Source: Bdellovibrio bacteriovorus W
GTDB taxonomy: Bacteria; Bdellovibrionota; Bdellovibrionia; Bdellovibrionales; Bdellovibrionaceae
NCBI GenBank assembly: GCA_000525675.1
Contig: CP002190.1
Location: forward strand, 2,232,001-2,296,000
Direction of reading: 5' to 3'
Length of the DNA: 64,000 nucleotides
The position numbers were made by a program, and so were the translations under genes. The notes beneath the pieces are model-generated. The model did no database searches, had not been told where the DNA came from, and was given only the letters and a program-made list of their open reading frames with translations. This document shows, piece by piece, positions 1-64,000 of the stretch. How positions within the stretch are numbered: the first letter of the stretch is position 1; every line of letters starts with the position of its first letter.

Positions 1-338
1 CTCGTGTGGGCAAAATGATTCGCCTTACCCGCTTAGATGAGTTGCCACAGCTTTGGAACGTTCTCCGCGGAGACATGAGCTTTGTTGGACCCCGCCCAGA
101 GCGTCCAGAGTTCAATGAAATGCTAAAAAAAGAATTGCCGTTCTATGAACTTCGCCACATCGTACGCCCAGGGATCACGGGTTGGGCGCAGGTACTTTAC
201 CCGTATGGCGCAAGCGTTGAGGACTCTAAGGAGAAGCTTCAGTTTGAGCTCTACTACATCAAGCACAGTGGCACGATGCTCGACCTGCTCATCATCCTAA
301 AAACAATTCGCGTTGTGGTAGGAGCCCGAGGACGTTAA
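1..338 (+). CDS. Polyprenyl-phosphate sugar-1-phosphate transferase, C-terminal part
   Basis: This is the last 111 codons of a bacterial sugar transferase (PF02397 family, as in WcaJ, WbaP and PglC). The reading frame is open to the left edge, so the gene starts outside the window. Visible family motifs are RLDELPQLWNVLRGDMS, the GPRPERPEF motif, and RPGITGWAQV near the C-terminus. Members attach the first sugar phosphate to undecaprenyl phosphate at the inner membrane and so start assembly of a surface polysaccharide. This fits the glycosyltransferase operon just downstream on the other strand. The N-terminal membrane segments are not in the window, so the sugar donor cannot be guessed. Confidence 0.93.
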   Translation, partial: RVGKMIRLTRLDELPQLWNVLRGDMSFVGPRPERPEFNEMLKKELPFYELRHIVRPGITGWAQVLYPYGASVEDSKEKLQFELYYIKHSGTMLDLLIILKTIRVVVGARGR

Positions 339-376
339 CAATTTCTGTATGAATTTATTCGTAAGATTTTAAATCT

Positions 377-408
377 AAAAAGGCTTCCACTAAGGAAGCC
401 TTTTTTTT
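377..408. terminator. Bidirectional Rho-independent terminator
   Basis: GGCTTCC (382-388), loop ACTAA, GGAAGCC (394-400), then eight T. Five A precede the stem, so it can also end transcripts from the minus strand. It serves the sugar transferase and the converging glycosyltransferase operon, whose last codons run into the stem. Confidence 0.85.
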
Positions 409-1556
409 ATCTCCGCCGAGAAAAACTGAGCCTTGGCATCCCAAGTTTCATTCCCCTCTAAGTAAGATAAAGTTCTCTGCGCGTCGAGCTGATGCCCTGC
501 TCTGATCTCTTCAACGTGTGCGATGAAATCCTCAGGACTGTTTCCAAGATACAAATGATCCTTAAAAGTTACAACTTCTGGCAAAGCCGTCGCAATCACA
601 GGTCGCCCTGTGCTTAAGTACTCCTTGAGTTTCAAAGGATTAATATTCTCCGTAAGCTCATTGCGCACATAAGGAAGAATAAAAATATCCATTGAGGAAA
701 TTGTTTGTGGCAGATTTTTATAGGGAACTGGCCCATGAAAATGAATGTTCTTAAGTCCAGAGAGTTCTTCGATTGGGCAGACGACATTTCCATAAATGTG
801 AATTTGGTCTTTTGCCAGAGACTCGGCCATTTTCTTTAAAATTTTTTGATCAGATCTTTCATCAAACAGTCCGAAGTAACAAATTTGCAAAGATTCAAGA
901 CTCGTCACCTTCTTCGGACCTATATTGAAATGCTTAAACTCCACACCGTGAGTTAATAAAAGAGTCTCACTCTTGCCATTGCTTTTTGTTTTTTGCAGCG
1001 ACCGAGAGGTGGCAAAGACGAGGTCTGACTTCTTTAATAAAAGATCTTCCATGTCTTTGACCATCTTATAGTTCAAGCCAGGCCATAGCGAGAACTCATC
1101 CACGCATACATAGACTTTCAAAGACTCATTAAAGTCACCAATATAGTCGGCGGCATTAGGAACGGAGTAAATCGAGACGGGCGACGTTATGCCTTGCGCC
1201 TGAAGAGCTTTACTAACCGTGCGCTGAACACTCCAACGATTTAAACGACGAATGAACGTGAACTGATTCAAGGGAATCATCAAGGGTCGCACGATCGTGA
1301 TATTTTCAGGAACTTGTACGCCCTCATGGGTTACCTGCGGCTTAAACCACTTCGTTACCTTTTCAAGAATTCGGCGTAAATCGTAAAGAGAAAATTTAGG
1401 AGAGCGAATGCCAATGGTTTCAACCCAAATCCATTTGTTAGACGAAAAAAGGGGACGTAAGAGATGCTCCAAAGAATGAGCATGGCGCCCAAAATCTTCG
1501 CCAAAGACGATGACATTTTGATTTTTTAAGAGGTGCTCGCTCTCAATCGAACTCAT
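390..1556 (-). CDS. Glycosyltransferase, GT4-like (GT-B fold)
   Basis: This is the last gene of the minus-strand polysaccharide operon. The protein starts MSSIESEHLL and has a GT-B layout. The C-terminal half carries the donor-side pattern: LESLQICYFGLFDERSD, then IHFHGPVPYKNLPQTISSM and DIFILPYVRNELTENINPLK, where an E-x7-E-like site is replaced by ENINPLKLKEYLSTGRP. It presumably adds one sugar to a lipid-linked intermediate on the cytoplasmic face; donor and acceptor are unknown. The ATG at 1556 is chosen because it overlaps the upstream stop as ATGA, the same coupling used at other junctions of this operon. A TTG six codons further upstream is possible but less likely. Confidence 0.85.
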   Translation of the reverse strand: MSSIESEHLLKNQNVIVFGEDFGRHAHSLEHLLRPLFSSNKWIWVETIGIRSPKFSLYDLRRILEKVTKWFKPQVTHEGVQVPENITIVRPLMIPLNQFTFIRRLNRWSVQRTVSKALQAQGITSPVSIYSVPNAADYIGDFNESLKVYVCVDEFSLWPGLNYKMVKDMEDLLLKKSDLVFATSRSLQKTKSNGKSETLLLTHGVEFKHFNIGPKKVTSLESLQICYFGLFDERSDQKILKKMAESLAKDQIHIYGNVVCPIEELSGLKNIHFHGPVPYKNLPQTISSMDIFILPYVRNELTENINPLKLKEYLSTGRPVIATALPEVVTFKDHLYLGNSPEDFIAHVEEIRAGHQLDAQRTLSYLEGNETWDAKAQFFSAEIKKRLP

Positions 1557-2704
1557 CTTTGGGCCTTTTTCCAAACTTCCACATTGGATTGCTGTTTTAG
1601 AAAAAACTGGAATCCCTTATAAGCTGCTAGGTTCACGTTGCAATAATAGTAAGGCAAATAGAAAATCCCCAAAGAGCGGTGCCGACGATCTTTCTGCCAA
1701 CCGATGAATGCCATCATATAGAACGCAAACTGCAGAACTATAAAGATCGCATAGAAGGCATGTTCTCCCGCAATAATGGCGTTGCTTAAGAAGATACCCG
1801 CCAAGAGCAGCCACATAAAATAGCGAAGCCCCTTATGAATCATGAACTGAAAACCGAACCAGCTTGTGAACGGATTTAGAAGCTGTTTATAGAGACTCAT
1901 GATCTGGATACCACCATAGACCATTCTCGATTTCACATTGAAATCATCTTTAAGAGTGATCGATGCTTCTTCTTCGGTGATCGCCTCTTGATCATAAATC
2001 ACGCGTTTGCCTTGAGAAATAATATCAAACGTAATCACCAAATCATCATTGATGAGTTTTTCATGAACGGGTTTAAAAAGATCTTTTCTTAAAGCAAAGA
2101 TCTCACCATCAGCAGTAGGTATAGATCCCAATCCCGACTCTGCTTGCTTAAGGCGCGATTCATACTGCCAATAGAGACGATCTCCAAGAGACCCCTTGCG
2201 ATCTTCATGCTTTAAGATACTCTTACGTCCGCACACTCCCCCGATGCTTTCATCAGAAAAATGGCGTACAAGTTTACGGACCGCATCTGGTCGAAAAAAT
2301 GAATTCGCGTCTGAGAAAATAATTATTTCGCCCTTTGCTAAAGCTATAGCGCGATTGAGCGCCGCAGTCTTACCCTGACGCTGTGGCTGATAAAGAGAAA
2401 TAACCCCTTGATCAGAAAAACTCTCTGCAATCTTTGGCGTGTCATCTGAAGAACCGTCAGAAACCACAATGTATTCTAACTTTTCTTTGGGATAGTCCAT
2501 CTGCAAATCACTGGCAATTTTCTCTCCAATAATACGAGCCTCATTATAGCCAGCGACAATAAAAGAAACAGATGGAGTGATATCAGCGATCTTATGCTTT
2601 TTCTTAAACACTAAAGCAATTAGTGAAACCAACGCCCCAAACAGAACATAGTGAAGGCAAATCAAGGTAAAGATTATCCAGAATAGAACTTCAACAACGA
2701 TCAT
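1553..2704 (-). CDS. Membrane glycosyltransferase family 2
   Basis: This is a processive-type GT2 enzyme of 383 residues. It has one N-terminal membrane segment (about residues 5-32) and a GT-A catalytic domain with VAGYNEA, the nucleotide-binding DGSSDD, and the metal-binding stretch ending SDANSFF. TADGEIFALRKD and INDDLV are probable acceptor and base regions. Two or three C-terminal membrane helices begin around residue 285. The layout resembles hyaluronan/cellulose/poly-GlcNAc synthase-like GT2 proteins, but the usual QxxRW is replaced by KSRMVYGG, so activity on a growing chain is inference. ATG overlaps the upstream stop (ATGA), implying translational coupling. Confidence 0.88.
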   Translation of the reverse strand: MIVVEVLFWIIFTLICLHYVLFGALVSLIALVFKKKHKIADITPSVSFIVAGYNEARIIGEKIASDLQMDYPKEKLEYIVVSDGSSDDTPKIAESFSDQGVISLYQPQRQGKTAALNRAIALAKGEIIIFSDANSFFRPDAVRKLVRHFSDESIGGVCGRKSILKHEDRKGSLGDRLYWQYESRLKQAESGLGSIPTADGEIFALRKDLFKPVHEKLINDDLVITFDIISQGKRVIYDQEAITEEEASITLKDDFNVKSRMVYGGIQIMSLYKQLLNPFTSWFGFQFMIHKGLRYFMWLLLAGIFLSNAIIAGEHAFYAIFIVLQFAFYMMAFIGWQKDRRHRSLGIFYLPYYYCNVNLAAYKGFQFFLKQQSNVEVWKKAQR

Positions 2705-3939
2705 AACATTCCTCGACGTGCACTCTGAGCAATCCCCGTTAACAAAAACAACTGAACAATAATCAAATCTTTATACGCCATTCCGACAGTCATAGCGGAT
2801 AATAAGATTATCACAAGAGAAGCGATAAGAAAGGGACGAACCTCTATTCGGCTTTTTAATATCCCCCGCCAGGCCCAGAGAATCATTCCTAGAAAAATAA
2901 CTGTCCCAAATAGACCCAATTCAGCGGCTAATCCTAAATAAGTATTATGTACCACAAGAAGTTTCCCCTCTGACTGAAACTCTGGGTAGCGAGTGTTTTC
3001 ATAATAAGAATCTTTGGCGCGATTCATTCCCACACCCAACAAAGGGTGATCTAGAAAAACTTTAATTCCATTTTCATAAGTGAGAACTCTATCAGAACTC
3101 GATTTATCTTTGATCTCAGAAAACCTTTTAAATAGCGGAGTTTGAGAGCCAATCACCAAAACAAGAATCACTCCGACAACAGCAGAGACAAATACTGGTA
3201 AAAGTCCGATTTTTTTTGCGCGAATAAAGTGATATGTCACAATCCCCACACCTACAATGAGCGCCATCAATCCCATACGAGACTCGGTAACGACCGCGCA
3301 ACCCGCAAGATAAGCAGTGAACCCAAGGTATAGGAGTCCAAGATCTGAGCGCCTCTTCTTAAAAAATTCTTGAGCTTGCAAAAGAGCTAAAGGAACGGTC
3401 ATAGAGAAAAAGGCGCACAAAAAATTAGGATCTCCATGGCGAATACTTAGCGTGGGACGATCATCATACTCCCGCGCCTCATGAAGGACGAAATAACGAA
3501 AAAGAAAATACAATCCCAGTATCACATAGAAAATAACCACAGAATTTAAAAGAATATTCTGAGTCTCTTTTTTCAAAGCAAAATAATAAACAAATGGCAC
3601 AAAGATCAGAATTTTCAAAAAACTCTTGAATTCTGGATCTTCTAGAATCGTAAAATAGTCCCCCATTACAAAGGAACTCAAAAGCGGACTCAAAGCAAAT
3701 ACCAGAGATAAAAGGGAGGGAAAGAATAAGGGATGAGAGTAATCAAACCTCTTCCCTTCAAAAAAAACAATGTAGTGAAGACTCGTGCCTACGGCCGCTA
3801 ATAACAAAAGCAGCTCAATGTGCAGGCTCAATAGAATCGGCACTTCAAGATGCAATGTTGTCACCATCAATGCCAGATAGGACAATATTGCAATCAAAGG
3901 TAAATGAGCCGACTCGCTCAGCTTGCGCAAATATAGCAT
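2701..3939 (-). CDS. O-antigen ligase / polymerase family membrane protein (Wzy_C)
   Basis: This is a 412-residue protein with about ten to twelve hydrophobic segments across its length. It has the large periplasmic loop and C-terminal signature of the O-antigen ligase/Wzy_C family (PF04932): LGVGMNRAKDSYYENTRYPEF followed by VVHNTYLGLAAELGLFG. The conserved HNTYL histidine, the ligase catalytic candidate, is present. Such proteins either polymerise lipid-linked repeat units or ligate the glycan to lipid A core. Next to a Wzz-like protein and with a flippase in the locus, a Wzy-type polymerase is the better guess, but the sequence alone cannot separate the two roles. Start ATG overlaps the upstream TAA by one base. 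Confidence 0.86.
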   Translation of the reverse strand: MLYLRKLSESAHLPLIAILSYLALMVTTLHLEVPILLSLHIELLLLLAAVGTSLHYIVFFEGKRFDYSHPLFFPSLLSLVFALSPLLSSFVMGDYFTILEDPEFKSFLKILIFVPFVYYFALKKETQNILLNSVVIFYVILGLYFLFRYFVLHEAREYDDRPTLSIRHGDPNFLCAFFSMTVPLALLQAQEFFKKRRSDLGLLYLGFTAYLAGCAVVTESRMGLMALIVGVGIVTYHFIRAKKIGLLPVFVSAVVGVILVLVIGSQTPLFKRFSEIKDKSSSDRVLTYENGIKVFLDHPLLGVGMNRAKDSYYENTRYPEFQSEGKLLVVHNTYLGLAAELGLFGTVIFLGMILWAWRGILKSRIEVRPFLIASLVIILLSAMTVGMAYKDLIIVQLFLLTGIAQSARRGML

Positions 3940-4688
3940 TAGTCTTTCTTGCTCAAAAGATACTTTAAGTACTCAAACGATAGACCCATAAGAGCCCCAA
4001 GAATCGCCGCAATAAGAACCAACGCCAAAGGCCTTGGCCAAATAGGATGAGTATTCAACGCTGGTTTTGAAACAACTTGAAAGATTTTTTCTTTCTGAGA
4101 TTGAGCCAAGGTGTTTTCAAATTTCAACTTCATGAGCTTGTCTTGATAGTAATCATAGTCCGTGGACTTTTTATTCATCTTCGCGAGATCTTTCTCAAGA
4201 CTGCCTATTAAAGAAATAAAGTCTTTCTGGTCCTTTTCCACAGCCAAGTACTTCAATTGATTGAAGACGTATTGATTTAAGTCCAAACCCAACTCAGGGC
4301 GAGTCGTTCGCACTTCGATAATATAATTATTCTCGTCAGCTCCCGTGAATTGGACTTTTACCATGTCACGGATACTTTTTAGTTTTTCATACTGACTGGT
4401 AAATTCTTTAGCAAAGGCTTTGCCATTTTTGTTTTCACGCAGAAACTTATTAATAAGATCATCCGTCAACAATGCACTTTGCATGTTTAATCCATCGCGA
4501 ATCCAAATCCAACGATTACGACCCTCATCCCAGCCACGATCTGGATTTTCTACCTTCATTCTAAATATGGCTGCACGACTGGTAATTAAATAGACCTTCG
4601 GAGTATTTAAAACATAGACAATAGCAAGAGCTGCCATTATCAAAGCAGAGATTAAGGTCAATAAGTGCCTGCGAATCAAATCCATCAT
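3939..4688 (-). CDS. Wzz-like polysaccharide chain-length protein
   Basis: This is a 249-residue protein with two membrane segments, one near residues 8-28 and one near residues 217-240. Between them lies a mostly helical, charged periplasmic region (residues 30-215) with coiled-coil character. A proline-rich PALNTHPIWPRPLAL stretch precedes the second helix, the hallmark of polysaccharide co-polymerases (Wzz/GumC). No Walker motifs or tyrosine tail follow, so it lacks the BY-kinase domain of Wzc-type proteins. It probably sets chain length together with the neighbouring ligase/polymerase. Two ATG codons in a row overlap the upstream stop (ATGATGA). Confidence 0.85.
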   Translation of the reverse strand: MMDLIRRHLLTLISALIMAALAIVYVLNTPKVYLITSRAAIFRMKVENPDRGWDEGRNRWIWIRDGLNMQSALLTDDLINKFLRENKNGKAFAKEFTSQYEKLKSIRDMVKVQFTGADENNYIIEVRTTRPELGLDLNQYVFNQLKYLAVEKDQKDFISLIGSLEKDLAKMNKKSTDYDYYQDKLMKLKFENTLAQSQKEKIFQVVSKPALNTHPIWPRPLALVLIAAILGALMGLSFEYLKYLLSKKD

Positions 4689-5869
4689 AGTGTTACCTGC
4701 TTTTGATTTTCAAAAATTGCCTTTACGCTTTTTTCCATATCTAAAGACATTTCATTTTTATTATATGCTAATACAGCCATAGCCTCTTTCTCAACTTTGG
4801 AAAGAGCTACCGCCTTAAGAACTGTTGCCAAAAAATCTGTGCGATTAAAGACAACTCCGCTAGCGCCATCTTCCACTTCTAAACCTCTCCAGCCAATGCC
4901 CGTAGATAGGATCGGAAGATGACTAGCTATGAACTCGATCATCTTCACATTAACCCCCGAGCCTGCGTCCATGGGATTGAATCCAAAGTCTGCCATGGCG
5001 AGACAATCTTTCATATCATCCACACGCCCTAGAACTCGCAAAGTAGGAGTGTTTATTTTTTCTTCACTCACAGTCCCCGCTACTACAATCAAAACACCGG
5101 CTCTTTCTAGTTCTTGCGCGTATTGGGTGGCCACACCCTTGATATACTCAAAGGCCTCTACATTCGGCCCGTAGGTCGACCCTGAGAAGAGCAAAACATT
5201 TACTGATTCTTGGATCCCTAAACGAGCTCGCACTTGAGAACGTCGAAGATGCAAGGAGTGAAACTTCTCAAGGTTAAGACCGTTAGGTACAATCACCGAC
5301 TTTTGCAAAAGCTGCGGAACCGTATCAATAAATTTCTGTTGATCTTGCGGGCTACAAAAAATGATTTTTTCAGCCTTGCTAAAACACTTATTTTCCAGCC
5401 AGCGAACGACCCTTGCCAAGAACGGACGGTCTTTCCAGAGTTCAAACTCCGCATTGTGCGTATTCACCCAAATCTCAGCAGAACCACGATTCAACAAAGG
5501 CATCAGAAACGGAAAATCTAAAACAACAAGATCAGCCTCTCTAAGAAGCTGTTTCAATCTCCGGGGCGTATATATTTTTAACAGCGCCGTTACCCAAAGA
5601 GGAGGAAGCTCCAGGCGATAGGATAGAAGCTGTATAACTCCGAAAAGAGGATTCATATCAACCACTTCATTGAGGTTTTGGCTAAGCTTGTTCTCAAAGC
5701 TCTTCCGCCTTTGCAGATAATCTTCTTTACGACCCGTTAAAGAATACACAGTGACTTCAAATCCTTGCGACACTAGGGCCTCGCAGAAATGCGCGGATCT
5801 CAGCTGTCCTCCAGAAAGAGCTGGATATATTTGCAAGCTTGAAATAAACAGGGCCTTCTTCACGTTCAT
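4685..5869 (-). CDS. Glycosyltransferase, GT4 family
   Basis: This is the first gene of the minus-strand operon. It is a 394-residue GT-B enzyme. The N-terminal domain has the group-1 glycine loop (SGGQLRSAHFCEAL) and WVNTHNAEFELW. The C-terminal domain has VVPNGLNLEKF, LLFSGSTYGPNVEA, VLGRVDDMKDCLAMADF and GSGVNVKMIEFIASHLPILST, which is the usual donor-binding helix with its ExxA-like glutamate. It resembles transferases of exosortase-type exopolysaccharide loci. The product sugar cannot be inferred. The ATG at 5869 is the only sensible start. The 192-base gap to the divergent gene at 6062 must hold the promoters of both units, but I could not assign a convincing pair of boxes. Confidence 0.88.
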   Translation of the reverse strand: MNVKKALFISSLQIYPALSGGQLRSAHFCEALVSQGFEVTVYSLTGRKEDYLQRRKSFENKLSQNLNEVVDMNPLFGVIQLLSYRLELPPLWVTALLKIYTPRRLKQLLREADLVVLDFPFLMPLLNRGSAEIWVNTHNAEFELWKDRPFLARVVRWLENKCFSKAEKIIFCSPQDQQKFIDTVPQLLQKSVIVPNGLNLEKFHSLHLRRSQVRARLGIQESVNVLLFSGSTYGPNVEAFEYIKGVATQYAQELERAGVLIVVAGTVSEEKINTPTLRVLGRVDDMKDCLAMADFGFNPMDAGSGVNVKMIEFIASHLPILSTGIGWRGLEVEDGASGVVFNRTDFLATVLKAVALSKVEKEAMAVLAYNKNEMSLDMEKSVKAIFENQKQVTL

Positions 5870-6061
5870 CCTACTTTGTAGAGTCCTATCGGAATAAACA
5901 ATCTAAAGAGAGTTCGCAAGAGTCGAGAAAGTTTTAGAAATTTACTCGCTGCCGACCAAAAGTTAGACACCTGTATTTGAGCAGTACATATCCTCTCTTA
6001 TTTACACTATGGCTGCGGTGCTATTTTAATCTGCTCGCGGATAAGGTAAAACCGCCCAACG

Positions 6062-7153
6062 ATGATTAAGAAGAACGTTTTGCACTTAGTTGAATATCTC
6101 TACCTTGGGGGAATCGAAAGACTCCTCGAGCAGCTTGCCCAAGCTACACAGTCAGGTGCAAATCTTTATTTCTTTACCTATGAGACTCAAACTCTATCTG
6201 GAATTGGTAAGTCTATTCAAGATCAGGGTTTTCCAGTCATGACTTATAAGAAAAGTGCTGGCAGAGATTGGAAGCTCTTCAAACGCCTCTGCCAAGTTAT
6301 TCAGGAAAATAAAATCGAAGTCGTTCATACACATGATTTCGGGCCGATGGAGTACGCAGTTCTTTTAAAACTAAGATTTCCTCATCTTCGCCTGATCCAC
6401 ACACAGCACACGATGCATCACTTTGTCGATAAGGCCCACTATCGATTGTTCTTTCAAGCAGCAAGCTACTTCTACTTTCAAGTCATTGCAGTGTCAGACT
6501 TTGTAAGAAACCTTTTGCTCGAAAGCTGCCCTCTTGTAAATCGCCGTGCCCTTGTGGTCATTCCGAATGGAGTTGATACAGAGAAATTCTCCCCGCAAAA
6601 ATCCTTCGGCGTACTTAGCGAAAAGCTTCGTCTTGTGAGCATTTCTAGAATTTCTAAGGAGAAAAATCTCGATTATCTCTTTAAAACCTGCGCCCTGCTC
6701 AAAGAAAACGACATCCCGTTTGAACTCCACCATGCAGGAACCTCCAAGTCTTCGGAGGAAACCGAGCGTATTAAATGCTACTTAAGAGACCAACGCATCG
6801 ACTCTGAAGTCACACTCCATGGCTTTTCCGACAATCCGGCAACTATTTTAGCACGGGGAGATATCTTCGTAAGCCCATCAGCAAAGGAGGGTCATCCCGT
6901 GGCTCTGCTAGAGGCTATGGCAAGTGAAAAAATCTGTCTTGTCAGTGACATTCCCCCTCATCGAGAAACGGCACAAGGAGTGCTTGACTTATTCGACATT
7001 CAAGATGAAAAGGCCTTGTTTAATAAACTTAAGGCTATATACGAGCAAAATCCAAATTTTGAAAAAATGCGCAAAGATTCACGCGCGCTCATTATTAAAC
7101 ACTTCTCATTAAATAGCATGGCAGGTAGATATGTTGAGCTTTACCAACAATAG
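6062..7153 (+). CDS. Glycosyltransferase, GT4 family
   Basis: This is a 363-residue GT-B enzyme, divergent from the operon above. The N-terminal acceptor domain begins LHLVEYLYLGGIERLLEQLA (GG loop) and contains VVHTHDFGPMEYAVLL and IHTQHTMHHF. The donor domain shows VIPNGVDTEKFSP, LVSISRISKEKNLDYL, VTLHGFSDNPATIL and DIFVSPSAKEGHPVALLEAMASE, the classical E-x7-E motif. It probably transfers a nucleotide-activated sugar in the cytoplasm to the lipid-linked repeat of this locus. The stop codon lies 23 bases inside the deacetylase gene, so the two are translated as a pair. Confidence 0.92.
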   Translation: MIKKNVLHLVEYLYLGGIERLLEQLAQATQSGANLYFFTYETQTLSGIGKSIQDQGFPVMTYKKSAGRDWKLFKRLCQVIQENKIEVVHTHDFGPMEYAVLLKLRFPHLRLIHTQHTMHHFVDKAHYRLFFQAASYFYFQVIAVSDFVRNLLLESCPLVNRRALVVIPNGVDTEKFSPQKSFGVLSEKLRLVSISRISKEKNLDYLFKTCALLKENDIPFELHHAGTSKSSEETERIKCYLRDQRIDSEVTLHGFSDNPATILARGDIFVSPSAKEGHPVALLEAMASEKICLVSDIPPHRETAQGVLDLFDIQDEKALFNKLKAIYEQNPNFEKMRKDSRALIIKHFSLNSMAGRYVELYQQ

Positions 7154-8060
7154 AGAATTAAAACATCCAATAGCCTTAAGCTTTGACGTTGAGGACTGGT
7201 TCACAGTTCGCAATATGCGCGATTTCATTTCTGACGATCAATGGGATGAACAAGAACAACGTGTCGACGTTGGAATGAACTTCATTCTTGATGCTCTTAA
7301 AGAAAAAAACATCAAATCTACATTCTTCATCCTAGGCTGGGTTGCCGACCGTTGCCCAGAGCTAGTAAAGAGAATCTCCGACGAGGGGCATGAAATTGCC
7401 TGTCACGGTTACCAGCATACGCCGGTGGATCTTCTAACTCCTGAAGCTTTTGAAGCTGACCTTCGTAAAGCCATCAAAGCCATCGAAGCCGTCACTGGGC
7501 AAGTTCCTAAGGGTTTCCGCGCACCTAGTTTTTCAATCACCAAGAAAACAGCGTGGGCGATTCCTATCCTTAAGAACTGTGGCATCGAATATGACAGCAG
7601 TATCTTTACAACAACTCATCCTGATTACGGTGTTCAAGACTTTCCAACAAAGGTCACAAGCACACATGATCTGGTAGAAGTTCCTCTTGTTAGAAGTACA
7701 CTTTTCGGTGCGAAGGTTCCTGTTTGCGGTGGTGGTTACTTCCGTATGCTTCCTTATTCATTCACAAAGGCAGCCTTAGATCAGGATCTAAAAACTTCTC
7801 CGATGGTTATGTATTTCCACCCATGGGAGTTCGATCCTGAACAACCACAAATGGATCTGCCAATGGTGAAGTCTTTTAGACATTACGTAGGTCTAAAAAA
7901 GAATCGCGAAAAGTTCATGAGTCTTTTAAATGACTATAGCTTCATCACGATGGAACAACTCGTAGCAAATGCCAAAGCTATGGGTCCACTTCCTGAGTAC
8001 CGTTTCCAGTCTTTGGAGAAAACTCCAAACGGTCTTCTCCTTCCACAGTTTGCAAACTAA
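7131..8060 (+). CDS. Polysaccharide deacetylase, DUF3473/XrtA-associated type
   Basis: This is a 309-residue NodB-fold hydrolase (CE4). Motif 1 is SFDVEDWF with the base and metal aspartates, motif 2 is HGYQH with the metal histidines, and motif 3 is FRAPSFS. The C-terminal part with MVMYFHPWEFDPEQP, a marker of the DUF3473 subgroup linked to exosortase-type exopolysaccharide clusters, follows the catalytic domain. It likely removes acetyl groups from N-acetylated sugars of the exported glycan. No signal peptide is visible, as in other members of this subgroup. The gene overlaps the preceding transferase by 23 bases. Its terminator was broken by the adjacent IS element. Confidence 0.93.
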   Translation: MLSFTNNRELKHPIALSFDVEDWFTVRNMRDFISDDQWDEQEQRVDVGMNFILDALKEKNIKSTFFILGWVADRCPELVKRISDEGHEIACHGYQHTPVDLLTPEAFEADLRKAIKAIEAVTGQVPKGFRAPSFSITKKTAWAIPILKNCGIEYDSSIFTTTHPDYGVQDFPTKVTSTHDLVEVPLVRSTLFGAKVPVCGGGYFRMLPYSFTKAALDQDLKTSPMVMYFHPWEFDPEQPQMDLPMVKSFRHYVGLKKNREKFMSLLNDYSFITMEQLVANAKAMGPLPEYRFQSLEKTPNGLLLPQFAN

Positions 8061-8064
8061 AATA

Positions 8065-8080
8065 AAAAAGGCCGGTTGAA
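8065..8080. terminator. Left half of a terminator split by the IS element
   Basis: AAAAAAGGCCGGTT followed by GAA. With the right half at 9456-9470 it would rebuild a perfect hairpin (GGCCGGTT, loop GAAA, AACCGGCC, T6). It was probably a bidirectional terminator between the deacetylase and the converging ATP-grasp gene. Confidence 0.85.
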
Positions 8081-8120
8081 TGATCTGTACCCCAAAATCC
8101 GGACACAAAAATAAAAGACC
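8081..8120. repeat. Left terminal inverted repeat of the IS3 element
   Basis: The first 17 bases are TGATCTGTACCCCAAAA, identical to the right end. After that the two ends agree at GGACA and AAATAAAAG with a few mismatches and one indel. Confidence 0.9.
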
Positions 8121-8162
8121 CTGTCCAGTTTTTGGGGTATTTTCGTATTTGAGAGGCAGATC

Positions 8163-8567
8163 ATGGGTTCATTTACAGCAAAAGATCGCAAAGATCTTGA
8201 GAACAATCAAAATGTTTTAAAGGTAACAACCTCTAACGTTACCTATACTCCAGAGTTTAAGGTTAAGGCTTTGAAGCTCCGTCAAGATGGGCTAATGCCT
8301 TCAGAAATATTTAAAGATGCCGGAATCAACCTTTCTCTCTTCGGCAAAGACTACCCCAGAAAGTGTATCCAGCGTTGGGCGAAGATGTCTCAAAAAGACG
8401 GTGGATTAAAGAAGGAGCGTCGAGGAGTTAATTCTACTGGGCGCCCCAAGGGGCTTCGGTTTAAATCAGCAGAAGAAGAAATTGCTTATTTGCGCGCGGA
8501 GAATGATTTCCTAAAAAAGCTCCACGCCTTGGAGGCAAGATACGCAAACAAGAAAAGTTCGCGTTAA
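8163..8567 (+). CDS. IS3-family transposase OrfA (helix-turn-helix protein)
   Basis: This is a 134-residue DNA-binding subunit of the IS. The central part (YTPEFKVKALKLRQDGLMPSEIFKDAGI, then KCIQRWAKM) is a helix-turn-helix. The C-terminal EEEIAYLRAENDFLKKLHALEA stretch is the leucine-zipper-like coiled coil typical of OrfA. An AGAGGCAGATC leader gives a weak ribosome site before ATG 8163. Ribosomes that slip at 8513-8519 make the OrfAB transposase. Those that do not slip stop at 8567 and make OrfA alone, which in relatives represses transposition. Confidence 0.9.
   Translation: MGSFTAKDRKDLENNQNVLKVTTSNVTYTPEFKVKALKLRQDGLMPSEIFKDAGINLSLFGKDYPRKCIQRWAKMSQKDGGLKKERRGVNSTGRPKGLRFKSAEEEIAYLRAENDFLKKLHALEARYANKKSSR
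8498..8519 (+). promoter_or_regulatory. Programmed -1 ribosomal frameshift signal
   Basis: The heptamer A AAA AAG lies at 8513-8519 and is read in the orfA frame as X XXY YYZ. GGAGA (8498-8502) lies 10 bases upstream, the right distance for a stimulatory internal Shine-Dalgarno. The orfB frame opens at 8507, so the slip falls inside the permitted overlap. Confidence 0.85.
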
Positions 8568-9409
8568 TTCACGAGGCAATAATTCACCAGCCTGATCTGC
8601 GTCTCGATCGGCTATGTAAGCAAGCTAAAGTAAGCACGAGTGGATTTTACGAATGGTCTGCGAAGAAGAAAAGTTCTCAAGAAGCCATTTTCGATGAAGA
8701 GTGGGTCTGTATCCTTTTTGAAAGTAAAAAAGGTAGGATCGGTGCTCGCAGCATAAAGATGCTTTTACAGAAATATTTTTGGATCAATATGAACTTAAAG
8801 AAAGTCCGTCGTCTTATGAAAAAGCATGGACTTCGAACTGTCATCCGCAGAAAGAATAGATCTAGGCAAGTTTGGGTAGAAGGAGATGAACATAGAGCAA
8901 GCCCGAATATTCTTAATAGGAATTTTAATGTCCAAAAGAAGGATACTGTGTATTCGACAGACATTACTTATCTTGATTATGGACTTGGAAAACGAGCTTA
9001 TCTATCGGCAGTAAAGGATTTGGCAACGAAGGAGATCGTGCATTACACCGTTTCAGCAAGTGCAACTTTAAATATCGCACTTAGGGGCCTCGAAGATCTT
9101 TTTAGTCAAAAGCCCAAACATATCATTATGCACTCAGATCAAGGCAGCCACTATACTTCAAAGATCTATCGAGATTTATTAAGCAAGTGGGAAATAACTC
9201 AATCAATGTCACGTAAGGGAAATTGTTTGGACAATGCTCCGATAGAAAGTTTTTTCGGACATTTAAAAGATGAGGCAGAGCTTCGAGATTGCAATACATA
9301 TGAAGAGTTGGTAGCAGAGATAGATCGTTATATTAAATACTATAATAACGAACGACCCCAATGGGACTTAAAAGGAAAAACCCCGGCAGAGTGCCGAGGT
9401 TTTACTTAA
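8507..9409 (+). CDS. IS3-family transposase OrfB (DDE integrase domain), expressed as OrfAB
   Basis: The frame is open from 8507 with no good own start before the ATG at 8759, so it is expected to be made as an OrfAB fusion by -1 slippage. After the junction come LIHEAIIHQPDLRLDRLC and VSTSGFYEWSAKKKSS, the conserved OrfB N-terminal region. The rve-type catalytic core follows: first Asp in YSTDITYLDYG, second in IMHSDQGSHYTS, and Glu in NAPIESFFGHLKDE. The C-terminal YNNERPQWDLKGKTPAE is also typical. All three DDE residues are present. The closest subgroup by motif is IS150. The gene looks intact. Confidence 0.92.
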   Translation, partial: FPKKAPRLGGKIRKQEKFALIHEAIIHQPDLRLDRLCKQAKVSTSGFYEWSAKKKSSQEAIFDEEWVCILFESKKGRIGARSIKMLLQKYFWINMNLKKVRRLMKKHGLRTVIRRKNRSRQVWVEGDEHRASPNILNRNFNVQKKDTVYSTDITYLDYGLGKRAYLSAVKDLATKEIVHYTVSASATLNIALRGLEDLFSQKPKHIIMHSDQGSHYTSKIYRDLLSKWEITQSMSRKGNCLDNAPIESFFGHLKDEAELRDCNTYEELVAEIDRYIKYYNNERPQWDLKGKTPAECRGFT

Positions 9410-9412
9410 GAG

Positions 9413-9452
9413 GCCCTTTTATTTATCTGTCCACTTTTTGGGGTACAGATCA
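9413..9452. repeat. Right terminal inverted repeat of the IS3 element
   Basis: The complement begins TGATCTGTACCCCAAAA and continues AGTGGACAGATAAATAAAAG, matching the left end imperfectly. The element's transposase stop at 9409 is directly inside it. Confidence 0.9.
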
Positions 9453-9470
9453 GAAAAACCGGCCTTTTTT
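9453..9470. terminator. Right half of the terminator split by the IS element
   Basis: GAA (target duplication), then AAACCGGCC and TTTTTT. It pairs with the left half at 8065-8078. Alone it cannot fold, so transcripts of the deacetylase and the ATP-grasp gene may now run into the IS. Confidence 0.85.
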
Positions 9471-9533
9471 ATTTCTTTTAATCATCATAAACTGATCCAT
9501 CCACATCGCGAAAGGATCAGTTCTTAATCATCT

Positions 9534-10697
9534 CTAAGTTTTCTTAAGAGCTTCAAAGAGATCTGGATCATCTGCGGGAATATCATGAAATGCGAAGGTT
9601 AAGAATTCACTCTGCGAGTCTCTGCGCATCTCATTGGGAAATAGCGCTAAGGTAAACTGCTTAAACTCCGCAGCTATCGTAGGCTTTTCTCCATTAAGAC
9701 CTTTAAACAACTCCTCACAGAGATCCACCCCCGTCAAATTTTTATCAAGGTGCGAGGTAGGAACCGGTCGCGGATTTAATTCGATCACATAGACAAGTCC
9801 ATCGGACTCGTTGATAACGAAATCCAGAGAGCCAAAGCCCGTCAGTTTCAAATGTGCTGCCGTCTTGCGTGCAGCTTCTTTGATCTCATCAGAAACCACG
9901 CCTTGGCAAACACTTGAAGGCCCTGTCGGCCCAGGGTGTGTGCGGAGCTTGATCATCGGGTTTACAGCATACATCTCACCACTGACTGAACAAAAAGGAG
10001 CTAATCCAACAGGCCCCTGAACAAATCTTTGCAGAGAAACCCCATTCACATCCTCAGCCTGCATAATGAAAAGCATATTTAAAACATAACGTTTTGCTCG
10101 AGTTTTCCACTGATTTCCGTTGAACTTCGTGTAGGCCGTTTTTAATTCTTCTTCGTTTTTACAAACTGTGACACCTGACGAACCAAAACCGAAGTCGTAC
10201 TTTACAACCAGTGGATAACCAAACTCTGGAGAAATTTTTAACGCCTCTTCAAGAGTTTTTACGCGCTCATTTCGCGGAACTCGTACTCCCCACTCTTGGC
10301 ATTTTGAATTAAATAGAGATTTGCTTTGTACGACTTGATCAAACTCTTCAACAGGGATCGATGAACGAATGCTATTTGCCAATCCGCGCACTCCAAACTT
10401 CTTTAAAATGCGTGCGATGTTCTGTAACGCCACCAAGGCATTCTCGTCGCCTGGAATGATCACATCAGGCTTGATACGCCACAGAGCAAAGACAATAAGA
10501 AGATAAAGGAACTTACTCCTTGAGTAAGTGAACGTAGGATACGTCCACAGTCGATCAATAAACTTTGTTTTGGCTAGAAAACTTCTCCGCGGACAGAGAG
10601 CCGCTACTGAAAAACCAGCTCTTTTTAAAGCAGCTGGTAAACGACTGATCCCCGTCCAATCTTCTGCTAAGGCGATAATCATTGCCTTTTTATCCAC
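9534..10697 (-). CDS. ATP-grasp ligase-like protein
   Basis: This is a 387-residue ATP-grasp enzyme. An N-terminal Rossmann-like domain (MIIALAEDWTGISRLPAAL, then PDVIIPGDENALVAL) precedes the ATP-grasp domain. That domain has the lysine-bearing strand GYPLVVKYDFGFGSSGVTVC, and FGSLDFVINESDGLVYVIELNPRPVPTSHL, which carries the metal-binding E-x-NPR signature. The family forms acyl-phosphate intermediates to join a carboxylate to an amine or thiol. Here, beside a flippase, it could add an amino acid or similar group to the polysaccharide; that is inference. GTG at 10697 is chosen because GAGAGG stands six bases upstream. It overlaps the flippase stop by 8 bases. Confidence 0.85.
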   Translation of the reverse strand: MDKKAMIIALAEDWTGISRLPAALKRAGFSVAALCPRRSFLAKTKFIDRLWTYPTFTYSRSKFLYLLIVFALWRIKPDVIIPGDENALVALQNIARILKKFGVRGLANSIRSSIPVEEFDQVVQSKSLFNSKCQEWGVRVPRNERVKTLEEALKISPEFGYPLVVKYDFGFGSSGVTVCKNEEELKTAYTKFNGNQWKTRAKRYVLNMLFIMQAEDVNGVSLQRFVQGPVGLAPFCSVSGEMYAVNPMIKLRTHPGPTGPSSVCQGVVSDEIKEAARKTAAHLKLTGFGSLDFVINESDGLVYVIELNPRPVPTSHLDKNLTGVDLCEELFKGLNGEKPTIAAEFKQFTLALFPNEMRRDSQSEFLTFAFHDIPADDPDLFEALKKT

Positions 10698-12231
10698 GCA
10701 AAACCTCTCGGCCTAATAAGCGCGCTACACGATTTCGTAGCCCCTTTAGTTTTTCTACTAAAAAGGCATACTCCTCTTCGTTAATAAGTTTAGTTCGAAC
10801 TGCAAACACAAATAAAGTAACAAAATATAAAGAAAAACTCGCTGCTAAAATCCAAAATGGATGCCATGTAAGATTCGAGAATCCGAGCCTTACCGAAAGG
10901 CTTAAAATGACTGATAAAATCACCGTCAAACCAATATCTCTCCACAAGAAGAGCTGATAGACGCGACTTTTAAAAAACTTTGCGCCAATAACGAGGCCCG
11001 ATATGTTTACAAGCCCTGTGGCGACCACCTTGCCCCAGAGAACAGCCATTGGCCCTCCCCAGTAGGCTCCAGCAAAAATCAAGGATAGCCCTAATAGCGC
11101 CCCGCCAATTCGCAACTTCAATGCCGCCCCAGAATGAGACGTTGAACGGAATAAAGGCTCTGGATTTAAACTCGCAAACAGGATGTATAAATTGAAAATC
11201 GTGAAATAGGGAACACTCTCTAAATACTTATCCGAAAAAATAAAGACGATCAGTTCTTTAGAAAAGAACATCATATAGATCGTAAAGGGAATCACGATCA
11301 GCAAAAGCTTTTTAGTCATCTTCTGCCAAACTTCGACGGCCCCCTTAAAGTTCTTGTTCTTCACCTGATCAATCAATTCAATATTGGCCACTTCGTATAA
11401 CGAAATTCGCGCAGAATTAATCAACGGGTTCTCAAAACATCCTACAGAATAATAAGTAAACTGCGTGATATTAAAAAATGAAGATATGAAAAGGTTCTCC
11501 ATGTTCATGATATTTTGAACAATGCGAGAAATTCCCAAAGGTAACCCGTAACGAGCCTGAGTCATAAACAATGGCCATGAGTCTCTATAGCGAATACCTG
11601 CACTGACTTTATGAGAGTGCATGATAGCTAACATCCATAACCAACGTAAGACCATCAATCCAATTAAGAAAAACAACGCGATTAAAAGAGAATCAAAGAA
11701 CCAAAATGCCGCCATTATAGCAAGGGCCTTCAGAAGTTCAGTCCCCGCATCCAAATAAAGCCGCGTGCGGAAGCGATCCAGATTAATTAAAAAACCCTCT
11801 AGCTGTACAGAGCACTGAGTGAAAATTATCAAAACTCCAAGCCACGGAAGATACTGTGCTAAATCTGGATTATTTAAAAGTTGTGCGATGCCTTCTCTAA
11901 AGACTCCAAGAACCAGCGCCACCAAGCCGGTGGTCAGCAAATTGAAAATTAATGAGTTAAGGCTATAGAGAGGAAAGTTTTTGCGATCCCAACGGATGAA
12001 GTAGAAAACCGAGTCATCAAATCCTAAGTGCAGAGCCAACTGAGCAAAGCCATAAATCAACATGACCTGCTTGTAGGTTCCATAGGTTTCCACCTCTAGG
12101 TGCCTACCTAAATACATCGGGATGATAAACGAAAAGATGATCCCGAAGATCTTTGCACCTGTCAGCAAAAGAGCTCTTTGAAAAGAACTTGTTGGATTTA
12201 AAGAAGAGGTTTGTTGATTCTCCACAGACAT
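10690..12231 (-). CDS. Wzx-type polysaccharide flippase (MOP superfamily)
   Basis: This is a 513-residue integral membrane protein with about 12-14 hydrophobic helices. The start ALLLTGAKIFGIIFSFIIPMYLGRHLEVETYGTYKQVMLIYG is typical of polysaccharide biosynthesis export proteins (PF01943/PF13440 type), with a long helix pair and basic loop. It should flip the undecaprenyl-linked repeat unit across the inner membrane, linking the transferases of this locus to the periplasmic ligase/polymerase. It lies between the LRR gene (3-base gap) and the ATP-grasp gene (8-base overlap), so the three form one transcription unit. Confidence 0.88.
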   Translation of the reverse strand: MSVENQQTSSLNPTSSFQRALLLTGAKIFGIIFSFIIPMYLGRHLEVETYGTYKQVMLIYGFAQLALHLGFDDSVFYFIRWDRKNFPLYSLNSLIFNLLTTGLVALVLGVFREGIAQLLNNPDLAQYLPWLGVLIIFTQCSVQLEGFLINLDRFRTRLYLDAGTELLKALAIMAAFWFFDSLLIALFFLIGLMVLRWLWMLAIMHSHKVSAGIRYRDSWPLFMTQARYGLPLGISRIVQNIMNMENLFISSFFNITQFTYYSVGCFENPLINSARISLYEVANIELIDQVKNKNFKGAVEVWQKMTKKLLLIVIPFTIYMMFFSKELIVFIFSDKYLESVPYFTIFNLYILFASLNPEPLFRSTSHSGAALKLRIGGALLGLSLIFAGAYWGGPMAVLWGKVVATGLVNISGLVIGAKFFKSRVYQLFLWRDIGLTVILSVILSLSVRLGFSNLTWHPFWILAASFSLYFVTLFVFAVRTKLINEEEYAFLVEKLKGLRNRVARLLGREVLRG

Positions 12232-12234
12232 TAT

Positions 12235-13134
12235 CTACGGCGTGATCCGCACTCCTCCAATATGGACCTCAGACTTTAAGCCCGCACGCTTGCGCGAGAT
12301 TTCATTCAAAGGATTTGCGTGAAACTCAAGTCGTTCTAAAGACTCTGTCCCTTGAAAGGAAGCGTCTTGCACTTCTTCAATGGCATTGGCATCTAAAGTT
12401 AAAGTTCTGAGCGAAGATAAATTTGAAAACCAACCTGCGCGAATTTCTTGAAGTCGATTATTGCGCAAATTTATATTCACAATATTTGTTTGGGAAAAAG
12501 CGGCAGATTCCATTTCTTCCACTCTATTATCTTCCAGATCCACCGTCCTTAAGGATTCTAAGTTTTGCAATCTGTCTCTCTGAATTTTACGGATATGGTT
12601 TTTTCTTAGGTTCAATGATCGCAGAGATTCCGTTCCCGATAACTGCGGCAATGTATTTAGTAAATTGGCCTCTAAGTTCAACTCAACTAACTGAAGAAGG
12701 TGCGGGACCCCGTGAACTTCGCTCAATTGATTGTAAGATAGATCCAATGCCTGCAAGGAAACGAGGTTCTTAAATGCGGAGCCCTCGATTTTTGAAAGTT
12801 TATTGCGATCAAGCTTTAAGACGAGCAGACTCTCAAGCCCATCGAATGCCTTTTCTTCAAGAGTTTCAATGGAATTTGAATCTAGGAACAAGCTCTTCAA
12901 AGAGCTCAATCCTCTAAAACTACCATTTTGCAATCTCGGAAGCGCTTTATTCACGACAACCAAATACTCAAGCCTTGCCATAGCGGTCTTTGAAACCTGC
13001 GAGCAGTCATTCGCAGAGACAGCTTTGGCGATTTCCGTGCCGATCACGCCGCGATCACAGATATTGATGCTGTCGCCAGCAAGAGCCCTTGTTGCAGCCA
13101 GAAAGAATGAAAAATAGATCAGAGCCAATTTCAT
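12235..13134 (-). CDS. Secreted leucine-rich-repeat protein
   Basis: This is a 299-residue protein with a signal peptide (MKLALIYFSFFLAATRALA, cleavage before GDS) and about nine LRR units of 22-24 residues. Examples are SLKSLFLDSNSIETLEEKAF, SLLVLKLDRNKLSKIEGSAF and SLRTLTLDANAIEEVQDASF. The two N-terminal cysteines (CDRG and DCSQ) look like an LRR-cap. LRR solenoids bind proteins or glycans; the target is unknown. Start 13134 is preferred over a frame extending to 13242 because it begins the signal peptide and has AAAGG eight bases upstream. It is the first gene of the flippase/ATP-grasp unit, an unusual partner for polysaccharide export genes. Confidence 0.87.
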   Translation of the reverse strand: MKLALIYFSFFLAATRALAGDSINICDRGVIGTEIAKAVSANDCSQVSKTAMARLEYLVVVNKALPRLQNGSFRGLSSLKSLFLDSNSIETLEEKAFDGLESLLVLKLDRNKLSKIEGSAFKNLVSLQALDLSYNQLSEVHGVPHLLQLVELNLEANLLNTLPQLSGTESLRSLNLRKNHIRKIQRDRLQNLESLRTVDLEDNRVEEMESAAFSQTNIVNINLRNNRLQEIRAGWFSNLSSLRTLTLDANAIEEVQDASFQGTESLERLEFHANPLNEISRKRAGLKSEVHIGGVRITP

Positions 13135-13363
13135 GGTTAAACCTTTGATTTTGCGACGATAATGCCACAGTCGATCACTTTCACCTAAAGCATTCAAAAT
13201 CCCTTGAAAAAACAACACGCTCTGACTGATTCCCATCCACAAGTGCCTAGATTGTCACCGCAACGAACAGTAAGTGGATTATTTACACCCCTTAAAGCGC
13301 ACTCTTTGATTTAAACCCAATCCCGCTTAATATCTGCCTCCAGTTATTCATAACGGAGTGTCT

Positions 13364-14221
13364 ATGAAGCGAATTTCAATTTTAGCAAGTTTGGTGCTAT
13401 TCCCCATCTTGGTGAACGCAAACCAGTTGCAAAGTATTTCGACGCCTCTGCCGACCTCTACTTTTGATGGCAATGTCAGCTATTTTGGTTATGTCTCTGC
13501 TGAAGTGAAAGACGTTCAATCTAAGAACCCAGGCCTCTACTCCTACCATCTCTTAGCTTTTAACTATAACTACTCGCCCCGCTATACTTGGAGTCTGCGC
13601 CCGACTTTCACCTACGAAAGCGAAGGCACGCGCTGGGGGGATAAGCTCCCTGCCCGCCTTAGAATGGCAGATTCTAATATAACTCTGATCGATCAAAAGC
13701 CTCTCAGCCTTCCAGACACTTGGGGCTCTAAACTTAACTATAAGCTTTTCTTGCCCACCGATCCTGAATGGCAAAAGGCTGGCACTGTCGCCGGCTTCGG
13801 CATTAATTTTGAAATATATAAAGATCTACCGAACGCATTCAGCATTGGCTACTACCCGAAGGGCTTTGTTTTGCTAAACACCCAAGAACGCTACCTAACA
13901 GACTATGATGGGTATGATGTCATTAAGCCAACTCAATTAGCGCAAATCGAGCAATGGGTTCGCCTCACTAAATACTTCGGGGACCGTTTAAGCTTATCTC
14001 AAGGCGCTGGTTATAAGACTTATATCTTTAATGCGAGCACAAACCAACAACGCGCTCAAACCAACCATGCCCTCTTAGAATCGACGATAAATCTTTCTGT
14101 GAACAATAACGTAGATATCTCTGTGGGCATTGCTCAAGAACATATTTCTCATGAACGCTCTTGGCAGCCTTACCACGACGAGGAATCGACATACATCTTC
14201 ATGACCTCGATCCGCATCTAA
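13364..14221 (+). CDS. Secreted or outer-membrane protein, probable beta-barrel
   Basis: This protein of 285 residues starts with a signal peptide (MKRISILASLVLFPILVNA, cleavage before NQLQ). The rest has no hydrophobic helices but many alternating aromatic/polar strands such as YSYHLLAFNYNYSPRYTWSL and IDQKPLSLPDTWGSKLNYKL, as expected for a small outer-membrane barrel. The last strand is TYIFMTSIRI, which lacks the usual terminal aromatic residue, so barrel membership is not certain. GGAG lies five bases before ATG 13364; a GTG two codons upstream is less good. It stands just before the glycosidase genes and may be an envelope partner of them. I do not recognise the family. Confidence 0.7.
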   Translation: MKRISILASLVLFPILVNANQLQSISTPLPTSTFDGNVSYFGYVSAEVKDVQSKNPGLYSYHLLAFNYNYSPRYTWSLRPTFTYESEGTRWGDKLPARLRMADSNITLIDQKPLSLPDTWGSKLNYKLFLPTDPEWQKAGTVAGFGINFEIYKDLPNAFSIGYYPKGFVLLNTQERYLTDYDGYDVIKPTQLAQIEQWVRLTKYFGDRLSLSQGAGYKTYIFNASTNQQRAQTNHALLESTINLSVNNNVDISVGIAQEHISHERSWQPYHDEESTYIFMTSIRI

Positions 14222-14421
14222 GGTGAACCTTGAACGTTTTATGATTTTATAAGAGGCACTCAACGATTAAGAACCTTAAAAATTATTTCACAGGTGACTG
14301 TCGAAATATTGAGGGAAAGTTGAAAAAAAATCAGGATACGAGGAAAAACTTGCATCCGTTTGGTGCTTCGCTTATTCAACGCAATTAATAAAAAGAGCCT
14401 TTTAAGAACATGAGGTAATCT

Positions 14422-16089
14422 GTGAAAAATATCCGCGCGTTTCAGTTCGGTTCATTAGTTAGCATTTTTTTTTCAGTAACTACTGCGTGCAGCGCTGGCG
14501 TGACTAAAAAAAATGAAGCTATGGACACCCACACGAATAATAGTATTCAAGCTCAGGTGGTCGTAGATCTGAATAAAAAAGGTCCTGTCATTGATAGCTC
14601 TTTTTATGGCTCTCACTTTGATTCTTTTGCTCCATTTCCAAATAGCAATCTTGTTAAAGAATTAGGAATTAGCCACCTTCGCATAGGTGGGAATGAATAC
14701 GACGTCTTCAATCCAAACTTGAACATGGCTTACACGAAGACTGGTATCTATAATATCGCTGGTTTTTCTAGCGTCGAAACTTGGCTTCGCAATAATAATC
14801 TTAAGGGTATCTACCAAATCAACCTCCACGGCTACCAACCAGTTCTTGAAGGCAACAGCGTTCTTCTTAAAAACTCTTTCACAGCTCATAATGCTTACGA
14901 GATGATCAAGAGACTCAATGGTCAACTTGGCTTAGGAATCGTGAATTTCAGTCTTGGCAACGAGCCTGAACAATGGCATGAAACTCATCCTCATACAGGT
15001 GCCTTTAGTGAAGAAAGCGGCATCAGCGCCGATGAGTACATCCAAAAATATATCGACTTTGCTTTGGCAATCCGCAAAGCCCAAGAAGAAGTTAATGGAA
15101 ATCCTAATAGCATCAAAATTTGGGGTCCTGAGATTTCTTCATCATGGCTTGATTGGAACACTGGTAACTTCAACCAAGACTGTAACTGGCACCCCACGAT
15201 CCGTGGTCAGGTTGAATGCTCATACGGCAACGGTCAGTTCACGCATTTCATCCCTTATTTCTTACATCGTCTTACAAAAGCCGAAAACGATCGCACGATC
15301 AACCCACGTGGCTATAAGCTTTTAGACTACTTTGCATTCCACTATTACCCTAACTTCAGAACAGATATTAACGATATCAACTCTATTGTTAAAAACGACA
15401 AAGGTGTCCAGCACGTAGCAAAAATTCTTGAAAGCACTCGCGTTCTTAATGATCCAAGCTTTAAGAACACAGTAGATGTGAGTTCTTATAGAGATGTTGC
15501 CCCAAATATCATCGGTCGTATGAAGGGTTGGTTAAAGTCTTACTATCCTAATGCTAAACTTGCGATCAATGAGTTTGCTGTGGATTCTGATTGGAGATCA
15601 ACTACTTACCACCCAATCATCCGTCCTCTTTATTTAGCGGACACTCTAGGTATTGCTGCTAAAGAAGGCGTTTCTTTTTTCAACAACTTCATCCTGAGCA
15701 ACTCTGAGGGTTCTCGTATTCCATGGACGCTGATCGAAGGTGGAAACTCAAAGAGCGATCTTTATAATATGTATTCGCTATTCACTCAGCATTTCAAAGG
15801 AACAATCCTTGCGGTTGAGGACAATCAAGGTGACATAGTGAATGGCTACGCTGTTGATCAAGGTAAATTTATCGCTCTTGTTCTTGTAAACAAAAGCCCA
15901 ACAGATAAGTCCATTCAAGTCTTCTTAAAAGAAGGATCGGCTAAAAAAGTTGCAACTTACAAAATGCCAGGTTGGTCTGCGTCTATTTTGAAAATCGAAA
16001 AAAACACGTGGTTTAAAAGAGACTACGAAGTTTACAGATTTGGCGCTGAAGAAATGGGCATTACAAAAGACAGTAATTATTTGAAATAA
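14422..16089 (+). CDS. GH44-like glycoside hydrolase, secreted
   Basis: This is a 555-residue protein with an N-terminal export signal ending near TTACSAG. The cysteine at about residue 23 could be lipidated, but the lipobox is poor. The (beta/alpha)8 domain shows FSLGNEPEQWHETHP with acid/base candidate Glu181, and LAINEFAVDSDW with nucleophile candidate Glu384. The NEP...THP pattern matches GH44 endoglucanase/xyloglucanase active sites; the nucleophile motif differs (NEF rather than EYN), so GH44-like is safer. A C-terminal beta-domain ends FGAEEMGIT. GTG start with GAGG six bases before it. A paralogue sits two genes on with the same active-site spacing. It probably trims or releases beta-glucan or the locus's own polysaccharide. 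Confidence 0.82.
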   Translation: MKNIRAFQFGSLVSIFFSVTTACSAGVTKKNEAMDTHTNNSIQAQVVVDLNKKGPVIDSSFYGSHFDSFAPFPNSNLVKELGISHLRIGGNEYDVFNPNLNMAYTKTGIYNIAGFSSVETWLRNNNLKGIYQINLHGYQPVLEGNSVLLKNSFTAHNAYEMIKRLNGQLGLGIVNFSLGNEPEQWHETHPHTGAFSEESGISADEYIQKYIDFALAIRKAQEEVNGNPNSIKIWGPEISSSWLDWNTGNFNQDCNWHPTIRGQVECSYGNGQFTHFIPYFLHRLTKAENDRTINPRGYKLLDYFAFHYYPNFRTDINDINSIVKNDKGVQHVAKILESTRVLNDPSFKNTVDVSSYRDVAPNIIGRMKGWLKSYYPNAKLAINEFAVDSDWRSTTYHPIIRPLYLADTLGIAAKEGVSFFNNFILSNSEGSRIPWTLIEGGNSKSDLYNMYSLFTQHFKGTILAVEDNQGDIVNGYAVDQGKFIALVLVNKSPTDKSIQVFLKEGSAKKVATYKMPGWSASILKIEKNTWFKRDYEVYRFGAEEMGITKDSNYLK

Positions 16090-16170
16090 ACAAATATTTT
16101 TTAAAGATCTCTTTCCAATAATGTTTTTATGGGGTACACAGCACCTCAATAATTTAAGGTAGGTTTGTCT

Positions 16171-17826
16171 ATGAAGAACGTATTAAGACTTCTAGTTGCA
16201 TTCAGCATGATGGGATCTATACCCGCTTATGCAAATGACAATGTTTCTTTTGGATATGGTTGGGCCTTGAACTACGACTGGCTAGATCAAGTCGTTAATT
16301 TGACACCAGCTCCAGTTGGCAACTGCCCGACCTTGAATGTAGACGTATACAGAGATGGATACAAAATCGCTCTTGAGCGTAGCTTCTACGCAAGCATCAC
16401 GCCTGCTATCTCTTATTGGTTCCCTCGTGACGAAGTTTGGACTGCGATTGCTGTAGGTCCTATGAAGAATAACTTCGGTGTTACATTCAGCACGATCAAA
16501 AACATGAATGAGCTAGAAGCTGAAAAAGCTAAGAAGTTACCGGTTACAGGTACTGAGCTTAGCCGTTGGAAAGTGAAAGACTCAGCTTATTGGGAGTCTC
16601 AAGGTGGCGTGGCGTTCTATCTTGGCGTAGGTAAAGAAGCTGTGGGATTAAGCATCTACGCTGTTGCTTCTGGTGTTTGGGCTAACTACCTTGAAAAAAC
16701 AGGTCCAAATACAGTTTACGTTGAAAGACAAAAAAAAGACGTTAAGACAATCGCTTATGGCGGTGGTGTTATGCGTTTAATGCTGACTACTGAACAAGCC
16801 TTCGAAAAAGCTAATGGCTTAACTTATGAGTTCACTCTAAAAAATTCTGCAGCAACAAATGCTTTCGAGCGTTTCATGGCTGGTGATGCAACTAAAGCTC
16901 TTGAGCTATCAACAATTGAAAACTCAGGCGTTACAAAAATCTCTAATACAAGCGGTAGCCGTATCGGCCGCACTTTCGGTGCTACTTTAGCGACTCCGTT
17001 TATTCCAGTTATTTCTTTCAAAGGTTCTACTGGTAAAGACGCCAACATCGAAGAAGAAGTAACTATTTGGGACGAACAAATTGTTAAAAATTACGGTGTT
17101 TACAAAAAAGAAAGCAGCAGCCGTCTTGTAAGTGCACATCGTAAAAAAGCGACATCTTTCAAAGGTGGCGTAACAACGATGGAAGTTGGCCAAGGCGCTA
17201 ACAAAAAATATACTGAAAAATTCTATGGTAACTTTAAGCACGCTTTCCAAGCTGATTGGGGTCAGGAAAACATGCTTCGTGCAGAAATCAACCACGTTAC
17301 AGATATCTCTGGTCTTAAAGCAGAACCTGAAATGTGTGTGAAGGTACCAAAACTTCAAAAAACTCTTGGCTACAACCAAACTCTTCTTCATGTAAATTAC
17401 TCTGATGAGTACATGAGAGAAATCTTTGGCTATGGATATAGCTCTGATCGTCTTTTGAAAGAAATTGAAGACCAAGCTAAACGTATCGACTACAATGCTC
17501 GCCTAGCAGAAGGTTGCGATCTTTATGAAAACAACCAATCGAATTCAGCGGTTTGTAGATCAAACTCAGTACACTCTGCTTTCTCAACTATCCGTAAGAG
17601 CATTGCGCAAGTTCGTAAATCTTATGGCAGTGACAACAATGCATTTGCCTTCGGAATGGCTAACTTCGGAAAAGCTATCTGGTCGAATCCTTCTGTTTTC
17701 AAAGCCTTCTTTGAAAAAGGTAAAGAATGCGGTATCGAGCTAGAGTTTGAAGTTTCTGGACAGAGACTCAGCCGATTCAACAAATCTAAAAAATATTCTT
17801 ACACGAATGCATGCCCTCGCAGATAA
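16171..17826 (+). CDS. Secreted protein of unknown family sharing a domain with the collagen-like protein
   Basis: This protein has 551 residues and a signal peptide MKNVLRLLVAFSMMGSIPAYA. It has no recognised domain. Stretches resemble the C-terminal half of the collagen-like protein at 47116-50466 in the same order: GVAFYLGVGKEAVGLSIYA / GVIFSAGAGLGPIGAGVAR, then GVWANYLEKTGPNTVYVER / GTWETYVEKVSSDKVYVKM, then AFERFMAGD / AYEDLIRGN, and near the end DNNAFAFGMANFGKAIW / DSKAFATAYGEFGEGMA. The body looks beta-rich with a helical C-terminal part and a few cysteines. It lies between two GH44-like genes, which suggests a surface or periplasmic partner in glycan processing. AAGGTAGG before ATG 16171 decides the start. 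Confidence 0.8.
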   Translation: MKNVLRLLVAFSMMGSIPAYANDNVSFGYGWALNYDWLDQVVNLTPAPVGNCPTLNVDVYRDGYKIALERSFYASITPAISYWFPRDEVWTAIAVGPMKNNFGVTFSTIKNMNELEAEKAKKLPVTGTELSRWKVKDSAYWESQGGVAFYLGVGKEAVGLSIYAVASGVWANYLEKTGPNTVYVERQKKDVKTIAYGGGVMRLMLTTEQAFEKANGLTYEFTLKNSAATNAFERFMAGDATKALELSTIENSGVTKISNTSGSRIGRTFGATLATPFIPVISFKGSTGKDANIEEEVTIWDEQIVKNYGVYKKESSSRLVSAHRKKATSFKGGVTTMEVGQGANKKYTEKFYGNFKHAFQADWGQENMLRAEINHVTDISGLKAEPEMCVKVPKLQKTLGYNQTLLHVNYSDEYMREIFGYGYSSDRLLKEIEDQAKRIDYNARLAEGCDLYENNQSNSAVCRSNSVHSAFSTIRKSIAQVRKSYGSDNNAFAFGMANFGKAIWSNPSVFKAFFEKGKECGIELEFEVSGQRLSRFNKSKKYSYTNACPRR

Positions 17827-17878
17827 GCGGGCATGCTCAATAAATAGATAAAAACTTTACCAGAATAGAAGGTTCAAA

Positions 17879-19489
17879 GTGAAAACATCTCTAGCTTTAA
17901 TATTAACAGTTTGCTGTTTATCAAACGTGACTTATGCGAGCGTTTCGACATTCAACATTCCTTACAATGCGAAGCTCAACAAAGCCGTTGAAGGCACTGT
18001 TGTTATCGATCTAGCAAGTGATTCAAAAGTAAATGTTCAAAAAAACTTTTACGGTGCTGATACAAATGGATTCAGCGTTCTTCCGAAACCTACACATGTG
18101 AACCCTCTGAACCTTGAATGGGTTAAATTCGGTGGAAACTATCACTCAGTTTATAACTGGGATTTGAATCTATATCTTCAAGATCAAAAGGGTATCGTAC
18201 CAGTTTACTCTCCTCTTGCAGATCGCATCCAGTACGTGCAAAACGCTTATAAAGCGACACCGCTTTTCCAAGTAAATATGCTTGGAATGCAACCTGATCA
18301 CTCTCAGGAAGGTTTTATCCGCATGAGAAACACTGCGGATGAAAAACACGCAGCGAACGCGATCAAGTTCATCAACGGCCAGAAAAAATTAGGCCTTCAG
18401 CACATCTTGATGGGCAATGAACCTTTCCACCAAGAGGAAACTCATGGTGTTGCAAACCCTTCTGCTGATGAGTATATCGAGAAGTATATCCGTTATGCGG
18501 TAGCTTTGCGTGAAGCTCAAGAATCTATCAGCGGCAATCCAAATGATATTAAACTTTGGGGCCCAGAAATCGCAACTGGATGGACTTTGTGGCAAACAAA
18601 TCATCCACGTGATTGCAACGTTGATTGGAATATTCCATCTGGTATGGATTGTTCTTATGGAAACGGACAGTTCAAAGAGTTCATTCCATACTTCCTTTCA
18701 AAAATTGCTGAGTTTGAAAAAGACGGCCAACGCAATCCTCGCGGTTACAAAATGCTTGATTACTTGTCATGGCACTACTACCCACTTTTCCGCTCTGAAT
18801 TTAGCGACAACGCTAGCTTCATCATGAAGGATGGAAAACAAAACGTAGAAGGCATGCTAGAGTCAGTAAATCTTTGGACACAATTGAACTATATCAACAA
18901 GTATGACTGGGCTTCTCCTCGTGGTATGAACCCAAAAATCGTTGATCGTTATACTCAGTGGAGAAACAAATACTACCCTTCAGCAAAACTTGCTGTAACT
19001 GAGTTTGGTATCGATTCTGTTCCAAACATTGAATACCACCCAATTGTTCGCCCTCTTTACTTGGCGGATCTAATGGCTCGTATTGCTGATGCTGGAGTGA
19101 ATGTATTCTTCAACTCGTTCCTACAAGGCAGCTTTAAAAACGACCCATGGGGCATGATAAACAACGAACAAAGAACACGCTTATATTTCGTGTACTCTCT
19201 GTTCTCGAATAACTACCTTGGTAAAGTTTTGCTTACGAATGATAACTTCGGAGATAAAGTAAATACTTACTCTGTAAAAACAGCGACTGGAACAAATGTT
19301 ATTCTTGTGAATAAAGACAAAGTTGCGAAAACAACAGCAGTTCAGTTAACTCAAGGATCTTCACGCACCCAAGCTCTTGAGATATCTCTACCAGCTTGGT
19401 CTGCGACTGTTCTTTCGATCCCTAATAACAAGGGCCCAATCAAAGCTCAACAATATGGAGCTAAAGAAATGGGCATCCCTGTTCAATAA
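17879..19489 (+). CDS. GH44-like glycoside hydrolase, secreted (paralogue)
   Basis: This is a 536-residue secreted paralogue of the 14422 gene, with signal peptide MKTSLALILTVCCLSNVTYA. The catalytic Glu candidates are Glu181 in LMGNEPFHQEETHG and Glu375 in LAVTEFGIDSVPN. Both enzymes share PSADEYIEKYIRYAVALREAQ-like and CSYGNGQF...FIPYF blocks and a C-terminal tail FGAEEMGI/YGAKEMGI. Two copies suggest cuts at different positions of one polymer. GTG start with AAGG seven bases before. Only 7 bases separate it from the converging GH5 gene and no terminator is visible between them. Confidence 0.82.
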   Translation: MKTSLALILTVCCLSNVTYASVSTFNIPYNAKLNKAVEGTVVIDLASDSKVNVQKNFYGADTNGFSVLPKPTHVNPLNLEWVKFGGNYHSVYNWDLNLYLQDQKGIVPVYSPLADRIQYVQNAYKATPLFQVNMLGMQPDHSQEGFIRMRNTADEKHAANAIKFINGQKKLGLQHILMGNEPFHQEETHGVANPSADEYIEKYIRYAVALREAQESISGNPNDIKLWGPEIATGWTLWQTNHPRDCNVDWNIPSGMDCSYGNGQFKEFIPYFLSKIAEFEKDGQRNPRGYKMLDYLSWHYYPLFRSEFSDNASFIMKDGKQNVEGMLESVNLWTQLNYINKYDWASPRGMNPKIVDRYTQWRNKYYPSAKLAVTEFGIDSVPNIEYHPIVRPLYLADLMARIADAGVNVFFNSFLQGSFKNDPWGMINNEQRTRLYFVYSLFSNNYLGKVLLTNDNFGDKVNTYSVKTATGTNVILVNKDKVAKTTAVQLTQGSSRTQALEISLPAWSATVLSIPNNKGPIKAQQYGAKEMGIPVQ

Positions 19490-19496
19490 TTACACT

Positions 19497-20855
19497 TTAT
19501 TTGGCGAGTAGATCTCTAACAAACTCGCCCATTCCACCAGGGCCCGTTCGTAGTGACCAATCTGAGTTAAACATACGCGGGCCCCAATTGATATCAAAGC
19601 ACCAAGCAGTCCAACTTAAACCTCTAGAGCGCATCCACGCCTCAATGTTTGTACCATAAGTGATATTACCACCCTCTGTACCACCAGCTTCAAAGCCCCA
19701 CTCTGAAATAAACAGAGGGTACTTATCCGCGACAGCTCCATAACGCATTTCCCATGTATCCACCGATTGGTTGGAATAGATATGCGCTACATAAACTACG
19801 TTATTTCCTTTTACAGGATTCCCAGCGGCACCAGAAATATGTGATGACCAATACGGACCACCTACTAGAATCAAGTTATTAGGAGCTAATTTACGAATTA
19901 GATCCGTAATAGGCTGAGCAATCGTATTCTTCCAAGTAGCCCAATTATCTGGATAGATTGGCTCATTGAAAATCTCATATAGAACATATGGATTCGCCGC
20001 AAACTTCGGAGCCATGAACTTCCAGAAGGCAGCTACTTTATCGTAAAGCCCATCGTAGTTGCTGATGTAGTGAAGATCGATAATCACATAAATACCTTTT
20101 GCCGTAAGTTCTTTCACGACGGGCTCGATGTGATTTTTAAAGTACTTCTCACCACCATTTGTCGCACTGAAGAAGCCCTCTTGTGGATAAGCTGGATCTC
20201 CAGGAAGGATTGGCAGTCTTACAACCTTTGCATTGTATTTATCTGTAGCAAGGCTAGCTACGCTTCTTGCCGTTACACCTGGTCGTTCCCAAGGCTTCGT
20301 ATTTAAATGCTCAGGGTCCGCAATGCTAACGCCTTTAAGAATCACCTGCTGGCCATTTGAATTTAAAATCTTATTACCAACAACTTGGAGCCAACCCGTT
20401 GGAGATGGCCCCGGGGCTGGTTCCGGCTCTGGAGTTGGCGGCGGAGTTACAACCATTGAATAACCTTCACCCACCATAGCCACTGTCACCTCTTCCCAAT
20501 CCCACTTCTTCCCCAGAAAATACCCCAGAGTAAAAGAAGTACCGATGCTGCCCGACCTTGTCGGAGTGAACTGAATTTGCACGGTACAAGTTTTACCCGC
20601 ATTAAGCTTCCACTCGTTAAAGGCACATGTTCCCGCTGTTTTCTTGAACTCATAGGGTCCTGTGAACCAGAAGCTATCTAAGCGAATCATATCCTTAGAA
20701 GTGTTTTTCAATGTGAGTGTGCTTGTCGCTGTTTTTCCTAAAGTCACTTTTCCAAAATTGAGCTCTCCAGAAAGACTTGCTGACAATGCATTTGCCTCAA
20801 GAGCTCCCGTTACCATGAGCGATACAATTACGAACCGTAAAACAAGATTCTTCAT
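19497..20855 (-). CDS. GH5 endoglucanase with N-terminal ASH-like domain
   Basis: This is a 452-residue secreted enzyme in three parts. Residues 1-24 are a signal peptide. Residues 25-135 form an ASH/MSP-type immunoglobulin-like domain (LNFGKVTLGKTATSTLTLKN, CTVQIQFTPTRSG). Residues 138-155 are a proline-rich linker (TPPPTPEPEPAPGPSP). The GH5 (beta/alpha)8 domain follows with IDLHY, acid/base Glu298 in YEIFNEPIY, HIYSNQ, and nucleophile Glu385 in FISEWGFEAGG. It should hydrolyse beta-1,4-glucan or a similar beta-linked polymer outside the cell. The ASH domain is unusual on a cellulase and may anchor it. It converges on the GH44-like pair, so three glycanases sit beside the polysaccharide locus. 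Confidence 0.9.
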   Translation of the reverse strand: MKNLVLRFVIVSLMVTGALEANALSASLSGELNFGKVTLGKTATSTLTLKNTSKDMIRLDSFWFTGPYEFKKTAGTCAFNEWKLNAGKTCTVQIQFTPTRSGSIGTSFTLGYFLGKKWDWEEVTVAMVGEGYSMVVTPPPTPEPEPAPGPSPTGWLQVVGNKILNSNGQQVILKGVSIADPEHLNTKPWERPGVTARSVASLATDKYNAKVVRLPILPGDPAYPQEGFFSATNGGEKYFKNHIEPVVKELTAKGIYVIIDLHYISNYDGLYDKVAAFWKFMAPKFAANPYVLYEIFNEPIYPDNWATWKNTIAQPITDLIRKLAPNNLILVGGPYWSSHISGAAGNPVKGNNVVYVAHIYSNQSVDTWEMRYGAVADKYPLFISEWGFEAGGTEGGNITYGTNIEAWMRSRGLSWTAWCFDINWGPRMFNSDWSLRTGPGGMGEFVRDLLAK

Positions 20856-21227
20856 CCCTAGCCCTATCCTTAATGGTTATGGATAGAGAATCGGAAATTG
20901 CGCTTTTAAGTTAATAGCTGAGCCTCTAGAAAGCCGATGGTGTCAGAGAAGCTAGACAAAAATCCTAGACAGAATCTAAGTATAAAACAGGACCTCGCCA
21001 CCAAGGTCTAGCACGGGCCAGTAACCCAAAGCTCACATCAGCCTTGTCTCATAATGAGATTTCATCAGCGATTTTTATCACCGATGAAGTTTCATCTGAT
21101 GAAAGATAAAACAGCGACAGACAATTTTAGTACTTTTCTAAAATCGAAACATTTTTAAACAGATATACAAAGGTTTCACTGGGCACACCTCATGCACTCT
21201 GGTGAATCTATTGAAGGAGATTCACTC
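20856..21227. other. 372-base intergenic region with divergent promoters
   Basis: It separates the GH5 gene from the lipoprotein gene. The 21047-21144 part holds several short dyads, listed separately. No ORF with a ribosome site was seen; promoter boxes are not clear enough to name. Confidence 0.6.
21047..21144. promoter_or_regulatory. Cluster of operator-like palindromes
   Basis: TCTCAT-A-ATGAGA (21047-21059), a half-site TTTCATC (21060-21066), GATGAAG (21083-21089), TTTCATC-T-GATGAAA (21090-21104), and ATTTTAG-N7-CTAAAAT (21124-21144) lie within 98 bases upstream of the lipoprotein. Repeated GATGAAA half-sites suggest a regulator bound as a multimer; the regulator is unknown. Confidence 0.5.
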
Positions 21228-21575
21228 ATGAAGTTAAAGCTTCTGTTCCCTGTAGGAATGCTGATGTTATCTGGCTGCGCTCAACTCGTAACAAAAGAAT
21301 ATAGTCCACAACGTGGCGGGGTCGTCAAATACAGCACTGCTTGGTTTCTTGGAGAGAAAAATCGCGCAAAAGCATTAGAAGAAATGCAAGCCCATTGCGC
21401 TCCAGGCAAGCCTCACATCACTCGTGAAGATAGTCGCCGTGAGGGTACTGGACAGGTCGTTACGAATGGATCGACTCAAGGTAGTAGCTTTTCCAGCACT
21501 TCCACAGAGTCCCAAGAAGAAAATATCTATATTCATTTTAAATGTTCAAAAAGCCGCCAAACGGCCCGTAAATAA
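21228..21575 (+). CDS. Small outer- or inner-membrane lipoprotein
   Basis: This is a 115-residue protein with a clear lipoprotein signal: MKLKLLFPVGMLMLSGCAQ, lipobox LSGC with Cys17. The mature part is basic and polar, with two further cysteines (HCAPG and FKCSKSR) that could form a disulfide, and a serine/threonine-rich stretch before the end. ATG 21228 has AAGGAG nine bases upstream, better than the upstream frame start at 21192. Function unknown. It sits behind a cluster of operator-like palindromes, so its expression may be switched. Confidence 0.8.
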   Translation: MKLKLLFPVGMLMLSGCAQLVTKEYSPQRGGVVKYSTAWFLGEKNRAKALEEMQAHCAPGKPHITREDSRREGTGQVVTNGSTQGSSFSSTSTESQEENIYIHFKCSKSRQTARK

Positions 21576-21635
21576 TCCGCCGTAAATCAACAGAGCTAAT
21601 CTCTACCTCTGCGGTTCTTTAAAAAGTCATCCCAA

Positions 21636-21660
21636 GGCCTCGAAAAAGGATTTCGAGGCC
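21636..21660. terminator. Perfect 10-bp hairpin after the lipoprotein gene
   Basis: GGCCTCGAAA, loop AAGGA, TTTCGAGGCC. It stands 60 bases after the stop but no T-run follows, so it may end transcription with Rho or protect the 3' end. Confidence 0.5.
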
Positions 21661-21774
21661 AGACCGCGCCAAATATCACCAAGTCGTTTTGCTATAAAAA
21701 CAAACCTGCCTAGAGGCATATAAGCGCAGTTTTTCAATTTTTGGGGATTATCTCTTGGTTTCTTAAGAAGAAAA

Positions 21775-21851
21775 TGGTGATTCCGGCACGATTCGAACGT
21801 GCGACCCTCTCCTTAGAAGGGAGATGCTCTATCCAACTGAGCTACGGAACC
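21775..21851 (-). tRNA. tRNA-Arg (anticodon TCT)
   Basis: The complement folds as a full cloverleaf of 77 bases. The acceptor stem is GGTTCCG with CGGAATC. The D-arm is GCTC/GAGC. The anticodon stem is TCTCC/GGAGA with loop CTTCTAA (anticodon TCT, reads AGA and AGG). The T-arm is GCACG-TTCGAAT-CGTGC. The 3' CCA is encoded. Confidence 0.97.
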
Positions 21852-21980
21852 ACTCGAGCCTTCTATGTATAATTTTTTTGTCCGACTTCGTCAACAGTGC
21901 ATTCGTAAGACTTCGTTTTTTAAGTTTATTTAGTAGATTTTTTTACTCAGAAAGCCCTTTTCTCAGGGCGTCATATATCG

Positions 21981-22020
21981 AAAAAAGGCCTCTCTGCCAT
22001 CAATTATAGCAGGAAGCCTT
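21981..22020 (-). terminator. Rho-independent terminator of dps
   Basis: On the minus strand AAGGCTTCCTGC pairs imperfectly with GCAGAGAGGCCTT across an 11-base loop, followed by six T. It stands 32 bases after the dps stop. Confidence 0.75.
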
Positions 22021-22051
22021 CGTGGGACTTCGGGTAGGTTCCCAAAGACTC

Positions 22052-22624
22052 TTAACTATGCATCTCCCGAGTTGTTTCGAATAAGAACCAACTTCTACGC
22101 TCACTTTCATCAATCCAAACTTCAAGCATGCTTGCACTTCCCACATCACCGTGTTCATCACACAGATCACGTGTCTCGCGCAGAGAGGCTGTGAAGCTGA
22201 GGTTATCCTCGCGTAACTCCGACAACATATCTTTAGGAGTTACATAGTCAGCATCGTTTTCTTCAATCCTTTGCATCTCTGTGATTTGCGCAAGAGACTT
22301 CAAAGTTGTTCCGCCTAACTTCCGCACGCGCTCAGCAATGGCGTCCGTCATTTCAAAAATCTGATGAGCCTGTTCATCGAGTAAAAGATGATAGTCACGG
22401 AAATGAGGACCACTTACGTGCCAGTGGAAATTTTTTGTTTTAAAGTAAAGAGTGTACGTATCTGCGAGCATTGCATTCATGGCAGCAGATATATCTCTAC
22501 ATGCCTCTTCACCTAAATCAGACGGAGTTTTAAGAGGAGAAGTCATATCCTTTACGGCATGAGCCCTGTTAAACTTCTTGTTCGATTTCGATGATTTCTC
22601 TCGCGACTGTTCTTGTCTTTCCAT
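22052..22624 (-). CDS. dps: Dps-family ferroxidase / DNA-protecting protein
   Basis: This is a 190-residue ferritin-like dodecamer subunit. The Dps ferroxidase signature is complete: KNFHWHVSGPHFRDYHLLLDEQ with the inter-subunit His/Asp/Glu ligands, then AIAERVRKLGG. The N-terminal tail of about 30 residues (RQEQSREKSSKSNKKFNRAH) is basic and longer than in many homologues, consistent with DNA binding. It oxidises Fe2+ with H2O2, stores iron and shields the nucleoid in the cytoplasm. GGAGG nine bases before ATG 22624 supports the start. It is a single-gene unit with its own terminator, divergent from an XRE regulator that may or may not control it. Confidence 0.95.
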   Translation of the reverse strand: MERQEQSREKSSKSNKKFNRAHAVKDMTSPLKTPSDLGEEACRDISAAMNAMLADTYTLYFKTKNFHWHVSGPHFRDYHLLLDEQAHQIFEMTDAIAERVRKLGGTTLKSLAQITEMQRIEENDADYVTPKDMLSELREDNLSFTASLRETRDLCDEHGDVGSASMLEVWIDESERRSWFLFETTREMHS

Positions 22625-22730
22625 TTTTTATACCTCCGATTTTCGATTGTTCCTCATTTACATAGCGAACGCTCGAACAAGCTCGACGATTTGAGAACGG
22701 ACATTCTTTTTTCGTGTTTAACACTGGCTA

Positions 22731-22759
22731 TTGACAAATAAGAGGGACAGTCTTTAAAT
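22731..22759 (+). promoter_or_regulatory. Sigma-70-type promoter of the XRE regulator gene
   Basis: -35 TTGACA (22731-22736), 17-base spacer, -10 TTAAAT (22754-22759). The start of transcription would lie near 22766, leaving a leader of about 58 bases before ATG 22824. Confidence 0.7.
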
Positions 22760-22823
22760 TGCCTGTGTACGTTTTACATCCCACCCCGTACCACATGGAG
22801 TGGCTTCAAAAAGGTTGATCAAA

Positions 22824-23108
22824 ATGAGCAAAAAAACTAAAGAGATTTCATTGGCTGACTTTCTTCAAGAGAGCCGTTTGAGTGCGAATCTTTCACAAAG
22901 AGACGTTGCAGACCAACTTGGTTACTCTACACCACAATTCATTTCGAACTGGGAAAGAGGAGTGTCTCAACCACCGATCTCTTCACTTAAGAAATTAGCT
23001 GAGCTTTATAAAGTTTCAGCAACTGAATTATTTGAAGTTGTCTTGAGCACAACACTTGTAGAGGTTCAAGAAGACATGAAGCGCAAGTTTGCTTCTTCTA
23101 AAAGATAA
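22824..23108 (+). CDS. XRE/Cro-CI family transcriptional regulator
   Basis: This is a 94-residue DNA-binding protein. The helix-turn-helix is LSQRDVADQLGYSTPQFISNWERGVSQPPISSLKKLAELY, followed by KVSATELFEVV, so it is an HTH_3 domain with a short C-terminal helix and no ligand domain. The ATG at 22824 with AAAGG nine bases upstream is preferred over an in-frame GTG at 22800. It has a good promoter and a strong bidirectional terminator, so it is transcribed alone. The target is unknown. The divergent dps gene and the convergent 84-residue gene are the obvious candidates to test. Confidence 0.9.
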   Translation: MSKKTKEISLADFLQESRLSANLSQRDVADQLGYSTPQFISNWERGVSQPPISSLKKLAELYKVSATELFEVVLSTTLVEVQEDMKRKFASSKR

Positions 23109-23112
23109 GAAC

Positions 23113-23148
23113 AAAAAAAAAGAGTTGGTTTCCCAACTCTTTTTTTTT
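23113..23148. terminator. Bidirectional Rho-independent terminator
   Basis: A8, AGAGTTGG (23121-23128), loop TTTC, CCAACTCT (23133-23140), T8. It serves the XRE gene and the converging 84-residue gene. Confidence 0.9.
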
Positions 23149-23151
23149 ACC

Positions 23152-23406
23152 TTAGCGAGCCCCTTGATATCTCCGCAGAGACTCTCCGTCATCAAAGAAT
23201 ATGCTCAATGCCTCTGTCGGCCGAGCCCCCAAGCTCACTCCCTGACCACCTTGAATATTAATTCTAATTCGCTTCAGCTCCTCAACGAAGCTAGGGCTTG
23301 AATAGAGAGATTTTACCTTTGAGTATCTAGTCCCAAAAAACTCCGAGAATATGGCTAAGTCTTGAGCCGATGCACGATGTGACAATGCGAGACTTTTTTG
23401 TGTCAT
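23152..23406 (-). CDS. Small protein of unknown function (84 aa)
   Basis: This small basic protein has no signal peptide or membrane segment and no recognised motif. Short blocks are AQDLAIFSEFFGTRYSKVKSL and IRINIQGGQGVSLGARPTEAL. The evidence that it is real comes from signals: an ideal AAAGGAGG ribosome site six bases before ATG 23406, a well-formed promoter at 23543-23571 on the same strand, and a terminator directly after the stop. It converges on the XRE regulator gene. Confidence 0.7.
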   Translation of the reverse strand: MTQKSLALSHRASAQDLAIFSEFFGTRYSKVKSLYSSPSFVEELKRIRINIQGGQGVSLGARPTEALSIFFDDGESLRRYQGAR

Positions 23407-23542
23407 CCTGACCTCCTTTAAAAAAGAAGTGTTTTCAAAATATAGAAATGCGTGTTTTTGCGAATCGAAAAACTAAAAGACGGATTTAATCTGAATTCCT
23501 TCTCGAACCGAGAAGCTTAGTAGAAATAGAAACATGCTTAAG

Positions 23543-23571
23543 ACTATAGCACATCATACATATTTTGTCTA
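23543..23571 (-). promoter_or_regulatory. Sigma-70-type promoter of the 84-residue gene
   Basis: On the minus strand -35 TAGACA (23571-23566), 17-base spacer, -10 TATAGT (23548-23543). The leader to ATG 23406 would be about 130 bases. Confidence 0.65.
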
Positions 23572-23602
23572 ATTTCACCAATCAGCGCGTTATTATTTGA
23601 GG

Positions 23603-23950
23603 ACCGAAACCTAGAACCCCTTTGCAGGGGCCAGATGCGAGGCGCGAGGAGAAAGGCGTACTCCAAGTACGCCGACGACGAGTAACGAAGCAGATGGGTT
23701 GGCAAATTTATTTAAACACCGAAACCTAGAACCCATTTACAGGGGCCAGATGCGAGGCACGAGGAGGAAAGCGTACTACAAGTACGCCGACGACGAGTAA
23801 CGAAGCAGATGGGTTGGCAAATTTATTTAAAACACCGAAACCTAGAACCCCTTTGCGGGGGCCAGATGCGAGGCACGAGGAGGAAAGCGTACTCCAAGTA
23901 CGCCGACGACGAGTAACGAAGCAGATGGTCCCTGCAAAGGGGTTCTAATT
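23603..23950. repeat. Three tandem copies of a 115-116-base structured repeat
   Basis: Units begin ACCGAAACCTAGAACCC at 23603, 23718 and 23834 and differ at only a few positions. Each holds an inner hairpin (GCGTACT, CCA or ACA, AGTACGC), and CCAGATGCGAGGC facing GAAGCAGATGG. Only the third copy ends in a right arm (CCCTGCAAAGGGGTTCTA) complementary to the left arm TAGAACCCCTTTGC. Copies one and two instead end GGGTTGGCAAATTTATTTAA. The stop codon of the MgtC/DUF4010 gene lies in the last arm. It looks like a REP/MITE-type intergenic element amplified in place. Confidence 0.9.
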
Positions 23951-25222
23951 AAAGAGGCTTTGCATCCAAGCTACACAAGCCATCAAAACAAACCCCATCA
24001 CAATACAAAGCAACGTTGTCAGCGCAAGCTTAAGAACAAAGGCCTTGTTCTTAGTCACTTGCAATACCAGCGGCAAATTAATAAATGCGCTGGAAATAGA
24101 TGTCATGATAACTGAAACTCCCGCAAGAGTCGCAGTGATGCTGCCATCGGCTGCTAACTTAGCTGCTGCTGCCGTTGTACTGGAGCTACTCACCATACCC
24201 CCGAAGAAACTCACCGCTAAGAATCCAGAAGAACCAAAAAACTTTTGCGCCAAAGAGCCAGACACTTGAATGAATAAGAAAAGAGCACCAAAGCTTAAAA
24301 CTTTTCTCAATGATACAGGAGACGAAACCAAAATCGGAGCCGCGGGCCCTGTTTCTGTTTGTGAAGCTTTGCTGCTTCTCCAAATGAAAAACATCGCCGT
24401 GGCTAACATACCGACCAAGGGAGCCATTGCAATGGGCATTGCTTCAGGGGCAAAAGCTCCTAAGATGACCAAGTTTCGGATCAACATAGAGACGTTCACC
24501 ATCAACAAAATAGTAACGCCCTTAGGAACGACTCCGCCGTCGGGGGTGCGAATAGCCGCAGCAATCTCTGTCGCTGCCGCTGTGCTATTAACAGCGCCTC
24601 CGAGAAGAGCACTGTAATAAAGACCCTTTGTCGAGTAGAGCTTCAATAAAATGTAGTTGGCAAAACTTAAACCCGCAAGAACGATGATCGTTAACCAGGC
24701 TTGCTTTGGATTTACTAAACCCCATGGATCAATATAGTTATCTGGTAGAGTGGGATAGATAACAAAAGTTAGAAGTCCCATGACAACAGCACTGCGAATT
24801 TCCTCAAGCTTCAGACCTTGAGTGAAGTTCGTCATCTCGTCTTTCCACGCTAAGAGCATTGTCACAAGAATGGATAGCGCGACTGGAACGAAGACGTGCC
24901 CCTGCTCAACAAGAATTCCTAAAAAGAAAGTCACGAGCAAAGCCATGGTTGTCGTCACTTCCAACCCACGACCCGTTTTAATTCCCCGGATGTTCACAAA
25001 ACACGCGATGCTTAAAATACCGACGAATCCACAGATCGCGAACGTTTGACCGAGCATCCCCGTTAGGAGTCCCAAAAGCGAAGCTAAAGAGAATGTCCTC
25101 AGACCAATATCTTTAGAAGCATGCTCACGCTCCAACCCCACAAGAAGACCCACGCCAATGGCTAGGATAATTTTGATATATATTTCTGCTTGATAGTTTA
25201 GAGCCTGCATTTCCATAACCAT
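23945..25222 (-). CDS. MgtC/SapB-type membrane protein with DUF4010 domain
   Basis: This is a polytopic membrane protein of about 425 residues with around 12 helices. The N-terminal MgtC/SapB signature is IGVGLLVGLEREH...GLRTFSLASLLG. The C-terminal part carries the DUF4010 pattern with GLYYSALLGGAVNSTAAATEIAA and GGMVSSSSTTAAAAKLA, a duplicated glycine/serine-rich motif. The family is linked to Mg2+ or ion homeostasis, but transport has not been shown for all members. The start is uncertain: GTG 25234 and ATG 25222, 25216 or 25210 are in frame and none has a good ribosome site. The TAG stop lies inside the tandem repeat, whose final hairpin could end its transcript. Confidence 0.88.
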   Translation of the reverse strand: MVMEMQALNYQAEIYIKIILAIGVGLLVGLEREHASKDIGLRTFSLASLLGLLTGMLGQTFAICGFVGILSIACFVNIRGIKTGRGLEVTTTMALLVTFFLGILVEQGHVFVPVALSILVTMLLAWKDEMTNFTQGLKLEEIRSAVVMGLLTFVIYPTLPDNYIDPWGLVNPKQAWLTIIVLAGLSFANYILLKLYSTKGLYYSALLGGAVNSTAAATEIAAAIRTPDGGVVPKGVTILLMVNVSMLIRNLVILGAFAPEAMPIAMAPLVGMLATAMFFIWRSSKASQTETGPAAPILVSSPVSLRKVLSFGALFLFIQVSGSLAQKFFGSSGFLAVSFFGGMVSSSSTTAAAAKLAADGSITATLAGVSVIMTSISSAFINLPLVLQVTKNKAFVLKLALTTLLCIVMGFVLMACVAWMQSLFN

Positions 25223-25328
25223 TGAGGCTATCACAGACTGGATTAAAATGAATCTAGGAAATCATTTTTTAGACCTGTAAAGGGTCTCTGTAAATCCTAT
25301 GATGTTTCAGCGACCCATGGCGCAATGA

Positions 25329-27677
25329 TTACTTTTCTGATTTATATCGCGATCGGTTCTGCGCATTAAAGGAACGAACGGCCTCCTCAAAACGTTCCTC
25401 GATCAAAGCCCGCTCTCTTTGAGTGAGGCGCAAGTTCTCACCTTCACCTAAAATCAGTCGCACGGATCCCCTATTAAGCTCGCGGGTTTGCAAATCAATT
25501 CCAAAGGTCAAACCTCTAAGTTTATTTGGCTCCATCGATGTTGTTAAGGAGCCCCGAAGAATCTTCTCTAACGACTCGCCATGAGTAGACAGTATAGTTC
25601 TGGCTTCTGGGTTACGAACTCCATCAGAGACGAAGCTAAAGCGGAAAGTTCCAGAGTACTTACTAGACGCTATTTCCTGAACAATTCTTTGCTTCTCTTG
25701 AGCCGTTAAAGGTGCAATGGCTGTCGAAATACAATCATCACCCGAACACACCGTGCGAAGCTTTCCTGGCTCCACCGAACGAGCGATAGTGCTCTCGTAA
25801 AAGTTTTTCTGAGCAATAAAATCATTCGTCACGCCCCTTTCCGCGCGACGAGTTTTTTCGAGGGCCTCGGCAAGACTTTTAGAATCTGCCAAAGCGTTGG
25901 CCGTGGCTTTCAAGTTAGCTCCACCTAGACCAATGATGTCCGCTGACAGCCCGCCAAACTGAGCATCCGACAGTGTCGTCACTTCGCGTTTGGCAATATG
26001 AATCCCGGGAGAAAACTCATCCACAGCCTTCACATAGCTTAGCAACTTTTCGACAGAACCAGCAGGAACACTCTCTAAGGCAAAGCGCCCCTTCAAGGCA
26101 ATCTCCAACTGACGTGGATCCGCGTTCTTCCTTGCTAAATCAAACACGTCTTGATGAAATCCATTTTTTTCAATAAGACCCGTTCCATTAAACTGCTGAC
26201 GTAAACTCACGCGCTCTGCTTCTACCACTGACATTTTTGTTTCAAGACTCTTCGTAAGGCCCGAGTTCGAAAATCTTTGCAGCTCGTTATCAGAAACTTG
26301 TCGTGAATAGCGCGCTGCCACGTTCGCTTCATCGGCAGTCTTCCCCACGCCAGCGCGGAACCATCCTTCAGTACCTTTCAACTCTCTCATAGCACTGACA
26401 CTTGCAGTGAACTCCTGATTTGTTTCTTTTAAAACTTTTGCGAGTTGTTCTTCGAGATCCACAGGCACCTTTCCCTCAAAGGCAAAGCGTGAAGATTTAA
26501 AATCTGAATAACTTGAGACAACCAAGCCAGGATTAGCTTCTTCAAGGACTTTTATTTTTTTAAATAGGACATCTTTATGATAGTTCGTAAGGCCTGTTAC
26601 CAAATCTTTATCTTTAAGAGTGTCGTTAAGCTGCTTAAGCTGACTATTTTCAACGTCAAAGAATGTCCGGCTGCGACTTCCTGATTCAGCCTTTGTAATC
26701 CAAGCTTCATTCTGTGCCACTGTCGTTGGTGAGAATTGCACGTAACGAGATTTTAGCTCTGCATGAGTCACCAAGCGTGCCGTTGTCTGAGAAAGTGCAG
26801 ATTCCGCTTTAAGTGCTCGCCCTGCTGCTGACGCTACACGCGCACCCTTCAAAAAGTATCCCGCCGCCAACGTTGGATCAAAGACGGTGCCGATCGCATA
26901 ACAAGTCAATTCTTCTTGCGCCAGCTCTGTATAACAATTATAGCGATCATACTGAGTTTGAATTTTTTCTTTGGCTATATTCACAAGACTCTTGAGTTTA
27001 TCTTTCTGAGCAGGATTTAGACTTTCATCTACATCGCTATTGCCGACCCCTCTTTCGCTGAGCGGAACATATTGCGGTGGCCGCGCTCTATCAATAGAAG
27101 CAGTCCACATCGAAAGCTCCTGAGCTTCTACGAAGAGAAAAGTCGCGGACATTCGAACGAGCTTTTCATCGCTCAAAGTATTGTAACGATGATCGTCTTT
27201 AATTAGATCACGCTTGCAGGAAAGTGACTTGTCGCACTCTTTCAAAAAAGCAGCTCGTTCACGATTGTTCTTTTTGAGTTTCTCCCAACTATCTTCAACA
27301 AAGCCCGCTAAAGAGACCCCCATGTCTTTGATGGCAATCCCCAGATCAATAGCCGCATTGGCATAACCACGCATACATGCAAGTTGTTTGCTTCTTTCAT
27401 ACTCGCGAAGATCCTGACAGATACTATTCCAATCACAGGACTTCATCAGAGGAGCCCATGATGGGTTCTCTATTTTTAAGTCTTCACAACGATGCGCTTG
27501 TTTTTGTATTTCGCACTGAAGGATTTTGTTGTTCTTAAATTCATTTTCGGAACTCGTGCAAATTTCTTTTTTAGCGCACAATTGAAGAGTCACGGTGTTT
27601 TGATAAGAAAAACCCCAGCCGTTCAACGAATGAAAGACAACGAAGGTTAATGCTATGATGCGAAGTGCTCTTATCAC
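25329..27677 (-). CDS. Large secreted protein of unknown function
   Basis: This is a 782-residue protein with an N-terminal signal peptide (IRALRIIALTFVVFHSLNGWG). The next 200 residues are cysteine-rich (LQLCAKKEICTSS, ILQCEIQKQAHRCEDL, MKSCDWNSICQDL, CDKSLSCKRDL), so disulfides in the periplasm or outside are likely. The rest is mainly helical and charged. VRLILGEGENLRLTQRERALI near the C-terminus has no family I can name. GTG start at 27677; the ribosome site is weak. The gene stands alone between two divergent or back-to-back units. Large cysteine-bearing secreted proteins with no homologues are common in predatory bacteria, but that is no functional assignment. Confidence 0.75.
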   Translation of the reverse strand: MIRALRIIALTFVVFHSLNGWGFSYQNTVTLQLCAKKEICTSSENEFKNNKILQCEIQKQAHRCEDLKIENPSWAPLMKSCDWNSICQDLREYERSKQLACMRGYANAAIDLGIAIKDMGVSLAGFVEDSWEKLKKNNRERAAFLKECDKSLSCKRDLIKDDHRYNTLSDEKLVRMSATFLFVEAQELSMWTASIDRARPPQYVPLSERGVGNSDVDESLNPAQKDKLKSLVNIAKEKIQTQYDRYNCYTELAQEELTCYAIGTVFDPTLAAGYFLKGARVASAAGRALKAESALSQTTARLVTHAELKSRYVQFSPTTVAQNEAWITKAESGSRSRTFFDVENSQLKQLNDTLKDKDLVTGLTNYHKDVLFKKIKVLEEANPGLVVSSYSDFKSSRFAFEGKVPVDLEEQLAKVLKETNQEFTASVSAMRELKGTEGWFRAGVGKTADEANVAARYSRQVSDNELQRFSNSGLTKSLETKMSVVEAERVSLRQQFNGTGLIEKNGFHQDVFDLARKNADPRQLEIALKGRFALESVPAGSVEKLLSYVKAVDEFSPGIHIAKREVTTLSDAQFGGLSADIIGLGGANLKATANALADSKSLAEALEKTRRAERGVTNDFIAQKNFYESTIARSVEPGKLRTVCSGDDCISTAIAPLTAQEKQRIVQEIASSKYSGTFRFSFVSDGVRNPEARTILSTHGESLEKILRGSLTTSMEPNKLRGLTFGIDLQTRELNRGSVRLILGEGENLRLTQRERALIEERFEEAVRSFNAQNRSRYKSEK

Positions 27678-27888
27678 CTATAACTTTTCGGAATTTTTAT
27701 CTGTTTCTGAATCACCTAATAATGTGCATTGTCTATTTAGAGTTGTATTCATATTAAATAGCATTTAGTTTTTCTCGAGAGGACTATAAAGGGGGGCATA
27801 TAAACACCTGGGTTCCACGAGAACTTTTCATCTTTATTTGTCACAAAGCCCCCTCAATGCTCCTAATACCCCCTGAAAAGGAACTTTC

Positions 27889-30800
27889 ATGATCAGTAAA
27901 CTCTTACACTTCTCTCTTTCACATCGTCTATTAACTCTGGCCCTTGCCATCGGAGTGATGGTCTACGGAGTCCTCACCCTACAAAAGACTCCCGTCGACG
28001 TTTTTCCAGACCTCAACAAACCCTCCGTCACCCTCATGCTAGAGGCTCCGGGCCTAGCTCCGGAAGAGGTCGAGACCCTCATCATCTATCCTGTCGAAGA
28101 AGCCATGAAGGGCATCCCCGGCATCTCAAACCTTCGTACAACTTCGGGAATTGGTCTTGGGATCGTCAATATTGAATTCGATTGGGGAAGCGACATCTAC
28201 TTAAATCGCCAACTGGTCACGGAGCGCCTGACCCAGCTTTCTGATAAGCTTCCTCGAGGAGTCGAACCTGTCATGAGTCCTATTTCTTCCTTAATGGGTG
28301 AGATCCAACTCATCGGCCTGATGATTAAAGATGAGAGCTTTAGCCCGATTGAAGCGAGAAGTTTTGCCGATTGGAATATTCGTCCGCGCCTTCTATCTAT
28401 CCCTGGTATCTCTCAAGTCACCACCATGGGTGGTGGCGTGAAGCAGTATCAGATTCTTTTAAAACCACTTCTACTCCAACGCTTTCAAATTAGCATTGCA
28501 GATCTTGAAGAGGTCCTCAGCAAGGTCAGTCAAAATACGGGTGGTGGGTTTCTTGAAGATAAGAATCAAGAGATTCTTATTCGCACGATCGGAACGGTAG
28601 CCACCCTTGAGGACATTCAAAACACAGTGGTGGGTGTTCATCTCGGTAGAACCGTTCTAGTTAAGGACATCGCCGAGGTCAAAGTCGGTGCGCAGATTAA
28701 GCGAGGCGACGCCAGTATTGATGGCAAACCTTCTATCATCCTCAGTATTCAAAAACAGCCTCAAACCGAAACCCTAAAGCTGACAAAAGAGATCGAATCA
28801 ACGTTGGAAGATATACGCAAGACTCTTCCCAGCCAACTTGAACTACGCACGGATCTTTTTAAGCAAGCTAACTTTATCGACACCGCTGTCAAAAATGTCT
28901 CTGAAGCTCTACTGACAGGATCATTCTTCATTTTTGTAGTTCTATTTATTTTCTTAGCAAACTTCCGCACGACTGTTATCACTCTCACGGCCATCCCCGT
29001 TTCTTTAATGATGACGCTCATTGTGTTTAGCTTCTTTGGTCTTTCTGTAAATACAATGACCTTAGGGGGTCTTGCTATCGCGATCGGCGAATTAGTCGAT
29101 GATGCCATTGTCGATGTGGAAAACGTCTTTCGCCGACTTAAAGAAAATCGCGCATTAAAGAATCCTCGTCCCGTCCTTGAGGTTGTCTTTTTAGCGTCTT
29201 CAGAAATTCGCAACTCAATTGTGTTCGCGACAATTATTGTAGTGCTTGTCTTCATTCCCCTGTTTTATATGGATGGACTTGAAGGGCGTCTTTTTGCGCC
29301 GTTGGGTATCGCCTATGTCGTATCCCTTTTAGCATCGCTCATTGTCTCTTTAACTTTAACGCCGGTACTTTGCAGTCTCTTATTAAATAAAGGTAGCAAA
29401 GAGGAAAAAGAAAGCCCTGTCGTAACTTGGCTCAAAAGGAAGCAAACTGTACTGCTTGAAGCCACCTTTAAAAATCCAAAACCAGCTCTATGGGGAACAG
29501 CCATTCTATTTGTGGCAAGCTTGTTCCTTCTCCCTTTTCTTGGTCAAGACTTCTTACCCAAATTCAACGAGGGTACAAATACTCTGAGTGTCATGCTAAT
29601 TCCTGGAGTGTCTCTTGAAAAGTCCAACCAAGTAGGCCAGGAAATTGAAAGAGCCTTACTCACCGTGCCTGAGGTTAAGTCCGTGGCCCGTCGAACAGGT
29701 CGTGCCGAACTCGATGATCATGCTGAAGGTGTTCACTCTTCAGACATTGATATCCAATACCACGAAGAAGGCCGCCCTCGCGCTATCGTCCTTGATGAAA
29801 TTCGCGATAAGCTTTCCCATATCGATGGGATTTTCTGGAGTCTAGGACAGCCGATCTCTCATCGACTTGATCACATGATGTCAGGAGTTGAAGCCCAAAT
29901 TGCAATCAAGATCTTTGGCGACAACCTGACAGAGTTACGTGCCAAAGCGGTCAGCGTGCAAAATTCAATCAAAGATATTGAAGGGCTTACAGATGTAAAG
30001 ATCGAGCAACAAGTTCTGATTCCACAGCTGAAAATTTTCTTGCTCAAAGAAGAAATGAGTAAGTATGCGATTTCTTCTTCTGAGATTGATGAAATTCTAA
30101 CTCGTGGACTTAATGGCCAGACTGTCGGCCAAGTTATTGATGGACGTCAGATTATTAATGTCATTTTGCGAGTTGATGAAGCTTCAAAATCTGACACTGA
30201 AAGCGTTGAGAACCTTTTAGTCAAATTCATGCCTGATGGCTCTAAGGTTCACTTATCTGATGTGGCTGATATATATATCGCCAATGGCCCGAATGAGATC
30301 CTACGTGAAAATAGCTTGAGACGGATTGTCGTATCGGCGAACTCTGAAGTGGCGGTCGGAAAGGTCGCAAAAAAAATTGAAGAACGCCTGGAAAAAATTG
30401 AACTTCCTGAAGGCTATTTTATTCATCTCGGTGGAGAATTCGAAAGCCAGCAAGCTGCCAGCAAAAAAATGCTCGTTCTTGGCCTGTTATCTCTTTTGAG
30501 TATCTTTGTAGTATTGCATACGCACTTCAAATCGAGCTTTATTGCTCTACAAATTATGATCAACATCCCACTGGCTATGATTGGTAGCTTGATCGCTCTT
30601 TTTGTTTCAGGCAATAGCCTTTCATTGGCTTCAATGGTTGCCTTTGTCACTCTCTGTGGGATCGCCTCTCGTAATGGCATTATGATGATCTCTCACTACC
30701 TTCACCTGATGAAGTTCGAAGGAGAGGTCTTTGATAAGAAAATGATTCTACGCGGTTCTCAAGAGCGCCTTATCCCTGTTCTTATGACCGCGGCAACAGC

Positions 30801-31020
30801 CATACTTGGACTTTTACCGTTACTGCTCTCTAAAGGTGCACCCGGAAAAGAAATTCTTCATCCGGTAGCAGTCGTAGTCGTTGGTGGCTTGCTCAGCTCC
30901 ACCTTGCTAGATATTGTTATCACTCCAACGATCTTCTATCTCTTTGGTAGAAAGACCGCAGAGGCACATATTCAAATGAAACCATTAAACCCCCAATTGA
31001 TGAATGAGGAAATGATATGA
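27889..31020 (+). CDS. RND efflux pump, heavy-metal (HME/CusA-CzcA) type
   Basis: This is a 1043-residue inner-membrane RND transporter. The start (LTLALAIGVMVYGVLTLQKTPVDVFPDLNKPSV) is typical of CusA/CzcA proteins. The TM4 region IAIGELVDDAIVDVENVFRRL carries the acidic proton-relay residues. A second half begins near LLPFLGQDFLPKFNEGTNTLSVM. It should export metal ions or small compounds using the proton gradient, across the envelope with the TolC-like protein two genes on. No adaptor gene (CusB/HlyD type) is present; a 128-residue protein takes that position. ATGA overlap with that gene. Substrate not determinable. Confidence 0.93.
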   Translation: MISKLLHFSLSHRLLTLALAIGVMVYGVLTLQKTPVDVFPDLNKPSVTLMLEAPGLAPEEVETLIIYPVEEAMKGIPGISNLRTTSGIGLGIVNIEFDWGSDIYLNRQLVTERLTQLSDKLPRGVEPVMSPISSLMGEIQLIGLMIKDESFSPIEARSFADWNIRPRLLSIPGISQVTTMGGGVKQYQILLKPLLLQRFQISIADLEEVLSKVSQNTGGGFLEDKNQEILIRTIGTVATLEDIQNTVVGVHLGRTVLVKDIAEVKVGAQIKRGDASIDGKPSIILSIQKQPQTETLKLTKEIESTLEDIRKTLPSQLELRTDLFKQANFIDTAVKNVSEALLTGSFFIFVVLFIFLANFRTTVITLTAIPVSLMMTLIVFSFFGLSVNTMTLGGLAIAIGELVDDAIVDVENVFRRLKENRALKNPRPVLEVVFLASSEIRNSIVFATIIVVLVFIPLFYMDGLEGRLFAPLGIAYVVSLLASLIVSLTLTPVLCSLLLNKGSKEEKESPVVTWLKRKQTVLLEATFKNPKPALWGTAILFVASLFLLPFLGQDFLPKFNEGTNTLSVMLIPGVSLEKSNQVGQEIERALLTVPEVKSVARRTGRAELDDHAEGVHSSDIDIQYHEEGRPRAIVLDEIRDKLSHIDGIFWSLGQPISHRLDHMMSGVEAQIAIKIFGDNLTELRAKAVSVQNSIKDIEGLTDVKIEQQVLIPQLKIFLLKEEMSKYAISSSEIDEILTRGLNGQTVGQVIDGRQIINVILRVDEASKSDTESVENLLVKFMPDGSKVHLSDVADIYIANGPNEILRENSLRRIVVSANSEVAVGKVAKKIEERLEKIELPEGYFIHLGGEFESQQAASKKMLVLGLLSLLSIFVVLHTHFKSSFIALQIMINIPLAMIGSLIALFVSGNSLSLASMVAFVTLCGIASRNGIMMISHYLHLMKFEGEVFDKKMILRGSQERLIPVLMTAATAILGLLPLLLSKGAPGKEILHPVAVVVVGGLLSSTLLDIVITPTIFYLFGRKTAEAHIQMKPLNPQLMNEEMI

Positions 31021-31403
31021 GAAATTTTCTATTAGCACTTCTAGTTGCTTTACCAACAACGGCTCTAGCTCACGAAGGTCACGAAGCTCCTACTTCCGTA
31101 CAAAGTATCCACGGCGGTATGGCCCAAGCCGGTGATATGATCAATATGGAGTATGTCTTTAACAAGGGCGAACTAAAAATCTACCCAAGAATTCATGAAG
31201 GCGATGACCTAAAGATCTCGGACTTGCAAATGGTTGTGACTTTCAAAAAACCTCGCGACAAAGCCGTTCCTGCTACGGTGACATTTAAAGACAACTACTT
31301 CTCAGCCAAGGTTGATTTCGGGAAAGCCCATCGCATCGAAGTTCAATCCTCAGTGACATATAAAAATAAAACTGAGAAGTTCACTTACCAGTTAGAAAAA
31401 TAA
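31017..31403 (+). CDS. Small periplasmic protein of the RND cassette
   Basis: This is a 128-residue protein with signal peptide MRNFLLALLVALPTTALA. The mature form starts HEGHEAPTSVQSIHGG, a histidine-rich segment that could bind metal. The remainder is beta-rich and lysine-rich (YVFNKGELKIYPRIHEGDDL...TVTFKDNYFSAKVDFG). It is too short for a membrane-fusion adaptor and has no coiled-coil hairpin. Overlap ATGA with the pump gene and ten bases to the TolC gene show it belongs to the operon. A metallochaperone or reduced adaptor is a guess from position. Confidence 0.8.
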   Translation: MRNFLLALLVALPTTALAHEGHEAPTSVQSIHGGMAQAGDMINMEYVFNKGELKIYPRIHEGDDLKISDLQMVVTFKKPRDKAVPATVTFKDNYFSAKVDFGKAHRIEVQSSVTYKNKTEKFTYQLEK

Positions 31404-31412
31404 GGAAAGCCC

Positions 31413-32609
31413 ATGCGTACTCTACTCTTAGTAACCGGTATTTTAATCTCCCCTCAACTCTGGGCACTTCAAGGGATTGATCCCATTCGCAGCGAAATGC
31501 TGCGCAACAACCCTGAAGCAAAAATTTACCAATTACAAGTAGAGGCCGCAAAAAGCGAGATCGCTGCTTCCCGCCTCAATCACTTACCCCAATTAGCGGT
31601 AAAATCCGATTGGACCAATGAAAACGGTTTCAATAATTATTTCGAAGCTCAAGTTAATTTATTCTCGGGCTTCGAAATTTTAAACGAAACTAGAGGTCTT
31701 AAAACGGCTGCGGATCTGGAAAAAATTAATTACGAAAAAAAGATACGTGAACTCAATGAACGACTGATTAACACCTTAAGTGATATCATCTACTTTCATA
31801 AATCACAAAAGATCCTAGAGAGCGAGCTTGCGATCAATAAAGATCAAAGAAAGATGGCCGAAAGAAAAATTTCAGCTGGCATGGCAACACAACTAGATAG
31901 CTTAGAGCTTGATCTCAGAGAAGAAGAAATTCGCATCTTAAAATCACAGCTTGAGAAAGATCATCGAGAACTTCACACACGGCTCGAAGAAATAGTCGGC
32001 GTGGAAGTTTCTGAAGCTCAGATTGATGCTCTTGAATTCGACACAACACTCAGCAAAGATATCCCCCAGCTCAGTAACCATCGCTCCATTGACACTCAAG
32101 TGGGTGAGTTAGAGCTTGAACGCCAAAAATATAACTTAAAGGCGGCTCGTGGCGGTTATTGGCCCAAATTGGATTTAACCTATTCTTTTGGTCACTTCAA
32201 AACAGACCGCTGGCAAGGTGAAGACATCGAGAACCAAGTGGGACTTGCCTTAACAATTCCGTTGTTTTCTGCGTTTAATAGTCATTACAAGCAAAAAAGC
32301 CAAAGCTTTATCAAAACTGCTATGGAGCACAATCTTGAGAGAATCAAACTCGCTACCAAGCAGTCTGAAGAAATGCTCTCTGCTAAGTTTGATGAAGTGC
32401 AAGAACTCTTTACTATTAACAAACGCAAGATCAACTTAGCTAAAAAATATTACGAGATCACAGTCTTTGAATATAAAAAGGGTCTTAAGAACTCAGCCGA
32501 CCTTGCAGCGGCGACTGAACGTTGGTTTGACTTGCAAAGGAAAGAGTTTGAACTTCTTAAAGAGTACGAAAAACTTAAAGTTCAAATTCAAAATCTTCAG
32601 CCTCTATAG
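31413..32609 (+). CDS. TolC-family outer membrane efflux protein
   Basis: This is a 398-residue outer-membrane channel subunit with signal peptide MRTLLLVTGILISPQLWA. Two long helical hairpins with the OEP pattern are visible (EIAASRLNHLPQLAVKSDW and LKAARGGYWPKLDLTYSFG). The barrel strand VGLALTIPLFSAFNSHYKQK precedes the second coiled region. Slightly shorter than TolC. It should form the trimer that completes the RND pump. AAGGAAAG stands before ATG 31413. The stop is only three bases from the converging ftsH stop. Confidence 0.9.
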   Translation: MRTLLLVTGILISPQLWALQGIDPIRSEMLRNNPEAKIYQLQVEAAKSEIAASRLNHLPQLAVKSDWTNENGFNNYFEAQVNLFSGFEILNETRGLKTAADLEKINYEKKIRELNERLINTLSDIIYFHKSQKILESELAINKDQRKMAERKISAGMATQLDSLELDLREEEIRILKSQLEKDHRELHTRLEEIVGVEVSEAQIDALEFDTTLSKDIPQLSNHRSIDTQVGELELERQKYNLKAARGGYWPKLDLTYSFGHFKTDRWQGEDIENQVGLALTIPLFSAFNSHYKQKSQSFIKTAMEHNLERIKLATKQSEEMLSAKFDEVQELFTINKRKINLAKKYYEITVFEYKKGLKNSADLAAATERWFDLQRKEFELLKEYEKLKVQIQNLQPL

Positions 32610-32612
32610 TCC

Positions 32613-34466
32613 TTAAATATCCAGTTGTGGGGCTGCGGGCGGTGTCCAGCGGTCCTTTGGAACTTTTAAGCCTTTTGCAATCTCAACAACTTCTTCCTCG
32701 TTCAGAGTTTCTTTCTCTAAGAGTATCGTCGCTCCTCGATTCAAAACATCTCGATTGGTAAGAAGAATGTCCTTAGCCATCTGACTGGCTCTTTCAACAA
32801 ATCCCTTCACAGCCAGATCAATTTTAGCGGCACTTTCTTCACTGCGGATTCTCTGTGTTGTGCCACTATTCTGTAAAAACAGAGCTTCTTGCTGTTCATA
32901 GACGACCTCACCTAGCTCTTCAGACATTCCGTAACGAGTCACGATGGCTTCCGCGATGTCTGTGACCTTGACGAGGTCATCGGAGGCGCCGGTACTGATC
33001 TCTTTAAAAACTAAGTACTCTGCTGCCCTCCCCCCCATCAGCACCGCCATTTTGTGAATAAGTTCTTGCTTGGTCATCAAGTAGCGATCTTCGATGGGTC
33101 TTTGGATGGTATAACCTAAGGCGCCCATGCCTCTGGGAATAATGGACACTTTATGAACCATATCGTTATCTGCTAAGGCACTAGCCACGAGGGCGTGTCC
33201 CATCTCATGATAGGCGACCCTTTCTTTTTCTTGTGCAGAAAGAACTCGGGTCTTTTTCTCCAGTCCGGCCACCAGTCTTTCAATGGCCACGACAAAATCT
33301 TCTTTTTCCACATCCACAGAATTTCTTCGCGTCGCCACAAGGGCTGCTTCATTTACAAGGTTCGCTAAATCAGCGCCAGTAAACCCCGATGTCATCGAGG
33401 CGATATCCTCCAGGCTAAGTCCTGGGTGTGCTTTGATCTTCTTGATATGAACTTTTAAAATTTGCTCTCGCCCCTTTTTGTCTGGACGATCGACTAAGAC
33501 CTGACGATCAAAGCGCCCTGCACGCAATAGGGCTGGATCAAGAACCTCAGGTCGATTGGTTGCAGCTAAAAGGATCACTCCCGAGCGCGTGTCAAATCCA
33601 TCGAGTTCTGCCAACAGTTGATTCAGGGTCTGTTCTTTTTCGTCATGGCCCCCACTTCCCACTCCGGGAGTTCGCACTTTTCCTAGAGCATCCAGTTCAT
33701 CAATAAAAATAATGCAAGGTGAGCTTTGTCTTGCTTGCTCAAAAAGATCTCGGACTCGAGAGGCTCCCACTCCCACAAAGAGCTCAACGAATTCCGAGCC
33801 ACTCATTGAGAAAAAGGGGACATGGGCTTCACCGGCAACCGCTTTGGCCAAAAGAGTTTTTCCAGTCCCAGGCGGACCAATCAAAAGAATGCCCTTAGGC
33901 ATACGAGCTCCGAGGCGCTCATAGGATTGAGGATCTTTTAAGAACTCTACCACCTCTCGCAGTTCGTCTTTGGCTTCATCCACTCCGGCCACATCATCAA
34001 ATCCAATTTTTATATCTGTTTCTACATACTGCTTGGCGCGACTCTTCCCTACGCCCATAATAGACCCTGCTCCAGAACGCTCCATCATTCTTCGGCTAAT
34101 AAACATCCACAGTCCGACAAAAAGTAAAACCGGCACGACCCAAGATAATAAATCTTTAAAGAAAGTAGATTCTACCTCTTGAGTATAAGTAACGCCCTTT
34201 GCGGTAAGCTGAGAAGAAAGATCTTTATCGACACGGACTGTGAGGAACTGACTTTTCCCCATTTCTTCAGCTGTCAAAGAACCACGGATATACTTTTCTG
34301 AAATCAAAAGATCTTTAACCTGCCCTTTTTCTAAAAGCTCTTCAAATCGACTGTAAGGAATTGTTTCATACTGCGAGGCCTGCATCCATAGATTCTGTAA
34401 AAGATAGAACCCAATAAATATGAAAATAAGGAAGAATACAAAATTTCTATTTGAAGATTTAAACAC
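32613..34466 (-). CDS. ftsH: ATP-dependent zinc metalloprotease FtsH
   Basis: This is a 617-residue membrane AAA+ protease. Two N-terminal membrane segments (about residues 10-26 and 104-122) flank a periplasmic domain. Walker A is GPPGTGKT from Gly197, Walker B is [11 protein letters not shown], the second region of homology is [24 protein letters not shown], and the zinc site is HEMGH from His420. All are intact. FtsH degrades membrane and regulatory proteins at the inner membrane. The neighbours are not the usual tilS/hpt/folP set, so this may be an extra copy linked to stress functions. GTG start behind GGAAGGGAG. Confidence 0.96.
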
Positions 34467-34617
34467 GCCCCACTCCCTTCCTTGGAATCGACTTTCATCA
34501 TAGAAATGCTTCTCAGCTGCGGCACTCTTACTGATTCATCTTTGTTTGAATACATAGTTGCCTTTTACATTCTTAAAATTCGTGATCGCCATGTTAAATT
34601 TTAGAATGGAGGCTTCT

Positions 34618-34797
34618 ATGAAAGTAACTAAAGAAAAAGAAAAGACTAAAAAGAAAGACCCATCTCAGAATGAAGATATCGGTCTCAACTATTCTGCAAA
34701 ATCCTCGCATTTTCAAACTTGTTATAAAAAGAACTTCGATCTTTTGATTCGCCATTACACACGTAAAAATCAAAAGCCCTCGCAATTAGGTCTCTAG
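34618..34797 (+). CDS. Small basic protein of unknown function (59 aa)
   Basis: This is a lysine-rich protein (MKVTKEKEKTKKKDPSQNED...) with a neutral C-terminal part containing SSHFQTCYKKNFDLLIRHY. It has no membrane segment. GGAGG five bases before ATG 34618 and a hairpin terminator just behind the stop make it credible. It is divergent from ftsH and convergent with the glucan synthase gene. Function unknown. Confidence 0.6.
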   Translation: MKVTKEKEKTKKKDPSQNEDIGLNYSAKSSHFQTCYKKNFDLLIRHYTRKNQKPSQLGL

Positions 34798-34808
34798 TCA
34801 TCTAAAGA

Positions 34809-34847
34809 CGTCTCCATATTCTCTCTCACATGGAGACGCTATTTTTT
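34809..34847 (+). terminator. Rho-independent terminator
   Basis: CGTCTCCAT (34809-34817), 12-base loop, ATGGAGACG (34830-34838), then CTATTTTTT. It ends the 59-residue gene's transcript; the stop of the converging giant gene is inside its tail. Confidence 0.8.
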
Positions 34848-37800
34848 CCTGATGTTCACTACTAGATTCTCAGGGCCTCCAGAATCCTTCAGTAGGATCT
34901 CGGCCTTTTCTTCTCCCTCATTTTGAAGATTCACTTGAATGACATATTGAGTTTTGCCATAGCGGTACTTAATCACATAAGAGTTCCACGAGCGCGGAAC
35001 ACATGGGTCAATCACAAGTCGATCCTCTAAGAGATAAAATCCTAGAATGGACTCTAAACCCGCGCGATAGAACCAAGAGGCTGAGCCGGTATACCAAGAC
35101 CATCCCCCTCTTCCCACATGGGGTGGAACAGCATAAACGTCGGCCGAAATCACATAGGGCTCCACTTTGTACTTAGAAACACCGGAAAGAGTTTCCGTGT
35201 GTAAAATAGGATTAATAAGATTGAAAAACTCCAACGCTTTTTCAGAATCGTTTCTTTGCGCAAAAGCCATAATCACCCAGATGGCAGCATGAGTATACTG
35301 CCCGCCATTTTCACGCACTCCAGGCACATATCCTTTAATATACCCAGGATCATGTCCTATTTTATCAAATGGAGGTTTTAACAACTTGATTAACTTATCC
35401 TCTCGATTGATGAGTTCTTGTTCTAGCTGCTCCATTGCCATACTTATTTGCGGTTCTTGTCCAGCTCCAGAAAGAATCGACCACGTTTGCGAAATAGAAT
35501 CTATTTTACACTCTTCACTCAATGCAGAGCCAACAGGAGTGCCATCGTCAAAATAAGCCCGCCTAAACCAATTTCCATCCCATGCATTCTTATGAATATT
35601 TTCTTTAAGAATTTGTGCATGATCCAAAAACTTTTTGCGCATTTCTTCGTTCTTCACAAAGTCAGAAAATTCATGAATGACTTTAAAAAGAAACCATCCC
35701 ATCCATACACTTTCGCCTTGTCCTTTTTCTCCGATGCGATTCATTCCGTCGTTCCAGTCTCCGCTGCCCATCAATGGCAATCCGTGCTGACCTAATTTTA
35801 AAGATTTCAAAATGGCTCTTTCACAGTGCTCACGCACCGTGGACTTTTGCTCAGAGACCGTCGGTTGAGTATAAGAATCCTCCTGATCTGGATTCAAAAG
35901 AGGGGCTTCTATATATGGGGTGACTTCGTCTAATACACTCTCATCTCCTGTAACACGGATATAGTGACTGACCACCAAAGGTAGCCACAGAAGATCATCG
36001 GCGAAATGGGTGCGCACTCCACGCCCTGTTGGTGGATGCCACCAATGCTGTACATCTCCCTCAGGAAACTGGCGAGAAGAAGCTCTCAGAATATGTTCAC
36101 GCGCAATTTCAGGAGACGAATAGACAAACGCCATCGTATCTTGGAGCTGATCCCTAAAACCATAAGCTCCACCAGACTGATAGAATGCAGAGCGGGCCCA
36201 CATTCGGCAAACCAAGGCTTGATAGAGCAGCCAACGATTCAACATCAGATCAAGACTTTTCTCGGGAGTCTGAACTTCAATAGTGCTCAGCTTATCCTGC
36301 CAAAAGCTGAGAGCATCCTGATATTCAAGCTCAGCCGCCTCTAGATTCATAAATTTATTAATAAGTGCTATCGCTTTGTCGTTATTCTCAGCTTGTCCTA
36401 AAAGAAATAAAACTTCTTTTTCTTCTTGAGGCGCTAACTCGATGTCTGACTGCAAGACCGCACACGGATCAAGTCCAATTCCTTTAGTCATCGAAAGTCC
36501 GCGACGTGATAACCCCTGAGGAGCACTGATCACGCCATTTCGCCCAATGAATTCTTTTCGATCACAAGTAAATCTCCCATTCGCTCCAGAGAGATAACAA
36601 AATGCAACTCTATCTGCGAATTCATGATTGTAAGCGTTTTTAGCAAGAATCGCCGTCGTTGCATCATCCACTTCAGTTAAAATATAAGGGGCTGATTTTT
36701 CTCGAAGATTCCCTAAGACCCATTCTATGTAAGAAAATACAGATAACTTACGACTTCGTCCTCCAGTATTGCGCAATCGTAGGCGTACAAATTTAACGGA
36801 GTTTTCCATAGATACGTACATCAACGTTTGATGGGAAATACCGTGACTATTGTGTTCGATGACCGAGTAACCATGTCCATGTCGAACCAAGTATGGATTC
36901 TCATCGCGAATAGGCAGAGGTAGCGGAGACCAAAACTCACCACTGATTTCATCCCGAATATAAAAACACTCTCCAGGAGCATCCGATACGGCATCATTCG
37001 TCCAAGAAGTGATTCTGTTTTCACGGCTATTTACAGACCACGTATAGCCTGCCCCCGACTCACTCACCTGAAATCCGAAGTCTTTTCCATTAGCAATGAC
37101 ATTGATCCACGGAGCAGGAGTCCATTGGTTTTTCTGTAAATAAATAATATATTCTGCACCGTCTTTACTAAAACCGCCGCATCCATTGAAGTAATCTAAC
37201 TCCGGTCTTTCAAGTGGAGGATTCGAATACTGCCGTTTCTCGGCAATGATTTCTTGGTTCGTTAGATATTTCTCTTTGAAAACTCGACGCGTGATCTGCT
37301 CGCGCAATGTACCACGATCCGTCGAGAGCACAACTCTGGCCATGGCCTGAATCAAAGCTCTATCTCGTTCTGGCATTGTATCCATTTTCAAAATAAACAC
37401 GCCACCTGGCTTATTGAGCCATCCTTGAAATCCTGCAAAGCGCACTTGAAGATTCAGTTCTTCTGCCAAATCTTGCATATAGGTAGAACTCGTATCTGTT
37501 AAGATCACAAAATCAAAACTTAAGCCCTTGAGTCGTAAATACTCGTGCCCTCGCAAAAGTCGTCGAACAATTCCGATATCCCTTCGATCATATACCGTGA
37601 TCGCCACTATCGGTAGATCTCCACTTATACCATAGGGCCAGAGACTTGCCTGCTCACGCGTATACTTCACAAGAACATGAGACGGCTGCCTTAGAGATGG
37701 ATCAGAAAAGATTATTTTTTCTGCAAGTCTTTGAAACAGATAAGCCGCTTCTGAATCTAAATCCAGGTGGCGCAAATCAATTCGTGCCTTTGTCCACGCA

Positions 37801-40800
37801 AGCTTGCTCTCTCGGTCAAACGCATTGATTTCATTAATTCTATCAACGGTCTGCAATATTTCATCTCGCGAATGACAAAATCCCGTGGAAAAAATAACTT
37901 TTCTCGAGCTCTGACCTGGGATTCTAATTCGGATACGTAAAGCAAGTGCTGGGTCCAAAGTCGATCCCGTCGAATTAGATAGAGGTTCAGTTGATTCTAA
38001 TGCCAAAGGGGTCAAAAGATCTCGCCCCCTTCCGATAAATTTTGACCGATCTGTCTCGTACTCTGTATCACCGATCACTCGGGCATCGGTCACCACCCCA
38101 TGAAAAGCCCAGCGTTCTTTGCGCTCGGAAAGACGTGGTCTACGGCGAACAACTAATAGATTTTTTGAATGAATATATTCTGTCTGTAGAAATAAATTTG
38201 AAAACGCCGGATGAGCAACATCATCCGAAAAGCTTGCAAGCACAGGCTCACAATAGCTCGTGATTTCAATATCACGATGAACGAATTCATCATTCGTTAA
38301 TGTCACTTGTCGTAGCTCCGCCATATCATCCGGAGCAACAATAATTTCCATATGTGTTCGCAAGTTTTCATTCTGCCTCCAGAAGTCCACCTTATCTTCG
38401 GCAAAGACGACTCGATAGGCTTCTGGCTCTAAAACATTAGGATTATAAGTAGCAGACCAATACTTTTGCGTTTTGATGTCTCTAATAAAAATAAAGTTTC
38501 CCCAAGGATCGCGAGTTGAATCCTCTCGCCAACGATACATCGCCAGAGTCTCTGCCTTTGAGTAACCGCCCCCTGCCGTAGATACCGTTAACGAGTAACG
38601 ACCATTTGAAAGAATCTGCACTCGAGGTGTGTAGTGGTTCGCCTCAGCATAAGTTCGGTAAAAAGCTTTACTCAAGGCATCCCCTGCGCCCAGCCATTCG
38701 ATCTCAGCAGCCTTGGGTGTTTCAAGCTTCATGCGCGGTGGAATTCTTTCTTGCAGTAACTCCTGCACGGCACGAATTCGAAGGTCTTGATGAAATCTCT
38801 TTTGCATTAAGTTGTCGTTTAAAATATTGTCGACAGCAATCAAGCTCATTCCCTGATGATGAGCCATAAACGATCTTACAACGGCAAAATTTTGAGTTTC
38901 AGAAAGTCTCTCTGCCGTATAGTCGATGGATTCATAAAATCCATAGGGTGTCAGCAACTCCATATCTTGAAGCTCTTTCAGATTGCGCAGGGACCATTCT
39001 GGATTCACTAAGCCCGCCAAAAAACTTGAATATGGAGAAACCACTAAGTCGTGCCCAAGCCCTCGCTTCAGACCCAATCCTGGAATTCCAAACGGCCCAT
39101 ATTGATAGTTAAAATTCAAATCCCGCGCATTGTACCCAGCCTCCGAAACACCCCATGGTATCTTTAGCTTCTTGCCATAGCTAATCTGACGGCGAACAAC
39201 CGCGCGAATGGTTTCGTCCAGCAAAGTGTTTTCGAAACTTTTCATGATAAGATTAGGCATTAAGTATTCAAACATCGAGGCGGACCAAGACACCAAGGCC
39301 CGACCGCCTGAGATCGGCACTAACTTGCGCCCCAACCTAAACCAGTGCTTCACTGGTATTTGCCGAAGCGCAACAGCTATCAAGCTCGCTGTGCGTGCTT
39401 CCGAAGCTAAAAGGTCGTAATACGAGTTATCAAATCTTCCCTCTGAAACATTGTATCCGATGACAAAGACTTCTCTGTCTTTGTTTAAGAGAAACTTAAA
39501 GTTGATCGTATTTAAAAGACTCTCGCAAAGTGCTTGGATCTTTTGTGTCTGCTTTGAAATTTTTTGACAATAACTAGCTGCATTTTCTAGATCATGCAGA
39601 GTTTTATCATACTGAAGATCTGTGCCAGAAAATACATCTGGATTCTTTTCGATGAATAAACGACAGTTTGATAGGCAGTGATCAAAATGTCTCAAGCTTT
39701 GTGCCTTCTGTAGCTCTTGAAGATGCTCAGTCACTTCCCGCAACGTGCTGTTTCCACCAACGGCAAGGTGCCTTAAGAGCGCGTCAGTATTGAGGCCCAA
39801 ACATGGAGCCAGTATTTCCGCTTCCTCATTAAATGCAGAAATACGACTATAAAGCATGTCAACTTTCTGACGAACTCTATAGTAGTATTTGGCTCCCTTC
39901 TCTACCTCCAGAGCCAAAATACTGTCTCTTACTTCTGCCAAAGTTTTTCGTAAGTCTGAAAAGTAATTGAGCCATTCTTTAATATTCCGCGGTGGATCCT
40001 GCTTTAGCAATTCTTGGCAATGCTCTAAGTTTTTTTGTAGATGATTGGATATGGTCTCGGTTGATAAAGCGCTTTTTTCACTCAACTCTGCCAGATCAGA
40101 AATAAGACCTTCTAATCCTACCGTCAGAGATCTTAAAATCTTCAAATTAAAAAAATCTTTATCGTAAAAGTCAGTTAAAGACTGAGAAACCGCCACCAAA
40201 TAGGCCGCGTAATTTCCACTATCCACCAAAGAGACATACTTCGGGTGAAGTGGCTCTAACGTTTTTGTATCATACCAATTTAAAAGATGGCCTTCAAAAT
40301 GCTCCATCTTCTGAATCGTTTCCAAAGTATCAGACAAGCGTTGAATCGTCTGCCCTTTAGAAATGAATCCTAAATCGTGAGCCGCGATACTAGATAAGAG
40401 ATAGAGACCTATATTAGTTGGCGAAGTACGATGAGCCACTACTGGGGACGGGTCTTCCTGAACATTATCAGGTGGTAACCAGTTATCCCCTTTCGTGACA
40501 AAGGTCTCAAAGAAGTACCAAATCCTTTGCGCCATATCTAAGTAGTAGTTCTCGTCCTCTAACCTAAGAGTTGGCTTCGTTTTTCTAACTCTCTTCGAGG
40601 TCCACTCATCAACAATATAGTAAAGACTCCAAGCTATAACAAAAGGTATCGCCAAAAGCATTCCCAATGGATGACGGACAAAAAGCGTTCCCGCCATCAC
40701 TAAAATACAAACTATGACTACACTGTATGATTTCTGCCAAAAGGCTTTCGTGCTTAAAGCGGACTTCTCAACAACTGCCGAAGGGACCCATTCAAGACAC

Positions 40801-43499
40801 TTTTTTTGCGAAACGCTCACTCTATAAATGGCTCTTACGACGGCGTCGATCTCCACCAGACTTCGATGTGCTAAGAAAATTAAGTTAAAGGAAAACTGCC
40901 ATAGATGAACTCTTAACTTTCCAAGTTCCGCCCAAAAGTTATTAATCCACCCTGAGCTGGTTGTTTTCATCAACCCCCGAAAAAGCTGAAGAACAGGTGG
41001 AAGTGCTACCAGACAAATCGTGAAAAGTGTCCACTCCAATGCAGACCCATCTAAAAATACCCAACCTATTACAAACGAGAGAAAAAAAGCTGCCGACACT
41101 AAACTTCTTCTTAAGTTATCGTAAATCTTCCATCGATTTATAAGACTGAGTGAATTTCGAACCTTGCCGTGAGCTGACGGCACCCTAGGTAGAATCCATG
41201 AGGCAATTTGCCAATCCCCTCGGACCCAGCGGTGTTGGCGGGTGATATAGCTTGAGTAGCTCTTTGGATAATCGTCGATAAATTCGATATCGGAGGCAAA
41301 ACCTGCCCGAGCAAAAGAGCCCTCAATCAAATCGTGACTTAGAATTCTATTCTCAGGAAAACGGCCTTCCGTTCTTTCAATAAACGCATCCACGTTATAG
41401 AGACCTTTTCCTGCAAATATCCCCTCGTCAAAAAGATCTTGATAGATATCAGATATAGCCGTGGTGTACGGATCTAAGCCAGTGTTACTAGAGTTAATCA
41501 TCGCAAAAGTTGAAGCGGATGAACTTTCAATAGAAACGCTAATTCTCGGTTGAATAATACCAAATTTATTTCGATTCAAAGGATATAGAGCTGTTCCTAC
41601 TAATTTTTTTGCCGTCCCTAGGCCCATCTGCGTATCACTATCCAAAGTGATCACGTATTTAATGTCCTTACCGATTTCATAGGGCAAGGTTGACATAATG
41701 AAGCTAGTCTCGCGGCTACCACGTAAATATTTGTTGAGCTCTTCAATCTTGCCACGTTTTCTTTCCCAACCGATCCATTTTCCCTCTTGGGCATTCCAGA
41801 GTCTTTTGCGATGAAACAAGTGAAATAGCGTCTGATGAGAAGGATACTTTTCATTGAGACGATCTATTAAAGTCTGAGCAAGATTTAGCAATTCATGATC
41901 GGCAGGATCATTTTCAATATGCGAGTCCGTATAATCCGTCACCAAGGCAAAGAAGAGATTGTCTTCTGTGTTGGCCAAGTAATGAACTTCCAATCTCTGT
42001 ACAATTTCTCTTATGTACTTTCGATCTACTAACATCGAAGGAATAATAACCAGCGTCTTGCTTTCCGATGGAATTCCTTTTTCTAACTCGTACTTACCAA
42101 GAATTCTTGGCGGCAAAACTTCGGAGAGAATAAAGTTAGCGATATTGACGGACATATCGCTGATGGGAATCAGAATAATAAATGAAATAATCGTCAATCC
42201 AAAGAGTGGCGTATCCCTATTCAGTAAAAACAAGAGAGGAGCTAAAAATATGACGAATGCAATGAGACACATCAAAAAAATGTAAGAGGTCGTAGGAAAA
42301 GTGTACATCCATCGCCTGAACCTTTCGCCCCAGGGCGACTTATAGGCGAAGGCATCCTCCAGAACTTTCTGCAATCCACCATGAATATACTCCCCGATAA
42401 ACACATTGGATGTTTGCCCCGTTAAAACGACTCTAGCAGCAATCGCCAACTCTTCGGATTGAGTTATTTTCGCTATTCTTTCGACTTTTTTTCTAAAAAT
42501 ATCGCGCGTTCCGAAATCAAGATCCCAATAGGTATCTGTATGTTCCTTGGCAAGCTCCCTATCCAGCAAGGAGACGCTTTCAAAAAATGTTTTCCAATTA
42601 ATATTTGAAAGTAGCCTCATGCTGGTTATGATGTTTGCAATACTCACTTGATTTGCAGCTTGATGGCGATGCTCTGTCTGAACAATTTCTTCGCTAGTTT
42701 TATTGAGCTTGGAAAGTCGTTGCTCCAGCATTTCGATCGCTGGCCAAACATCAACCTCCTGTTCCCGCAGTCGCTTTACTAAATGGGCGATAAAAGAGTA
42801 TTCCGTTTCAAGAGACTCTTCTGTGAAGTCAGGAAATTCTTGTAGGAACTCTTGCAGTTTTTCTTGAGACGATGCCGTTTCAATGATTCTATCAGCCACC
42901 TGATCCGCCAGATTGCGCTGGCCTTTATCCCAGATAATTCTAAGAACCAAACGTCGGATGTTTTCAACCAAAGCCAACCTTAAGGTAATCGGCAGGGCCC
43001 ACAATTCTCCAACCCGAAGATATGCCTTCTTCTGATATGAATTTACAAACTGCCTTATCAGATCAACACTTAGATTACTATCGGTATGAGCAATAAGAGC
43101 CAACGCAATTCCATATACCCGCGGATAGCCGAATAAATCTCCCTCTCCAAGGCGAGGAAGCTCTCGGTAATAGGATGTAGGCAAATCCTTCTGAATTTCG
43201 CGAATCTGCTCTTCAATAATATGAAAGTTATCAATGAACCATTCTGCACCAGGAGTGGTGTACTCGCTTCCTTTGGTGGATTGGATGAGGATTTTGTAGC
43301 TTTCAAGAATTCTTTCGGAATTGGTTTTGTTTCTAGCAATCAACGGCTGAAGTTTTTTTATCTTTAAATCAACAACAAGGTGCTCAGCCAAGTATTGAGC
43401 AAACTCTTCCATCCGCTCATTACTATATATTTCTGAACGAATTGGAGCTTCCATCACCTCAATAATCTGCGGATGTCGCACTTTTCTAAACAACTCCAT
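34839..43499 (-). CDS. Cyclic beta-1,2-glucan synthase-like giant protein (NdvB/Cgs type)
   Basis: This is a 2886-residue protein, the usual size for NdvB/Cgs (about 2800). Its order is as follows. An N-terminal region of about 400 residues leads into membrane helices. The GT84/GT2 synthase domain has ITLDSD (Asp620) and RQHRW (Trp758). A further membrane block spans about residues 790-970. The glucoamylase-like domain has SEAGYNARDLNFNYQYGPFG (about residue 1450). Two carbohydrate-binding GH94-related domains lead to the C-terminal GH94 phosphorylase-type barrel with MGSGDWNDGMN (about residue 2580). Known members build and cyclise periplasmic beta-1,2-glucans used in osmotic adaptation. Start ATG 43499 has AGAGGAG directly against it, an unusually short spacing; ATG 43454 behind TTGAGG is an alternative. 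Confidence 0.92.
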   Translation of the reverse strand: MELFRKVRHPQIIEVMEAPIRSEIYSNERMEEFAQYLAEHLVVDLKIKKLQPLIARNKTNSERILESYKILIQSTKGSEYTTPGAEWFIDNFHIIEEQIREIQKDLPTSYYRELPRLGEGDLFGYPRVYGIALALIAHTDSNLSVDLIRQFVNSYQKKAYLRVGELWALPITLRLALVENIRRLVLRIIWDKGQRNLADQVADRIIETASSQEKLQEFLQEFPDFTEESLETEYSFIAHLVKRLREQEVDVWPAIEMLEQRLSKLNKTSEEIVQTEHRHQAANQVSIANIITSMRLLSNINWKTFFESVSLLDRELAKEHTDTYWDLDFGTRDIFRKKVERIAKITQSEELAIAARVVLTGQTSNVFIGEYIHGGLQKVLEDAFAYKSPWGERFRRWMYTFPTTSYIFLMCLIAFVIFLAPLLFLLNRDTPLFGLTIISFIILIPISDMSVNIANFILSEVLPPRILGKYELEKGIPSESKTLVIIPSMLVDRKYIREIVQRLEVHYLANTEDNLFFALVTDYTDSHIENDPADHELLNLAQTLIDRLNEKYPSHQTLFHLFHRKRLWNAQEGKWIGWERKRGKIEELNKYLRGSRETSFIMSTLPYEIGKDIKYVITLDSDTQMGLGTAKKLVGTALYPLNRNKFGIIQPRISVSIESSSASTFAMINSSNTGLDPYTTAISDIYQDLFDEGIFAGKGLYNVDAFIERTEGRFPENRILSHDLIEGSFARAGFASDIEFIDDYPKSYSSYITRQHRWVRGDWQIASWILPRVPSAHGKVRNSLSLINRWKIYDNLRRSLVSAAFFLSFVIGWVFLDGSALEWTLFTICLVALPPVLQLFRGLMKTTSSGWINNFWAELGKLRVHLWQFSFNLIFLAHRSLVEIDAVVRAIYRVSVSQKKCLEWVPSAVVEKSALSTKAFWQKSYSVVIVCILVMAGTLFVRHPLGMLLAIPFVIAWSLYYIVDEWTSKRVRKTKPTLRLEDENYYLDMAQRIWYFFETFVTKGDNWLPPDNVQEDPSPVVAHRTSPTNIGLYLLSSIAAHDLGFISKGQTIQRLSDTLETIQKMEHFEGHLLNWYDTKTLEPLHPKYVSLVDSGNYAAYLVAVSQSLTDFYDKDFFNLKILRSLTVGLEGLISDLAELSEKSALSTETISNHLQKNLEHCQELLKQDPPRNIKEWLNYFSDLRKTLAEVRDSILALEVEKGAKYYYRVRQKVDMLYSRISAFNEEAEILAPCLGLNTDALLRHLAVGGNSTLREVTEHLQELQKAQSLRHFDHCLSNCRLFIEKNPDVFSGTDLQYDKTLHDLENAASYCQKISKQTQKIQALCESLLNTINFKFLLNKDREVFVIGYNVSEGRFDNSYYDLLASEARTASLIAVALRQIPVKHWFRLGRKLVPISGGRALVSWSASMFEYLMPNLIMKSFENTLLDETIRAVVRRQISYGKKLKIPWGVSEAGYNARDLNFNYQYGPFGIPGLGLKRGLGHDLVVSPYSSFLAGLVNPEWSLRNLKELQDMELLTPYGFYESIDYTAERLSETQNFAVVRSFMAHHQGMSLIAVDNILNDNLMQKRFHQDLRIRAVQELLQERIPPRMKLETPKAAEIEWLGAGDALSKAFYRTYAEANHYTPRVQILSNGRYSLTVSTAGGGYSKAETLAMYRWREDSTRDPWGNFIFIRDIKTQKYWSATYNPNVLEPEAYRVVFAEDKVDFWRQNENLRTHMEIIVAPDDMAELRQVTLTNDEFVHRDIEITSYCEPVLASFSDDVAHPAFSNLFLQTEYIHSKNLLVVRRRPRLSERKERWAFHGVVTDARVIGDTEYETDRSKFIGRGRDLLTPLALESTEPLSNSTGSTLDPALALRIRIRIPGQSSRKVIFSTGFCHSRDEILQTVDRINEINAFDRESKLAWTKARIDLRHLDLDSEAAYLFQRLAEKIIFSDPSLRQPSHVLVKYTREQASLWPYGISGDLPIVAITVYDRRDIGIVRRLLRGHEYLRLKGLSFDFVILTDTSSTYMQDLAEELNLQVRFAGFQGWLNKPGGVFILKMDTMPERDRALIQAMARVVLSTDRGTLREQITRRVFKEKYLTNQEIIAEKRQYSNPPLERPELDYFNGCGGFSKDGAEYIIYLQKNQWTPAPWINVIANGKDFGFQVSESGAGYTWSVNSRENRITSWTNDAVSDAPGECFYIRDEISGEFWSPLPLPIRDENPYLVRHGHGYSVIEHNSHGISHQTLMYVSMENSVKFVRLRLRNTGGRSRKLSVFSYIEWVLGNLREKSAPYILTEVDDATTAILAKNAYNHEFADRVAFCYLSGANGRFTCDRKEFIGRNGVISAPQGLSRRGLSMTKGIGLDPCAVLQSDIELAPQEEKEVLFLLGQAENNDKAIALINKFMNLEAAELEYQDALSFWQDKLSTIEVQTPEKSLDLMLNRWLLYQALVCRMWARSAFYQSGGAYGFRDQLQDTMAFVYSSPEIAREHILRASSRQFPEGDVQHWWHPPTGRGVRTHFADDLLWLPLVVSHYIRVTGDESVLDEVTPYIEAPLLNPDQEDSYTQPTVSEQKSTVREHCERAILKSLKLGQHGLPLMGSGDWNDGMNRIGEKGQGESVWMGWFLFKVIHEFSDFVKNEEMRKKFLDHAQILKENIHKNAWDGNWFRRAYFDDGTPVGSALSEECKIDSISQTWSILSGAGQEPQISMAMEQLEQELINREDKLIKLLKPPFDKIGHDPGYIKGYVPGVRENGGQYTHAAIWVIMAFAQRNDSEKALEFFNLINPILHTETLSGVSKYKVEPYVISADVYAVPPHVGRGGWSWYTGSASWFYRAGLESILGFYLLEDRLVIDPCVPRSWNSYVIKYRYGKTQYVIQVNLQNEGEEKAEILLKDSGGPENLVVNIRKK

Positions 43500-43608
43500 C
43501 TCCTCTGAATACTCGTCAAAGGAAATTGATATGCTCTAGCTTTGGCTCTGACAACGAAAGCCCAGAGAGGCTGTGCAAAGACAGCCCTTAGATTAAAGAT
43601 TCATAATC

Positions 43609-44577
43609 TTAATGTGTGATAGTACTGGCCCGGCAAAGTAATACTGGAACTGGCGACTTCATTAAAATTTTACGTGCACTTCCCCCTAGAGCTGCCTGTG
43701 AATGACTTACAGTTCCCATCAAAACGAGATCATAATCATCTTGCACTTCATGAAGAACAGACTTAACAAAATCTTTTTCTTCACTCAAAAAAAGACCCTC
43801 ACAACTGATTCCTCGATTTTTCAAATAATCGAGTCTCTTTTCGTAAAGACGCTTTGATTCCGATAACATATTTTTAGAGATCATTTCTACATTCTCTGGA
43901 GTGAGTTCGTGGGCTGTAAAACTTTTTTTGAAGTCCTTCACCCTTTCCGCATGCGAATGACAGAGCACGATGTGACCTCCCGTTTTTCGCGCAATGTAAT
44001 GGGCATAAACTTCCGCCATTCGACTCATGCGCGATAAATCCGTTATCAATAATATTTTCAGTCTTTTCGCTTCATCAATTTGAAATCCATTTTCAATGGC
44101 TGCTGGGCCAAAGATCAACAATGGAACCTTTGCATGCGCGACTAAGTTTTCTGTGACCTTACCTAGAAACGTCTTTTTAACACCAGCCCCTTTTCCGGCA
44201 CTCACAATGATAAACCTTGGCGATGGAACATCGATCCTTTCGCTCCAACTTAAGAGGGTTTCAGCCACCTCTCCTTCTTCCACATAAAAACCGACATTAG
44301 ATGCTTCACCACTCATTGTTTTGTACAAGCTTTCAAAAACTTCCTTCTGTGTGGCCGACAAAACAGGGCTGCGATTTTTCTGAAATAAAGATTTCGGCGT
44401 GTTTTGAATATAGAGAACACTCAATGGCATATCCAATCGGCGCGAAATTTCTTCACTAAACTGCGACACTAGATAAGAGTTATCCGAATCCCCTCTTACC
44501 CGATTGAGGTCCTCTGCTAAAAGGATTGTGCGTCCCTTTGGTGCCACTGACTTCGTCACATCAAAGACTTTCGACAT
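43609..44577 (-). CDS. Tandem universal stress protein (UspA family)
   Basis: This is a 322-residue protein built from two Usp domains, residues 15-155 and 160-320. The second carries the ATP-binding signature GTVSHSQAALGGSARKILMKSPVPVLLC; the first has a degenerate form ending VPLLIFGP. Family members bind ATP or other nucleotides and help survive starvation and oxidative or envelope stress; the biochemical role is vague. AAAGGAG seven bases before ATG 44577. The giant glucan synthase follows 109 bases on, with only a weak hairpin between, so the two may be co-transcribed. Confidence 0.9.
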   Translation of the reverse strand: MSKVFDVTKSVAPKGRTILLAEDLNRVRGDSDNSYLVSQFSEEISRRLDMPLSVLYIQNTPKSLFQKNRSPVLSATQKEVFESLYKTMSGEASNVGFYVEEGEVAETLLSWSERIDVPSPRFIIVSAGKGAGVKKTFLGKVTENLVAHAKVPLLIFGPAAIENGFQIDEAKRLKILLITDLSRMSRMAEVYAHYIARKTGGHIVLCHSHAERVKDFKKSFTAHELTPENVEMISKNMLSESKRLYEKRLDYLKNRGISCEGLFLSEEKDFVKSVLHEVQDDYDLVLMGTVSHSQAALGGSARKILMKSPVPVLLCRASTITH

Positions 44578-44923
44578 ATAGGACTCCTTTTCTTGCTTCA
44601 GCCCCTTGGACTCTTAAACTTGTCCTTTTAAGTCTAACCTCGCTCTGTCTATTTTAAAGATCCAATACAATGTTAAAGTGCATAGGACTTTCATTCCCGT
44701 TTCTTCCTGAACCGTAAGAGTTCGGCGTGTTTTGCATCAGTATTTCGCCAAAAGACGCTTCTTGCCCTCGATCTCCGATAAAATAACTTAAGTAAAGATT
44801 CTAGATAGCAAAGGAATTGCGAGGACTTCTTTTCTAAAGAAAGAATCCTCATATCAAAAAGGGTATGGAGAGATATTTTGGTAAAGGTCGCAAAGAGTCT
44901 CTTCAATTAACAAAGGAGTTGTT
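44578..44923. other. 346-base intergenic region
   Basis: It separates the divergent Usp and DUF4383-like genes, and so must hold both promoters. One clear structure, a hairpin at 44821-44850, is listed separately. No small ORF with a ribosome site was found. Confidence 0.6.
44821..44850. other. Hairpin in the leader of the DUF4383-like gene
   Basis: GAGGA-C-TTCTTT / AAAGAA-AGA-ATCCTC type stem with a short loop; no T-run. It sits about 75 bases before the start codon and may act on the mRNA leader. Confidence 0.45.
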
Positions 44924-45460
44924 ATGGATCCACAAGATAACATTCAAAGACCTGAGTCTACAGAACCTAGAAAAAGATATCGTTCCAACGAAGGAATGAG
45001 TGTTGAGTATAGAGGCGGACAAACAACAAAAACTTACCTGCCTGTACAAAAGAATTATTCACAAGAGACATGCGTTGTCGTCGGAGCACTCATGGTCGTT
45101 CTTGGCTTAGTCGGCTTTGTTGTTCAAGACTTATTCGGTGCCCACTTCACCTACGCCCACAATATTATTCATATCGTCGCGGGGGGATTGGCAATGTGGT
45201 TCGGCTTCGACAGCGTCGCAAATTCCCGTCGATATGCGTACATTGCGGGAGCTATCTTTGGAGTTCTGGGAGTCCTAGGCTTTATTCTAGGTACAGTGGG
45301 AATTCCCTCAGTTCCCTCCTTAGCGGAAGATACCTACCTCTGGAGACTCATCCCTGGAACTTTAGAATTTGGTGTCTCTGACCACATTCTTCATTGTATT
45401 TACGGAGTGGCTTTCTTAATTGGTGCTTCTCTGACATTTAAAAACTACAAAAAAGTCTAA
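44924..45460 (+). CDS. Membrane protein, DUF4383-like
   Basis: This is a 178-residue protein. A charged N-terminal tail of about 45 residues is followed by four membrane helices (about 49-67, 75-95, 104-125, 150-170). Histidines HNIIHIVAGGLA and DHILHCIYG lie at helix ends, a pattern of the DUF4383 family. The family function is unknown. Start ATG with AAAGGAG seven bases upstream. A strong hairpin follows the stop, before the acyl-CoA dehydrogenase-like gene. Confidence 0.7.
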   Translation: MDPQDNIQRPESTEPRKRYRSNEGMSVEYRGGQTTKTYLPVQKNYSQETCVVVGALMVVLGLVGFVVQDLFGAHFTYAHNIIHIVAGGLAMWFGFDSVANSRRYAYIAGAIFGVLGVLGFILGTVGIPSVPSLAEDTYLWRLIPGTLEFGVSDHILHCIYGVAFLIGASLTFKNYKKV

Positions 45461-45471
45461 ACCTTCATTTT

Positions 45472-45501
45472 CTAGCAGGTGAACCTTGTGTCACCTGCTA
45501 G
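45472..45501. terminator. Perfect 11-bp hairpin between DUF4383-like and AidB-like genes
   Basis: CTAGCAGGTGA, loop ACCTTGTG, TCACCTGCTAG. No T-run, so either a Rho-type end or a processing signal. It lies 12 bases after the upstream stop. Confidence 0.5.
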
Positions 45502-45520
45502 AGCCTGCATAAAATAGGTT

Positions 45521-47056
45521 ATGAAAAATTTCTTCCAAGACGGCCCTCGCCTATCTAATACATTCGAGTCGGATCCCCTTTTAAAGAATTTCATACAATC
45601 TTTTATTCCAAAAGAAATTCAAAAAAGTGTGACTGATCATTTACAACACTTAGGAGCATTGGCTTCTCAAGATATGCTCAAGTGGGCGCACGATGCCGAA
45701 TCCCACCCGCCCATTCATCGTCCCTATGATCCTTGGGGCCGACGAATCGACGAGATTGATACTTCTGCTGGTTGGAAGTCTCTTGAAAGACTTGCGGCTC
45801 AAGAAGGCATTGTTGCTACGGCCTACGATCGCTCCCACGGAGCGTTCTCAAGGGTTTACCAGATGGCCCTGCTTTACCTTTACTCTCCAAGCTCTGCAAT
45901 CTTTTCCTGTCCTTTAGCAATGACCGATGGAGCCGCGCGAGCAATTGAACTCTACGGCTCCGATGCGTTGAAAGCGAGAGCCTTGCCTCACCTCCTCTCA
46001 AGAGATCCTCAAAAGTTTTGGACAGCAGGTCAGTGGATGACAGAACGCACAGGGGGCTCTGACGTCAGCGGCACTTCTACTGTCGCCCAAAAGTTCAGTG
46101 GAGATTCTCTCTTTGCAGCAGACCATGCTCTCACTGGTACAAAATGGTTCACTTCTGCCACTACATCACAAATGGCTCTGACTTTGGCGCGCCCGGAAGG
46201 GGCTCTCGAGGGTTCCAAAGGACTTGCTCTATATTATCTGGAACTCCGCAATTCACATGATCAGCTTAACAACATTGAAATTCATCGTCTTAAAGACAAA
46301 TTAGGAACTCGCGCTCTTCCAACAGCGGAGCTCAGTCTTCAGCAAACCCCTGCACTGCAACTTGGCGATGCCGGAGAGGGCGTTCGCCGTATCGCCAGCG
46401 TCTTAAATATTACACGAATTTATAACTCCATCTGCGCCCTTGGTCATATGCGCCGCTGTTTGGATCTCATTCAAGACTATTCTCGTCGGAGAAAAGCATT
46501 CGGCAAGCTTCTTAAAGATCATCCACTCCATGCGCAAACTCTTGAGAATTTAGAGACGACATTTCAGAACAGCTTCTACTTCTCTATGTTCGTAGCTCAT
46601 CTTCTGGGAAGCGAAGAGGTTGGAGAAATCTCATCGTCTCAACGAGTTCTACTCAGAGTTCTCACGCCTATTTTAAAGTTATATACCGCTAAAAAATGTA
46701 TCCACATTGCCAGTGAAGTGGTGGAAATGTTTGGCGGTGCTGGATATATTGAGGATACAGGTATTCCACGTCTTTTGAGAGACGCTCAAGTCTTCGCGAT
46801 TTGGGAAGGAACGACGAATGTATTGTCTCTTGATATGCTAAGAGCTTTTGAAAAAGAGCAAGCGTTGCCAGTTTTAAGTGAAATCTTCGCAAAATCTCCA
46901 GCCCAAGCAAACCCTCAATTCATAAAGGCACTAGAAGAGCTGAATTTCGTTGTAGCGGCTTCTAAGTCACCACTTGATCTTGAAGTAAATGCTCGCAGAT
47001 TGGCTTTTTTGGTTGGCGATCTAATCTCAATTCACGCACAAACTATCTTAAAATAA
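45521..47056 (+). CDS. Acyl-CoA dehydrogenase family protein, AidB-like
   Basis: This is a 511-residue flavoprotein of the acyl-CoA dehydrogenase fold. Residues 140-180 show FWTAGQWMTERTGGSDVSGT, the FAD/substrate loop of the AidB branch. The C-terminal part has EMFGGAGYIEDTGIPRLLRDAQVFAIWEGTTNVLSLDM. AidB binds DNA and helps alkylation damage protection; whether this protein has DNA-binding function is unknown. It could also act on an acyl-CoA. The ribosome site is weak (AGG eight bases before ATG). A strong terminator follows. Confidence 0.85.
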   Translation: MKNFFQDGPRLSNTFESDPLLKNFIQSFIPKEIQKSVTDHLQHLGALASQDMLKWAHDAESHPPIHRPYDPWGRRIDEIDTSAGWKSLERLAAQEGIVATAYDRSHGAFSRVYQMALLYLYSPSSAIFSCPLAMTDGAARAIELYGSDALKARALPHLLSRDPQKFWTAGQWMTERTGGSDVSGTSTVAQKFSGDSLFAADHALTGTKWFTSATTSQMALTLARPEGALEGSKGLALYYLELRNSHDQLNNIEIHRLKDKLGTRALPTAELSLQQTPALQLGDAGEGVRRIASVLNITRIYNSICALGHMRRCLDLIQDYSRRRKAFGKLLKDHPLHAQTLENLETTFQNSFYFSMFVAHLLGSEEVGEISSSQRVLLRVLTPILKLYTAKKCIHIASEVVEMFGGAGYIEDTGIPRLLRDAQVFAIWEGTTNVLSLDMLRAFEKEQALPVLSEIFAKSPAQANPQFIKALEELNFVVAASKSPLDLEVNARRLAFLVGDLISIHAQTILK

Positions 47057-47085
47057 AAAGAGGCGTCTGTTTAAGACGCCTCTTT
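47057..47085. terminator. Rho-independent terminator
   Basis: GAGGCGTC (47060-47067), loop TGTTTAA, GACGCCTC (47075-47082), TTT. Upstream A-run makes it usable from both strands; it separates the AidB-like gene from the converging collagen-like gene. Confidence 0.8.
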
Positions 47086-47115
47086 GTGACATTTCTACTC
47101 AGATGACTGATATCT

Positions 47116-50100
47116 TTAGAAAGACACCGGAGTCATGAGAGGAAGTTTACCCATGTCATGATTTGTTAAAATCATACCACGAACTTTTGAATGTCTTGTT
47201 GCTGGATGGAATGGAGCACCTTTGTACTTAGGTTGAGTTAAGATAGGTTTCCATCTTCCTTTAGAGTCAATAACCCACTCACGGAAGTACATTGAAAGTT
47301 TCGTACCTTCAATGAGGTAGTCGATTCCAACGCCTTCACCTGCAAGGCTCATTGCAAGTCTGAACGTAAATACGTTTTCAGCCATGCCTTCACCAAACTC
47401 TCCATAAGCTGTAGCAAATGCTTTTGAATCAGCTTTCATGTAACGATGCATATTGCGTAATGCACTATACATTTTTGCTGCCGCTTTTTCAGTCTTATTT
47501 GTGATAAAGCTTGGGCATGCAGTTGATTCATCAGATACACAATAGCTCAATGGATCGCTGTAAGTGCTGAAGTAACTTTGCAGTTGAGAAGTTGCGCGGC
47601 GTACAAAGTCTTTTTCAGACATTGATTGAGCAGCCTTCATCAATCTTAAAGTATTCGCCTCACTGAAGTTCACGTTAAACTCGATACCTGTGTAGCCAAG
47701 ATCGCTGTTTGATGGAATATTAACCATCAGAGTATCCAAACCTGTTTTCTTAACAAGTTCTGCGATACCTTTTTGCAGCTTAGATGAACTACTCTTCTCG
47801 TGTTTGAACGTATAACTGTAAGTTCCAAAGATTCCATCCATCTTAGCTTTAGATTCCCAGTTCTCAACAGTGTACTTTGCTCCGTAGAACATGAAGTCTT
47901 TTTCTTTATGTTTGAACCAGAATCTTGAGTCTTCAGACGTTGAATAAATTCCGTAATGAACTTTCGCAGTGTTTTTATCTAAGTGTAAGTCAGAAGTCGT
48001 GAATGAATTTACGCGACCTTTGCTGTACTTCTTATCCCAGATAATTGGAAGTGCCAACGAACGGCTAGCCACTTTACCTGAAGAAACACTTGTGAATGTT
48101 TCAACTTTAAGAACTGGTGGTCTCTCGACCATATTACGTGGACGAGACTTCACTAAATTCTCAGAAGCTAAAACGTTCCCGCGGATTAAGTCCTCATATG
48201 CCTTGCGTCCAACCTCAGTTGAAATATCGTAAACAAATGAGAATCCATCATCCGAATATCTAAATTCATTAAGTGCAAGGTTCAAGATTGATACATTCGT
48301 AAACATCGCAAAGTTGCTCAACTTACCCTTAGTCATTTTCACATAGACTTTATCTGAGCTTACTTTCTCTACATATGTTTCCCATGTACCAGTTGCTAAA
48401 CGAGCAACACCAGCACCAATTGGTCCAAGACCTGCGCCTGCAGAGAAGATGACTCCCCCATTACCCATATAAGTAATGCTATCGCCATTGTCCCACTTAG
48501 TAAGGTCTGAAGCATACTGAGGCACACTCCAGCGTCCACCCATTGCAAGTGCTTTATCGTAAGTACTTACAAAGCGAACTGACTCAGTATCTCTACCAAC
48601 TGTTGGTAGAACTCCAACATGCCCCCAGAAGTGAGGTAGCACACCTGTCGCATTGTCGAACCAGAATTTAACTTGAGCACCTAGGCCCACTTGTAAGTTT
48701 CCATAAACTGTTTTCTGGAAACCACTACGATAATCCCCGTACTTCAGTGTATCTGAAGAAGCTAGTGGCTTAGTGCCATACTCAGTCAGATTGTAGCTGT
48801 ACTTAGGAAGATTATTAAAGTGCGGCGTTAAGTTTACGATATAGTTACCGTAATCAAAACTTAGCAAGAATAACGGCTTAAGTTTTGCGCGAAGAACATT
48901 CTTGTCTTCCTCTTGGAAACCATTTGTTCCATTCGTACCGTTTGTCGCATTGGTTCCATTAGTGCCGCTTGTACCGTTTGTACCACTTGTTCCGTTAGTA
49001 CCTTCAGTTCCATTCGTACCATTTGTTCCACTTGTTCCGTCATTACCGTTAGTTCCACTGGTTCCATGAGTACCACTTGTACCGTGTGTACCCTTAGTGC
49101 CGTGAGTACCATGGGTACCGTTTGAACCATGAGTTCCCTCATTGCCACGTGTACCGTGAGTACCATTCGAACCATGAGTTCCCTCATTGCCGCGTGTACC
49201 GTGAGTACCGTTTGAACCATGAGTTCCGTTGTTACCACGCGTACCGTGTGTACCGTTGGTACCATGTGTACCCTGAACACCATTGGTACCGTGTGTACCA
49301 TGGGTTCCAGCAACACCTTGAGTTCCTGCTACACCTTGAGTCCCTGCGACTCCATGCGTACCGGTTACACCCTGTGTGCCCGCTACTCCATGAGTTCCAG
49401 CAACACCATGAGTCCCGGTAACACCCGTTATACCCTGTGTGCCTGCTACGCCATGAGTTCCAGCTACGCCGTGAGTTCCTGTCACACCCGTAATACCTTG
49501 GCTGCCAGCGATACCTTGGTTACCTGCAACTCCGTTATTGCCATTGTTGCCGTTGTTACCTACTACACCTTGGTTGCCCGCGATGCCTTGGTTACCTGCA
49601 ACTCCGTTGTTACCGTTATTGCCTGCAACACCTTGGTTACCTGCGACACCCTGATTGCCAGCTATGCCGTTATTTCCGGTTACGCCCGCAACACCTTGGT
49701 TACCTGCGACACCCTGATTACCAGCTACACCGTTATTTCCAGTTACGCCTGCAACACCTTGGTTACCTGCGACACCCTGATTACCAGCTACGCCGTTATT
49801 TCCAGTTACGCCTGCAACACCTTGGTTACCTGCGACACCCTGATTACCAGCTACGCCATTATTTCCAGTTACGCCCGCAACACCTTGGTTACCTGCGACA
49901 CCCTGATTACCAGCCACGCCGTTATTCCCTGTGATGCCAACAACGCCAGACGAACCTGCGACTGCATTATTTCCAGCAACTCCGGATACTCCATTGTTCC
50001 CTGCCACACCGGAATTGCCTGCAACTCCTACGTTTCCTGCGACACCAATTCCAGATGAACCGGCAACTCCACTATTTCCCGTGGCCCCTGCCACTCCTGA

Positions 50101-50466
50101 TGCACCGACGACTGCAGATCCATTCGTCCCAATAACTGCTGACGTTGCTGCAACTCCAGCAACACCTGTGACCGAGCCAATAACTCCCCCGTTATTGCCT
50201 ACAACACCTATTGCCATTGGCTCCATACCTGCCATTTTGCAAAGAATCCACTCACCCCTCACGAGACAAGTCTTACCGTCCACATTTGTACTCTGTGCAA
50301 GGTTATAAAAACCTCCCACACCGTCAACTTCTAGGACTTTCTTGGAAGGCCCCTTTCGGAGTGTATTTGCAAAACGCTGTGTTTCTGTGGACTCATTCGC
50401 AAATGCGACACTCCCCAGAAACAAGCCTGCGACGAGGAGTGACTTCCTCGACGTATTAAAGTTCAT
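47116..50466 (-). CDS. Secreted collagen-like protein with C-terminal domain of unknown family
   Basis: This 1116-residue protein starts with a signal peptide (MNFNTSRKSLLVAGLFLGSVAFA). Residues about 25-80 form a small N-terminal domain with CLVRGEWILCKM. Residues about 83-515 are uninterrupted G-X-Y triplets, first VAGNQG/VTGNNG type, then THG/TNG/SNG type. The triplets lack proline, so stability must come from N, Q, T and charged side chains. The last 600 residues resemble the 551-residue protein at 16171 (shared GVIFSAGAGLGP, GTWETYVEKV, AFATAYGEFGEGM). It is probably a trimeric surface fibre or stalk with a globular head. AAGGAGAG before ATG. Confidence 0.88.
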   Translation of the reverse strand: MNFNTSRKSLLVAGLFLGSVAFANESTETQRFANTLRKGPSKKVLEVDGVGGFYNLAQSTNVDGKTCLVRGEWILCKMAGMEPMAIGVVGNNGGVIGSVTGVAGVAATSAVIGTNGSAVVGASGVAGATGNSGVAGSSGIGVAGNVGVAGNSGVAGNNGVSGVAGNNAVAGSSGVVGITGNNGVAGNQGVAGNQGVAGVTGNNGVAGNQGVAGNQGVAGVTGNNGVAGNQGVAGNQGVAGVTGNNGVAGNQGVAGNQGVAGVTGNNGIAGNQGVAGNQGVAGNNGNNGVAGNQGIAGNQGVVGNNGNNGNNGVAGNQGIAGSQGITGVTGTHGVAGTHGVAGTQGITGVTGTHGVAGTHGVAGTQGVTGTHGVAGTQGVAGTQGVAGTHGTHGTNGVQGTHGTNGTHGTRGNNGTHGSNGTHGTRGNEGTHGSNGTHGTRGNEGTHGSNGTHGTHGTKGTHGTSGTHGTSGTNGNDGTSGTNGTNGTEGTNGTSGTNGTSGTNGTNATNGTNGTNGFQEEDKNVLRAKLKPLFLLSFDYGNYIVNLTPHFNNLPKYSYNLTEYGTKPLASSDTLKYGDYRSGFQKTVYGNLQVGLGAQVKFWFDNATGVLPHFWGHVGVLPTVGRDTESVRFVSTYDKALAMGGRWSVPQYASDLTKWDNGDSITYMGNGGVIFSAGAGLGPIGAGVARLATGTWETYVEKVSSDKVYVKMTKGKLSNFAMFTNVSILNLALNEFRYSDDGFSFVYDISTEVGRKAYEDLIRGNVLASENLVKSRPRNMVERPPVLKVETFTSVSSGKVASRSLALPIIWDKKYSKGRVNSFTTSDLHLDKNTAKVHYGIYSTSEDSRFWFKHKEKDFMFYGAKYTVENWESKAKMDGIFGTYSYTFKHEKSSSSKLQKGIAELVKKTGLDTLMVNIPSNSDLGYTGIEFNVNFSEANTLRLMKAAQSMSEKDFVRRATSQLQSYFSTYSDPLSYCVSDESTACPSFITNKTEKAAAKMYSALRNMHRYMKADSKAFATAYGEFGEGMAENVFTFRLAMSLAGEGVGIDYLIEGTKLSMYFREWVIDSKGRWKPILTQPKYKGAPFHPATRHSKVRGMILTNHDMGKLPLMTPVSF
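49625..49939. repeat. 63-base minisatellite in the collagen-like gene
   Basis: Five copies in exact register (start points 49625, 49688, 49751, 49814, 49877), nearly identical, each encoding 21 residues (seven triplets, GVTGNNGVAGNQ...). Copies one to five differ by a few bases. Recombination could change the stalk length in steps of 21 residues without a frameshift. Confidence 0.92.
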
Positions 50467-50775
50467 AAGCTCTCCTTTTTAAATTTTTCTTGAAAAGAGA
50501 TCTATTTACGAAGCGCTTTCTTTGCACTTTACATGTCTGTAGGTTTCTAAATATTAATTTGTGGTTTCACATATTCAAAAAATATACGAGGGCATACAGA
50601 TAGATAGCGAACTTCCCCAGTTATGAAGAATGGAACCTTCTCACTTTAGAGTCCTACAAATCTGCAATCCACTTATAAATGACAGAGTCTTCATACAGCT
50701 TTCAAAACCGTAAATTTATTTTGTCAGTTTCTTTGGGTAAGACCTGTCTATCAAATTTTTTAGAGGGGGTTTGCA
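50467..50775. other. 309-base intergenic region
   Basis: It separates the divergent collagen-like and HTTM-module genes. AT-rich; I see no ORF with a ribosome site, no repeat and no promoter pair strong enough to name. Confidence 0.5.
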
Positions 50776-51432
50776 TTGAAGAAAAATAAACGGAAGTTTA
50801 TTCCAAAGCTTTCTATAGATAAGAATGATTTACTCAAAGCCTGGAGGATTACTCAGAAGACTGCAATTTGCATTTTCATCGGAGTGAATCTCGCCATCAT
50901 GTATATTGATGGGTTACCTGACAAAACACCATTGGGTAAAAATTTTACCGATCTTCCGATCGTTGCAAGATATCAAGCTTTCGCGATGATCTACCAGCCT
51001 TGGTCCATGTTTGCCCCAAATCCAATGAACTCTAATGCTTTCCTTCAAGCTGAGGTTCTATTTAAAGATGGTTCAAAAAGAATTTGGGATTTCCCTCGTC
51101 AAAATCTGATGAGTGGTGCACGACGTGTTTTAGTCGGTGATCGCTATCGCCTCTACGGTCAAGAAAGCTTAAAGCCAGGAAGTGTCGAACTCATGTGGCA
51201 AGATGTTTCAAAATATATCACGCGACAAGTTCTAATAGATGAAGAAGCGCAAAGTACGTTTCGAGAAGTTGAAAAAATCACTTTCTTCAGATTCTCTAAT
51301 ACAATCACACCTCCTCCAGCGGCTCCCTTTATTCCGCACGGTCAACTTAGCCAAAACTACCAAATTGACCCCGTATTCTATTACATCCCAACAGTAAGCC
51401 AGGTGAACTATGACTATAAAAACAACAATTAA
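50776..51432 (+). CDS. Membrane-anchored protein of an HTTM module
   Basis: This is a 218-residue protein with one membrane segment (about residues 28-46) near the N-terminus and a mostly soluble rest. The stretch YQPWSMFAPNPMNSNAFLQ is a W-x-MFAP motif seen in proteins encoded beside HTTM (gamma-carboxylase-like) genes. TTG start supported by GAGGGGG seven bases upstream. The stop lies 23 bases inside the HTTM gene, so the two are translationally coupled. Function unknown; a partner of the HTTM membrane protein is inferred from order. Confidence 0.75.
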   Translation: MKKNKRKFIPKLSIDKNDLLKAWRITQKTAICIFIGVNLAIMYIDGLPDKTPLGKNFTDLPIVARYQAFAMIYQPWSMFAPNPMNSNAFLQAEVLFKDGSKRIWDFPRQNLMSGARRVLVGDRYRLYGQESLKPGSVELMWQDVSKYITRQVLIDEEAQSTFREVEKITFFRFSNTITPPPAAPFIPHGQLSQNYQIDPVFYYIPTVSQVNYDYKNNN

Positions 51433-52168
51433 ATCTGTCGACGATTTCTTCTTCAAACCTCAGCCGGTCTATAACGTCGCACTAATGCGCATAGGAATGG
51501 GCTTCCTTCTAATATTTAATTGGCTGATGATTGTATGGGACCTAGAAGCTCTGTATGGCCCTCAAGGAATTCTTTCTTTCGAAACCTCTCGACTCTACGG
51601 TAATCATCTTCGGTTTTCTTTATTTGATTTTCTTGCACCGACCTACGAAAGCGTCATTGCGATGGCAATATTAAATCTAGTGGCCGTCTTAGCAATGACC
51701 GTGGGCTATAGAACACGACTGTCCACAATTATAGCTTTCTTAACGGTGGTTTCTTTTCACCATCGCAATGGAATGATTTTGAATAGTGCTGACTCCGTTT
51801 TAAGAATCTTTCTTTTCCTTTCCATCTTTACTCCGTCAGGAGAGGCCTTCTCTATCGACAGATGGCTGAAACTAAAAAAAGGAGAGGTCACAAATGAACC
51901 GGCCATGCGCAGTCCATGGGCACTTCGCCTTATTCAAATTCAATTCTGCGTAATCTATATCGCCACTGTGTTGTTTAAAATCAAAGGAACTCAATGGGTT
52001 GATGGAACTGCCGTTTACGTTGCTACTCGTTTAGATGAGTTCTTTCGCTATCCACTTCCGGTCTTAAACAATATGTTTCTTATTAAACTGGCAACTTGGT
52101 CCACACTCATCATAGAGTTCGCTCTGGGAACCCTCGTGTGGTTTAAAGACCTTCGTTATTGGTATTAG
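51410..52168 (+). CDS. HTTM-domain membrane protein, N-terminal part (frameshifted)
   Basis: This is a 252-residue protein with about six membrane segments. It matches the HTTM domain (horizontally transferred transmembrane; related to vitamin K-dependent gamma-carboxylase): ALMRIGMGFLLIFNW, LYGPQGILSF, TVVSFHHRNGMILNSADSVLRIFLFL, IYIATVLFKIKGTQWVDGTA. The frame ends at TAG 52168 after FKDLRYWY. The next frame continues the family without gap (LVLASGILFHLGIEYVMSIP). A 1-base deletion, a sequencing error or -1 slippage is needed; no canonical slippery heptamer was found. The full protein would have about 315 residues. Confidence 0.8.
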   Translation: MTIKTTIKSVDDFFFKPQPVYNVALMRIGMGFLLIFNWLMIVWDLEALYGPQGILSFETSRLYGNHLRFSLFDFLAPTYESVIAMAILNLVAVLAMTVGYRTRLSTIIAFLTVVSFHHRNGMILNSADSVLRIFLFLSIFTPSGEAFSIDRWLKLKKGEVTNEPAMRSPWALRLIQIQFCVIYIATVLFKIKGTQWVDGTAVYVATRLDEFFRYPLPVLNNMFLIKLATWSTLIIEFALGTLVWFKDLRYWY

Positions 52169-52359
52169 CAAGTGGCATCCTGTTTCACCTAGGCATAGAG
52201 TACGTCATGAGTATTCCCGTTTTCGAGTGGGCCATGATTGTGATTATGGTAAGCATGGTTGAGAACGAAGATATCGAAAAGATCATCATCAAATTAAAAG
52301 AAAAAAGAGTTCAGTGGAACCAAAGGTTACAACCATCATCTGTAAAGGTAGCAACTTAA
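52159..52359 (+). pseudogene. C-terminal continuation of the HTTM gene in the -1 frame
   Basis: 66 codons in the -1 frame relative to the preceding HTTM gene: LVLASGILFHLGIEYVMSIPVF and VSMVENEDIEKIIIKL look like the expected final membrane helices and tail. It is read only if the frame changes near 52150-52160. No own ribosome site. It shows that the HTTM gene is either broken here or affected by a sequence error. Confidence 0.7.
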
Positions 52360-52366
52360 TCCTGTG

Positions 52367-52397
52367 AAAAAGAGGAGCTTTAAAAGCTCCTCTTTTT
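52367..52397. terminator. Bidirectional Rho-independent terminator
   Basis: A4, GAGGAGCTT (52372-52380), loop TAA, AAGCTCCTC (52384-52392), T5. It separates the HTTM unit from the converging manC gene. Confidence 0.88.
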
Positions 52398-53774
52398 CTA
52401 TTTTCTCTTATAGTCATCTTGGTAGCGCTTAATATCATCTTCTCCAAAGTAAGTCCCTAGTTGGACTTCAATGAATTCTAGCTCCTCAGTTCCCGTATTA
52501 CGCATGCGGTGTTTGGCCTGTTGAGGAATGTGTACATAGGTCCCCGCCTTCACTGGGATCACTTGATCATTCAAAACAACCTCTCCCGAACCACGAGTGA
52601 TCGTCCAATGTTCTTCGCGTCGCTCATGAGATTGATAAGAAAGTTGAGCTCCCGGGTTTACACGAATAACTTTTGATTTAAAAGTTTCAGTATCCTTCAA
52701 AATTTCGAAATATCCCCATGGGCGATATTCAAATCTGTGTTCTTTGATAATTGCTGGACGATCTTTCTTAAAGCCTTCGACAATATCTTTTACTTTCTGA
52801 GACTCGCCTTTTTTCATTACCAAAAGAGCGTCCGCAGTATCCACAACAATCACATCTGTCATTCCCACAAAAGAGTAGGCCTTGGAATCAACACCCATTA
52901 CAGAAACATTCTTAGATTCTACAGAGGCGAATTCGTCTGAGGTACGAATCTCAGTGACCGCGTCCCAAGAGCCCACATCACTCCAACCAAACTCAGCCGG
53001 AATACACGCCAACTCCAGTGAAGATAATTTTTCCATGATCGCATAATCGATAGAAATACTTGGCAGCTCTGAATAGACCTCTGCCAAATTAGAAAGATCC
53101 GCTTTAAGAGTTTTTACTTTGTTCCAAATCTCCGGTTGGTATTTTGCAAAAAGCTCAGCCATTTTTTCAACCTGGAAAACAAAAATTCCGGCATTCCAAG
53201 AGAAGTTGCCTGACGCCAAAAACTCTTGTGCTGTTTTCAAATCTGGTTTTTCGTGAAACTGTTTTACAGGATGAGCTTGTAAAGCCCCAGCCGCCTCTAA
53301 AGTTTCAGGTAGACTCTGAATGTAACCATAACCTGTCTCTGGATATGAAGGTGTAATACCTAAAGTAACAACCTTCCCAGCCAAGGCTTGTTTTTCAGCT
53401 AACTCAGTCACCGCAGCAAAAGCTTTTTCATCTTTAATTAGATGGTCGGAAGGGAAAATACCCGCAACAGCTTTTGATTTTCCGTGATTCATAAGATGTT
53501 GCACCACAATCGCGACAGCGGGCGCTGTATTGCGACTACTAGGTTCAAATATAACCTCTACGGATTCCATGTTGTTTTCTTTCAAGTTCACCATGGTCAT
53601 TGTACGAAGGTCTTCAGAAGTCACGATAAGTGGCTGGCCAAGTTTGAAGGATCTTTCCAAAGTTTGCGTCTGAAGAGGCTTGCCTAAAATATGACAAAAC
53701 TGTTTAGGGAGCTGCTGACGAGATACCGGCCATAAACGTGTTCCACTACCACCGGATAAAACTATTGGAATCAA
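52398..53774 (-). CDS. manC: Mannose-1-phosphate guanylyltransferase / mannose-6-phosphate isomerase
   Basis: This is a 458-residue bifunctional enzyme of the ManC/AlgA type. The N-terminal nucleotidyltransferase has IPIVLSGGSGTRLWPVSRQQLPKQF, FPSDHLI, FHEKPDLKTA and WNAGIFVF. The C-terminal type II cupin isomerase has SYQSHERREEHWTI, VVLNDQVI and IPQQAKHRMRN with the metal-binding histidines. It makes GDP-mannose for the polysaccharides of the window and other glycans. TTG start with GGAGG six bases before it. Single gene. Confidence 0.95.
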   Translation of the reverse strand: MIPIVLSGGSGTRLWPVSRQQLPKQFCHILGKPLQTQTLERSFKLGQPLIVTSEDLRTMTMVNLKENNMESVEVIFEPSSRNTAPAVAIVVQHLMNHGKSKAVAGIFPSDHLIKDEKAFAAVTELAEKQALAGKVVTLGITPSYPETGYGYIQSLPETLEAAGALQAHPVKQFHEKPDLKTAQEFLASGNFSWNAGIFVFQVEKMAELFAKYQPEIWNKVKTLKADLSNLAEVYSELPSISIDYAIMEKLSSLELACIPAEFGWSDVGSWDAVTEIRTSDEFASVESKNVSVMGVDSKAYSFVGMTDVIVVDTADALLVMKKGESQKVKDIVEGFKKDRPAIIKEHRFEYRPWGYFEILKDTETFKSKVIRVNPGAQLSYQSHERREEHWTITRGSGEVVLNDQVIPVKAGTYVHIPQQAKHRMRNTGTEELEFIEVQLGTYFGEDDIKRYQDDYKRK

Positions 53775-54078
53775 AGAAGACCTCCGAGATATTAACTAAG
53801 CTAAGCCCGCCGAGGGGAATGATTATTATATCCATATATTTAACCCAACAGTCAAAGAAACTGATCCATTTCAAGCAGAAGGAAGAGTTACGTTTGCACC
53901 ACATATTAGACCAATAGAAAATGTGCTTAGATTTCCTTACTAAGTGCAAACACATTGAAAGTTCCCACTCCCTTTCGCGCCCCAGACCTACCTAGATCCA
54001 GCTTCCGAGTTCGCAAAAAAGATGGAAATACCTCATTTCTAGGTGGAGTTCCCTGCCTTTTTCAAGTAAGACAGAGCC
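53775..54078. other. 304-base intergenic region
   Basis: It separates the divergent manC and flippase-like genes. Apart from the manC ribosome site (GGAGG) I see no repeat, RNA or ORF with a start signal. Confidence 0.5.
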
Positions 54079-55080
54079 ATGAGTAAAGCGACTAAAAAAC
54101 TCTTAGCTCAGTTGATTAAAATTCTTTTTTCAGCTGGCATTATCTATTGGCTGGTTTCGTCTGGGAAACTAAATTTCTCTGCACTGAAAAGTCTTCTTTC
54201 CCCAACAGCCTTGGCAGTTGCTAGCTTACTTGTACTTTTAAACGTTTTTTTCGCCAGCGAACGTTGGCGTATTCTGATTCGCTCACAATCGGTAGAAGCC
54301 AAAGCATGGCCTGTTTTCAAGCTCAGCCTTATTGGTTCCTTCTTTAACTTTGCGATGCCAGGTGGAGTGGGTGGCGACGTCGTTAAAGCTTTCTACTTCA
54401 CACGCGAATATCCCGATACAAAAGTCACTGCGGTTACCAGCGTGCTCATGGATCGTATCCTAGGTCTGTTTGCGATGACCTCACTAGCTTTTGTTGTCAT
54501 GGTTTACGACTTTAAACACATCTCAACTAACTCCACACTAATGACCCTATTCTGGTTTATTCTGGCCCTGATTATTGGGTTTGTAATTGGCCTAAGTGTT
54601 ATTTTTTCGTCGTTAGTTTTCGAAAAGCAGTGGCTCTTTAAAGCTATTGAAAAGCTTCCGCTCTCTGCAAAATTTGAAAAACTTTATCGCAGCATGCATC
54701 TTTACGGCAAAGATGGAAATCGCTTTCTACTTGTTATCATTGCAAGCTTACTTTCTCAACTGTGCTCAATTTTGTTTTTGTGGTTAGCTGGAACAATGGC
54801 AGGCTTTACTGATATTCCTGCGACAACTTACTTTCTTGTCGCACCTCTAGGTTTTATGGCAACTGCCATTCCTATATCACCGGCTGGCGTTGGCGTGGGG
54901 CAAGCCGCGTTCTACTTGTTGTTTAACTTATATACTTCGGAGCCCTCTGAGGTTGGACCAACGGTAATCACTGCCTTTCAAGTAGCTACATTTCTTTTAA
55001 GCCTTTTTGGCGCTGTCTTTTACTTGAGACAAAAAGACAAAAAACAACTCAGCCAAATCAACGAAGCTATTGGCAACTAA
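54079..55080 (+). CDS. Flippase-like membrane protein (UPF0104 / LPG synthase TM region)
   Basis: This is a 333-residue membrane protein with about 8-9 helices in the arrangement of PF03706 (lysylphosphatidylglycerol synthase membrane domain, AglD/UPF0104). Key blocks are LNVFFASERWRILIRSQ, SLIGSFFNFAMPGGVGGDVVKAFYF and PLGFMATAIPISPAGVGVGQAAFYLLF. The soluble lysyltransferase domain is missing. Relatives are thought to move lipid-linked sugars or glycolipids; the substrate is unknown. It stands alone with a hairpin behind it. Confidence 0.87.
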   Translation: MSKATKKLLAQLIKILFSAGIIYWLVSSGKLNFSALKSLLSPTALAVASLLVLLNVFFASERWRILIRSQSVEAKAWPVFKLSLIGSFFNFAMPGGVGGDVVKAFYFTREYPDTKVTAVTSVLMDRILGLFAMTSLAFVVMVYDFKHISTNSTLMTLFWFILALIIGFVIGLSVIFSSLVFEKQWLFKAIEKLPLSAKFEKLYRSMHLYGKDGNRFLLVIIASLLSQLCSILFLWLAGTMAGFTDIPATTYFLVAPLGFMATAIPISPAGVGVGQAAFYLLFNLYTSEPSEVGPTVITAFQVATFLLSLFGAVFYLRQKDKKQLSQINEAIGN

Positions 55081-55083
55081 TGC

Positions 55084-55111
55084 TTAAAGAGCTTTTAGAG
55101 AAGCTCTTTAA
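55084..55111. terminator. Hairpin between flippase-like and HAD genes
   Basis: TTAAAGAGCTT, loop TTAGAG, AAGCTCTTTAA. The terminal T pairs give it terminator character from both sides, though no long T-run follows; the HAD gene's stop lies inside it. Confidence 0.6.
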
Positions 55112-56105
55112 CAGATTTTAGATGATCACAAAACTGATAGCTGAATGCTGGTTCAAACTCTTTAAACTTTTCTAAAGTTTCGATCTCAACCGCATGTTTA
55201 TCGGAGCCGACTAAGACAAGTTTTCCAACTCCACTTAGATAAGCAGCAATTAGATCAGTGGCACTATCACCTACCATCAAAGACTGGCTCATTTGCGGCT
55301 TAAGCTTATCTTTCACAGCCAAGAACATTCCATTGCGGGGTTTTCGCAAGCTTGCAAAACGTCGTCCTGGCACCGAGTCCGATGTCTTCACAAAACCAGC
55401 CCACTCCGATTCATCAATCCAACAAGACTCTTGCGCCAGAAGTTCCATCATTTTTTGATGAACGCCTCGATATTCTTCCCAATCGAACTTACCTCGACCT
55501 AAGCCAGACTGATTCGTCACCATCGCCACCCAATAGTTCTTAGCGTGGGCCTTACGAATCAAGTCCACGATCCCTTCTCGCAAAGTCACCTGCTCAGGGT
55601 CCTTATTATAGGGAACATTGTTCACAATGACGTCATCTCGATCGAGAAAAAGACAGGGGCTTTCTTCCGAACGATCATAATGAACAATCGGACCAGATGC
55701 CTTCAACGCGTCCACGCAGGCTGAAAAAAGAGACTTCCACGAAGGCAGGGAAAGGCTCTCGAAAATATAATCCACATAATAGGCATCAAAATCAGTTGCT
55801 ACGTGAGTCGCGTGAGCAATGGCCAGCCTTTGCCCCTGCAAAAGATGACTTACTTTTTTCAACAACTCAAAATCTTCAAGGCTAAATATCACCAAATCTT
55901 CAAGACATGTTGAAGCAACCCCCGCTTCAAGCTCCTCGAAAGTTTTCGTGGTTGATGGCAAAAATGCACCTGTGGAAGCCATCAGCGGCGATACGATCTT
56001 TGAGAAGTCGCCATGCTTTTTAGAAGAGGTTAAAAAAACCAGGCTTCCACCTAGCTTTACAGTCTCAACAATTAGTTCTTTGAATATTCCGGTATCTTTC
56101 AGCAT
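55095..56105 (-). CDS. HAD-IIIA phosphatase with unknown N-terminal domain (GmhB-like)
   Basis: The protein has 336 residues. Residues 150-330 form a HAD phosphatase of the GmhB/histidinol-phosphatase type: FLDRDDVIVNN, VTNQSGLGRGKF, SLRKPRNGMF, SLMVGDSATDLIAA. The zinc-binding cysteines of GmhB are not seen. The N-terminal 140 residues (FKELIVETVKLGGSLVFLTSS, then VIFSLEDFELL) are not part of the family and look like a Rossmann-type domain. It probably dephosphorylates a phosphorylated sugar for LPS or glycan synthesis. Ribosome site weak. Confidence 0.8.
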   Translation of the reverse strand: MLKDTGIFKELIVETVKLGGSLVFLTSSKKHGDFSKIVSPLMASTGAFLPSTTKTFEELEAGVASTCLEDLVIFSLEDFELLKKVSHLLQGQRLAIAHATHVATDFDAYYVDYIFESLSLPSWKSLFSACVDALKASGPIVHYDRSEESPCLFLDRDDVIVNNVPYNKDPEQVTLREGIVDLIRKAHAKNYWVAMVTNQSGLGRGKFDWEEYRGVHQKMMELLAQESCWIDESEWAGFVKTSDSVPGRRFASLRKPRNGMFLAVKDKLKPQMSQSLMVGDSATDLIAAYLSGVGKLVLVGSDKHAVEIETLEKFKEFEPAFSYQFCDHLKSVKELL

Positions 56106-56200
56106 AGAACTAACTTACGACAAGTTCGCCGTTCTGTCCTTGGCTTTCTCCTTGCCGCCTCGCATCTGTGAATCTAGAATTTATGCGTGGGGGTTTTCCT

Positions 56201-56725
56201 ATGACATTATTACTGAAGCAACTCTTCAATTTTTTAAAATTGCTGAACTCCGATTCCGGAACCAATCAATTGGCGGTGGGCCTTTCTCTAGGACTCATTC
56301 TAGGTTTTGCACCGATCTTGTCGATTCAAGCATTCATCGTGTTTGCTTTTATCTTCATCTTTAGAGTTCAAATTGGTGCAGCATTTGTCTCCGCATTTTT
56401 CTTCAAGTTTGTAGCTTATCTTTTCGACCAGCCTGCACACTATCTTGGAAAATCCGTTCTCGAAAATGCCTCCCTGTCCCCTCTTTTTACTACGATGTAC
56501 AATATGCCACTTGTCCCCCTCACTCGTTTTAACAATTCGATTGTGATGGGTTCAATGATTGTATCTATCTTGCTTTTACCTTTTGCTTTCTTTGGCTTTC
56601 GTATTGCGATCGCGCGCTATAGAGCCACTGTTGTTGCCCGCTTCAAGAGCAGTAAGTTCTGGAAAGCCTTCATCGCGACTCGCTTTTATAATTGGTACAT
56701 CAAATACGACGAGCTTTACGGATAA
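56201..56725 (+). CDS. TIGR03546 family membrane protein
   Basis: This is a 174-residue membrane protein with three to four helices, recognised as TIGR03546 by LAVGLSLGLILGFAPILSIQAFIVF (DUF2062-like) and its place directly before a TIGR03545 gene. It is of unknown function. The start ATG 56201 is preferred because GGGGG lies eight bases upstream; in-frame starts at 56168 and 56183 lack one. 16 bases separate it from the next gene, so they form an operon. Confidence 0.85.
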   Translation: MTLLLKQLFNFLKLLNSDSGTNQLAVGLSLGLILGFAPILSIQAFIVFAFIFIFRVQIGAAFVSAFFFKFVAYLFDQPAHYLGKSVLENASLSPLFTTMYNMPLVPLTRFNNSIVMGSMIVSILLLPFAFFGFRIAIARYRATVVARFKSSKFWKAFIATRFYNWYIKYDELYG

Positions 56726-56741
56726 TTAAGAGGCTATAGAC

Positions 56742-58691
56742 ATGACAACTACTCAAAACACACCGTCTCCTAAGAAAAAAGGCATCTTCCGTTGGGAAGC
56801 TATTATTCCGTTCACAATTTTCTGTGCTCTCGTGGCGATCTACTTTCACTTCTTCTTTGACTCCCATCTTCGCAAAGCCATGGAATGGGGCGGTTACAAA
56901 GCAATGGGCGCCGAAGTTAACGTCGCAAAAGTAGAGACAAGCTTCTTCAACGCAAGTTTGCTAATTAAAGGCATCGAAATTACCAATGCAGAGAAGCCTA
57001 CTCATAACTCACTTGAAATTGGTGATATTCGTTTCTCAATGCTTTGGGATGCTCTTTTAAGAGCTAAGATTGTCATCAATGAAGCGGCTATTGAGCAGAT
57101 CAAATTCAACACTAAAAGAAAGCATATTGGAAAAGTAAAACCCCCAGAACCACCATCGAACGAGCCTGGTTTCATCGACGAACTCAGCCAAAAGGCCCTC
57201 GGAAAAGTGACTGAGAAAGGCGAAAACAATGTGCTTGGAGATGCGATTGCTCTTCTAACAGGCACAGATGCGAACGCTCAACTTGATAAGCTTAAAAACT
57301 CGCTTCCTTCAAAAGCGATGATTGAATCTTTTGAAAAGGATCTTAAAGGCAAAGAGAAGGCTTGGGATGCTCGTTTAAAAACACTCCCTCAAGAGAAAGA
57401 TTTAAAAGCCCTCAATGATCGTTTAAACAAAATTAAATACAAAGATTTTAAAACTCCTCAGGAGCTACAAACTTCTATTCAAGAGCTGGACACTCTCGTT
57501 AAAGATGGCGAGCGAATGTACAAGCAAGTTGAATCAACTGCGAATGATCTAGGTAGTGAACTAAAAGGCATCGAATCTCAGTACAAACAGATTGAAAGCC
57601 AAGTAAAGACCGATATCAAATCCCTCGAGGAACACTTTCGCATTCCTAAGCTAGATGCCAAGAGCATTAGCCAATCCCTCTTTGCAGACTATTTAAACCC
57701 TTATAAAGAAAAGTTCTTCCGCTATAAGGCGATGGCAGAAAAGTATATTCCACCTAATCTTCTAAAGAAAAAAGAAGCTAAAGAAGATGAAATCGTAATC
57801 CAACCCCATCCTCGCGAAGAAGGCATTAGCTACGAGTTTGGCCGCCTGAACTCGTATCCACTTTATTGGGTGAAGCGTACAGGGATTAGCTCACAAGCTG
57901 GAACTGATCCCAACGCTGGCAATATCAAGGGAGAGATCCGCGATATTACATCCAATCAAAAACTCATCGGCCGCCCAACTATTGCGACCCTTGAGGGCGA
58001 TTTCCCTAACATGGATATCTTCGGCTTCTTTACAAAAGTTGTTTTGGACTACACAAAAGCAATCAGCGAAGTTCAATACGACGTATCCGTTGCTAAATAT
58101 AAACTGAATGCCGCAGAACTAGTTGCTACACCTGAAGTCAATATCGCTTTCGATCAAGCTCAAGGTGCCATTCATCTAAAAGGCTTTATGAAAGGTTTTA
58201 AAGAAATGTCGATTCAGTTAGAAAACAAGTTTTCTAACATCGCCTATAAAATTTCTTCGAATAATGAAATCGCAGATGAGATTCTGAAGAAGGTTTTCGA
58301 GGGTATTCCACTCGTCACTTTAGATATTAAAGGGGCCGGTACTTTCCCTCGCCTTCCTTTAAATATTAACTCCAACCTGGGCCCTGAGCTACAGAAGGGT
58401 TTTGAAAAGCAGATTCAGGCGAAAATTAATGAGACCCGTAAAAAAATTGAGCTCGCTGTTAATGAGGAAATCGCCAAACAAAAAGCGATGATCGACAGTC
58501 AGATCAAGTCTCTCCGTCAACAGTTCGAGGGAGATGTAAAGAAAACCCAAGCTCAGGTAGAAGGACAACGTAAGGAAGCTGAAAAGCGTATCGATCAAGC
58601 TAAAAAAGACGCCGAGAACCAAGGAAAAAAACAGTTAGAAAAAGAAGGTCAAAAAGCCGTGGATGAACTCAAAAAACGCCTCGGCCTCTAA
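56742..58691 (+). CDS. TIGR03545 family protein with coiled coils
   Basis: This is a 649-residue protein with one N-terminal membrane segment (about residues 18-36) and a long periplasmic or cytoplasmic body. Residues 170-300 contain several helical, lysine/glutamate-rich stretches, and the C-terminal 100 residues are a strong coiled coil (QKAMIDSQIKSLRQQF, KRIDQAKKDAENQGK). It is the standard partner of the TIGR03546 protein. AsmA-like features in the middle (SLEIGDIRFSMLWDALL) suggest a bridge-like lipid-associated envelope protein; that is inference. Role unknown. A terminator follows. Confidence 0.87.
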   Translation: MTTTQNTPSPKKKGIFRWEAIIPFTIFCALVAIYFHFFFDSHLRKAMEWGGYKAMGAEVNVAKVETSFFNASLLIKGIEITNAEKPTHNSLEIGDIRFSMLWDALLRAKIVINEAAIEQIKFNTKRKHIGKVKPPEPPSNEPGFIDELSQKALGKVTEKGENNVLGDAIALLTGTDANAQLDKLKNSLPSKAMIESFEKDLKGKEKAWDARLKTLPQEKDLKALNDRLNKIKYKDFKTPQELQTSIQELDTLVKDGERMYKQVESTANDLGSELKGIESQYKQIESQVKTDIKSLEEHFRIPKLDAKSISQSLFADYLNPYKEKFFRYKAMAEKYIPPNLLKKKEAKEDEIVIQPHPREEGISYEFGRLNSYPLYWVKRTGISSQAGTDPNAGNIKGEIRDITSNQKLIGRPTIATLEGDFPNMDIFGFFTKVVLDYTKAISEVQYDVSVAKYKLNAAELVATPEVNIAFDQAQGAIHLKGFMKGFKEMSIQLENKFSNIAYKISSNNEIADEILKKVFEGIPLVTLDIKGAGTFPRLPLNINSNLGPELQKGFEKQIQAKINETRKKIELAVNEEIAKQKAMIDSQIKSLRQQFEGDVKKTQAQVEGQRKEAEKRIDQAKKDAENQGKKQLEKEGQKAVDELKKRLGL

Positions 58692-58710
58692 AACCTTGTA
58701 TCTAGAAAAT

Positions 58711-58745
58711 AAAAAAGGAGCTTTCTAAAAGCTCCTTTTTTTTAT
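58711..58745. terminator. Bidirectional Rho-independent terminator
   Basis: A6 into AAGGAGCTTT (58715-58724), loop CT, AAAGCTCCTT, T8. It ends the TIGR03545 gene and can also act for the thioredoxin-like gene on the other strand. Confidence 0.88.
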
Positions 58746-58751
58746 TTTTAA

Positions 58752-58791
<40 letters not shown>

Positions 58792-58822
58792 CGAAAGACC
58801 TCTATGGATAGCCACCGACACA

Positions 58823-59401
58823 CTACTGATCTGAAGACTCTTGCTGAGACTCTGAGAGTAATGACCCCATGTATGCCACTGAGTCTTTATTGTACCAATC
58901 AATAGAGCCTACAAGTTTCTTAACAAGTTTATGGTCTTTGCCTAAGACCAAGGACTCTGGCAAGCGAGCCACATCAAACATTTGCATAAGGCTGCGGTCT
59001 TCATCCCAGACAATTTGAATATCCTGATGATTCATTTCTGGAAACGATTTCATAAAGACATCAATATCTGAACGACTGCTATCCCCTGAGATAGCAATAA
59101 GCTTTACTTGCCCCTTAAACTCTTCAACAAGCTTAATCAAAGAAGGAACTTCCTCAATACATGGTCCACACCAAGACGCCCAAAAGTTAAGAATGACGAT
59201 CTTACCCTCAAACTCTTTCAAGCGATGCTTCTGTGCATGAAGGTTCGTAAATTCAAAATCAGGAACTCCCTCTCTTTCGTAGATTTCCATTGAAACGTAA
59301 CCAGGCCTCTGAACGTTCTTGCGCCCAAAAAGAGTATCAAAACCCCAGTACGCCAAAGCGCCTAGAATCACGACGATAATAATGGCCTTAAGATGTTGCA
59401 T
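58823..59401 (-). CDS. TlpA/ResA-like thioredoxin-fold protein
   Basis: This is a 192-residue protein with an N-terminal membrane anchor (about residues 5-22) and a periplasmic thioredoxin fold. The active site is NFWASWCGPCIEEVPSL (CGPC). Conserved features are the inserted region AISGDSSRSDIDVF, typical of the TlpA branch, and the cis-proline loop RLPESLVLGKDHK. It should reduce disulfides in the periplasm, for example during cytochrome c maturation. GGAGGG seven bases before ATG. Monocistronic by its surroundings. Confidence 0.92.
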   Translation of the reverse strand: MQHLKAIIIVVILGALAYWGFDTLFGRKNVQRPGYVSMEIYEREGVPDFEFTNLHAQKHRLKEFEGKIVILNFWASWCGPCIEEVPSLIKLVEEFKGQVKLIAISGDSSRSDIDVFMKSFPEMNHQDIQIVWDEDRSLMQMFDVARLPESLVLGKDHKLVKKLVGSIDWYNKDSVAYMGSLLSESQQESSDQ

Positions 59402-59582
59402 TGCAATCCCTCCGCGAAGATGAAGTTTTCAATAGGCCTTACCTTTTAATCTAGATATTCTCTGGGGTCATTTAAAATAAGGCCACAGGCAGCCCTCAGG
59501 AGCGCCTCTTAGTGTTGCACCATCAAAGACTCACAACGACTTGATAACAGCCCAAGATTCGTCTCTGAAGCGTTTTTAGGCA

Positions 59583-59611
59583 TAAAAAAAAGCCCTGGTT
59601 TCCCAAGGCTT
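59583..59611 (-). terminator. Rho-independent terminator of the ribosomal operon
   Basis: On the minus strand AGCCTTGG, loop GAAA, CCAGGGCT (one G-T pair), then seven or more T. It stands 28 bases after the rplQ stop. Confidence 0.85.
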
Positions 59612-59638
59612 TAAAAATTCTAATTTAATTTTCAAGAA

Positions 59639-60148
59639 TTAAGCGCGTGACGCTGCTCTTGAATCTTTTTGAATCTTTTTAACTGCTTTTTTCTTAGCAG
59701 CTACCGCTTTTTCTGCAGTTTTCGCCGCAGCTTTAGCAACTTTAGCTTCTTTTACTTCATCAACTTTACCAGCTGATTTAGTTTCGAAGTCATAGTCAAC
59801 AAACTCAAGGAAAGCCATTTCAGCAGTATCGCCAGGACGACGTCCGATTTTGATGATACGAGTGTATCCACCTGGACGGTCTTTAAAGCGAGGCGCAATT
59901 TCTTTCATGATAGCAGAAACTGCTTCTTGATTTGGGTAACGAGATAACAACAAACGAGTTGTTGATAAGTCACCTTTTTTACCAAGAGTGATCGCTCTTT
60001 CAACGTGACGGCGAGTTTCTTTCGCACGATCAACAGTTGTTTTGATACGGCCGTGCTCAACTAGAGAGATTACAAGACCTCTAAGTAAAGCTTTTCTTGG
60101 ACCAGATTTGCGGCTGAATGTTTTAACTCTTCTTCTGTGTGATGCCAT
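59639..60148 (-). CDS. rplQ: 50S ribosomal protein L17
   Basis: The protein has 169 residues. The L17 core is clear (HRRRVKTFSRKSGPRKALLRGL, KEIAPRFKDRPGGYTRIIKIGRRPGD). The C-terminal tail of about 45 residues is lysine/alanine-rich (VAKAAAKTAEKAVAAKKKAVKK), longer than in most L17 proteins (about 120-130). L17 sits on the large subunit near the exit tunnel. ATG 60148 with GGAG eight bases upstream is chosen over an in-frame start at 60190. It is the last gene of the alpha operon. Confidence 0.96.
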   Translation of the reverse strand: MASHRRRVKTFSRKSGPRKALLRGLVISLVEHGRIKTTVDRAKETRRHVERAITLGKKGDLSTTRLLLSRYPNQEAVSAIMKEIAPRFKDRPGGYTRIIKIGRRPGDTAEMAFLEFVDYDFETKSAGKVDEVKEAKVAKAAAKTAEKAVAAKKKAVKKIQKDSRAASRA

Positions 60149-60278
60149 TTTATTCTCCGTAAACGTGCTGACCGTACAAGGTATCAACACGATAGAACGT
60201 CTCAGTTAATTCTAAAACGTTACTTTTGTTGGGGGCTCCATGCCCTGCAGACTCTCCCTTTGAGAGGGCCTACGAAGT

Positions 60279-60301
60279 AAGGCCGCTATCATAGCGGCCT
60301 T
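60279..60301. other. Hairpin between rpoA and rplQ
   Basis: AAGGCCGCTA, loop TCA, TAGCGGCCTT: perfect 10-bp stem eight bases behind the rpoA stop on the transcript, with no T-run. A processing or attenuation site inside the operon is possible. Confidence 0.6.
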
Positions 60302-60308
60302 TAAAAAA

Positions 60309-61349
60309 CTATTGAGGTTCGCTGCTTCCGCCACGTTTTTGTGGTGGTTGGCTTGGATCCCAGCCTACTGGAGGCCAGCCCTCGATTTTCATACCAAGGC
60401 CTAATCCCATTTCGCCCAAGATCTCTTTGATCTCGTTCAATGATTTACGACCAAAGTTTTTAGTCTTAAGCATTTCTGCTTCAGAACGAACTACAAGCTC
60501 ACCAATGTAACGGATGTTAGCATTTTTCAAGCAGTTTGCAGAACGTACTGACAACTCAAGATCGTCAACAGAGCGGAAAAGATTTTCGTTAAGTGTAGGC
60601 GAACCTGCTTCACGAGTCTCTTCTGCTGGCTCCATTGTTTCGTCGAAAGTTAAGAAGATTTGTAGTTGTTCTTTCATGATTTTAGATGAAAGAGAAACTG
60701 CTTCTTCCGGTTTCAAAGAACCATCAGTCCAAACTTCCAAAGTCAATGCATCGTAGTCAGTTCTTTGACCAACGCGAGCATTTGATACGTTGTAGTTTAC
60801 TTTTCTAATTGGGCTGTAAAGAGCATCTACACCAATGAAACCAACAGGAAGATCCATCTCTCTGTTTTCTACTGGAACGTACCCACGACCAAAGCTAATG
60901 ATTAATTCTGCGTTGAAAACAGCGTTTTCACCCAAAGTAGCGATGTGTAGATCTGGGTTTAGAACTTCGATCTTATCGTTAGTTTGGATATCCGCAGCAG
61001 TAACTTTACCAGGGCCAGACTTTGTAATTCTTAAAGTCAAAGAATCGGAGGTGTATTGTTTAAAACGCACTTCCTTAAGGTTCAAGATAATGTCAGTAAC
61101 ATCCTCAAGAACATCTGGGATAGTTGTGAACTCGTGCAAAACGCCTTCAAACTTAACTGCAGTAATAGCAGAACCCATCATTGAAGAAAGAAGAATTCTT
61201 CTTAGGGAGTTACCAAGAGTAACCCCGAAGCCTCTTTCCAATGGGCGGATAATGAATTTTGCATAGTCGTCACGAAGAGAATCACGATCAACCTCAAATC
61301 CCTTTGGTTTGATCATTTCTCTCCAAAATTTATAATAGTGCTCTTGCAT
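60309..61349 (-). CDS. rpoA: RNA polymerase subunit alpha
   Basis: This is a 346-residue subunit of the core enzyme. The N-terminal dimer domain has [19 protein letters not shown] and [20 protein letters not shown]. The C-terminal DNA-contacting domain has [23 protein letters not shown] and [15 protein letters not shown]. It is slightly longer at both ends than the 329-residue E. coli protein, ending in a proline/glycine tail. ATG 61349 behind GGGGGAAGC. Confidence 0.98.
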
Positions 61350-61369
61350 GCTTCCCCCGAGAGGTAAAA

Positions 61370-61996
61370 TTATCTTGAGTAGTATTCAACGATCATGTTC
61401 TCTTCAACACCTACTGTCACGTCTTCACGAGTTGGAAGATCCTTAACAGTACCTGTGAATTTAGCATGATCAGCTTCAAGCCATGCTGGCACAGATCTGC
61501 GCGCAACTGACTCGACAGCGGCCTGAATCTTAACGATTCCACGGCTTGATTCCGCAACAGTAATAACGTCACCCTTGTTGACGATGATGCTCGGAATATT
61601 TGCTCTTTTACCATTCAACAAGAAGTGGTTGTGTTTAACAAGCTGCCTTGCTTCACGACGAGAATTCGCGTAGCCAAGTGCATACACAACGTTATCAAAT
61701 CTTGTCTCAAGGAACTTAAGAAGCGCAGTCCCAGTCAATTCTTTTGAACGAGAAGCTTCTTTTACATATTTTACGAATTGTTTCTCAGAAACACCGTAAT
61801 ATCTCTTAGTTTTTTGTTTTTCACGCAATTGAAGCGCAAATTCAGAGAACTTCAAACGAGACTGACCGTGTTGTCCTGGAGGATATGGTCTTCTTTCGAA
61901 AGAACATTTATCAGAAAAACAACGATCACCCTTCAGGAAAAGTTTCACGTTTTCGCGACGGCAAAGCTTACAAACGCTTTCGTTAATGCAGCTCAC
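61370..61996 (-). CDS. rpsD: 30S ribosomal protein S4 (zinc-binding form)
   Basis: This is a 208-residue small-subunit primary binding protein. Cysteines 9, 12, 26 and 31 (CKLC and CFSDKC) are in place for a zinc site, the C+ form as in Thermus. Then comes the S4 core [13 protein letters not shown] and the S4 RNA-binding domain ([23 protein letters not shown]-like stretch). GTG start with AAGGAG seven bases upstream. Confidence 0.98.
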
Positions 61997-62007
61997 GATA
62001 ATACTCC

Positions 62008-62397
62008 TTAAATTCTTCTACGCTTAGGTGGACGGCAACCATTATGTGGAACAGGTGTGATATCTTTAAGAGTCAAGATTCTCATTCCTGATGCAGCCAA
62101 TGCTCTGATAGCAGGCTCACGTCCAGCGCCAGGTCCTTTTAAGTAAACGTCCACAGATTTCATACCTGCTTCCATAGCTTTTTTTGCAGCGTCTTCTGCC
62201 GCGGATTGTGCCGCAAACGGAGTGCCCTTACGGCCTCCTCTAAAGCCTAAGTGCCCTGCAGAGGACCAAGCCACTGTAGCTCCGTTTGGATCAGTCATCG
62301 TAACGATGACGTTTCCAAAACCAGCTTGAATGTAGCAGTTACCTTGCGGAACGTTTCTTTTAACTTTCTTTTTAGATACTGATTTTTTATCGCTCAT
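62008..62397 (-). CDS. rpsK: 30S ribosomal protein S11
   Basis: This is a 129-residue S11 of normal length. Visible motifs are [22 protein letters not shown] and the C-terminal [15 protein letters not shown]. It lies on the platform of the small subunit and contacts the mRNA path. It sits 11 bases before rpsD in the operon. Confidence 0.98.
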
Positions 62398-62410
62398 GAT
62401 CTAACTACCC

Positions 62411-62785
62411 TTATACAGCTTTTTTCTTGTTAGCCACTGTCTTCTTAGGACCTTTACGAGTACGAGCATTAGAACGAGTGTTCTGACCACGTACAGGTAG
62501 ACCTTTACGATGACGGATTCCACGGAAGCAATTTAGATCCATGAGGCGTTTAATAGATAAACCGATTTCACGACGTAGATCACCTTCAACTTTGAAGTTT
62601 TGTTCGATGATCGCGCGGATATTAGCGATATGCTCGTCAGTAAGGCCTTCTGTTCTCAATTCTTGAGGAATCCCAACTTGCTCGCAAATCATCGCCGCAC
62701 GTGAACGACCAATGCCGTAGATATATGTCAAAGCAATTTCTACGCGCTTATTTCTAGGTAAGTCGACACCAAGAATACGTGCCAT
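62411..62785 (-). CDS. rpsM: 30S ribosomal protein S13
   Basis: This is a 124-residue S13, beginning [30 protein letters not shown] and ending in the basic tail [21 protein letters not shown]. It forms bridges to the large subunit and contacts the P-site tRNA. ATG 62785 lies 2 bases behind the rpmJ stop. Confidence 0.98.
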
Positions 62786-62787
62786 GA

Positions 62788-62901
62788 TTAGCCCTGCCTT
62801 TGCTTATGTTTAGGGTTTTCACAGATAACGCGAATAACACCTTTTCTTTTGATAACTTTACATTTATTACAAATTTTCTTAACCGATGGTCTTACTTTCA
62901 T
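62788..62901 (-). CDS. rpmJ: 50S ribosomal protein L36
   Basis: The protein has only 37 residues: [17 protein letters not shown] and [11 protein letters not shown]. Cys11, Cys14, Cys27 and His32 form the zinc ribbon. ATG 62901 follows GGGAAG. Standard place before rpsM. Confidence 0.97.
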
Positions 62902-63048
62902 AATGTCTTCCCATACATAACTTCGCCTCATCCCGAATAATAAGGCGCTTTATCAGCAAAAAAACACGAACGCGGTTCGGCACGCTAACACCGTTACATG
63001 ACAATGTCTAGAGATAAAAAATAATAAAATAACTTAAATGCAGCCGTG

Positions 63049-63684
63049 TTATTTTATTACTGTTTCTATCTCTTTGTAGACATCATCCGTAGGTCGATTG
63101 CCGTCCAGCTCGATATATTTGCCTGTTTTTTTATAAAACTCTTTCAAAGGGCTTGTGAATTCTTCGTAGGTTTTAAGACGGGTTTCAATAACCTCTGCCT
63201 TATCGTCGTTTCTTTGAACAACTTCCCCACCGCAGTTATCACAAATGCCTTCCGTCTTGGTAGGCTTGCTAACTATGTGGTAGACGGCCCCGCAATTTTT
63301 ACATACGCGTCTACCTGTTAGTCGATCCATCAAAACTTGCTTTGGAACTTCAAGAAATACCGCTTTCCCAATAGACAAGTTCATCTTTTGTAGTAATTCA
63401 TCCAAAGCCTCGGCCTGAGCCACAGTCCTTGGGAATCCATCCAAAATAAAGTCTTTAGCTCCGGATTGAAGAACCTCTTCAACCATCCCAATCACGATAC
63501 TATCTGGAACCAACTGTCCTTTATCCATGAATTCTTGAGCTCTTTTACCAAGCTCTGTCTGCCCTTTGATGGCAGCACGGAACAAGTCGCCAGTGCTAAT
63601 TTGCGTCATATTTGCACGCTTAATAAGCAGTTCTGATTGAGTGCCTTTACCGGCTCCTGGAGCCCCGAACAGAATCAAATTCAT
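63049..63684 (-). CDS. adk: Adenylate kinase
   Basis: The protein has 211 residues and converts ATP plus AMP to two ADP. Motifs are P-loop [28 protein letters not shown] and [15 protein letters not shown]. The LID domain contains four cysteines (CKNC and CDNC) for a structural zinc. ATG overlaps the secY stop by one base. Confidence 0.98.
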
Positions 63685-64000
63685 TAAAATTGAACCCTTC
63701 TACTACGAATTTTCGCCCCTTTTAAGAAGCCTTCGTATTTCTGGGTAATCATGTGAGATTGAATCTGCTGCGCAGTATCTAAAGCAACACCCACCAAGAT
63801 CAAAAGGCTTGTTCCACCGAAATGGAAAGGCACATTTAATTGGCTAGTTAAAAGACCAGGCAGGATACAGATCGTGCAAAGATAGATACAACCAAGAACG
63901 TTTACTCTTTCAAGAACGCGTTGGATGTAATCTGCAGTACTCTTACCAGCTCTGATACCAGGAACAAAACCGCCATACTTCTTCAAGTTGTCAGCAACGT
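63684..64000 (-). CDS. secY: Protein translocase subunit SecY, C-terminal part
   Basis: This is the C-terminal part of the SecY channel; the gene continues past the right edge, so only the end is seen. Motifs are [20 protein letters not shown], the last two membrane helices ([33 protein letters not shown]) and the cytoplasmic end [18 protein letters not shown]. It forms the inner-membrane protein-export pore with SecE and SecG. Confidence 0.98.

Follow-up and report, generated by a model that had tools for sequence, protein, structure and literature searches.

Classical (type Va) autotransporters such as NalP and EspP consist of a signal peptide, a variable and repeat-rich N-terminal part and a 12-strand barrel, whereas trimeric autotransporters are held by a short 4-strand YadA anchor. 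Outer-membrane systems with collagen-like repeats include Bucl8 of Burkholderia, with TolC-type OEP domains followed by a collagen part for which triple-helix formation has been demonstrated (PMC7682875), and the VtaA proteins, trimeric autotransporters with collagen-like repeats (PMC6755704). EpsX, the OPX/beta-barrel translocon of Myxococcus exopolysaccharide (EPS), has 18 strands and is coupled to a short OPX protein (PMC9601211). The MAT fibres of Bdellovibrio bacteriovorus HD100 begin with a conserved beta-rich domain of ~130 aa, end in adhesin or S74 domains and form trimeric beta-prisms (PMC10769870).

The window analyzed here, a stretch of 64,000 nucleotides from Bdellovibrio bacteriovorus W, encodes two proteins that are, on the evidence of their sequences, members of one unnamed Bdellovibrionota family: P0001 (16171..17826, + strand, ATG at 16171, 551 aa) and P0002 (47116..50466, − strand, 1116 aa). 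Both carry a putative signal peptide, a predicted 12-strand barrel and a C-terminal alpha/beta domain, with a collagen-like stalk in front of the barrel in P0002 and no stalk in P0001. In the account that we consider probable, the ~530 shared residues form an outer-membrane barrel with its C-terminal domain, which would act as a stalk anchor in P0002 and most relatives and as a bare component of a polysaccharide pathway in P0001.

Comparison with described systems

P0002 shares with the classical autotransporters the order of signal peptide, variable repeat-rich part and 12-strand barrel (structure match Z 11–12). The family differs from them in that 25 members gave no match to the Autotransporter domain (PF03797) at E ≤ 0.1, in that ~180 residues with an invariant Cys pair follow the barrel, which in autotransporters lies at the extreme C-terminus, and in that bare barrels exist in the Bdellovibrionota family. 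In outline the family would work like an autotransporter, but it departs from one in two defining features, the PF03797 match and the C-terminal position of the barrel. It differs from the trimeric autotransporters by having no YadA_anchor Pfam match and 12 strands in a single chain.

The long Gly-X-Y tract that characterizes prokaryotic collagen-like proteins is found in P0002 but is not a feature of the family, as many relatives have few such triplets or none. Bucl8 and VtaA resemble P0002 as outer-membrane proteins associated with collagen-like repeats; however, the Pfam domain of neither was found in the family and their barrels are different. The MAT fibres of these predators are long, modular proteins of the cell surface, as P0002 would be. 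Compared with their published description, the family has its constant part in the C-terminal barrel and its variable part at the N-terminus. In P0002 the region ahead of the repeats measures ~80 residues.

EpsX and P0001 are alike in that a Wzx/Wzy EPS cluster encodes an outer-membrane barrel (a predicted one in the case of P0001), and a GH44 gene of the present cluster resembles EpsB below the cut-off. The strand numbers differ (18 in EpsX, 12 predicted long strands in P0001). An EpsX-type barrel has an OPX gene within five genes, and Poly_export/OPX (PF02563) had no match in the source genome (G000) or in two genomes with P0001 orthologues (G017 and G080), while positive controls were detected. 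P0001 is not an EpsX-type barrel. Finally, genes next to the stalked barrels share the HTTM domain family (PF05090) with SdpAB of Bacillus subtilis and the vitamin K-dependent carboxylase; their SdpB match lies far below its cut-off, and the likeness stands at the level of the domain family.

Kinship, extent and stalks of the family

P0001 aligned with the last ~600 aa of P0002 in a single colinear BLASTP match (92 bits, E = 2e-23, 21% identity, 546 columns), and as a query on the whole genome it matched only itself and P0002 (E = 8.9e-23). Profiles built from four P0001-type and nine P0002-type sequences matched each other with a probability of 99.92% (E = 4.7e-35, 492 columns), whereas control profiles (reversed and five column-shuffled) reached 0.04–0.36%. 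Judged by these comparisons, the resemblance between P0001 and the C-terminal part of P0002 is homology. The initial annotation had delimited the same two reading frames and had noted four blocks occurring in the same order (GVxFxxGxG, GxWxxYxEKxxxxxVYV, A(F/Y)Exx(M/I)xG and (N/K)AFAxxxxxFG); in a 25-sequence alignment these blocks sit on conserved or invariant columns (G145, G146, G154, G168, Y173, E175, K176, V184, G238, F499 and G500). It had named an insignificant profile–profile score as grounds against the kinship, and no such score was obtained. Its statement that the shared part contains no known domain also holds for Pfam, NCBIfam, PHROGs and PDB sequences, where only sub-threshold chance matches were found.

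A profile search identified the family in 83 out of 291 Bdellovibrionota genomes and 36 out of 163 genera; an earlier search of 60 relatives had found the domain in 25 genomes, and one genome (G006) holds two members. A pattern scan of GTDB genome contigs returned seven loci, all in Bdellovibrionota-type records, with a pattern so narrow that absence of the family outside the Bdellovibrionota is not established. In a scan of IMG/VR, none of 132 pattern matches was confirmed. Five larger secreted proteins of 600–905 aa (L088, L089, L090, L091 and L092) match the family only over its strand plus helix-pair segment and possibly belong to a wider superfamily. A literature search found no paper on Bdellovibrio collagen-like proteins.

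The region between signal peptide and barrel is variable throughout the family. The collagen-like stalk that the initial annotation had described in P0002 is strict Gly-X-Y, with 112 uninterrupted triplets at residues 171–506 (48949..49956, − strand; Pfam Collagen 1.4e-55). At the textbook rise of the collagen triple helix, 2.86 Å per residue, these 336 residues would span ~96 nm. The orthologues of P0002 carry between 3 and 65 consecutive Gly-X-Y triplets, or else Ser/Gly, Asp/His/Thr/Gly or Thr-rich repeats, and collagen was rejected as a family-defining feature on these grounds. More distant members have Pro-rich, Pro/Thr, Asn/Gly, Asn-Gly-Asn-Ser or pentapeptide stalks or no stalk, so that stalks from none to ~1200 aa and of many compositions occur on conserved barrels. 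Bare and stalked forms are intermixed on the tree, on which the stalk label changes at least eight times (a few labels are doubtful, e.g., that of the truncated L007). As the stalks vary while the barrels stay conserved, what is constant in this architecture is the barrel and what is exchanged is the stalk, the opposite of a collagen stalk that carries a new head.

Two loci (L079:9300-14444 and L080:6420-10625) encode stalks of ~900–1200 aa built from NxGxxNxG pentapeptide repeats (Pfam Pentapeptide_2 1.3e-140 in L079), which resemble those of mycobacterial MPTR proteins. Another locus carries tandem stalked barrels (L034:4037-6859 and L034:7116-9704) with Ser/Gly stalks of different length, apparently a recent duplication.

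Gene neighborhoods of the bare and stalked members

P0001 is encoded in an exopolysaccharide cluster. The genes before it encode three glycosyltransferases (390-1574, 1553-2704 and 4685-5869, − strand), a Wzy-like polymerase (2701-3939, −), a weakly matching GNVR/co-polymerase (3939-4688, −), a GT4 glycosyltransferase (6062-7153, +), an XrtA-system polysaccharide deacetylase over the NCBIfam cut-off (7131-8060, +), an ATP-grasp protein (9534-10697, −), a Wzx-like flippase (10690-12231, −), a leucine-rich repeat protein (12235-13242, −) and a 287-aa protein without a family match (13358..14221, +), by eye a possible second barrel, which is kept in the clusters of G017 and of a metagenome-assembled genome locus (L031). 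The position beside glycosidases reported in the initial annotation is correct: the gene order is GH44 (the EpsB-like gene, 14422..16089, +, adjoining P0001), P0001, a second GH44-type glycosidase (17879..19489, +) and a GH5 cellulase-type protein (19497..20855, −). Inside the cluster, HTH_Tnp and an rve integrase form an insertion-sequence-like pair (8163-9409), and the genes that flank this pair are directly adjacent in G017 (L068). Elsewhere in the window, 34839-43499 encodes a cyclic beta-glucan synthase-type enzyme of 2886 aa that contains GH94 and glucoamylase-like domains.

The exopolysaccharide block is largely kept in G017, in L031 and in G080, which belongs to another family. Orthologues of P0001 with at least 45% identity were found in 4 out of 291 genomes (G000, G017, G223 and G080), the same four that contain the closest GH44 homologues; the orthologue lies between two GH44 genes in three of them and beside them in the fourth. 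The conserved cluster context, together with the lack of a detected OPX gene, makes P0001 a candidate outer-membrane component of the exopolysaccharide pathway, and by guilt by association the bare barrel may serve this Wzx/Wzy-type pathway by export or by anchoring. The stronger claim that there is no OPX-like protein at all was rejected, as a short SLBB protein is encoded ~290 kb away in the genome. A short secreted SLBB-domain protein that adjoins a Wzy-like gene (L125, G017:C1 near 3150169) is possibly a minimal OPX-type protein undetected by PF02563.

P0002 lies in a different setting. It is adjoined by a gene for an SdpA-like/DUF5819-like protein (50776..51432, +), whose relatives match DUF5819 weakly, and this is followed by a gene for an HTTM-domain (SdpB/VKGC-like) membrane protein (51410..52168, +). 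These two genes, an AidB-like gene and ManC are conserved neighbors of P0002 in Bdellovibrio. The HTTM frame of the window ends early compared with its relatives and the remainder continues in another frame just downstream, which indicates that a frameshift (or a sequencing error) has interrupted the gene. This copy had no Pfam match at 1e-3; among its relatives PF05090 scored above the cut-off of 27.7 (60.2 bits in L112, 63.4 bits in L082).

When the genes around 38 barrel loci were clustered, a single partner recurred, the HTTM-domain membrane protein, which was present in nine loci. Across the 291 genomes an HTTM gene lies within 2.6 kb of at least 25 out of 77 barrels, in eight genera and two families, compared with a roughly estimated expectation of ~0.5; 15 of the 25 cases represent a single orthologous position within one genus. 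No barrel of the bare P0001 type is among the HTTM-linked ones listed. Parts that neighbor the HTTM domain or are fused to it match DUF5819 weakly or a DCC1-like thiol oxidoreductase. A literature search found no paper on HTTM with SdpB/DUF5819, and few substrates are known for the bacterial members of the HTTM family. The association suggests that the HTTM proteins form a candidate maturation module for the stalked barrels. A Glu-rich segment before the barrel was considered as its target and rejected, since HTTM-linked and other stalked members showed no clear difference by eye. A more far-reaching proposal, which we regard as tentative and rather doubtful, is that stalked barrels and the adjacent HTTM, SdpA-like (DUF5819) and DCC-thiol-oxidoreductase genes make up a surface-display system of predatory bacteria that has not been described before, in which the membrane module would modify or mature the secreted protein (by disulfide formation or in a carboxylase-like manner) and the barrel, autotransporter-like but of a separate lineage, would display an interchangeable stalk.

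The alternative that fares best is that P0001 and P0002 share ancestry without sharing a function, the barrel being a general scaffold such as a porin and stalk and gene context being incidental. The mixture of bare and stalked forms on the tree and the unrelated neighborhoods of the two proteins agree with such a history, but incidental context would hardly place P0001 with GH44 genes in four out of four genomes or HTTM genes beside stalked barrels in eight genera, and we consider it unlikely.

The predicted barrel and the placement of the stalk

Signal-like N-termini were recognized by eye in P0001 (MKNVLRLLVAFSMMGSIPAYA; 16171..16233, +), in P0002 (MNFNTSRKSLLVAGLFLGSVAFA; 50398..50466, −) and in most relatives. 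AlphaFold2 models, each based on an alignment of only nine sequences, were obtained for P0001 (pLDDT 71.9, pTM 0.68) and for the shared part of P0002 (pLDDT 78.1, pTM 0.78), two members with 22% identity. Both models show 12 up-and-down strands of 16–21 residues each; the smaller part that follows them is made up of several helices and three short strands and contains the invariant Cys pair. The long strands occupy residues 25–364 of P0001 (16243..17262, +) and 525–892 of P0002 (47791..48894, −), ending at residue 364 of 551 and at residue 378 of the 602-residue P0002 part, and the smaller domain occupies residues 366–541 (17266..17793, +; family-invariant Cys449 and Cys462) and 894–1066 (47269..47787, −). 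The strand count of the predicted barrel is uncertain, 12 or, with the short strands, 14.

In VIA-align comparisons CymA matched the P0001 model with Z 15.0 (rmsd 4.8, 238 aligned) and the P0002 model with Z 14.0 (rmsd 5.2, 257 aligned), followed by OmpG (Z 12–13), NalP (Z 12.1, rmsd 4.1, 202 aligned) and EspP (Z 11–12). Foldseek returned weak matches for both models (TM-scores 0.1–0.2), nearly all of them outer-membrane barrels, with soluble lipid-binding sheets (ApoB) also listed; as these TM-scores are low despite VIA Z-scores of 12–15, the models may show a distorted barrel. A home-made strand scale, which approximates published barrel statistics and separates the sets only partly, gave a score per 100 aa of 2.42 for the barrel part of 61 members. 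Ten E. coli outer-membrane proteins scored 2.87 ± 0.57, secreted soluble proteins 1.36 ± 0.95 and shuffled sequences 1.88, and the C-terminal part of the same members reached 1.52. Since nearly all structural neighbors are outer-membrane beta-barrels, a membrane anchor is the most likely role of the shared part, and we consider it very probable that it forms an outer-membrane barrel. The initial annotation had expected a shared fold without known homologues; at the fold level the models resemble known 12–14-strand outer-membrane barrels. It had also seen a secreted domain at the head of the collagen-like stalk, a placement that the two models and the strand-composition test do not support, as they point to the anchor and not the tip.

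Most of the even turns are short, and the longest loops come after odd strands. Strands 1–5 have their more hydrophobic ends toward the even-turn side. Strands 10 and 11 carry charges on the side presumed to be periplasmic and fit poorly. A test of the even against the odd side did not reach significance and the even-odd amphipathicity by itself gave a weak signal (z 1.9), so that the topology is only suggested. In the models this pattern suggests that both barrel termini are periplasmic, and the C-terminal alpha/beta domain is probably periplasmic and closed by a disulfide. If the short turns are periplasmic the N-terminus starts in the periplasm, and display of a stalk would require threading through the pore. 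The 12 long strands would insert into the outer membrane, the N-terminal repeat part of stalked members would be threaded out and displayed at the cell surface in an autotransporter-like manner, and the C-terminal domain would remain in the periplasm. Surface display is proposed because of the length of the stalk (if it forms a triple helix), its variability and the architecture of the proteins.

The one-sided short turns, which would place both barrel ends and with them the C-terminal domain in the periplasm, would also fit a barrel whose stalk stays there as a peptidoglycan tether or spacer. A triple helix of the length estimated for P0002 far exceeds the depth of the periplasm, however, the variability in length and composition is usual for surface-exposed stalks and no known peptidoglycan-binding motif was seen, which makes a periplasmic stalk improbable. 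Marginally less probable still is a large soluble beta-rich domain, secreted or extracellular, as a stalk head or free-standing: half of the strands are charge-rich and ApoB-like sheets are among the Foldseek matches, but nearly all top structure matches of two distant members, and the strand score of the barrel part, are those of outer-membrane proteins.

If the shared part is an outer-membrane anchor, predatory bacteria would possess a widespread outer-membrane family that has gone unannotated; the surface proteins of such bacteria are among the factors that decide which prey they can handle. The exchangeable stalks represent a natural experiment in stalk evolution, the recurrent HTTM neighborhood would give a membrane enzyme family a substrate that can be tested, and in clusters without a recognizable OPX gene P0001 provides a candidate for the outer-membrane component of the exopolysaccharide pathway.
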